A stretch of DNA of 32,538 bases from a virus. Location: positions 1-32,538 of IMG/VR virus record IMGVR_UViG_3300039098_000093, one strand, 5' to 3'. The first letter of the stretch is position 1, and each line of letters starts with the position of its first letter. The notes below the pieces were generated by a model, which did not search any database, was not told the origin of the DNA, and saw only the letters and a program-made list of their open reading frames with translations. Made by a program: the position numbers and the translations under genes. This document shows, piece by piece, positions 1 through 32,538 of this stretch.

Positions 1-119
1 CATCGAAGTAGTTTAGTGTTTATCCGTAGTACAGAACCGTCACTCAAAGAAACTGACCTCCAAGTATCACTTAAACAAGACACAAAATCACTCCGAACAT
101 ACTGACCGTCGAGTTTCAT
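1..119 (-). CDS. Partial hypothetical protein running off the left edge
   Basis: An ATG at 119-117 on the minus strand opens a frame with no stop through 39 codons to the window edge. It begins MKLDGQYVRSDFVSCLSDTW. A strong ribosome-binding site, AAGGAG at 130-125, lies 5 nt before the ATG, and a sigma70-like promoter lies about 120 bases further upstream at 269-241. I do not recognise the product from the visible part. It is transcribed divergently from everything else in the window, so it marks the start of a leftward operon. The repeat-rich 2-kb region beside it may be a divergent control region. Support comes from the ribosome-binding site, the promoter and the open frame, not from homology. 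Confidence 0.6.
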   Translation of the reverse strand, partial: MKLDGQYVRSDFVSCLSDTWRSVSLSDGSVLRINTKLLR

Positions 120-240
120 ATTAGCTCCTTCCGTGCATGTAAGTTACACTGTAGAAAATAGTGTAGAAAAATGTACTTTGTATAGTAGTCATAGCACTTT
201 TAAGTAGTTGAATTTAATGTAAATATTATGTGACATACAT

Positions 241-269
241 ATACTACAGTACAAGCAAGATATTGTCAA
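241..269 (-). promoter_or_regulatory. Leftward sigma70-like promoter
   Basis: On the minus strand a perfect -35 box TTGACA (269-264) is followed after exactly 17 bases by TAGTAT (246-241), a 4/6 match to the -10 consensus. Transcription would start near 234 and give a leader of about 115 bases before the ATG at 119. Confidence 0.55.
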
Positions 270-376
270 CAAAAACTTTAAAAATTAAGGATGGAATCGT
301 AAAGGAAGGTAGTTTAACCAACCAACCAGCCAAAAAATTAAAATCGGACCGAATCCGAAAGTAAAAAGCAAGATCC

Positions 377-427
377 AACCGACCATTCATTTCAACCGAC
401 CATTCATTTCAACCGACCATTCACTCC
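377..427. repeat. Three tandem 17-bp direct repeats
   Basis: The unit AACCGACCATTCATTTC occurs at 377 and 394, and a third copy begins at 411 with its last bases changed. Related CCAACCAACC words occur nearby, around 316 and 548. No function can be assigned. Confidence 0.8.
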
Positions 428-954
428 GACCAACCACGCCGACGAATCGCCCTGAAAGTCACAAAGTAAAGAGACTTACACTCTATCCAAGAGATTATAG
501 AAATAGTTTTTCAAGTAGTGACTAAGCAGTAGTATTTAACGTGTACTCCAACCAACCAATTAGTTAGAGTGTGCGTGTACATGTAGATAGTAAGGACTAT
601 GAAGTGTGTTTGGATGAATAGATAGTAAGACACTCGGTGAGTCTCTCAACAGTAGCTAAATGCTCTTGTTTCAGAGTGACGTAGTTTGATAGTAGTAGAG
701 ACAAGAGATTGACTGTAGAAGTGTTCAGCAACGTGAATCAGCTTGTTTAAGAGTCTGTCTTGTTCAGTTACACGGAGATCATACTATTCGGACGGGTGTT
801 TGTATAAGAATATGGAAGGAACGGCTGTAGAACGTGTAGATTCTTGAGTGATGGAGTAGAAGACGGGTCATAATATGTTGAAGGACGGAGTAACTAGCAT
901 GAAAGGACTGTGAAATGGTAATAGATGTAGCAAGAACGGAGTGAAATCAGTACA

Positions 955-1081
955 AGTTGGCATTGTAGTTGGCATTGTAGTTGGTTAGAAATTGACTGTA
1001 GTTGGTGTAATGAGCATTGAAATTGACTGTAGTTGGTAGGAAATTGACTGTAGTTGGCAGGAAATTGACTGTAGTTGGCAA
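955..1081. repeat. Tandem 12-bp and 21-bp direct repeats
   Basis: Two copies of GTTGGCATTGTA (period 12) run into four copies of GAAATTGACTGTAGTTGG starting at 988, 1019, 1040 and 1061. The last three are spaced 21 bp apart. Each copy contains TTGACTGTAG, which also occurs once near 708. A 21-bp period keeps reading frame and encodes a repeating LPTTVNF on the minus strand, but that frame has no ribosome-binding site. I treat this as a DNA repeat, possibly a protein-binding array. Confidence 0.8.
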
Positions 1082-1086
1082 AATTG

Positions 1087-1262
1087 GTAGCCTGGCTTTT
1101 TCTACCCCTTCGGGTGCTCGGCTGCTCGGTAGGTTGTTAGTCTGGTGACTTCGCGTACCGACCAGTCCTGGTCTCCTAGTCTGGTGACGTCGCCTTCGCG
1201 CCAGCCTCGGGTCCTCGGTGCGCGCCTTCCTCGCCACCTCCGAACCACGCCCAAAATCCGTC
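1087..1262. other. GC-rich island inside AT-rich control region
   Basis: About 175 bases are strikingly richer in G and C than both flanks. The segment contains two copies of TAGTCTGGTGAC (1138 and 1177), a CC-TTCG-GG tetraloop-like word near 1107, and the palindrome GACCAGTCCTGGTC near 1160. Such composition can mark a structured RNA or a horizontally acquired fragment. I could not fold it into a tRNA or a known RNA family by eye. Confidence 0.4.
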
Positions 1263-1292
1263 TCCGTACATTTTTTTATTAGATAGACATAA

Positions 1293-1320
1293 CTAAATTA
1301 GTTTCATCAAACTAATTTAG
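1293..1320. repeat. Perfect 12-bp inverted repeat with 4-nt loop
   Basis: CTAAATTAGTTT (1293-1304) and AAACTAATTTAG (1309-1320) are perfect reverse complements separated by CATC. A diverged third arm, AAACTAACTTAG, follows at 1328-1339 and leads directly into the 38-bp repeat array. No T-run follows it on either strand in the terminator position, so a protein-binding or cruciform site beside the array is more likely than a terminator. Confidence 0.6.
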
Positions 1321-1338
1321 TTTCATAAAACTAACTTA

Positions 1339-1550
1339 GAGCAGTCTAACATACATTATTACTTATATGTAGTACATTTAGAGCAGACAAACATTATTAC
1401 TTATATGCATTACATTTAGAGCAGACAAACATTATTACTTATGTACATTACATTTAGAGCAGACAAACATTATTACTTATATGCATTACATTTAGAGCAG
1501 ACAAACATTATTACTTATATGCATTACATTTAGAGCAGACAAACATTATA
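1339..1550. repeat. Iteron-like array: six copies of a 38-bp direct repeat
   Basis: The word GAGCAG starts at 1339, 1381, 1419, 1457, 1495 and 1533. Spacing is 42 for the first unit and exactly 38 for the rest. Each unit reads GAGCAGACAAACATTATTAC followed by TTATATGCATTACATTTA, with at most a few changes. The first copy is diverged and the last is truncated. Units abut with no variable spacers, so this is not a CRISPR array. Tandem direct repeats of this kind beside a promoter resemble iterons bound by a replication initiator or regulator. A related copy at 1982-2022 supports a binding-site role. Confidence 0.8.
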
Positions 1551-1557
1551 CACTGAT

Positions 1558-1570
1558 TAGTGCAGCACTA
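1558..1570. repeat. Small palindrome TAGTGC-A-GCACTA
   Basis: A 6-bp inverted repeat with a one-base centre lies just after the 38-bp array. The same half-sites, TAGTGC and GCACTA, recur in the larger inverted repeat at 2475-2506, so both may be recognised by one DNA-binding protein. That role is inferred. Confidence 0.4.
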
Positions 1571-1981
1571 TATTATATGACACTCATTAGTGTAATTGAA
1601 CATTTTATAGTGAACATCCCCATTTTGTCGTGTCACATTGTTGACATGCTGCTTAGAAGCTCTGTAAGCGTGTTTTAGAGCTATTTTTGACCCCACGTGC
1701 AAATGCATTGCATATACGTAAGTGACGCAATACAAGAGATTTGATGTTTCTGAACGTTCTATGCATGTTTTTTGAGCACTCTTTGTAAAACAATGCAAAG
1801 CTATGATAAATTAAAACAAAGAGCAAATAGCGCTATCTAGCAAGCTAGAATGATGCAATCTATTGCTAGTATGTAAGTGAGTAATCATTTGTAGTGAGTA
1901 AGTGAGTAGAGACTTACAGTGTGCAAGCAAATAAGCTTTCATTATATGTTTGTTTTTACGTGCTTTTTGTACTATGCAAGT

Positions 1982-2022
1982 GGGCAGACAAACAAAAACT
2001 TGACTTATATGCACGCATTATG
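1982..2022 (+). repeat. Diverged seventh copy of the 38-bp repeat at the promoter
   Basis: GGGCAGACAAACA (1982-1994) and ACTTATATGC (2003-2012), followed by ATTA at 2017-2020, match the left, middle and right parts of the 38-bp unit in the same order and orientation. The copy covers the -35 box of the rightward promoter at 2000-2005. A protein that binds the array would therefore also be placed to control this promoter. Confidence 0.6.
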
Positions 2023-2028
2023 TACAAT
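2000..2028 (+). promoter_or_regulatory. Rightward sigma70-like early promoter
   Basis: TTGACT (2000-2005, 5/6) and TACAAT (2023-2028, 5/6) are separated by exactly 17 bases. Transcription would start near 2035, about 40 bases before the first small gene. It overlaps a copy of the 38-bp repeat. Confidence 0.7.
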
Positions 2029-2073
2029 TAAGATAAGTAGAGCATGTAACTAAACTTAAAAATGGGAATCAAA

Positions 2074-2214
2074 ATGAAAGCGAAAAAATTAGCTCAACTC
2101 GTAAGATATTATCAAATGATAAAGAATAGCGAAAAACTCGCTGAGAACGTTAAGTTGCAGATTGCTTTACTGCAAGTTGACGTCGTTGAAAACATTACTG
2201 TTGAATATATGTAA
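2074..2214 (+). CDS. Small hypothetical protein (46 aa, or 50 aa from the ATG at 2062)
   Basis: The frame runs from ATG at 2062 or 2074 to TAA at 2212-2214. From the second ATG it reads MKAKKLAQLVRYYQMIKNSE and ends in VENITVEYM. It is rich in Lys, Leu and Gln and is probably a single long helix or short coiled coil. I prefer 2074 because GGGA lies 7 bases upstream. The same layout (AAATGGGAA, then ATGAAA) occurs at the 2535 gene, so the first ATG may only be part of the ribosome-binding site. It is the first gene downstream of the 2000-2028 promoter and lies 11 bases before the next gene. Function is unknown. Confidence 0.55.
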   Translation: MKAKKLAQLVRYYQMIKNSEKLAENVKLQIALLQVDVVENITVEYM

Positions 2215-2225
2215 TGGGGTGAAAC

Positions 2226-2393
2226 ATGCAAGAATTAAAGATTGCAATGTACAAAACTCAAGTAGATGATGCACAGTCTAAAATCGAAGTTATCGACGTG
2301 TTGTTAGACATTGACACAAGTAGTCTGTCAATGTCTGACGTTGACATCATCTATCAGTATGCAAAAGCAAGATTATCGATCATACATGTTTAA
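2226..2393 (+). CDS. Small hypothetical acidic protein (55 aa)
   Basis: The frame runs from ATG at 2226 to TAA at 2391-2393. GGGGTGA upstream serves as ribosome-binding site. The protein is acidic, with many Asp and Ser residues (for example DIDTSSLSMSDVDII), and is predicted by eye to form two helices. It follows the 46-aa gene by 11 bases and is closed by a hairpin at 2404-2440. The two genes are therefore likely a short early transcription unit. I do not recognise the family. Confidence 0.6.
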   Translation: MQELKIAMYKTQVDDAQSKIEVIDVLLDIDTSSLSMSDVDIIYQYAKARLSIIHV

Positions 2394-2403
2394 TCTTTTT
2401 ACT

Positions 2404-2440
2404 CGCTATCATCACAGAAGATTGCTCTGATAGCGTTTAT
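2404..2440 (+). terminator. Hairpin terminator after the first small-gene pair
   Basis: CGCTATCA (2404-2411) pairs perfectly with TGATAGCG (2428-2435). An alternative pairing adds CAGA with TCTG. The stem is followed by TTTATAT. The U-tract is short, so termination may be partial. Confidence 0.5.
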
Positions 2441-2474
2441 ATAGCTCTTTGACTACAATTAAGCATTAGTGCAA

Positions 2475-2506
2475 TAGTGCGTGTAAAATCTGCTAAACAC
2501 GCACTA
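2475..2506 (+). promoter_or_regulatory. 10-bp inverted repeat upstream of the 205-codon gene
   Basis: TAGTGCGTGT (2475-2484) pairs perfectly with ACACGCACTA (2497-2506) around a 12-base loop, and an extra TAGTGC half-site lies at 2467-2472. It ends 28 bases before the gene start and has no T-run after it, so it looks like an operator or an mRNA leader hairpin. The TAGTGC/GCACTA half-sites match the palindrome at 1558-1570. Confidence 0.5.
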
Positions 2507-2534
2507 ATCAATTATTGCAGAAATGGGAAATGTC

Positions 2535-3140
2535 ATGAAAAAATCAAAAGTATCAAGCAAAGTTGCTGAACAAAGCACTTTGTCAGATGCAATCTTCACA
2601 GAGAATCAAGACGACTTGTTTCTTTTCTCTGTTGTTTCACGTGAAACATCTGCAAAGTCTGTTGATGTTCTTGACGAACTCAACAACTTGTTTGCAATCA
2701 GCGAAGTAGTTAGTGAATCATCAAGCAAGTCTGCTATACAGATCGACAAAACGTCTATATTTGCAAGCGTCAAATCTCGTGATGACGAGTTGACAAATAC
2801 GTTTCTGCTCGACACTGTCATCGCAATGACAATTAAGTTAAGTCTCAAGTACAAGCAAGACTTGACGTGTCAAGCTGTAAGTAACTATCTCATCAATCAA
2901 GATTGCTTTGACAAATGGGATAGCAAAACTGTAAATGTTGCAACAAAACTTACAGCACGAGTCAAAGATCATCTGAGAGCAAACAATGAACGAAAACGTT
3001 CTGTACTCTACAATAGCGTGACAACTCGTAAGCGCAAAGTATACGTCAACAATGATGCAAGCAAGTGTTACACTGTCGATGACATCATCATCACTGATAG
3101 AGTCAAGACGCTTGTGTGCGAGTCATCATTACTGTACTAA
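2535..3140 (+). CDS. Hypothetical protein of about 201 aa carrying a parS site in its DNA
   Basis: The frame ends at TAA 3138-3140. It can start at ATG 2523 or, as I prefer, at ATG 2535, which has GGGA 7 bases upstream. The N-terminal half is low-complexity, rich in Ser, Asp, Val and Leu, with two similar blocks (a DDLFLFSVVSRETS-like block and a NNLFAISEVVSESSSKS-like block) that suggest internal duplication. The C-terminal half is basic and more globular: a helical stretch from about residue 95 and a cluster NNERKRSVLYNSVTTRKRK that could contact nucleic acid. No ParB, helix-turn-helix or enzyme motif is obvious. A perfect parS palindrome lies within codons for VVSRETS at 2633-2648. Function is unknown. 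Confidence 0.6.
   Translation: MKKSKVSSKVAEQSTLSDAIFTENQDDLFLFSVVSRETSAKSVDVLDELNNLFAISEVVSESSSKSAIQIDKTSIFASVKSRDDELTNTFLLDTVIAMTIKLSLKYKQDLTCQAVSNYLINQDCFDKWDSKTVNVATKLTARVKDHLRANNERKRSVLYNSVTTRKRKVYVNNDASKCYTVDDIIITDRVKTLVCESSLLY
2633..2648. other. Perfect parS-like partition site
   Basis: TGTTTCACGTGAAACA is a 16-bp perfect palindrome identical to the broadly conserved bacterial chromosomal parS consensus bound by ParB. It lies inside a coding sequence, as several chromosomal parS sites do. No ParA or ParB gene is in the window. Either host ParB or a phage ParB encoded elsewhere could bind it. Confidence 0.75.
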
Positions 3141-3146
3141 TAAGAC

Positions 3147-3195
3147 ATCATCCCATACGTATTACGCTTATGTAGTACGTATGGGGTAGAGGGGA
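3147..3195 (+). promoter_or_regulatory. Duplicated hairpin leader, copy 1
   Basis: CCCATACGTA (3152-3161) pairs with TACGTATGGG (3176-3185). A U-G pair and three more base pairs extend the stem to a hexaloop. The ribosome-binding site GAGGGGA directly follows the stem and precedes ATG 3201. A copy identical at 47 of 49 positions lies at 3519-3567 before the paralogous gene. Conservation of hairpin, ribosome-binding site and spacing suggests a translational control element or an operator. Confidence 0.65.
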
Positions 3196-3200
3196 ATATT

Positions 3201-3512
3201 ATGAAGCATTACAATGCTCTATGTCTATTATGTAGTCTGTTATATGAGTTTAGACATAAGTATATTGACACTTTGCGTACAGATGATGAAGTCTATAGCA
3301 TGCAACAAATGTATGATAACACTGCTCACATTGTTGCATTAGTCTCTTTGCTACGAGTAATCACTCACAAGCGAGACGCTAAGATAGACTATACAGATGC
3401 TTTTGTGCGTACATATGAAATGCTCTTTACTGTAGCGTCTCAAGTTGAAAGCGAGCATGCGCAACAACTCTTGTTCAAGATCTGTTCACGTGTTGAGCAT
3501 GTTTTAGATTAA
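3201..3512 (+). CDS. Hypothetical helical protein, paralogue 1 (103 aa)
   Basis: The frame runs from ATG 3201 to TAA 3510-3512. GAGGGGA stands 6 bases before the ATG, directly after a hairpin. The protein is mostly helical. A central segment LVSLLRVITHKRDAKIDY aligns with LTSLQIITRKHDSAVDY of the next gene, and both genes share the 49-nt leader, so the unit gene plus leader was duplicated. There is no membrane segment or known catalytic motif. The two proteins may form homo- or hetero-oligomers, by analogy with other duplicated small phage proteins, but that is speculation. No function is recognised. Confidence 0.65.
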   Translation: MKHYNALCLLCSLLYEFRHKYIDTLRTDDEVYSMQQMYDNTAHIVALVSLLRVITHKRDAKIDYTDAFVRTYEMLFTVASQVESEHAQQLLFKICSRVEHVLD

Positions 3513-3518
3513 CATGTT

Positions 3519-3567
3519 ATCATCCCATACGTATTACACTTATGTAGTACGTATGGGATAGAGGGGA
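3519..3567 (+). promoter_or_regulatory. Duplicated hairpin leader, copy 2
   Basis: CCCATACGTA (3524-3533) pairs with TACGTATGGG (3548-3557), followed by GAGGGGA and ATG 3573. It differs from copy 1 at two positions only: one in the loop and one just after the stem. Confidence 0.65.
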
Positions 3568-3572
3568 GATTG

Positions 3573-3860
3573 ATGAAATACTTTCAATGCTTAATAGCAG
3601 TACATGCTAGCTTGCAGTACTATAACAGCGAGCATTTGCAGACGCTTAACGTGCAAGTATACGAGCATGCACAATACATTATGTACATGCTCACATCATT
3701 GCAGATCATAACACGTAAGCATGACAGTGCTGTTGACTATGAGTGCTTATTAAATTGTGTGTATGATGAGATTATTTGTATTGAGATGCATGTTGATTGC
3801 TTAATCACTAAACATATAATGCAAGACATCTTGTTACAAATTAGTGCTGTTGTTGATTAA
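3573..3860 (+). CDS. Hypothetical helical protein, paralogue 2 (95 aa)
   Basis: The start is ATG 3573, not the TTG at 3570, because the distance from GAGGGG to the ATG is then the same 6 bases as in the 3201 gene. The stop is TAA 3858-3860. The protein reads MKYFQCLIAVHASLQYYNSE at its start and is diverged from paralogue 1 but alignable through most of its length, best around LTSLQIITRKHDSAVDY. It has several Cys, His and Met residues but no clear metal-binding spacing. It is the last gene of the left cluster and is followed by a hairpin and the repeat-filled junction. Function is unknown. Confidence 0.65.
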   Translation: MKYFQCLIAVHASLQYYNSEHLQTLNVQVYEHAQYIMYMLTSLQIITRKHDSAVDYECLLNCVYDEIICIEMHVDCLITKHIMQDILLQISAVVD

Positions 3861-3912
3861 GTTTTTGTTGAGTGCATGTTCGCAAAGTTTTGAGCATGTA
3901 CTCGACTTAAAA
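3859..3912 (+). pseudogene. Possible remnant of a third paralogue C-terminus
   Basis: In the frame starting at 3844 the DNA encodes KFLLSACSQSFEHVLDLK, which resembles the C-terminus LLFKICSRVEHVLD of the 3201 gene. No ribosome-binding site or start belongs to it, and it lies just beyond the stop of paralogue 2. It could be a decayed duplicate or the old tail of paralogue 2 after a frameshift. The match is short and could be chance. Confidence 0.3.
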
Positions 3913-3929
3913 AATTCAGTCTTTTTTTT
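3867..3929 (+). terminator. Possible terminator ending the left gene cluster
   Basis: GTTGAGTGCATG (3867-3878) pairs with CATGTACTCGAC (3895-3906) over 12 positions with two G-U pairs. A run of eight T follows at 3922-3929, 15 bases after the stem. The gap weakens the case for a classical intrinsic terminator. Confidence 0.4.
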
Positions 3930-3942
3930 GTGTGAGCACGTG

Positions 3943-4120
3943 GGTCCACACCACGATTTTTTGGTCAGATTTTGGAGAACTTCATTTAGTCCTAATATTT
4001 GGTCCACACCACGATTTTTTGGCTAGATTTTGGCAAACTTCATTTAGTCCATCTTACTGGTTCGGTCAGATTTTGGCAAACTTCATTTAGTCCATCTTAA
4101 TGGTTTGGCAAACTTAATTA
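3943..4120. repeat. Degenerate direct repeats in the early/late junction
   Basis: GGTCCACACCACGATTTTTT starts at 3943 and again at 4001 (period 58). Each copy continues into an AGATTTTGG, then AACTTCATTTAGTCC segment. A third copy lacking its left part starts near 4059, and a fourth fragment, TTTGGCAAACTT, follows at 4104. The stretch has no gene. It may be repeat decay or a binding region in front of the late operon. Confidence 0.7.
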
Positions 4121-4140
4121 ACCCTCCTCCTGCCCCCTTT

Positions 4141-4190
4141 CACCTTTTAATTCAAAAACCACACCTTTTAATTCAAAAACCACACCTTTT
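4141..4190. repeat. 21-bp tandem repeat beside the late promoter
   Basis: CACCTTTTAATTCAAAAACC begins at 4141 and 4162, and a third copy starts at 4183 and is cut short after CACCTTTT. The array ends 3 bases before the -35 box of the late promoter, a position suited to an activator-binding site. That role is inferred. Confidence 0.7.
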
Positions 4191-4192
4191 TC

Positions 4193-4221
4193 TTGACTCC
4201 TTATTAAAAAAACTCTAAAAT
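4193..4221 (+). promoter_or_regulatory. Late operon promoter, sigma70-like
   Basis: TTGACT (4193-4198, 5/6) and TAAAAT (4216-4221, 5/6) have exactly 17 bases between them. Transcription would start near 4228 and give a short leader carrying AAGGAG before the TTG start at 4264. All structural genes follow on the same strand. Confidence 0.7.
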
Positions 4222-4263
4222 CAAAGGAATCCATAGCATTTCTCTTCAAAAAGGAGCCAAACC

Positions 4264-4785
4264 TTGACATCACGTAACACAGACTTCAATAGGAAATTAG
4301 GAAACCTTGGAATCAGTAAAGGCAAGCTGGACGAAGTACCAATTGCTATGTGGGACGCAGTCCCACTATGCAATGAGGAAACCTGCCCCATCGCCGAATC
4401 ATGTCCATACAACAAAACAGGACGATGCACAGTCAGAGTTAAATATCTGGCAAACGTATTCGATGCTGTATCAAACCTTCCAGAAAACTTAGACCCTATA
4501 ACTATCTTAAAGATAGGAATGCACATCATACCGATGTACTCACAACTTTGCCGCTTCAAAATGGAGGAATACAACTCCCCCACAATGGTGGCAGATGCTA
4601 AAGGCAATCTTAAAGTCAATCCGATATTCCGTGAAATTCGAGAGACCATCAAAGTAGCCAACAGCTTACTCCAGGATTTAGATTCTACAGTGAATGGCCT
4701 ACCAACCGATGGAGATCAAGAATACTACGACTCGTTGTTCACTGAACCTTCACCAACCAAAAAACCACGAATTAAGAAAAAATGA
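4264..4785 (+). CDS. Putative terminase small subunit (173 aa)
   Basis: The start is the rare codon TTG at 4264, chosen because a strong AAGGAG (4251-4256) lies 7 bases upstream and no ATG or GTG is better placed. Position directly before the large terminase, with an ATGA overlap (4782-4785), is the main argument for a DNA-recognition subunit of the packaging motor. The C-terminal helix NPIFREIRETIKVANSLLQD, near residues 120-140, resembles the oligomerisation end of P27-like small terminases. The N-terminal third carries C36-x4-C41-x5-C47-x7-C55, a possible zinc or iron-sulphur site that is unusual for this role. The C-terminus is Lys-rich. Alternative: an unrelated packaging accessory protein. 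Confidence 0.55.
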   Translation: MTSRNTDFNRKLGNLGISKGKLDEVPIAMWDAVPLCNEETCPIAESCPYNKTGRCTVRVKYLANVFDAVSNLPENLDPITILKIGMHIIPMYSQLCRFKMEEYNSPTMVADAKGNLKVNPIFREIRETIKVANSLLQDLDSTVNGLPTDGDQEYYDSLFTEPSPTKKPRIKKK

Positions 4786-6632
4786 GCAGACTACTAAAAA
4801 GAAAACTACCGGAACCGGAAGAAATAAACTACCGCTCAGGTGGAGAAGGATTTTGTAAATGGTGTGAAGAGAACGTCTGCATACCGGTATACCACAACAA
4901 CAGCTACGTACCACAGTGGACACCCATGTGTTGCCTTCCAACTTCACCTAACCCGAATACTGGGCGTAGCTACCATTCCTTCTGGGAGAATCAGAAAACC
5001 GTTCTAGTTAAAGCCCTTGCTATGAGAGATGGACGGTTTCTATATAGGCTTATAATATTCTGCTGGCAGCGAGGTGAAGGTAAAAGCTTCATTGCTGTGT
5101 TGATACAATTATGGAAGTTCTTTTGTTTTCCTCGCCAAATGATCATGCTAGGGGCCAACAGCAAGGAGCAGACAAAGTTTGTCCATTATGATATTATGCG
5201 GGACTTCATCCTAAACTCTCCTAAGCTTCTTAAAATTATAGGTAGAAAGAACATCCAAGAAAAAGAGATTAAACTCCGGGATAAACGTGGTAATATAGGC
5301 TCATTTATCCGTAGCATTTCAACCAGTACCGGTATTGTAAGTAATGTTACTGGGTACACCTTTTCTGAAATGTTTGATATGACCAATCCAAAGTTCTTTG
5401 TCCAGCTTGACGGTTCTATTAGGAATATACCCAATGCTTTAGGAGTTATTGATTCCACCGTATCCACTAAAACCCACATCCTCTACAAGCTGTACCAAAC
5501 CTTCACTAAAAACAAAGATCCATTCTTGTTCTTTTCTCATCGGTTTTCCCAGAATGCCAGTTCCGAAGATTACTGGAATCCGCAGATGACCCAACAACAA
5601 TTAAACTCCTATGAGAATAAATTCCCAAGGGCAGAATTTGAACGGTATTTTAAGAATACCTGGGAGGCCGGTTCTAACCGATTCTTCACCAAGGAAATGA
5701 TCCAAGCCACTCATTACTTCGGTATTAATGGTACCCTCGGCCAACACCAACAAATCATTGATCTGTTGAAAAAGGTTAACAGCCGAGATTCCAAAATCCA
5801 TGAAAGAGTTCATGCAGACAAAACCTATATTGATACCGAGGGTATTGCCTTAAAACAATCCTTAATAAAAGTATCCTCAGTCTACACCCTGCACAGTTCA
5901 CATCTTCATCCACAGAAATGTTCACTAGCTGAATTAGAGGCTCTTTCTAACCTATACAAAACCGACTTCGCAATACTTGTAGGAATAGATCGAGCTGACC
6001 CTATGAAAACTGACCTGACTGCAGGTGCTCGTACCATTGTTACCGTCACCGCCAAGGGTCTACCAAATAGTAGAAACAATCCAGACATGTACCTTGAAGA
6101 AGGACTTGTTAAGGAATACATCTACATTCTTCTTCACCTTGCCCATATAGAATCCAATGAACTGAAGCATGTTAAAGCCACAATCAAGTCTTGTATTGAA
6201 GAGTATGATGGAGTGGAGAGTATATGCTCTGAGCGATGGGGCATGTGGGATGTTAATGATTGGTGTGCTGAACAGGATATTGGATTTGAAGCTATCAGCC
6301 CAAGCTATGACCGACAGAAAGAAGCCTTCAGTGAATTATGGACTTTGTACAAGACTGGAAAGTTTAAAACACCATCAGTTCATGTTCCCGGATCTAAAGA
6401 GGATGACATACTTGAGGAGGAAGCCTTGAGATTTGATTCCAATCCATTTAAGAAATGGTATGGATCTGCTGAGAAGAACGAGAAACCAGGAGTCCAAGAT
6501 GACGTGATCTACAGCCTTGCCTGGGGAATATATGGAGGGCGTATGTTAGGACCAGAGGAATTCAGAGAAAGAAGTACCCCCTTCTCATGGGGAGAGGCAT
6601 ATCAACCAAAAGATTTAGTGGGAGCTTACTAG
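4782..6632 (+). CDS. terL: Terminase large subunit, packaging ATPase/nuclease
   Basis: This 616-aa protein is the motor that translocates and cuts phage DNA into the prohead. Residues 85-110 carry the region RFLYRLIIFCWQRGEGKSFI, with a deviant Walker A WQRGEGKS near residue 100. The segment MIMLGANSKEQ follows, as in the ATPase domain of large terminases. In the C-terminal half, ILVGIDRADP with Asp403 fits the first metal-binding aspartate of the RNase H-like nuclease. Later acidic residues such as those in QDDVIYSLAWG near the C-terminus fit the last nuclease motif. A Cys-rich N-terminus (CKWC at 25-28, C33, C50, C51) is notable. It has no good ribosome-binding site of its own and overlaps the small subunit by 4 bases, so translation is probably coupled. 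Confidence 0.88.
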   Translation: MSRLLKRKLPEPEEINYRSGGEGFCKWCEENVCIPVYHNNSYVPQWTPMCCLPTSPNPNTGRSYHSFWENQKTVLVKALAMRDGRFLYRLIIFCWQRGEGKSFIAVLIQLWKFFCFPRQMIMLGANSKEQTKFVHYDIMRDFILNSPKLLKIIGRKNIQEKEIKLRDKRGNIGSFIRSISTSTGIVSNVTGYTFSEMFDMTNPKFFVQLDGSIRNIPNALGVIDSTVSTKTHILYKLYQTFTKNKDPFLFFSHRFSQNASSEDYWNPQMTQQQLNSYENKFPRAEFERYFKNTWEAGSNRFFTKEMIQATHYFGINGTLGQHQQIIDLLKKVNSRDSKIHERVHADKTYIDTEGIALKQSLIKVSSVYTLHSSHLHPQKCSLAELEALSNLYKTDFAILVGIDRADPMKTDLTAGARTIVTVTAKGLPNSRNNPDMYLEEGLVKEYIYILLHLAHIESNELKHVKATIKSCIEEYDGVESICSERWGMWDVNDWCAEQDIGFEAISPSYDRQKEAFSELWTLYKTGKFKTPSVHVPGSKEDDILEEEALRFDSNPFKKWYGSAEKNEKPGVQDDVIYSLAWGIYGGRMLGPEEFRERSTPFSWGEAYQPKDLVGAY

Positions 6633-6642
6633 GAGAACCATT

Positions 6643-8262
6643 ATGGATCAAGCAGAAAAAGAAGCATTAATAGATGGTCTAACAGATGACCAGATCATGG
6701 AATTAGGGCCACTGACTACTTCACCATGGTCTTATCAGGAGTTGAATAAAGAAACCCATAGGGATGAGGATGGTTTTGCCATAGACCCTATGGGTAATCT
6801 GCAGAACTTCTCTCAGCTACAAGCTGAATGCTGGAAGAAGTTTGTATTGAGCCCCCAAATAAACAGTCATGTCCGGGATTATCAAGGAAGTCTTACTGGT
6901 TCGGGCTTTTGTATGGGTTCTGACGTCCAAGAGATCCAAGATGCCATGACTGAGATTTCTGAGGACCCCAGAAACGAATTTCACAAGAGATTACCCCAAT
7001 ATGTTGCCAGAGCTGAGATTGAGGGCGAATTATTCCTTCCATTGACTGTTCACGTTGATGGATTTGTCGAAATCGACTTTATGGAACCCCAGAGCTTGAA
7101 AGGGGGCGGAGATTCGAATTCTGGCATCATTTTTCACCCAAAGAAGCAAACTATGCCCCTAATGTATCGTTTTGAGCAAAAATCGAGTAAAGGAGCGTCA
7201 GAAATAATACATGTCCCATCTATTTACCTTGCAATGTATCCACAAATGTATAAGTTAATATCCGGAAATCCCGGTATCACACAGAAATCATTGCGTTTAT
7301 CTCTAGGAATTGGACGAAAATACTCCAAATTGGGCGGTTTTAAGAGCTTTATAACCTCCTGGGATAGGGGCTTTCTCACCAAAAGAAATGTCTCCCATAT
7401 CAGAACTACGATCATGTGGGTCAATCACTACGAAAACCTCAAGAAATGGGAGATAGATCATAAGAAATCAAGTGGTTCTTACTTATGGGTTGTCCAAATG
7501 GAAGATGCCAAAGCCTATAGGACTTGGTTAAAGCTCACAGATGAGCAGAAGAAGAGCACAGGTCTCTTTGCCAAGAAGGTGCCAGGAGGCACTTTAGTAC
7601 TCCCTCCCGGTGTTTCCCTCAAGTGTGAGAATCCAAACCTTGCTTCTATCTCAGATCAAGACACGGATATCATGCAAATGGTGGTATCGGGTCTTAATGC
7701 ACCTAATGATATGGTTACCGGTGCCACCAAGGGTTCTACATTTGGTGGTATAAAGGCTACTAGGCAACCACAATCGGATAGGACGAATGATCAAATAGCC
7801 TATTTTGAAAGATTTCTAAGATTTGACTTCTGGCGATGGATTTTCTTCCTTCGTGGGTCAATGATTAAGTTCCCAGAAACTTACTCCGTAAAAGAAGCTG
7901 TAGAATTCAAGAACAAGGAACCAGTTTTCAAGACGGTAAAGAAGAAGCACTTTCAATTGGTGGACTTTGAATTCCCGGTATCCGAGATTTCCGATTCTGA
8001 AGCTACAGCAAGGGCATTGTTAGGAGTAAAACATGGCTCCGTTGCTGAGTCCCTAGGTATCCCAAAAGCGGACATTGCAAAGAAGATGGGTTTCGGCGGA
8101 TACAAGAAGAAGAGGCTTAGATTTGCTACTGAAGAAAAGACTTTACCCAAGACCCCACTAGCAATTTTAGTGGAAGCGGCCCAATCTTCTTCTCCAGAGG
8201 GTGAACCTGGTGTACCTAATAATAACACACCTGCAAAAAAAGATGATTCTAAAGAAAATTAA
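6643..8262 (+). CDS. Portal protein
   Basis: This 539-aa protein should form the dodecameric ring at one head vertex through which DNA enters and leaves. Evidence is size, position directly after the large terminase, and portal-like sequence: an N-terminal wing and stem region with VRDYQGSLTGSGFCMGSDVQ, and a segment near residues 349-375 (GLNAPNDMVTGATKGSTFGG) typical of the crown-side helix and loop of portals, followed by amphipathic segments with many aromatic residues. The C-terminal tail from about residue 515 is low-complexity, rich in Pro, Ser, Lys and Asn, and probably disordered. AGGAGAA (6631-6637) overlaps the terminase stop and gives a strong ribosome-binding site. Confidence 0.8.
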   Translation: MDQAEKEALIDGLTDDQIMELGPLTTSPWSYQELNKETHRDEDGFAIDPMGNLQNFSQLQAECWKKFVLSPQINSHVRDYQGSLTGSGFCMGSDVQEIQDAMTEISEDPRNEFHKRLPQYVARAEIEGELFLPLTVHVDGFVEIDFMEPQSLKGGGDSNSGIIFHPKKQTMPLMYRFEQKSSKGASEIIHVPSIYLAMYPQMYKLISGNPGITQKSLRLSLGIGRKYSKLGGFKSFITSWDRGFLTKRNVSHIRTTIMWVNHYENLKKWEIDHKKSSGSYLWVVQMEDAKAYRTWLKLTDEQKKSTGLFAKKVPGGTLVLPPGVSLKCENPNLASISDQDTDIMQMVVSGLNAPNDMVTGATKGSTFGGIKATRQPQSDRTNDQIAYFERFLRFDFWRWIFFLRGSMIKFPETYSVKEAVEFKNKEPVFKTVKKKHFQLVDFEFPVSEISDSEATARALLGVKHGSVAESLGIPKADIAKKMGFGGYKKKRLRFATEEKTLPKTPLAILVEAAQSSSPEGEPGVPNNNTPAKKDDSKEN

Positions 8263-8316
8263 TTGACATCCCAAATCCCAGGTGATAGTTTATAAGCTAA
8301 TGGAGGTATTTAAGTT

Positions 8317-9681
8317 ATGGCAGATAAACTGAACCATCCAAGAATCATATCCAAATTGATCAACGAGCCCTGGCTGATACAAGACGACTATCTTGTCAAA
8401 ATGATTGAGATAGCCAAGGGTTACGGAGACGTTGGAGCAGTTGAGACTAAACGGTCTCAACCGCTAGAGCAAACTGCCAAGGCGTTTGTTCGAGATAGTG
8501 TAGCACACATTCCGGTTATGGGGCCTATCTTTCCTAGAGCAAATATCTTTACTGAGATCAGCGGTGGTGTTTCAATCAGTTCCCTCGCAAAGGATTTCCA
8601 GGTAGCTCTTGATGATGAAGAAGTCTCCTCTATTGTAATTGATATTGATTCCCCAGGTGGGGCAGTAACCGGGATTAATGAAATGGCTGATATTATCCGG
8701 GCAGCCAGCACCCAAAAAGATGTGACCGCGTATGTTAGCGGTACTGCTGCTTCTGGCGGCTACTGGTTAGCAAGTGCGGCTAAAGAAGTTGTGATTGATG
8801 CTACTGCGAGAGTTGGTAGTATTGGAGTTGTTGTAGCCTACCCAGGCAAAAGTGAAGATGACTCGGTGGAGATTTGGAATAGTGCAAGCCCAAACAAAAG
8901 AGTAGACGTTTCCACTGAAGAGGGCAAAGCAGTTGTAGTGAAAGAGTTGGATGCTCTTGCTGAAGTGTTTATAAATTCAGTTGCCGCGTTCAGAGGGGTC
9001 TTGCCTGAGAAGGTAATATCCAGCTTTGGTAAGGGTTCAGTTTTAGTTGGACAAAACGCCGTTGATGTTGGGATGGCCGATAGACTGGGGTCATTCGAAG
9101 GTCTTCTGGCTGAAAAGAGTGTTAATACTAATGATGATGGAGGATACACTATGATGGAGGGGAAAATCGAGATAACTGCTGATTCCCTCAAGACTTCAGA
9201 TCCTGATGTGTTTGAGAAGATTAAGGCCATGGGCAGAGCTGAAGGGGAAGCCAGTGCCAAGGAAGTTGTCGATTCCAAAGACTCAGAAATTGTTGGGTTG
9301 AAGGAAAAGATTTCTTCTCAAGACGGTAGGCTAATAGCCCTTGAGAAGATCGAAGTTCTCAGGGCAGAAAGGGAAATGAAATCGGTTGCAGGAGCCACTG
9401 TATCGGCGGCACTGGCAGCCAGCTCTATTCCCGTCAGGCTGCATGAGAGGATACGTGCTACTCTGGATCACGGCAAGTTCGTGGTTGAGGGGAGTTTGGA
9501 CGCCAAGGGCTTTTCGGAACACGTTTTAGCTGAGGTCAAGGATTGGGAAGACAATCTTACAGAAGATGCAGTTCAGGGATTTGGTTCTACCAATCTGGCA
9601 CCGGCTGAAGGAGAATCCACCCCGGATGTTGAGGCTATAGTTAAGCGTATGGCAGCTTCTGCTGGTCAAACTATACAATAA
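8317..9681 (+). CDS. S49-family prohead protease with C-terminal scaffold domain
   Basis: This 454-aa protein combines head-maturation protease and scaffold. Residues 60-260 form an SppA/S49 ClpP-like fold: SSIVIDIDSPGGAVTG at 104-119 and SGTAASGGYWLASAA at 141-155 with nucleophile Ser146, followed by GSIGVVVAY. From about residue 279 the sequence changes to a charged, helical, coiled-coil-like region (EVVDSKDSEIVGLKEKISSQ) typical of scaffolds. This is the layout of lambda C/Nu3. A start inside the gene at 9151 should make the scaffold alone. GGAGG lies 10 bases before ATG 8317. It precedes the decoration and capsid genes, as in lambda-like heads. Confidence 0.85.
   Translation: MADKLNHPRIISKLINEPWLIQDDYLVKMIEIAKGYGDVGAVETKRSQPLEQTAKAFVRDSVAHIPVMGPIFPRANIFTEISGGVSISSLAKDFQVALDDEEVSSIVIDIDSPGGAVTGINEMADIIRAASTQKDVTAYVSGTAASGGYWLASAAKEVVIDATARVGSIGVVVAYPGKSEDDSVEIWNSASPNKRVDVSTEEGKAVVVKELDALAEVFINSVAAFRGVLPEKVISSFGKGSVLVGQNAVDVGMADRLGSFEGLLAEKSVNTNDDGGYTMMEGKIEITADSLKTSDPDVFEKIKAMGRAEGEASAKEVVDSKDSEIVGLKEKISSQDGRLIALEKIEVLRAEREMKSVAGATVSAALAASSIPVRLHERIRATLDHGKFVVEGSLDAKGFSEHVLAEVKDWEDNLTEDAVQGFGSTNLAPAEGESTPDVEAIVKRMAASAGQTIQ
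9151..9681 (+). CDS. Nested in-frame scaffold protein (Nu3-like internal start)
   Basis: ATG 9151 is codon 279 of the protease gene, in the same frame, and is preceded by GGAGG (9139-9143) with a 7-base spacer, an ideal ribosome-binding site inside a coding region. Translation from here gives 176 aa (MMEGKIEITADSLKTSDPDV at the start), consisting of the charged helical region without the protease. Lambda makes its scaffold Nu3 from an internal start in gene C in the same way. The function assigned here rests on that parallel plus the visible internal ribosome-binding site. Confidence 0.65.
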   Translation: MMEGKIEITADSLKTSDPDVFEKIKAMGRAEGEASAKEVVDSKDSEIVGLKEKISSQDGRLIALEKIEVLRAEREMKSVAGATVSAALAASSIPVRLHERIRATLDHGKFVVEGSLDAKGFSEHVLAEVKDWEDNLTEDAVQGFGSTNLAPAEGESTPDVEAIVKRMAASAGQTIQ

Positions 9682-9696
9682 TTGAGGAGGTTTATT

Positions 9697-10377
9697 ATGC
9701 CTGTAGGTTTAGGAGGCAGCATGCCTCAACTTAATCGGTCTGGAGAAACTCCGGGACCAAAAGCGCTATTTCATTCAGTACGAGATATTGCGCTGATTAA
9801 GGACAAGACAATCCAGGCCGGTTATGGTGCCCTGAAGAGCGGTACTATAATGGCCACGAATGCAGTAACAGGGGACCTCGTTCCCTATACACCAGTAGCT
9901 TTTGCTGCCGGTCAAATGAGCAGAGCTTATTTGGTTACTGATTTTCTTACTGGTGATGACTTTTGTTATGTGACCATAGCCGATTCTTATAAATTGGCTG
10001 TTGGTGATTCGATTGTCCTTGCCAATAACGTTCCCCTTTATGATGATACCGGTAGTTTTATTCTTGCTATTGATAGAACTACAGAACCGCACAGAGCACT
10101 GGTAACTTTCACTACTGCTATTGCCGTTGCTACTTTCACCACGGCCCTTGCTGCTTGTGTTTATTCGAAATCTGGTGCTGCCGGTAATTTTTCCGATGCA
10201 ACTTTCATTCTTGACCAAGATGTTTTTACTGGTGAGGACGAAAATGCTATTGGTGCAAATACATCAGTTCTGATATCCAATGCGATTCTGTATACTGGTG
10301 CTCTTATTAACTTTGATGCCGCCGCTGCTACCTCTCTTGGTACGATAAGCGATGGTTTTCATACAATCCTGAAATAA
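9697..10377 (+). CDS. Putative head decoration protein
   Basis: The start is ATG 9697, with GAGGAGG about 7 bases upstream. An in-frame TTG at 9682 lies upstream of that site and is not used. The 226-aa product is Ala-, Gly- and Thr-rich and beta-rich, with a region IQAGYGALKSGTIMATNAVTGDLVPYT that resembles the beta-tulip fold of lambda gpD-like decoration proteins (conversion of a varying property into a gating surface around residues 35-70). Location between the protease/scaffold and the major capsid protein is the usual one for a decoration or head-stabilising protein. It is longer than lambda gpD (about 110 aa), so an extra domain is likely in the second half. Known: decoration proteins bind capsid three-fold positions. 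Inferred: this role here. Confidence 0.55.
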   Translation: MPVGLGGSMPQLNRSGETPGPKALFHSVRDIALIKDKTIQAGYGALKSGTIMATNAVTGDLVPYTPVAFAAGQMSRAYLVTDFLTGDDFCYVTIADSYKLAVGDSIVLANNVPLYDDTGSFILAIDRTTEPHRALVTFTTAIAVATFTTALAACVYSKSGAAGNFSDATFILDQDVFTGEDENAIGANTSVLISNAILYTGALINFDAAAATSLGTISDGFHTILK

Positions 10378-10391
10378 GGGGAGGTAAAACA

Positions 10392-11621
10392 ATGAAAGGA
10401 TCTGCTGGTATACCTGCCCTTCAACTCGAGGTGCTGAATAAACTTATCACCACGTTTGATCGTGCCCCGACCATGTTCTTTTCGGGACTTTGCAACACAG
10501 TCCAAGCTGAATCGGACACAATCAAGTGGGAGATCGAGTACGGTTCGGCCGGAATGACCCCGTTTGTAGCACCTGGTTCTATTGCCCCGGCAATTGGTCT
10601 CGACGGAATCGGCGAAGGAAGCGCCAAGGCTGCCTTCTTCAAAGAGAAGATGTACTACGACGAAGTTTTTCTTAATAACATCCGCAAACCTGGTACTTAC
10701 GCTACTTACCAAACCTCTGAGCGCAAGCTCTCCAGGGGTTCTCGGAAACTCCGTAATCGGATCGACCGTAGGCGTGAGTGGATGATGGCCATGATGATGA
10801 CAAATGGTGTTTTGACCTATACCCATACTGGTGGAACGAAGTTCACTATCAGTTACGGTATTCCAGTTAATCACCAGATCACTTTAGGCTCCACTCGGTA
10901 TTGGGGAACTGGTGCAAGTAGAGATCCTATCGAGGATATCTTCGATGCCAAGACTTTGCTTGCTGATGATGCAGGTGTCATTCCCAATGTAATAGTGTTG
11001 AATAGTGACCTCCTGAAAACCCTGATGCTGGACGCCAAGATTCAAGCGTTGCTCTGGAAGTCCACCTTTGGTAACGGTGATCTGTTTGCCAATCCCCGCC
11101 AAGTTATCGGTACCCTATTGGGTGTCGGTGATATGCAGGTTTATGATGAGCTCTACGAAGTCACAGGTTGGATAACTGGTAATGTAACTGGTGGAACTAC
11201 TACGGTAATCTCCATTGATGATGCTACAGACTTTGAGATCGGCGGAAAGCTGAGATTTATTGACCTATCTGAGAATAATACTTATGAGGACGAGGTCATT
11301 AGTGCTGTAGATTATGCTGCAAATACTGTTACTGTGGCAACGGCTCCTACAGCTTCGTTCAAGGCGAATGAGGACAAGGTTATCATGCGGAAGAAGTTTA
11401 TCCCGGATAACATGTTCCTGATGCTCAGTACCACTTCTGGTGATAATGAGCCCATAGCTGAGTTCATGGAAGCTCCATATGGGGTAGATCGCAGATGGGG
11501 TATGTATGCTGATACCAAGGATGAGTGGGACCCTGAAGGTCTGTGGCTGCGTGTGCAAGATAAGGGACTTCCGGTGCTGTACCATCCGGATACCATTATA
11601 CAGATGAAGGTGAAGGCTTAA
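10392..11621 (+). CDS. Major capsid protein, lambda gpE-like family
   Basis: This 409-aa protein is the expected HK97-fold shell subunit. It has the hallmarks of the gpE-like capsid family: an N-terminal stretch ending in DTIKWEIEYGSAGMTPFVAP, a helix-rich segment with RKLRNRIDRRREWMMAMMMT near residues 118-138, and a C-terminal PDNMFLMLSTTSGD, then MEAPYGVDRRWGMY, the last portion of the axial domain. Residues about 258-335 (WITGNVTGGTTTVISIDD onwards) read as a beta-rich insertion, perhaps an added surface domain. GGGGAGG stands before the ATG and a strong hairpin terminator follows at 11658. Position after protease and decoration genes supports the call. Confidence 0.82.
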   Translation: MKGSAGIPALQLEVLNKLITTFDRAPTMFFSGLCNTVQAESDTIKWEIEYGSAGMTPFVAPGSIAPAIGLDGIGEGSAKAAFFKEKMYYDEVFLNNIRKPGTYATYQTSERKLSRGSRKLRNRIDRRREWMMAMMMTNGVLTYTHTGGTKFTISYGIPVNHQITLGSTRYWGTGASRDPIEDIFDAKTLLADDAGVIPNVIVLNSDLLKTLMLDAKIQALLWKSTFGNGDLFANPRQVIGTLLGVGDMQVYDELYEVTGWITGNVTGGTTTVISIDDATDFEIGGKLRFIDLSENNTYEDEVISAVDYAANTVTVATAPTASFKANEDKVIMRKKFIPDNMFLMLSTTSGDNEPIAEFMEAPYGVDRRWGMYADTKDEWDPEGLWLRVQDKGLPVLYHPDTIIQMKVKA

Positions 11622-11657
11622 TCTTACCCTGTAAGTTGTGGTACCCATACTGCTTAG

Positions 11658-11693
11658 CCTTTTGGGGGTGGTCAAACATCCCCAGAAGGTTTT
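11658..11693 (+). terminator. Intrinsic terminator after the capsid gene
   Basis: CCTTTTGGGG (11658-11667) pairs with CCCCAGAAGG (11680-11689), ten pairs including one G-U, followed immediately by TTTT and AATTT. It probably lowers transcription of the following genes relative to the capsid gene. Confidence 0.7.
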
Positions 11694-11730
11694 AATTTGC
11701 ATAAAACGCAATCCAAATGGAGGACTACAG

Positions 11731-12006
11731 GTGGACGTAAAACTTAAAGTTTCGCTAAAAGTTGGCGATGGTACAATATACCCGCCGGGACAAATATTCA
11801 AAGGGTCGTTTTCTTCACTCCCAGAAGATGTGCGGGATTTGGTTAAGAAAAACAGCCCCGTGATAGTGATTACAAAAGCGGCCAAGACTAAATCTAAACC
11901 CAACCCAGAAGAGGACCACGGTCCGGATGAGGCTGACGGTCCAGAAGTGGTAGGAGACCCTGCCAAGGAAAAAACCAATAAAAAATTGCTGAAGACGAGG
12001 CCATAA
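11731..12006 (+). CDS. Small hypothetical head protein (91 aa)
   Basis: The start is GTG 11731, chosen because GGAGG (11719-11723) lies 7 bases upstream. A longer in-frame GTG at 11638 would make the gene span the terminator hairpin and is rejected. The protein begins VDVKLKVSLKVGDGTIYPPG, a small beta domain, followed by a Lys/Pro/Asp/Glu-rich tail from about residue 50 that looks disordered. It sits between the major capsid gene and the connectors, where lambda-like phages place FI-like DNA-packaging or head accessory proteins. I see no motif that proves such a role. It ends one base before the next gene. Confidence 0.6.
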   Translation: MDVKLKVSLKVGDGTIYPPGQIFKGSFSSLPEDVRDLVKKNSPVIVITKAAKTKSKPNPEEDHGPDEADGPEVVGDPAKEKTNKKLLKTRP

Positions 12007-12007
12007 A

Positions 12008-12457
12008 ATGGCGATAGCCGACCAAGCAGCTCTAATTGTGGCAACCAAAAATCTGATGGGTGACTCATTTGATAAAGTTACCGATCCTGGGTTTGTGGGA
12101 GCTGCTTCGCAAACGGAATTAGAATTGCCATGGCCCTACCCGATCACTGTTGCAACCAAGGAATTTTGGATGGTAGAACGGTGTAGAAGGCATACTATTT
12201 ATGTCTTAATGGTTGAATCAGCCCATAAGTTTCAGTATCGATTAATTCACCTTGAGCACCGTTTCAAAAACTATATCCAACTTATCAAGAACATGGATGA
12301 AACCTTTTATAAAGCCATGGAAGATGACCCTAATGGTGTATTTGATGACATCGGGGCCGCGTTCTCAGACTTTGCTTATTTGATAACCAGTGGTTTTATT
12401 TATGATTCTTTGGGAAGGGATGCCAGTAATTTCAATTCTAGGGTGATACTACCGTGA
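12008..12457 (+). CDS. Hypothetical protein, probable head-tail connector (149 aa)
   Basis: The start is ATG 12008, one base after the previous stop, with GAGG upstream. The protein is mostly helical and begins MAIADQAALIVATKNLMGDS, with an aromatic middle region (EFWMVERCRRHTIYVLMVES) and a C-terminal region GAAFSDFAYLITSGFIYDSL. Helical proteins of this length directly after the capsid gene are usually adaptors that bind under the portal. That role is inferred from order only. The alternative is a structural protein of unknown position. The gap to the next gene is 52 bases and holds no clear signal except its ribosome-binding site. Confidence 0.55.
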   Translation: MAIADQAALIVATKNLMGDSFDKVTDPGFVGAASQTELELPWPYPITVATKEFWMVERCRRHTIYVLMVESAHKFQYRLIHLEHRFKNYIQLIKNMDETFYKAMEDDPNGVFDDIGAAFSDFAYLITSGFIYDSLGRDASNFNSRVILP

Positions 12458-12509
12458 TTGCAATCCTTTGCTTTTTATATGCAAATAAAATGATTAGGGG
12501 TAATTAAAG

Positions 12510-13130
12510 GTGTCCATCGGGCCAGATGTTGCTGATGTACTTGATGAACTAGGTGCAGCTTTTACCATTCATTATGTTGATGGTAGTACAGCGACAGGGG
12601 AGAAACTGGACTATGATACCTTTCCAGAACATTCCTCTGAATTCATAAGAATGTTCTTCTTTGCAGTAACCCTGATTTACAATACGATAGTGGTTAAGGG
12701 AAATATTATATCCCTCCATGGGATGTACTTCCTTGTTACTAATCTCACACCAACCCTCTTTGAAGATGCAGTTGTTGACAATATCGCAGTTTTGTACAGG
12801 TGCAATATTTCTGGTGGTATAGTCCAGAGATTTTCTGACAATCCCGGTTTTGATGCTGATTACAAGCGTCTTCCCAATTGGGTGGATGTATATGCAGATA
12901 TTTATGCTCTTCAGACTGAAGACCGATTTGACACTTCTTTGGACGACTTTGATGATGTGATGAAGGTTCCAGCAGGGACACAAATTTTGTATATGACCGG
13001 TGAGTACGTTCTGAAGATAGGTGATAGATGGAGGGTATCTGCCACAGAGTATTATACAATAGAAACTATCTCTGTTAGGCGACTGGACAATATCAATATT
13101 GTCAAATTAGCTGTAGATACAAGGGCTTAG
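12510..13130 (+). CDS. Hypothetical protein, possible head-completion or stopper protein (206 aa)
   Basis: The start is GTG 12510 with AGGGG (12496-12500) upstream. The N-terminal part begins MSIGPDVADVLDELGAAFTI and is followed by beta-rich sequence. The C-terminal part (VLKIGDRWRVSATEYYTIET, then IVKLAVDTRA) reads as a small beta barrel. Beta-barrel head-closure proteins (lambda FII, SPP1 gp16 type) occupy this place between the adaptor and the tail completion protein, and end in strands of this kind. The call rests on gene order and secondary-structure impression, not on a recognised motif. It ends 2 bases before the next gene. Confidence 0.45.
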   Translation: MSIGPDVADVLDELGAAFTIHYVDGSTATGEKLDYDTFPEHSSEFIRMFFFAVTLIYNTIVVKGNIISLHGMYFLVTNLTPTLFEDAVVDNIAVLYRCNISGGIVQRFSDNPGFDADYKRLPNWVDVYADIYALQTEDRFDTSLDDFDDVMKVPAGTQILYMTGEYVLKIGDRWRVSATEYYTIETISVRRLDNINIVKLAVDTRA

Positions 13131-13132
13131 AA

Positions 13133-13879
13133 ATGGCTGCCAGTCTATTATCTTTTGGATCTGAGAGTATTTTTGAGTTTAGTAGACAAGCCCGTGCTAT
13201 TTCGGGTAAATTGATCGATTTAAAACAGTCGGAAATGCTGTGGGGTGGTGGAGGCGGTAGATTCACACCCCTCATGGCGGAGGCCGCTGCTGAATATGTA
13301 AAAGGAAAAATAGCATCAGGAGGAGAGGGTCTACCGGGAAGGGGTGGTCATGCTACCCATCCAATTACAGAACGGTGGCAGAAAGCCAAAGAAAAACATG
13401 CTGAACCATCTGAACTATCATTGGGTCCGCACTATGCTTCTGGGGCTTTATATAGAAATACTAAGGTGTTAAGTCGTCGGGATAGCGGTGGTGGTAGATA
13501 TGCTACTGTTGGTGTAAGCCAAAAAGCTAAAGTTCCTCACTTTGGGTTTGGTGGAATATCTACTAGTAGAACAATATCAATTGCGGAGTACATACATAAT
13601 ATTGAGATAGGGGCAAATCATCCTAGACCCTTAGTAATCATGGCTATTATAGCTTTTGCTCAAACAGTGTGGCCTACTGGGAAGAAAACTCTTCAGAAAG
13701 CCAGAGACGGCTTTTTACGAAATAATTTTTCTGCCGAGGCTTTAAGAGAAACTTCTCCCACATATAATGTTCAAGCGGAAATGGACAAGGCCACCAAAAA
13801 AATGATTGCCACCCTAGTTAACGAATGCGGTTATAGTCGGGCTGCTGCTGTCAAAATGGCGGAGGCTGCGAAAAGATGA
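13133..13879 (+). CDS. Probable neck/tail-completion protein, HK97 gp10-like (248 aa)
   Basis: The protein contains an N-terminal region with a GGGGG loop (MLWGGGGGRFTPLMAEAAAE), then an alpha/beta core ending in IEIGANHPRPLVIMAIIAFA near residues 155-175. The HPRP followed by a hydrophobic helix resembles the conserved end of HK97 gp10-like and lambda Z-like tail completion proteins. Those are usually about 110-200 aa, so this one is long, with an added C-terminal helical tail (KATKKMIATLVNECGYSRAA). Position just before the tail terminator agrees. The start ATG 13133 follows the previous stop by 2 bases. Confidence 0.5.
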   Translation: MAASLLSFGSESIFEFSRQARAISGKLIDLKQSEMLWGGGGGRFTPLMAEAAAEYVKGKIASGGEGLPGRGGHATHPITERWQKAKEKHAEPSELSLGPHYASGALYRNTKVLSRRDSGGGRYATVGVSQKAKVPHFGFGGISTSRTISIAEYIHNIEIGANHPRPLVIMAIIAFAQTVWPTGKKTLQKARDGFLRNNFSAEALRETSPTYNVQAEMDKATKKMIATLVNECGYSRAAAVKMAEAAKR

Positions 13880-13921
13880 GAGTTCCCAATACCCTTCTGC
13901 AGAAAACGAGGAGTCCTGATT

Positions 13922-14377
13922 ATGTTGGATCCTACATTATCTGAATCCTCAATTAGGGCATCTATGAGGAAATTCTTTGTAGATACTTTTTATACCGGCT
14001 TGGGCATAGAAACGTTTTTCGATGTTATAGGTAGAGTTCCCACATCTGCTGGAGTTAGTATTACAAGATGGATTAATGTTCAACTTGTGGACTCCCTTGA
14101 CTTAGAAACTATGGCCTCTGGGCAAATCCAAGTTTGGCTTTTTACACGCCAAGACATTGACTATACAGAATTAGCCATCCTTAGAGACTTGGTGTACGAA
14201 CCATTGATTGATTTAACCCAAACAGATGGGATAAAAAGAATCGCTCTTTATGATAGCTCTTGGGTAGTCGCGGGACATATGCTCCTTGTTGTACATGATG
14301 AATTCGGACCTACTGAAGTGGAAGATGGAACTAATGCAAAGATTATTCCAATTACCCTCCGGTGGGGTGCCAAGTGA
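13922..14377 (+). CDS. Putative tail terminator protein (151 aa)
   Basis: GAGGAG (13908-13913) precedes ATG 13922 by 8 bases. The alpha/beta protein begins MLDPTLSESSIRASMRKFFV, then has TRWINVQLVDSLDLETMASG and a C-terminal strand AKIIPITLRWGAK. Size, order (after the gp10-like gene, before the tail tube) and the alternating helix/strand pattern fit the gpU-like terminator that caps the tail tube and binds the head. The family is sequence-divergent, so this is an inference. Its stop codon overlaps the next start (GTGA). Confidence 0.5.
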   Translation: MLDPTLSESSIRASMRKFFVDTFYTGLGIETFFDVIGRVPTSAGVSITRWINVQLVDSLDLETMASGQIQVWLFTRQDIDYTELAILRDLVYEPLIDLTQTDGIKRIALYDSSWVVAGHMLLVVHDEFGPTEVEDGTNAKIIPITLRWGAK

Positions 14378-14580
14378 TATCAATTAAGTGTGAAGTATGC
14401 GGTAAGAAGTTAATGGAGCGTTTACCCAATGGCCTATTTAAGTTTCAATTTGGGGCCAGAGAAGGGTCGATACCTGTTATTGACATGGAGATCCAGGGTA
14501 GCATTAAGATGCGGTGCCCTAGAAGAAGTTGTAAACATGTCAATCTCATTCATTATTTCCCGCAAGTATCAGAAAAGTAA
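14374..14580 (+). CDS. Com-like zinc finger protein (68 aa)
   Basis: The start is GTG 14374, overlapping the previous stop in GTGA, with GGTGGGG a few bases upstream. An earlier in-frame GTG at 14362 is less likely. The protein reads VISIKCEVCGKKLMERL and later GSIKMRCPRRSCKHVN. Cys6-x2-Cys9 and Cys48-x4-Cys53 form a treble-clef-like zinc site. This resembles the Com protein of phage Mu (CxxC-GKLL then IxIRCPRC), which binds mRNA and activates translation of mom. Here there is an extra 20-residue insert and no mom gene nearby, so it may instead regulate late translation or be a small structural protein. Confidence 0.6.
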   Translation: MISIKCEVCGKKLMERLPNGLFKFQFGAREGSIPVIDMEIQGSIKMRCPRRSCKHVNLIHYFPQVSEK

Positions 14581-14646
14581 AGCAATCCTTCAATAGGAAT
14601 ACTGGGTGACTATAACTTAAATTTTAAATTTTTTGGAGGATATATT

Positions 14647-15546
14647 ATGGCTCGTTTTGGACCCGTGACCAAGGACACTAGTACCGTTGCCCTTGGACTA
14701 GCTCAGATAAGGGTTGGTACTTCGGCAGCTAATATTGCATCCGTCGGTGAAGTGTTGGACTCTTCCAACTCTATCGGTGCTCTTGCGACTACGAAGTTTT
14801 TAGGGAACGTCGATTACTGGAAACTTGAGAGCGGCTTTCCCCTGTTAGAGGATCTTTCTTTGCCCTTGAGGGAATCTGCTGCTCTTGAATGCGCCTTTAA
14901 GGAATTGATTCCGTTCAACTTAGCCCTTGCAAGAGGCATTGATCCACTTTCTGCTATAAGTTCTACATACACGTTTGTAGACTCTCTTACAGTTGGTGGT
15001 GGTACTGCTGGCTCTATTACGGTTGATGATCTTGGTGGAGTTACGCTGGATAGCTTTACAGTCGTTTTTACTGATGCAACCAATTATAAGGTTTATGGTG
15101 CTAATGGGGGTTACATTGGGACATCCCTAATCTCTGCTCTTTTCGAACCGCAAAATGGCGCTCAGGACTATTTCAGCATTCCGGCTAACTTCTTTGATGC
15201 CAGCTGGCTTGCTGATGAAACCTTCAATTTCAAAACTACCCCGGCTGTAGCTGCTGCAGGTGGGTTTTCTGATGTTCATACTGGAACCATTTCACTGGGT
15301 AATCTCTCAGCTCCTGCATACATGAGAATGGAGAGTGTTTACACCTACCCGAATAAGTCATATGAAATGGTAATCATCTTTCCGCGTTGCAACGTTACGA
15401 GCTCCGTGGAAATTGACCATCAGACAGAAGACAATGTTAATGTTCCACTAACATTCGAAGCCAAGAATTCTTCCTCGGATGTTGACGGTGGTAATGTTGC
15501 CTGGGATGACAAACCCCTCGGCTCTGTTATCTTTCAGGCTGTGTAG
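14647..15546 (+). CDS. Major tail tube protein (299 aa)
   Basis: GGAGG (14636-14640) lies 6 bases before ATG 14647. The protein starts with MARFGPVTKDTSTVALGLAQ and contains an early strand-rich segment typical of tube proteins (GNVDYWKLESGFPLLEDLSL). The C-terminal part (YEMVIIFPRCNVTSSVEIDH, then NVPLTFEAKNSSS) matches the tube-fold pattern in which a beta sandwich is followed by an outer loop. Residues about 100-210 are an extra Gly/Thr-rich domain, probably decorating the tube surface. It is placed between the terminator protein and the tail chaperones, exactly as lambda V. A terminator follows. It should be one of the most abundant virion proteins. Confidence 0.7.
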   Translation: MARFGPVTKDTSTVALGLAQIRVGTSAANIASVGEVLDSSNSIGALATTKFLGNVDYWKLESGFPLLEDLSLPLRESAALECAFKELIPFNLALARGIDPLSAISSTYTFVDSLTVGGGTAGSITVDDLGGVTLDSFTVVFTDATNYKVYGANGGYIGTSLISALFEPQNGAQDYFSIPANFFDASWLADETFNFKTTPAVAAAGGFSDVHTGTISLGNLSAPAYMRMESVYTYPNKSYEMVIIFPRCNVTSSVEIDHQTEDNVNVPLTFEAKNSSSDVDGGNVAWDDKPLGSVIFQAV

Positions 15547-15548
15547 TT

Positions 15549-15694
15549 CAATCCTGATGTATGTGAAATGGCCCCAGAGATTTATTTCTTTGGGGCTGTT
15601 CCAAAGCGTTTTTAAGCTACTCAATTGTTGATGTATAGCAAAGTATCAAAAGTCAAATCAAAGCGTCTCCTTGCGATTCTGTGCATCAGGATTG
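15549..15694 (+). repeat. Long-range 11-bp inverted repeat around the tail-tube terminator
   Basis: CAATCCTGATG (15549-15559) is the perfect reverse complement of CATCAGGATTG (15684-15694). The arms enclose almost the whole gap between the tail tube and chaperone genes, including the hairpin at 15571-15596. In RNA this would form a closed multi-branch structure, perhaps for transcript processing or attenuation. Confidence 0.55.
15571..15600 (+). terminator. Terminator-like hairpin after the tail tube gene
   Basis: GCCCCAGAGA (15571-15580) pairs with TCTTTGGGGC (15587-15596) through ten positions with one G-U, around a 6-base loop. Only TGTT follows directly, with a T-run further on (about 15608). 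Termination is likely partial. Confidence 0.55.
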
Positions 15695-15726
15695 TGCGGT
15701 AACGTTTCAATCTCTAAGGGAGAATT

Positions 15727-16212
15727 ATGAGCAAGCTAAATCCACAAATCCAAACTGTTGATATCGGCCGAAGAGTCCTACATGAGGTAACGATCTACCC
15801 CCTTTCCCTATCTGACCAATTCCGCACAACCGATTTAATTTCAGGGCTTGTAAATCAAGTCCTAGACTTCCTAGAAAAGCAAAAAACCCTGAAACCTGCC
15901 GAGAGAACCCGTGATATCGACGTAATCAAAGATATTGCCTCTGCCGTTGAGGTAAATCTTGGACAGATTTTAGAGTTTGTTGTAGACTCCAATGAAAAGA
16001 TAGATTTGGATGACATCACAAATTTGCAATTCTCGGAACTGGCTGACTTGATTTATGAAGTAAATTACTCTGGTGCGGTGGGAAACTTCCAGGGTCTCAT
16101 CGGCAAGGTCAAGGAACTATTTCCGTCGATGGGGCCGTCGCTGAAATCGTCTGCTCAACCAGCTACCGACTTGAACATTTCTACAATAGGACCTTTAGGG
16201 ACGGAGGAGTAA
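15727..16212 (+). CDS. Tail assembly chaperone, short form (gpG-like)
   Basis: The 161-aa zero-frame product starts at ATG 15727 with AGGGAGA upstream. It begins MSKLNPQIQTVDIGRRVLHE and is mostly helical, with an N-terminal strand region and helices up to residue 120, typical of tail chaperones that coat the tape measure protein during tail assembly. Position directly before the tape measure gene and the -1 slippery heptamer at codons 119-120 establish the role better than sequence does. Tail chaperones are normally absent from finished virions. Beyond the slip site the short form continues for about 41 residues (NFQGLIGKVKELFPSMGPSL onwards). Confidence 0.75.
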   Translation: MSKLNPQIQTVDIGRRVLHEVTIYPLSLSDQFRTTDLISGLVNQVLDFLEKQKTLKPAERTRDIDVIKDIASAVEVNLGQILEFVVDSNEKIDLDDITNLQFSELADLIYEVNYSGAVGNFQGLIGKVKELFPSMGPSLKSSAQPATDLNISTIGPLGTEE

Positions 16213-16484
16213 CCCAGGATCAAGTATTGGGTTTATATGAAGAGATTCAAAGACTTAAATACGAGGAGTTGAAGATCCAGGCTGCTTTACATGGGGCCAA
16301 GATTCAAGGACCAGCCCCTATGAGTGAAAGTTCGGGACCAACGGAAGATAATAGGTCCCAAGATATTCCGGTATTCAAGGACCCTAGTGAGTACGACCAT
16401 TTGTCTGATGAGGAAAAGAATACATTAACTGATAAAATGATGGCCCAGCATAAGATGTGGTCTTCCGGTAGGTTAAAGGGATAG
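15727..16484 (+). CDS. Tail assembly chaperone, frameshifted long form (gpGT-like)
   Basis: A -1 frameshift at GGGAAAC (16080-16086) joins codons 1-120 of the short form to the -1 frame that stays open from 16059 to TAG 16482-16484. The fusion is about 252 aa. Its second part includes AVAEIVCSTSYRLEHFYNRT, then VLGLYEEIQRLKYEELKIQA, and a charged C-terminus, which reads as a real protein well upstream of any start codon in that frame. This is the G/GT arrangement of lambda, where a small share of ribosomes slip and the T domain binds the tape measure protein. A TTG at 16227 is the only plausible separate start and has no convincing ribosome-binding site. Confidence 0.72.
16080..16086 (+). promoter_or_regulatory. 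Programmed -1 ribosomal frameshift site GGGAAAC
   Basis: G GGA AAC fits X XXY YYZ in the reading frame of the short chaperone (codons GGA 16081-16083 and AAC 16084-16086). It resembles lambda's GGGAAAG at the G/GT junction. The -1 frame is blocked by TGA at 16056 and open afterwards, so slipping must occur in the window that holds this heptamer. Confidence 0.8.
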
Positions 16485-16488
16485 AAAG

Positions 16489-19400
16489 ATGCAATCCAAG
16501 CTAGAAATGGTCCTCGGTACTAAATTAGCTGAGGGCACAGAGAAAGCTCTTAACTCAATCAGCGGCTTGTTTCAGAAAGTATCTAAGGATGCAGAGAATC
16601 TAGCCAAAAAATTAGTTGGCCTTAAAATTATCTCTGTTGATAAGCCCCTGAAGGAGGGGGCTAAAGCAAGCAATGATCTTGCTAAGGGGATGGATTCTGC
16701 TGCCAAGTCTACAGAAAACCTTGGCAAGAAGGGTAATGCTACCATTAGTAGCATAAAAAGGCTGAATGAGGTAACGAAAAATCTTGGAAAGATCGCCCCC
16801 GCAGTTGCTGGAATGGTTATTCCTCCAGTTCCCAAGGTATCCCCTGATATACAGAAGTCGCTAAATGCCATATTTGACTCTTCTAAAAAGGCCAAAAAGG
16901 GTCTGGCTGAAGTTGGTGATGAGGGAAAGAAAACCACAACTATCCTTGACCGTTTAAGGGGAGCAATTACATCTGTTGGCGCTAAACTTCGATCCTTTGC
17001 GGCTTATGCTGTAGGTGCCGCTATCTTTGCCACTCTAGTTGGTAGTATTTATTCAGCCCAACAGGCCATTTTTGATTATGACCAGGCACTCCATGACTTG
17101 AAAGCTATCACCCAGGCCACCGATGAAGAAACGGAACGCATGGGTGTAACAATTAAGGAGGTTGCTGCAACCACAAAGTTCTCCACGGTAGAGGTTGCTG
17201 ATGGAATGCGGACTTTGGGTCAGGCTGGTTTTACTGCTGAAGAAGCCATTGAGGGAATCAAAGGGATATCAGACCTCGCAACTGGTACCTTGACGAATAT
17301 GGCTGATGCGGTTGACTTAGTATCTACTGCAATTAGGGCCTTCGGTATGGATGCCTCGGAGGCTACAGAAGTATCCGATGTCTTTGCAAATGCAATCAAC
17401 GGCTCTAAACTTACGATGGATAAGTTACGGGTCGCCTTCAACTACATCGGTCCTATCGCTAAGCTCGCAGGAGTTGAGTTTAAAGACTTGACATCAACAA
17501 TGATGATGCTCGCTAATAAGGGCATACGGGCGAGCACCATAGGCACAGGTTTGAGACAAGTCTTAAATAAGATTCTCAAACCGACACAAGCGTTCACGGA
17601 AGCCGTCGCTTCTGCTGGTCTGACAATGGATGATTTGAATCCAAAGACCAACAGTATGCGGGAAGTAATTAGTAGACTGAGTTTAGTGGTTACGGATGCC
17701 GATAAAGCATTTAAGATGTTTGGTATGCGGGGTGCTGCTGCTGTTTCCGCCCTTGTTGAAGGTGGTGCTGCTCAATTCGATGAGATGCGTGTCCTAGTTG
17801 ATAGGACAGGAATAGCGGCAAAGATGGCCGCTGAACAGCTAAAGGGTCTTACTTTACGCCTCAAGCAATTAACTGATAAATTCTCAGTCTTCTTTGCAGA
17901 GTTGAGAGACAAGGGGATGGGTGAGCCTTTTGGTTGGGTAATAGATGCAGGCAGACTTGCAATGGATGTAATGATCAAGTTTGCACAGAATGGCCTTGTT
18001 CCAGTTATAAAGTGGCTAGGAATTTTAGTGATATCTATAGCTGCTGTGAACTTTGCGGCTTGGTCTAAGAGTGTTGAAGGTGCTACTTTTTATGCCCTTT
18101 GGTACACAAAGGCTATAAAGCGGTTGTCCCTAGCATTTGCGACACTTACAAAATCTATAAATACCACACTTGTTGCAACCAGGGCTTTTTTACTTGGATT
18201 GGGGCCGGTGGGTTGGCTTTTAACAGCGGTTGGGGCTGCCATGGCCCTCCTTGTTTACTCTTTCCGTAGTTATTCTGAGGGTTTAATTGAAACTATTAAG
18301 CAATCCGAAAGAGTTATATCTGCTATGGACAGACTTGATAGCGCCATTGCAAAAACCAAAGTTAGCCTTATTGGAATTAGAGAGGGTTCTGATGAGTACA
18401 AGAAGGGGCTCAAGAAGTTAAGAGATGAAATCGAAGTTGCTGCCGGTAAGTTTCCACAAATAAGAAAGCAAGCCGATTTAGTTATTGCTTCAATGGATAT
18501 ACTAAACGGTAAGTTTATTGATGGTCAAAAGGCCCTGGAAGGCTTTGAAACAGCACTGTCCGATGTGCGGTTTAAAGCTGCATCTGATAGGATTGTAGCT
18601 TTTGATAAAGCTCTAGAGAGCTCACTGTTTTGGCAGTTTATAATAGGTAAGGCGAAACAGATTGGAAAGAATATAATCCAGGATGTTTGGGATAAAACTC
18701 TTGGTTGGTATTTTGAAGAGGCCAATAAGGCAGTTGACGACTTTTTTGAGGATTATAGTAGTTTAATAGATTTAATTGCCGGTAAGACTCTTGGAATAGC
18801 CGCTGGATCTTTTGAAGATATGGAAAAGGCTTCAAAGGAAGGTGGTAAGGCCCTAGAAGATTGGAATAACCTATTAGCTGTAGGCAAAGAGTATGTCCAG
18901 GATTGGAGTAAAGAAACGGGTATTGCTATTGAGCGGTTGTCCCCTGAAGCTATAGAGTTTCTTTCTCAGGAAATGAAGAACAATTTGGACATAAGTGAAA
19001 AAATGCGGAAGTCTATAGTTAAGGGAGCTACAGAAATAACTGAAGCATTTAAGAAACAAGGTATAAGCTACCAAGTTAATAAGTGGAGCGAAGAGTTTAT
19101 AAAATTCGGTGATTCTGTTATCGATCTTAAATATAGACTGACTCAGAAGGAAGGTTTCTTTGCGCCAATAGGAAAAGCCCTTGAATCTGTAATGGATGAA
19201 GTTGACTGGAATAGACTATTTAGTCTAGAGGAACAAAAAGCAGGTTTGGCTATAGACTTGATGGAGCTCGAAAAGCTGTATGCAGACCATGTAATAGATC
19301 ACGAGGAGTATGCACGACAGAAATATGCTATTGGTACGAGGTTCAATGAAGCTGAAAGGAGGTTAAAAACTGATGAGAAGTTCCAAACTGTACACCAATT

Positions 19401-20907
19401 CGCGGAATTAGCTAAAGCCAGAGATGCAGAGTTGGAGAAACTCAAAATTTATGCAAAGAATTATTCCAGGGAGCAGCGGGAAATGATGCGCCTTGAAATA
19501 GATGATAAATATCTTACCAAGGCAACTGATCTTCTTTACAAGCTGGATGAGAAACGGAAGAAAGCTGCTGATTCTTATGCGGAAACTGAAAGTGAGATCC
19601 AGGATACTATAACTGAATCTTGGGGAGATTTCTTCAAAGATATGAAAGCTATGGCAGAAGACTTGTCAGAAAAGAGAGCGGAATTATCAGAAAAATCGGC
19701 TCAAAAAATCCTGGCCAATAACATTTCCCTTAATCGTAAGCTCCGTGATCTTAAAGCAGATTCCATTAAAGATGAAGTGAAGTCGATAACCGCCTCTAAG
19801 GATATCTATAATGACCTTCGCAATGCAAAGAAAGCCTTTGCAAAGGGTGATAAAGAAACCGCGATTGCATATGCCAAGGAAGCCCAAAAGTCACTTTCCG
19901 GTCTGACTAGTACATATCAGGCCAAGACTTATGCGGCTGCGATTGCTAAAATTTATAAGAAGTCTGGTAGGGATGTCAAGGAGTACCAGATTGATCTGCA
20001 AAATGATGTCCGGGATGTTAGAGACAAAGAGCTCCTTGCTTCCAAGTTAGATTTTAAAGCCCGTAGAGAGATGGATCGGGATTTGTCTAATGCCAGAAAG
20101 GTATTGGCTAAAGAAGACTATGCGGCCGCTCTCAAGTACGCTAAGTCCGCTGAAGCCTCTCTGGGAGACGTTAAAGATATCAGTGTCGCCACTGCTTATG
20201 TAAAGGAAATCAGAAGGATAACCAAGTTTACTGAAGAAGAAATACTCTCTGAGAAGCAAAGAGCTTTGACTAGTGAATATCAGGATAAAGAAAAGGCGAG
20301 AAAAGATGAATTGGATGAGTCCCTAGAAGATAATCAGGTGCTGATGAGGGCTGCAAAGGATAAGTACAATGCGGAAGCCAAATTCTTGGATGAAACTCTT
20401 CTCCTACAGAAGAGAAATACCGCGGAATCTCTAAAGGGCCTGAAAGCTCAAGTGGCTATGTATAAGGCAGCTAGGAAGACGGCTATTGAAGTGTCCAAGG
20501 ATACTGGTACTGTGATAGTGCAAGGTATGGAATCAGGTGGTACTCCATTTCCCAGATTGACAGATCCGTATATTACAAAGGGGTCTGGACAAAGGGATGA
20601 TGTTCCAGCTATGTTGAAGAAAAAGGAGTTTGTTTTTCGTCCAGAAGCTGTGGCAGCATTTGGTCTACCTTTACTCAGGAATATGAATGATCGCTTATCC
20701 ATGATGCGAAATGTTGTAGTTAGACGGTTTTCTGGTGGTGGTCTTGTAACCGCTGCTCCCAGTGGATCATCTGGTGGGGCTGAGTCCTTTGTGAATATAA
20801 ATTTGAGTTTGCCAGTTCCCGGTAGATCAGTAGAAACCAAAATGAGTCCTGTGAATGCTACAGAGTTTATCCGTCAATTGAAAGTTATGGAAAAGTTGGG
20901 GTCCTAG
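16489..20907 (+). CDS. Tape measure protein
   Basis: This 1472-aa protein sets tail length and guides DNA ejection. A TP901-type tape measure core spans residues about 195-385, with FDYDQALHDLKAITQATDEE and GMRTLGQAGFTAEEAIEGIK as landmarks. Hydrophobic segments lie near residues 170-190, 503-525 and 563-590 and could insert in the host membrane. Long coiled coils follow. Two TPR-like helical units near 1103-1165 and 1193-1250 look like an internal duplication. The C-terminus has DDVPAMLKKKEFVFRPEAV near residue 1370, a motif common at tape measure ends. At roughly 0.15 nm per residue in a helix the tail would be about 220 nm, an estimate only. It starts 4 bases after the chaperone stop. Confidence 0.92.
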   Translation: MQSKLEMVLGTKLAEGTEKALNSISGLFQKVSKDAENLAKKLVGLKIISVDKPLKEGAKASNDLAKGMDSAAKSTENLGKKGNATISSIKRLNEVTKNLGKIAPAVAGMVIPPVPKVSPDIQKSLNAIFDSSKKAKKGLAEVGDEGKKTTTILDRLRGAITSVGAKLRSFAAYAVGAAIFATLVGSIYSAQQAIFDYDQALHDLKAITQATDEETERMGVTIKEVAATTKFSTVEVADGMRTLGQAGFTAEEAIEGIKGISDLATGTLTNMADAVDLVSTAIRAFGMDASEATEVSDVFANAINGSKLTMDKLRVAFNYIGPIAKLAGVEFKDLTSTMMMLANKGIRASTIGTGLRQVLNKILKPTQAFTEAVASAGLTMDDLNPKTNSMREVISRLSLVVTDADKAFKMFGMRGAAAVSALVEGGAAQFDEMRVLVDRTGIAAKMAAEQLKGLTLRLKQLTDKFSVFFAELRDKGMGEPFGWVIDAGRLAMDVMIKFAQNGLVPVIKWLGILVISIAAVNFAAWSKSVEGATFYALWYTKAIKRLSLAFATLTKSINTTLVATRAFLLGLGPVGWLLTAVGAAMALLVYSFRSYSEGLIETIKQSERVISAMDRLDSAIAKTKVSLIGIREGSDEYKKGLKKLRDEIEVAAGKFPQIRKQADLVIASMDILNGKFIDGQKALEGFETALSDVRFKAASDRIVAFDKALESSLFWQFIIGKAKQIGKNIIQDVWDKTLGWYFEEANKAVDDFFEDYSSLIDLIAGKTLGIAAGSFEDMEKASKEGGKALEDWNNLLAVGKEYVQDWSKETGIAIERLSPEAIEFLSQEMKNNLDISEKMRKSIVKGATEITEAFKKQGISYQVNKWSEEFIKFGDSVIDLKYRLTQKEGFFAPIGKALESVMDEVDWNRLFSLEEQKAGLAIDLMELEKLYADHVIDHEEYARQKYAIGTRFNEAERRLKTDEKFQTVHQFAELAKARDAELEKLKIYAKNYSREQREMMRLEIDDKYLTKATDLLYKLDEKRKKAADSYAETESEIQDTITESWGDFFKDMKAMAEDLSEKRAELSEKSAQKILANNISLNRKLRDLKADSIKDEVKSITASKDIYNDLRNAKKAFAKGDKETAIAYAKEAQKSLSGLTSTYQAKTYAAAIAKIYKKSGRDVKEYQIDLQNDVRDVRDKELLASKLDFKARREMDRDLSNARKVLAKEDYAAALKYAKSAEASLGDVKDISVATAYVKEIRRITKFTEEEILSEKQRALTSEYQDKEKARKDELDESLEDNQVLMRAAKDKYNAEAKFLDETLLLQKRNTAESLKGLKAQVAMYKAARKTAIEVSKDTGTVIVQGMESGGTPFPRLTDPYITKGSGQRDDVPAMLKKKEFVFRPEAVAAFGLPLLRNMNDRLSMMRNVVVRRFSGGGLVTAAPSGSSGGAESFVNINLSLPVPGRSVETKMSPVNATEFIRQLKVMEKLGS

Positions 20908-20909
20908 AA

Positions 20910-21290
20910 ATGGCTATATCATTAGGTGGAGTCACTTTGTGCAAGGATTTAATTTGGGAGTCCCCTATGGGCTATCCAAGTCAGGCTTACTCTCGGAGAG
21001 TGACCTTGTTGGGTAAGGTGGTTATTCAGCATAGTCCCATATCCGGTAGAGAAATTTTATTAACTACAGTTTCCACCAGTGGTGGTTCCATAGGATATTT
21101 TATTAAAAGCCAGTTGGATTCTCTGAGAGTGTTTGAAAAAGCAGTTGCAACGATTCCGTTTATTTATGAAGTGGAATCATTGAATGTCATTATAGCACCA
21201 GGTGGGATAGATGTTACTCCATTAGTTCCCAGGCCTGGACCCACGTCCACAGATTATTATACAGGGTCCATACAATTAATTGAGATTTAA
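20910..21290 (+). CDS. Putative minor tail protein, possible distal-tail role (126 aa)
   Basis: The start ATG 20910 follows the tape measure stop by 2 bases. The protein is beta-rich: MAISLGGVTLCKDLIWESPM, then RRVTLLGKVVIQHSPISGRE, and a C-terminal SIQLIEI strand. The pattern of a short name-tag strand (GVTLCKDLIW), a modified beta sandwich and the sequence SGREILLTT resembles small tail-tip proteins that immediately follow the tape measure gene in siphoviruses. I cannot assign a specific family. Its place, coupled translation and short length suggest a ring component at the end of the tube. Confidence 0.5.
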   Translation: MAISLGGVTLCKDLIWESPMGYPSQAYSRRVTLLGKVVIQHSPISGREILLTTVSTSGGSIGYFIKSQLDSLRVFEKAVATIPFIYEVESLNVIIAPGGIDVTPLVPRPGPTSTDYYTGSIQLIEI

Positions 21291-21305
21291 CAGGAGGTTA
21301 AGTAA

Positions 21306-22322
21306 ATGACTGTTTTACCGGCAGAATTAAAGATTTACAAAAGTACGGTTATAACGGACACTGGAACTAATGGCGCACGGCTGTCGAGTGATGAAGTGGT
21401 TTCAGGAGTTGCCAATAACGTTTTCCCCAATGTTTTTACTGCTGATAGAGTAACGGGGTTGACTACCCATAGGAAGGTATTTGGTAAGGTCGGTAATGAT
21501 GCAGATGAAACCCTTTACTACCCACAGCTTTGGTTAGATATTCTAACCCCTGCTGAAGACTGGGTAATCTTCTTTGCAGCCACTTTGCGGGATGTGCAGA
21601 GTGGTATTGCTGGGACTGAGCAGAAATATGGGTGTGCCAGTTTGTTTGCTAATGTTTCTGCTGGTGTGTCTACCCTGGATGTCAGTGTGGAAGATGCTTC
21701 TTTGGTAAGTGGCAATGATGCTATATTCACAGTTGGTGATAAGATTCGGGTCACTGACAAGGAAACCATTACTGGAGCCGGTAATGAGGAGGTTCATGTC
21801 CTTACAGGGGTAACTCCCGTTTCCGGTGTTAGAATCACACTGACTTTTTCTGCCAGTACACTAGCCAATCCTTATACAACCGCTGCAACCTCCAGAATTA
21901 TGAGTGTGTATGAACCGTCTGATGTAGCGTGTTCGTTCGATAATTTTGTTGATACAACTGCGGGAGACGGTACATATGACGATTCTGGTTATCCAGTTGT
22001 TCTTGACAATATAGGAACAATAGAGGAGACTTGGACTATCACTTTTACAAGTGCCACTGATTTCGGTTGTGTTGGTGATTCTGTAGGTTCCGTTGGTACT
22101 GGTAGTACTGCTGTTGATTTTTCTCCAAGCAATACGGCCTTCTCTAAACCCCTCTTCACACTAAGCAAAGACGGTTTTGCTGATACTTGGGCATCTGGGG
22201 ATACCATAGTATTTCAATCACACCCAGCAGTTGTCCCGATATGGGAAAGGCGGGATGTACCCACTGGCTGCGGTAGTTTGTCAGGTGATAAGGCTACATT
22301 AGTTTTCGGTGGAGAGAGCTGA
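21306..22322 (+). CDS. Putative tail structural protein (338 aa)
   Basis: A full AGGAGGT (21292-21298) precedes ATG 21306. The protein begins MTVLPAELKIYKSTVITDTG and has the segment VVSGVANNVFPNVFTADRVT, then LTTHRKVFGKVGNDADETLY. I recall a similar order of motifs (yKS, SGv-N-vFP-V, G-T-yRK-f-kv) in virion proteins located just after the tape measure gene of other siphoviruses. The rest is beta-rich and Gly/Thr/Asp-rich. It likely forms part of the tail tip, but no enzyme or receptor-binding motif is visible. Its end and the following leader share a short duplicated GAGAG-TTGATAAT-like word. Confidence 0.5.
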   Translation: MTVLPAELKIYKSTVITDTGTNGARLSSDEVVSGVANNVFPNVFTADRVTGLTTHRKVFGKVGNDADETLYYPQLWLDILTPAEDWVIFFAATLRDVQSGIAGTEQKYGCASLFANVSAGVSTLDVSVEDASLVSGNDAIFTVGDKIRVTDKETITGAGNEEVHVLTGVTPVSGVRITLTFSASTLANPYTTAATSRIMSVYEPSDVACSFDNFVDTTAGDGTYDDSGYPVVLDNIGTIEETWTITFTSATDFGCVGDSVGSVGTGSTAVDFSPSNTAFSKPLFTLSKDGFADTWASGDTIVFQSHPAVVPIWERRDVPTGCGSLSGDKATLVFGGES

Positions 22323-22384
22323 TAATACAGTAAAATCAAGTACTTAATAAGCCTAGGGTCATTCAAAGTTGGGGAGAGTTGATA

Positions 22385-23374
22385 ATGGCGGATCATTCAA
22401 CAACAGTCTCATTAGGATTTAAAGGACCTGGTACTGGGGAAGTAGCAGAAGTCTCTTTAGTATTGGAGCAGAAACCTTTCCCCCAGGATTCCGGTGAAGT
22501 CAAATCCATTGAGCAGACTGCTGAGGACAACGACCTGGAATTCATTGAGATGCACTATGGTCCAGGTGGAAGGCAGGTTGCCTTTTCATCTAATACCGAT
22601 GAGATTAATGAACTCTACCAAGCTCAGTGTGGAAAGAACCCGGATGGTAGCATTACTGCTACGGTTTATGTGTTTAAGACCCCAACCGATCTAAGCTATA
22701 ACCTAGTTGCCAGTCGTGGGTCTTTTATAGGGGAGCCTGTTACAGAATCTACAGAGAAAGAGGAGTCCCTTAATTTCCATTTAGATACCTCGGTCAGTCT
22801 GGGATATACTGTCGAGGAGATCCTCTCGATTGAGTGGGAAGGTGATATCTATAATTCTTCTGGTGGTGTTATACAGTCTGATGTTCCATTATTAGTTGGC
22901 ACAGAGTTGGTTGTGGATGAACCAGTATATGGAACAGTTCGAGTTAAATACACGGTCTTTGGCGATACTTGGTTTTTGAATATACCACCAAGGGAAGAAG
23001 CATCTGCGGATGAGTTTCGATCTACAGTACATGCTTTTTACGGTCTGAATCAGGTCGAAACTATAGAAATTTCTCCTCCGAATCTGGAGACTTTGTGTAG
23101 TCAGAGGGTTAGTTGGGCATATAATTCAGATGGTGAGCAACCTGCAGACGATGAACCCGTAGATGACGGATCGGGTACTGCTGATGGGTCAAGTGTGGGT
23201 CTTCAATTAAATTCCTATGATTATTGCCATGGTGGTGTTGTACCAGGTGCTACTTATTGGATTGGGAATGAGCAAGTTCCAGCAACAGGACATACAGTTA
23301 AGAGAGGAATGACGTACACTATTACGGTTAGGGCAAGTGGTTATAAAGATTTTATCAATTCATTTTCTGTTTAG
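22385..23374 (+). CDS. Hypothetical tail protein with C-terminal PEGA-like domain (329 aa)
   Basis: The start is ATG 22385 with GGGGAGAG upstream. An in-frame TTG at 22379 lies too close to that site. Residues 1-110 are an acidic, mixed region with the segment MHYGPGGRQVAFSS. Residues about 120-230 are beta-rich. After an Asp/Gly-rich linker near residue 255-270, residues 281-329 read GVVPGATYWIGNEQVPATGH, then VKRGMTYTITVRASGYKDF, the pattern of PEGA-like surface domains, which often bind carbohydrate or protein partners. It belongs to the tail-tip cluster and is followed after 2 bases by a Cys-rich repeat protein. Confidence 0.5.
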   Translation: MADHSTTVSLGFKGPGTGEVAEVSLVLEQKPFPQDSGEVKSIEQTAEDNDLEFIEMHYGPGGRQVAFSSNTDEINELYQAQCGKNPDGSITATVYVFKTPTDLSYNLVASRGSFIGEPVTESTEKEESLNFHLDTSVSLGYTVEEILSIEWEGDIYNSSGGVIQSDVPLLVGTELVVDEPVYGTVRVKYTVFGDTWFLNIPPREEASADEFRSTVHAFYGLNQVETIEISPPNLETLCSQRVSWAYNSDGEQPADDEPVDDGSGTADGSSVGLQLNSYDYCHGGVVPGATYWIGNEQVPATGHTVKRGMTYTITVRASGYKDFINSFSV

Positions 23375-23376
23375 CC

Positions 23377-25071
23377 ATGACACAGATATTAAACTTCATA
23401 TTAAAAAAACAACCACCTACGTGGCCTGAATTTGAAGAAATATGCCCAGACGGTGGGGTGATTCCAGATTGTGATATAAGAGTTGACCCAGACTATTGGG
23501 GAATACCGGAACCAATAGAAACATACGGTGATTTAGAAGTCATCCACTGCCCCATGGAAAGTTTGACTGCTAAGTGCGGTGCGTCTGTTTCAGTTTGGAT
23601 GAGACCTGGTTGCCCACCCGAAACATCTGATGTGGTTTGTGATACGGTTCAGAATCCAATAGAAATAGCTCAAGATAGTTCTGAAACAATTTACATTTTG
23701 GATGGATACCCTCCATATAAATGGGAAATAGTTGGTGGTAGTGGGTTCTCTTTGAGATGGGAAACCACTGACGATTTGGGGGGTAGACCAGACGAAAGAC
23801 TTAATTCCCAGAATATTCTTTACTCCAGTTCAGCTAGTTGTGGAAAGGCCAGGGTTAAAATAACAGATAATTGTTCTACAGAGGTCATCTGTGAATTTGA
23901 TAGCTCGCTTGCATCCGAGTTAAATTGGGATGCGATAAGTAGTGGTAAAACTATAGTTACGGGAGAATCTGGAGTTACCATTGCTGTTAGAGATGGTATT
24001 GGGCCGTATACTTGGAGTGTTGTGGGGCTCGGTTTTAGCCTAGGGTCGGCTGTTACCGTCGGTAGGTTTAATACTTTAAATGCGAATTGGTGTGCTTGTG
24101 GTACTGCTGATATAACGGTTACTGATGGTTGCGATTCACAGGCTAATGGTAGTGTACGCTGTTCAGATTGCGGCGAGTGGGTATTACATGATTCGTGTAT
24201 TCAGGGATATGACTTTGCATATACCTGGCCCGATTTTTATACTGCTGATGGAAAATATAAGATTGAGCATTCGGATCATTGCCAGACGTCTTACCCTTAT
24301 AATTGGACCTGTTGTACTTTTTCGGAATCTTATGGGTATACATTTCCTTTAGAGCAATGTAATTGGTGTTGGGATCGTTCTAGGGGGCAGCATTCGAAAA
24401 CAGAAGTTTTTATTTGGGTGCCCGGATCAGATCATGAAGTGGAATATGATTGGACTAATAGTGCCCAGACGGTATTGAAATCTTCTAGTGCCACGGTTTA
24501 CGTAATTGGAGGGACTCCTCCTTATACCTGGGACATTTCTGGGGTAGGGTTTTCTTTACAACATACAGAGACTACAGGACTTTCCAATACGGTTATAACT
24601 AGTGCGGCAGCTTGTGGTAGTGGAGTTATTACAGTTGAAGATAAATGTGATTTTCAGGTGGGGGGAAGTATTAGGTGTTCAAATGGGGGGCAGTGGGTTC
24701 AGATAGAACATACCGACAATGGAGATGAAGCTTGTGGTATAATGCGTGGCGTTGGTGTTGACTACCACAATACTTGGTCTTTAATATGTGACGCTGGAGG
24801 ATGTTATGAGTCGTGGCGCGGTAAATATCATGTCTATGAAATAGCAGAAACCAACCTGAATTTTTGGTATGGGTATCCGTACACTTGTGCTGATTGCAAT
24901 TGTGATTATTGGGTACCAAATGGTTGTGTAACCTGTTTGCAAAATACTGTTCTGGATTGTTCTTACGCTGATCCAGGCACGACTGGAACTTTCCCTTGTT
25001 GTTATTCAGATCCTAAATATCATTGTAAAGCTGTATATAAACGACTTTTAGAAGAATGGAAGTGTCCATAA
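23377..25071 (+). CDS. Cys-rich tail protein with three Ig-like repeats (564 aa)
   Basis: The start ATG 23377 lies 2 bases after the previous stop. Three repeats of about 90 residues each carry a PPY/GPY-(K/T)W-x3-G-x-GFSL core (near residues 110, 210 and 380), then a CG-x-A/G-x-I-TV-x-D-x-C end. These look like Ig-like beta sandwiches with paired cysteines. After repeats 2 and 3 come Cys/Trp/Tyr-rich stretches such as RCSDCGEWVLHDSC and CNWCWDRS, which could form disulphides or bind metal. The composition suggests a surface-exposed adhesion protein. A cysteine-rich protein in a phage tail tip is unusual. No signal peptide is visible, so it would fold in the cytoplasm before virion assembly. 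Confidence 0.6.
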   Translation: MTQILNFILKKQPPTWPEFEEICPDGGVIPDCDIRVDPDYWGIPEPIETYGDLEVIHCPMESLTAKCGASVSVWMRPGCPPETSDVVCDTVQNPIEIAQDSSETIYILDGYPPYKWEIVGGSGFSLRWETTDDLGGRPDERLNSQNILYSSSASCGKARVKITDNCSTEVICEFDSSLASELNWDAISSGKTIVTGESGVTIAVRDGIGPYTWSVVGLGFSLGSAVTVGRFNTLNANWCACGTADITVTDGCDSQANGSVRCSDCGEWVLHDSCIQGYDFAYTWPDFYTADGKYKIEHSDHCQTSYPYNWTCCTFSESYGYTFPLEQCNWCWDRSRGQHSKTEVFIWVPGSDHEVEYDWTNSAQTVLKSSSATVYVIGGTPPYTWDISGVGFSLQHTETTGLSNTVITSAAACGSGVITVEDKCDFQVGGSIRCSNGGQWVQIEHTDNGDEACGIMRGVGVDYHNTWSLICDAGGCYESWRGKYHVYEIAETNLNFWYGYPYTCADCNCDYWVPNGCVTCLQNTVLDCSYADPGTTGTFPCCYSDPKYHCKAVYKRLLEEWKCP

Positions 25072-25433
25072 TGAAACAAATATTATCAGCCTTTGGTTAC
25101 GGATTAATTCAAGATTGTTTTGGTCTATTAAAGACTTTGGGAAAACAAGGGCTTTCCCATGAAGAATTTCTTGCCTTTGTAGAAGAATCAAAAAACGAGG
25201 CTAATGATTTTATAAAAGAGGAAATGAAAAAGGAGTTACCAAAGAAAGAGAAACCCAAAAAGAATATATTTTTAAAGCAGGGTGAAACAGAATTAATGAA
25301 AGGTGTTGTTTGTGAAAAATGTAAAGGAGTAGTTTACATTGAGGGCATTTGCTCAAGTAATCCACTAGTGAGGCAGGGTTTCGTGCGTAGGGGAATCTGT
25401 GGGGCCTGTGGCAACGAGTTTGGGATAAGGTGA
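25071..25433 (+). CDS. Hypothetical protein with C-terminal zinc ribbon (120 aa)
   Basis: The start is ATG 25071, overlapping the previous TAA as TAATG. An in-frame ATG at 25056 has no ribosome-binding advantage. The N-terminal half is helical (QILSAFGYGLIQDCFGLLKT, a possible amphipathic helix), followed by a Lys/Glu-rich linker (residues 45-65). The C-terminus contains C81-x2-C84, C94 and C110-x2-C113, a zinc-ribbon-like arrangement. It sits within the tail-tip operon but looks more like a regulatory or assembly factor than a fibre. Function is unknown. Confidence 0.5.
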   Translation: MKQILSAFGYGLIQDCFGLLKTLGKQGLSHEEFLAFVEESKNEANDFIKEEMKKELPKKEKPKKNIFLKQGETELMKGVVCEKCKGVVYIEGICSSNPLVRQGFVRRGICGACGNEFGIR

Positions 25434-25437
25434 TAAT

Positions 25438-25752
25438 ATGGAAAATATATTGGTTGCTTCACATGGTGGTAAAGGCTTTATAACTCACCATGATCAGGAA
25501 ATTAATGGGCTTTCTTTTCAAGTTCATCCCCTTGATACTGGGCAGATAGTAGTAGAGGTTGATGGTTCACCAATAGTAATTGGGGCTTGGAAAAATCGGG
25601 TAATGGGGTCAACCATAACACCCGAGGAAAGTTTGGAGCTTATTGAGGTTACAGAAAAGAGAAGTTTGGAAGAAGATATTCCCAATCAAGAAGCTAAATT
25701 GGCTAATAAAAAAGCCCGTTTGGCTGAATTGAAAGACAAGGAGAAAGGATGA
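25438..25752 (+). CDS. Hypothetical protein (104 aa)
   Basis: AAGGTG overlaps the upstream stop and leads to ATG 25438. The first 70 residues are beta-rich with MENILVASHGGKGFITHHDQ and IVVEVDGSPIVIGAWKNRVM. The rest is a charged helix (residues 70-104, NQEAKLANKKARLAELKDKE), a likely coiled coil. Its stop overlaps the next start (ATGA), so both are probably translated together. No family is recognised. Confidence 0.5.
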   Translation: MENILVASHGGKGFITHHDQEINGLSFQVHPLDTGQIVVEVDGSPIVIGAWKNRVMGSTITPEESLELIEVTEKRSLEEDIPNQEAKLANKKARLAELKDKEKG

Positions 25753-26447
25753 AAGAATTACAGTTAGAATCACAATTCGTTCAGTTGTTTGGATCGGAAC
25801 TTTTAACAGAATCAGATTTAGGGGTTGTCACGCAACTAAAGGATGAACTTGTCCATACGTTAAGAACAACCCAGATTCATCGTACAAGAACGGAAATGGA
25901 GGTCTCTGTTTTAAACGATACCAAGTTTCCAACTCCTGCTTCTAAGTATTGGCAGTCGTTAAGGGAGCAAGGGGTCATGTTCGAGGAACTGATCCTTTTG
26001 TCTTTTGAGTATCGAAAAAGGAAAGTGGAAGTAAAAATTCTCAAAAGGAAGTTTACCAAAGAAGAGGATGATCTTGAAAGAGAGCTTCTCCAGATTGAAA
26101 TTGAAAAGGAACAGTATATACTGTCTGCCCAGGAAAGGGTTGCTAAAGCTCGCATTCGCGAAATCAAAGATTGGTCTGAAATCAAGGCAAGAGAAATGTC
26201 CCTTATGAACGGTGACGATTTAGAGGATTCAGATCACCATCAGCTTATCTCATATACAAAAAGGTGGATTCAGCAAAGTATTTTGATGGGTAATAATGGT
26301 AGTCCATCGGAAATACAAAATCTGCTTGGTCAGTTACGTAGTGGTATCAAGACTTGCATGAGGTTGGGTCTTTTGGATATTGTTTTGCAGGGCTTCAATG
26401 AAAATATTCAGAATGATATTAAACGCTCTTATGGAGTAATAAAATAA
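25749..26447 (+). CDS. Hypothetical coiled-coil protein (232 aa)
   Basis: The ATGA overlap with the previous gene gives the start at 25749. The protein is nearly all helical. Residues about 85-150 form a charged coiled coil (RKRKVEVKILKRKFTKEEDD onwards). The C-terminal third (GLLDIVLQGFNENIQNDIKR) looks globular. It ends in TAATG with the giant kelch protein, so it is translationally coupled to it. A chaperone or assembly factor for the neighbouring fibre is possible by position, but the sequence gives no proof. Alternatively it is a tail-tip rod component. Confidence 0.5.
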   Translation: MKELQLESQFVQLFGSELLTESDLGVVTQLKDELVHTLRTTQIHRTRTEMEVSVLNDTKFPTPASKYWQSLREQGVMFEELILLSFEYRKRKVEVKILKRKFTKEEDDLERELLQIEIEKEQYILSAQERVAKARIREIKDWSEIKAREMSLMNGDDLEDSDHHQLISYTKRWIQQSILMGNNGSPSEIQNLLGQLRSGIKTCMRLGLLDIVLQGFNENIQNDIKRSYGVIK

Positions 26448-29400
26448 TGTCTGGAACCTGGTCAGCCGGTGGTAGTTTACTAACAGCACGGCGTTACATT
26501 GGAGGCTGTGGTACTCATATAGCAGGTTTATCGTTTGGAGGGTATATCCTTGCTAATACAGACGTAACGGAGGAGTATAACGGTTCTACTTGGTCGAGTG
26601 GCGGTAGTTTGGCTACAGCTACAAGGGGTGCAGGTGGTGCTGGAACTCAAACGGCTGGTTTAGAGTTCGGTGGGTATACTACCATATATGCTACTCACAC
26701 TGGAGAGTACAACGGCACAACATGGTCAGGAGGTGGTAGTTTAGCTACAGGTAGGCGTTATCCTGGAGGAGCTGGAAGTCAGACTGCTGGATTGTCGTTT
26801 GGTGGGCAAATAACTTTTGCTGTATCGAACACGGAGGAGTATAACGGTACAATATGGTCAGCAGGTGGCTCATTGTCTACCGCTCGTCGTTTACTTGGTG
26901 GGGCCGGCACTCAGTCGGCTGGGTTATCTTTTGGTGGTGATAATAATGGTACTAATGAAGACAACACGGAGGAGTATAACGGTACAACATGGTCAACAGG
27001 TGGTAACCTTTCTTCACCAAAATATGGCCTGGGAGGATGCGGTACCCAATCTGCTGGCTTAGCGTTTGGTGGATATACTACCACATATATAGCAGTAACT
27101 GAAGAGTACAATGGAACTGCTTGGGGTAGTGGTGGTAATTTAGCTACTGCAAGAAGCCAACTTGGAGGTTGTGGTAGTCAGTCAGCCGGTCTTTCTTTTG
27201 GTGGAAATACAGGTGCTATTTCTGCTGTTACAGAAGTATATACAATAGGATATATAGCTCACGGTACTTGGTCAATCGGTGGTAATTTAAGTACAGCGAG
27301 GCGTCTCCTTGCGGGTTGTGGAACTCAAACGGCCGGATTAAGTATTGGTGGTTATTCCTCGGCTGGTAATTCCAATATTACAGAGGAGTACAATGGAACT
27401 AGTTGGGGTTCTGGTGGAAATTTGTCCACAGCAAGATATGGTTTGTGTGGTTGTGGTATTCAAACAGCCGGTTTAAGTTTTGGTGGTTCTACGGGAAGTG
27501 TTACCAACGTTACAGAAGAATACAATGGAACTAGTTGGAGTTCCGGTGGAGGTTTGGCTGCGGTAAAAGATTATTTAGCGGGTTGTGGAGCTCAAACAGC
27601 CGGTCTTTCCTTTGGTGGTTATACGGGAAGTGTTAATTTATCTTCTACTGAGGAGTATAACGGCACTGCTTGGAGCTCTGGTGGAAATTTAGCTACAGCA
27701 AGAAGATCACTTGGTGGTGCTGGAAGTCAGACTGCTGGATTGTCATTTGGTGGTGTTGTTTCAACTTATTCGGATATTACTGAAGAGTACAACGGAACAA
27801 GCTGGTCTTCAGGCGGAAGTTTGGTTGTGTCTATACAACGGAACAGTGGTTGTGGAACTCAGACAGCAGGTTTGTCCTTTGGTGGTTATACAGTAAGTGC
27901 CGTTAGTGTTACAGAAGAGTACGACGGAACTAGTTGGAGTAGCGGTGGAGATTTAATTACAGCAAGAGAGCAATTATCGGGAGCAGGTAATCAATCAGCT
28001 GGTTTATCTTTTGGTGGTTCTACGGGAACTCTTTCTACGGCAACTGAGGAATACGGTTTTCCCATACCAAGTTCTGGAACTTGGTCTGCCGGTGGTAATT
28101 TGTCTACCGCGAGATCTGATTTGGCAGGTTGTGGAACTCAAACAGCAGGTTTATCTTTTGGTGGTTTTATTTCAACTTACTCGGCTGTAACCGAGGAGTA
28201 TAATGGCACTGCTTGGGGTTCTGGTGGAAATTTAACTACAGCAAGATATGGTTTAGGTGGATGTGGTATTCAAACAGCCGGTTTGTCTTTTGGGGGTACG
28301 GCTGGGGGTGACGTTAGTACAACAGAGGAGTACGATGGTACATCATGGAGTAGCGGAGGTAATTTAGCTACAGCACGGCGTTATATTTGTGGTGCCGGAA
28401 CTCAAACAGCCGGTCTTTCCTTTGGTGGACTAACCACAGTTGTTTCAAAAGTAACGGAGGAGTACAATGGTACCGCCTGGTCTGCTGGTGGTGATTTATC
28501 TGTAGCCAAAAGATTATTATCAGGAGCGGGAACGCAAACTGCTGGTTTGTGTATGGGTGGATACACCAGTGCATCTCTTAATATTACTGAGGAGTATGAT
28601 GGAACTGCCTGGTCTTTAGGTGGTAATTTAGCTACACCTTTACGAGCTGCCGCTGGAGCAGGTTCTCAGACCTCTGCCCTTTCTTTCGGTGGTGTTATAT
28701 CTATTGCGGTTGCTGTCACTGAAGAATACAACGGTACTTGTTGGCGTAAAGGCGGAAATCTATCCACTGCAAGATATGTTCTTGGTGGCGCTGGTTCCCA
28801 GACAGCTGGATTGTCCTTCGGTGGTAATACTGGTTCTGTTTCTGCGGTAACTGAAGAATATACAAAGATTCCGGCATTTATTGGTGTTTGGTCCACGGGT
28901 GGAAATTTAGCTACAGCACGAAAGGGTATAGCGGGTTGTGGAACTCAAACAGCCGGTCTGTCTTTTGGCGGTGCTGTGGGTACGACAAACTATGTTGTAA
29001 CTGAAGAGTACAACGGATCTGTTTGGTCTTCTGGGGGTAACTTATCTAATTCAGTCCGGTATTCTAGGGGTTTGGGAATCCAAACAGCAGGTCTTTCATT
29101 TGGTGGTAGGGATTCCGGTGGCACCAATGTTGCGATTACTGAGGAGTACAATGGTTCTTCTTGGTCCTCTGGTGGAAATCTGGCTACAGCAAGACGTAAT
29201 TTAGGTAGTGCTGGTTTTCAGACAGCAGGATTGTGTTTTGGTGGTGTCACAACTGTGGTTGTTGCTATAACTGAGGAGTACAATGGTACTGCTTGGTCAT
29301 CTGGTGGGAGTCTGTCTACTGCAAGGAGTGCCCTTGGTGGTGCCGGTACCCAGAATGCTGCCCTTGCCTTTGGTGGATCAACTGGTTCTGCTTCTGGTAT

Positions 29401-30500
29401 AACTGAGGAGTACAACGGTACTGCTTGGAGCTCTGGTGGAAATTTAGCTATAGCAAGATATAGCCTGGGTGATGCCGGTTCGCAGACAGCTGGATTGTCG
29501 TTTGGTGGATATATTTCCGCTATTTCGGCGGTAACTGAAGAGTACAATGGATCAGTTTGGAGCTTGGGTGGTAATCTTATTACTGCTAGATACACCCTTG
29601 CGGGTTGTGGCATTCAGACTGCTGCATTATCCTTTGGTGGATTAGACTCTGCTGAGTTAGCAACAACCGAAGAATATAATTCTGGGATAATACAGTACAA
29701 TGGTGTTTGGCGCTCCGGTGGAAATCTATCTACCGCGAGACACAGTTTGGCAGGTTGTGGAACTAAAACAGCAGGTTTATCTTTTGGTGGATATACTACT
29801 ACCAATTCAAATATTACAGAGGAGTATAACGGAACTAGTTGGGGTTCTGGTGGAAATTTAACTACAGCAAGATATGGTTTAGGTGGATGCGGTATTCAAA
29901 CGGCTGGTTTGTCTTTTGGTGGACATGCTTTTGGGGTAGGTGACCAAAACGTCACCGAAGAATATGACGGTACTACTTGGTCTGCTGGAGGTAATTTATC
30001 TGTAGCTAAAAGAGAATTAGCTGGTTGTGGAACACAAACTGCTGGTTTGTGTTTTGGTGGTACTACTGGTGCTGTCCAAGCTGTAACAGAAGAGTACAAC
30101 GGTACTGCTTGGAGCGCTGGTGGAAATTTACTCACAGCAAGATATGGACTAGCAGGATGCGGTATTCAAACGGCTGGTTTATCTTTTGGTGGGTGGGTAT
30201 CAGCTAATGTGGCTACTACCGAAGAGTATAACGGAACTAGTTGGTCTTCAAGTAGTGATTTGTCCACACCACGTTCTTATATGGGTGGTTGTGGAATTCA
30301 GACAGCAGGTTTGTCATTTGGTGGTAGTAGTGGTACTTATTCGTTTATAACTGAGGAATACAATGGTACTGCTTGGGGCTCCGGTGGAAATTTACTCACA
30401 GCAAGGCAGGGTTTGGGTGGTGCCGGTTCACGGACCTCAGCTTTAAGTTTTGGTGGTACTACGGGCTCTATTTTAAATGTAACTGAAGAGTATGGCTTTG
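26447..30500 (+). repeat. 30 tandem kelch-coding repeats in five blocks of six
   Basis: Units are about 132 bp each, in one frame. Block boundaries fall near 27260, 28070, 28880 and 29699, giving blocks of about 810 bp. Some units in different blocks are almost identical at DNA level, for example the second units of blocks 3 (around 28210) and 5 (around 29840), which suggests whole-block duplication or gene conversion. Confidence 0.8.
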
Positions 30501-32161
30501 GTTTTGTTCCTTCCCTAATAGATGTCTTTCAAAGTTATGAATTGCTTTATGGTAATGCAGTTTTCTCAGTGAATGATTGGGAAGAACTCTATGGTGATGC
30601 TGGTTACATAAAAGCAGATTGGGTGCAACCTTACGGTGACCGATTTTTAAGTAGAGCTTGGGATCAAATATGGAGTTTTCCAATACACCAGGATTGTATA
30701 CAGCCTTATGATATTTTGCTGGGAGATCTTCCACGAAGTTATGTTATACAGTATTACAGAGATAGAGCAATTCCTAAAATTGATGTTGTTGAATGGTATG
30801 GTAATAGAGCCATGCCCTATAATGCTATAGATATTCCTTATTCAGGTGTACCGATAGTAGCTTGTGCAATAGATGAACCGTATGAAAACTTTGTCCAAGT
30901 TAAAACGGCTGTTGATATACCGTACTCCATTCTCTCAAATCCTATGGCTGAATTTCGTCAACCGTATGCAATTTGCGAGACAACTGTTGCAAATGCCATA
31001 GACCTGATCTATAATTTGAATGATAAGGACCCAGTTTTAGTAGAAAATGTACAGTTTTACTCATTGCTGAAGGGTGGTTCTGAAGTCCAAAGTATCGATG
31101 TTACTGTAGATGTAAATGGAACTGCAATTGATCCGTATGCAATTTCAATCCATGGTGGTGTAAATAGTTATTGCTTTTCTTTGACCATGAATGTCAGTTC
31201 AGCAGGGGAGTACGCATTTTGTTCTTATGGTAAAATAGCTACTGTATTGGTTGGTAGTAGAGAATTCAAGTTCTTCCTGGAAGGAAAGTCCAGAGCTCGT
31301 GAATCAGGAAGTGCTACGTATACCATAACGGGAGCTAGTTTAATATGCCAGCTTGATACACCAAAGGCAGAAAATCTCCTGAAAGTTTGGGATACTACAA
31401 TTACAGCAAAAGAGGTAGTTGTAGAAATGGCCGGTTCCCTTCTGGATGACACAACCCATCCTGATTGGTGGGAAGGGGTTGATTGGTCAATCCCACCAAA
31501 TACACTATTTGCAAATGATGAATCACCGATTAGTATAATTAGGAAAGTAGTCCAGGCCTCTGGTGGTATTGTCCAGTCATATCCTGATGGTACTCTAAGA
31601 GTAAGAAAGCGGTACCCGCATCCAATACCAGATTGGGACACAACTACTCCTGATTTTTCATTATCAGATGAGAATGATTTCTTTGCTATTTCCGAAAATT
31701 TTGATTTTAGAGAGGGTTTCAATAAGGTTTTAGTGTCCAATCAAGACGTTAGCGACTCGGAGCAAATTAGAATTGATGAGGTATCCGTTACCTCACATGC
31801 AAAGCGGCTCTTATGTTACGTAACGCCGTACAATGAAAACTTTGTTCTGAAGACTTCAGGTGGTGGATGGGTAACGATTGAACTGATTGGTGAAACCCAG
31901 GAAACCATAACAGAAGTGGTTGAAATTGTAGAAGGATCTGGTAGTGTTTCTAAACCCATCTACGAGGAAATTATAGCAGATAGAGCTTATTTGCAAACTC
32001 AATTGGGTGCTGTAATCTTTACAGAGTCGGGAAATCTGACCACTGAGGTAGCCGGACAGAGCTTGTTGCAGATCACATACGTAACCAAATATATAGAATA
32101 TTTAGTGACTTCCCAGAATGTTGAGCAAGTCCAGTTCTATACTGAAACACCAGAGGAATAA
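26447..32161 (+). CDS. Giant tail-tip protein: 30 kelch repeats plus hub-like C-terminus (1904 aa)
   Basis: Residues 1-1352 hold 30 kelch units of about 44 residues with consensus W-x2-GGNL-x-TAR-x4-G-x-G-x-QTAGLSFGG and, after a variable loop, TEEYNGT-x-W. The GG, Y and W positions match the kelch signature. Every sixth unit has a different linker, so I infer five six-blade beta-propellers starting near residues 1, 272, 542, 812 and 1085. Residues 1355-1545 are short repeats with a PY core. Residues about 1545-1904 (VDVTVDVNGTAIDPYAISIH, then QASGGIVQSYPDGTLRVRKR) look like a baseplate-hub domain. Known: propellers bind ligands such as sugars. Inferred: receptor- or polysaccharide-binding tail-tip component. 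It is coupled to the previous gene by TAATG. Confidence 0.8.
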   Translation: MSGTWSAGGSLLTARRYIGGCGTHIAGLSFGGYILANTDVTEEYNGSTWSSGGSLATATRGAGGAGTQTAGLEFGGYTTIYATHTGEYNGTTWSGGGSLATGRRYPGGAGSQTAGLSFGGQITFAVSNTEEYNGTIWSAGGSLSTARRLLGGAGTQSAGLSFGGDNNGTNEDNTEEYNGTTWSTGGNLSSPKYGLGGCGTQSAGLAFGGYTTTYIAVTEEYNGTAWGSGGNLATARSQLGGCGSQSAGLSFGGNTGAISAVTEVYTIGYIAHGTWSIGGNLSTARRLLAGCGTQTAGLSIGGYSSAGNSNITEEYNGTSWGSGGNLSTARYGLCGCGIQTAGLSFGGSTGSVTNVTEEYNGTSWSSGGGLAAVKDYLAGCGAQTAGLSFGGYTGSVNLSSTEEYNGTAWSSGGNLATARRSLGGAGSQTAGLSFGGVVSTYSDITEEYNGTSWSSGGSLVVSIQRNSGCGTQTAGLSFGGYTVSAVSVTEEYDGTSWSSGGDLITAREQLSGAGNQSAGLSFGGSTGTLSTATEEYGFPIPSSGTWSAGGNLSTARSDLAGCGTQTAGLSFGGFISTYSAVTEEYNGTAWGSGGNLTTARYGLGGCGIQTAGLSFGGTAGGDVSTTEEYDGTSWSSGGNLATARRYICGAGTQTAGLSFGGLTTVVSKVTEEYNGTAWSAGGDLSVAKRLLSGAGTQTAGLCMGGYTSASLNITEEYDGTAWSLGGNLATPLRAAAGAGSQTSALSFGGVISIAVAVTEEYNGTCWRKGGNLSTARYVLGGAGSQTAGLSFGGNTGSVSAVTEEYTKIPAFIGVWSTGGNLATARKGIAGCGTQTAGLSFGGAVGTTNYVVTEEYNGSVWSSGGNLSNSVRYSRGLGIQTAGLSFGGRDSGGTNVAITEEYNGSSWSSGGNLATARRNLGSAGFQTAGLCFGGVTTVVVAITEEYNGTAWSSGGSLSTARSALGGAGTQNAALAFGGSTGSASGITEEYNGTAWSSGGNLAIARYSLGDAGSQTAGLSFGGYISAISAVTEEYNGSVWSLGGNLITARYTLAGCGIQTAALSFGGLDSAELATTEEYNSGIIQYNGVWRSGGNLSTARHSLAGCGTKTAGLSFGGYTTTNSNITEEYNGTSWGSGGNLTTARYGLGGCGIQTAGLSFGGHAFGVGDQNVTEEYDGTTWSAGGNLSVAKRELAGCGTQTAGLCFGGTTGAVQAVTEEYNGTAWSAGGNLLTARYGLAGCGIQTAGLSFGGWVSANVATTEEYNGTSWSSSSDLSTPRSYMGGCGIQTAGLSFGGSSGTYSFITEEYNGTAWGSGGNLLTARQGLGGAGSRTSALSFGGTTGSILNVTEEYGFGFVPSLIDVFQSYELLYGNAVFSVNDWEELYGDAGYIKADWVQPYGDRFLSRAWDQIWSFPIHQDCIQPYDILLGDLPRSYVIQYYRDRAIPKIDVVEWYGNRAMPYNAIDIPYSGVPIVACAIDEPYENFVQVKTAVDIPYSILSNPMAEFRQPYAICETTVANAIDLIYNLNDKDPVLVENVQFYSLLKGGSEVQSIDVTVDVNGTAIDPYAISIHGGVNSYCFSLTMNVSSAGEYAFCSYGKIATVLVGSREFKFFLEGKSRARESGSATYTITGASLICQLDTPKAENLLKVWDTTITAKEVVVEMAGSLLDDTTHPDWWEGVDWSIPPNTLFANDESPISIIRKVVQASGGIVQSYPDGTLRVRKRYPHPIPDWDTTTPDFSLSDENDFFAISENFDFREGFNKVLVSNQDVSDSEQIRIDEVSVTSHAKRLLCYVTPYNENFVLKTSGGGWVTIELIGETQETITEVVEIVEGSGSVSKPIYEEIIADRAYLQTQLGAVIFTESGNLTTEVAGQSLLQITYVTKYIEYLVTSQNVEQVQFYTETPEE
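30510..31080 (+). repeat. Short PY repeats linking kelch array and hub domain
   Basis: About a dozen units of 13-16 residues share a hydrophobic-x-x-P-Y core, as in WVQPYGD, CIQPYDI, IDIPYSG, IDEPYEN, VDIPYSI and FRQPYAI. Early units have W-x-x-Y variants. They may form a rod or a stack of short strands. I know similar aromatic short repeats from other siphovirus tail-tip proteins. Confidence 0.65.
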
Positions 32162-32163
32162 GA

Positions 32164-32538
32164 ATGGCAATTTCAGCAAGTATAGTAGTTGACTTTGGTG
32201 GCGGTGCGGGAGTATCTACCCTAGTGGCAGAGTTGGATGATATTAAAAATGATTCCAAAAGCTCATTCCTGACCTCAGAGACAGCTTTCTTTGCGATTTA
32301 TAAATACCCCAGTACATTATCGGTACATCAACCGTATCCCACTGCTGGTATGGTGCTCAGTGCTGGTACAGTAACGAGAACCAAAACGGAAAATCTGGAG
32401 TTTGTGGGCAGTAAGGAGGTTTCCTTATCACATCCACCTAATGGTCCTGTTACTGTTAACCGTTGGTTTGGTAATGTTGGTCAGGGTTTTACGATATCTG
32501 GGTTTACTGCTTCAATAACGTCAGATTCACCTTGCATC
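32164..32538 (+). CDS. Partial tail protein running off the right edge
   Basis: The start ATG 32164 follows the kelch gene stop by 2 bases, with AGAGGAA upstream inside the previous gene. The frame is open for 125 codons to the window end. It begins MAISASIVVDFGGGAGVSTL and continues beta-rich with TVTRTKTENLEFVGSKEVSL. It is probably another tail-tip or fibre protein, judged only from position and composition. It is incomplete, so no length or domain comparison is possible. Confidence 0.6.
   Translation, partial: MAISASIVVDFGGGAGVSTLVAELDDIKNDSKSSFLTSETAFFAIYKYPSTLSVHQPYPTAGMVLSAGTVTRTKTENLEFVGSKEVSLSHPPNGPVTVNRWFGNVGQGFTISGFTASITSDSPCI

Follow-up and report, generated by a model that had tools for sequence, protein, structure and literature searches.

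The window analysed here, a stretch of 32,538 nucleotides (bases 1-32538 of a linear virus record of 35,824 bp), carries inside a gene an exact chromosomal-type parS, TGTTTCACGTGAAACA, and we consider it rather likely that this 16-mer is an orphan parS that recruits the ParB protein of the host, in a phage without a recognisable ParB. The parS sequence is far more common in other viruses than expected by chance, and hence the site in the window may dock a host segregation protein. This reading is plausible and has a precedent, while it is unproven for the phage in question.

The 16-mer is identical to the chromosomal parS of Hyphomonas neptunium (PMC7022226), in agreement with the original prediction, which had described a perfect palindrome equal to the chromosomal parS consensus. 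It is the sole copy in the window in a scan that tolerated up to 3 mismatches, and the window contains no other perfect 16-bp palindrome. The site is read in frame within the ORF at 2523-3140 (GTT TCA CGT GAA ACA, encoding V-S-R-E-T). Markov models of order 0 to 3 yield 0.6-1.1e-5 chance copies per 32.5-kb window, close to the earlier estimate of about 1 in 130,000, and a model trained on the oddly composed small-gene module still gives only about 1-4e-6 copies per 1.8 kb. A second, weak parS-like site, TGTTTCACGTGGTACT, with 3 mismatches, is located at record position 32774; a hit as good as this one was found for 16% of control palindromes, and the site could be a coincidence.

The virus record is a fragment: the relatives identified through the terminase large subunit (TerL), in which the order of the structural genes is kept, include genomes of 86.6 and 87.6 kb that are close to full length, so that approximately 50 kb of the phage genome are probably missing. 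From position 4264 on, the window encodes a tailed-phage structural module that includes probable terS, TerL, portal (assigned by position and conservation), S49 protease, capsid E and tape measure. The parS site had been placed in a small-gene cluster next to a candidate origin; the cluster is indeed there, with five small ORFs (see the table), whereas the supposed origin amounts to 38-bp repeats, with no replication gene found nearby. Near-identical hairpins, CCCATACGTA...TACGTATGGG, precede the paralogous ORFs that start at 3201 and 3573 (hairpin positions 3150-3185 and 3524-3559, respectively). At the other end of the window, the ORF at 26447-32161 (1904 aa) contains numerous repeats of the form TEEYNGTxWSSGGNLxTAR...GGAGTQTAGLSFGG and probably encodes a repeat tail or adhesin protein. 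An Rfam search produced no match, and a tRNA search found none.

Table. Coordinates of the features discussed, in the numbering of the window unless a contig of a relative is named
Feature	Position	Strand	Remark
38-bp direct repeats, previously the candidate origin	1311..1587	.	
Sigma-70-like promoter TTGACT-17-TACAAT, upstream of the module	2000..2028	+	number of such matches in the region not above chance
Small-gene module, five ORFs, coding DNA almost free of GG/CC	2074..3860	+	
Module ORF, 46 aa	2074..2214	+	
Module ORF, 55 aa	2226..2393	+	
parS-bearing ORF, 205 aa from 2523	2523..3140	+	
Exact chromosomal-type parS, TGTTTCACGTGAAACA	2633..2648	.	equals a published parS (PMC7022226)
Module ORF, 103 aa	3201..3512	+	paralogue of 3573..3860 (E ~1e-6, nine-protein comparison)
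Module ORF, 95 aa	3573..3860	+	paralogue of 3201..3512
Three ~50-nt direct repeats immediately upstream of terS	3943..4093	.	
Probable terS, gene preceding terL	4264..4785	+	by position, conserved in relatives
Terminase large subunit	4782..6632	+	phrog_2, E 1.5e-11
GG/CC-free modules in relatives	L128:214-1622, L186:500-1875, L188:6822-7877, L225:1-1203, L154:1501-2500		

Searches for ParB (PF02195) and ParA (PF13614) gave no match in the entire 35.8-kb record, itself a fragment, so that the earlier statement that no ParA or ParB gene is visible extends beyond the window, and no self-encoded ParABS cassette was found in the record. Conservation of the 16-mer in related phages, which had been proposed as a check, was not observed: parS is absent, at up to 2 mismatches, from 11 relative records and from all 83 TerL loci. 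All these sequences are distant at the parS locus, and therefore the non-conservation is real but constitutes weak evidence. Several contigs of this group show other peculiarities near TerL. In two relatives, the terL gene is interrupted at the Walker A motif, between residues 101 and 102, by some 1 kb of sequence (L126:4455-5494 and L127:1457-2472), which resembles an intron or intein-like insertion; TerL of the window is intact. Furthermore, of those contigs of relatives that exceed 15 kb, about two thirds stop no more than 5 kb upstream of TerL, like the record examined here; this points to either an end of the genome or a break in the assembly close to the GG/CC-free module.

The better-placed start of the parS-bearing ORF is the ATG at 2535, behind GGGAA, which yields a protein of 201 aa; the site is located about 100 bp into the ORF, in its poorly conserved N-terminal part. 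No homologues of this ORF were detected in viral_contigs, genome_contigs, INPHARED, PLSDB, Pfam, PHROGs or PDB. A profile built from the terS-adjacent proteins of five relatives (L167, L168, L175, L239 and L243) gave a marginal score against the protein from the window (11.1 bits, equalled by 1 of 1998 shuffles), and the possible homology, itself marginal, would be confined to the C-terminal half with its DCF-K motif. The N-terminal VVSRETS stretch has no counterpart in the terS-adjacent proteins of the relatives, and the marginal candidate homologues keep neither this peptide nor the palindrome. Structure prediction for the protein of the parS-bearing ORF was unusable (pLDDT 40); the model of the terS-adjacent protein of L128 (pLDDT 68) consists of helices followed by a strand pair and produced no fold match.

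The case for recruitment of host ParB comes largely from other viruses. The exact parS 16-mer is present in at least 120 viral contigs of IMG/VR, compared with 10 and 5 contigs in the same collection for two palindromes of equal base composition, an enrichment that is a rough estimate given that it involves just these two controls. ParB_N was identified in 4 of 39 and 0 of 47 tested parS records, that is, 82 of the 86 are without it. Among the loci listed, 60 of 120 carry just one site, which lies in an ORF of 60 or more aa, some of these ORFs being spurious; a scan of the 20 largest revealed several clear phage genes. The phage genes that hold parS encode a Gp16 ATPase, a protein-primed DNA polymerase (DNA_pol_B_2), a head-tail connector, a T7-type capsid assembly protein, the lysozyme of Bacillus phage Goe1 and proteins with LPD domains. 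A phrog_2 terminase is encoded in 15 of the 36 parS records of at least 30 kb, against 4 of 8 control-palindrome records (both palindromes pooled). Some of the scanned viral contigs may be host DNA; however, host contamination as the sole origin of the viral parS sites is rejected by the many sites that lie within phage genes or on TerL-bearing contigs.

Two other arrangements were encountered in the same scan. A TerL-bearing contig of 116.7 kb (L088, record G052) contains 24 parS-like sites scattered across 20 kb, most of them TGTTTCACGTGGAACA, and ParB_N was not found in it. In a clade of six contigs (L028, L030, L094, L098, L102 and L120), an intergenic parS is kept 19-93 bp upstream of the terL gene, with flanks that are largely unalignable. 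All contigs of this clade were found through parS, so that they demonstrate long retention of the site rather than its frequency.

The Goe1 contig pointed to cultured phi29-like Bacillus phages. Each of eight such phages has 2-4 sites that match parS exactly or with one mismatch, whereas control palindromes average fewer than 0.01 occurrences in these genomes at up to 2 mismatches. The codons of the parS in the endolysin gene are nearly all retained even in phi29 (69% amino-acid identity), compared with only 52-54% codon sharing at other identical endolysin residues in the more distant phi29-like members. Spo0J reportedly has a part in the entrapment of the phi29 genome within spores.

Under the recruitment model, host ParB would nucleate at 2633-2648 after entry of the phage DNA and would then slide into the kilobases on either side and so occupy the small-gene module as well as the terminase end. 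The likeliest benefit would be that the phage genome is placed or retained together with the origin region of the host, as is said of phi29 and Spo0J; local effects on transcription are also possible. From a single parS, ParB spreads up to about 2 kb in Caulobacter, and Spo0J spreads about 10 kb in Bacillus (PMC5815017), and over such a range of about 2-10 kb both the module and the terminase end would be covered.

It is possible, if on the whole unlikely, that the exact parS arose by coincidence in a fast-evolving phage gene and might bind ParB with no selected role. The single exact copy in the window, its absence from all 83 TerL relatives and the lack of conservation of the N-terminal region of the ORF are all compatible with this explanation, and some chance matches have to exist given that about 5-10 are expected collection-wide. 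Compared with the at least 60 single-site intragenic loci, however, such matches should explain only a minority of the class, roughly one eighth by this rough reckoning.

The two remaining explanations appear improbable. The palindrome could serve as an operator for a different dimeric regulator, such as a phage protein encoded in the module, and owe its likeness to parS only to the CACGTG symmetry. This would be in line with the frequency of palindromes among operators and with the modest-confidence L128 model, which lacks a fold match and may be compatible with a winged helix; nevertheless, the match to parS extends over 16 of 16 positions, related palindromes are absent from the other promoters of the module, and the site lies in the middle of a gene. 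Slightly less probable still is a site that serves a ParABS system or ParB-like protein of the phage itself, with its genes in the ~50 kb absent from the record: the record is a fragment and the relatives reach ~87 kb, yet the genomes of 86.6 and 87.6 kb contain neither ParB_N nor AAA_31 ParA nor parS.

Taken together, recruitment of host ParB is supported by the exact match to parS (~1e-5 by chance), the enrichment among viral contigs, most of them without ParB_N, the location of sites in phage genes and the conservation in the phi29-like phages. Against it are the lack of the site in all 83 TerL relatives, the position in a non-conserved part of the gene and the single exact site, compared with 2-4 in phi29-like phages; the sole second site is weak and perhaps a chance occurrence. 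Thus, the original proposal that the phage recruits host ParB gains support at the level of the class but not specifically for this phage, which has one site, no relative sharing it and no close relative of the gene itself. Because the site is not conserved in relatives, the claim is limited to the suggestion that it may work as the phi29 sites do; membership in that class is unproven.

The composition of the GG/CC-free module is a stronger surprise than parS and merits separate study. Its coding DNA contains 2 GG and 0 CC, compared with ~103 expected, and the GG/CC left in the module are found only in ribosome-binding sites and intergenic hairpins, plus one GGG at 2917; in the remaining window, GG/CC occur at 1.0-1.4 times the expectation, with lower values across much of the left 2 kb. 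Gly and Pro have nearly disappeared from the module proteins, and nine of these proteins, 972 residues in total, include not a single one. The same taboo is seen in 20 of the 83 TerL relatives, always upstream of the terminase genes and mostly within 1-4 kb of terL, although there is no clear sequence conservation between their modules. Summed over this phage and 19 relatives, the main gene of the module has 28 GG/CC instead of the expected 595, whereas the terL genes from 17 of those contigs have 2608 compared with 2276 expected. The taboo spans coding DNA, and in several relatives non-coding DNA as well, in both gene orientations and in many metagenomes; in L128, even the ribosome-binding sites and hairpins are free of GG. 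In a set of 14,088 400-bp windows drawn from the initial loci, it was detected only in this lineage and in one marginal window.

The junctions between codons are affected as well (G|G 1 vs 110 expected; C|C 0 vs 59 expected), and where the next codon begins with G, the codons for Lys, Glu, Gln and Leu have A as their last base 136 times and G never, compared with 239 and 229 times elsewhere. These statistics demonstrate a constraint at the nucleic-acid level and reject a protein- or codon-level cause. Both strands are equally affected, so evasion of a GG/CC reader acting on double-stranded DNA is the first guess, with a constraint on mRNA structure as the second. The purge is probably a new sequence-level constraint in a phage, which would most likely hide early-expressed DNA from such a reader; the candidates may include a surveillance system with a GG/CC PAM-type signal or the phage's own nuclease or terminase. 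A near-absolute taboo at one small locus, kept while the proteins diverged beyond recognition, implies a strong selective agent. Goe1 and phi29 show no GG/CC depletion, first-step transfer of T5 was rejected as a precedent (888 GG/CC in T5 1-10219 vs 818 expected), and a limited literature search found no direct paper on GG-dinucleotide avoidance in phages.

A literature search for host ParB acting on a phage parS likewise found no direct paper, and several known systems offer partial parallels. Phage-plasmids such as P1 encode the matching ParB and have partition sites with sequences of their own. Together with the extrachromosomal mycobacterial prophages (PMC7157519), these phages with their own ParABS resemble the present one in having a partition site on the phage genome and differ in that the cognate ParB is theirs, whereas none was found in the record of the window. 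With chromosomal ParABS, the site shares the identical recognition sequence (PMC7022226); here, parA and parB were not found in the record, and the site is not near a bacterial origin. SGI1, which exploits the ParAB of the IncC plasmid through a stolen parS, is similarly a parasitic element that has parS without parAB and is served by the ParAB of another replicon; its parS is, however, a 22-bp plasmid-type site, present in two copies and demonstrated by experiment (PMC10954446).

The phi29-like phages (phi29, B103 and Goe1), which are unrelated to the phage of the window, have canonical or one-mismatch parS within genes, encoding V-S-R-E/G-T, and no ParB is annotated in the genomes read. Their sites are conserved, 2-4 per genome, and their host is known, whereas the phage of the window has one exact, non-conserved site. 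The scan suggests that orphan parS sites are common in phages (at least 10 times as frequent as the control palindromes), which would make the hijacking of host ParB a testable general theme, and if host ParB loads at the site described here, this phage would, like phi29, exploit the bacterial centromere that is conserved most widely.
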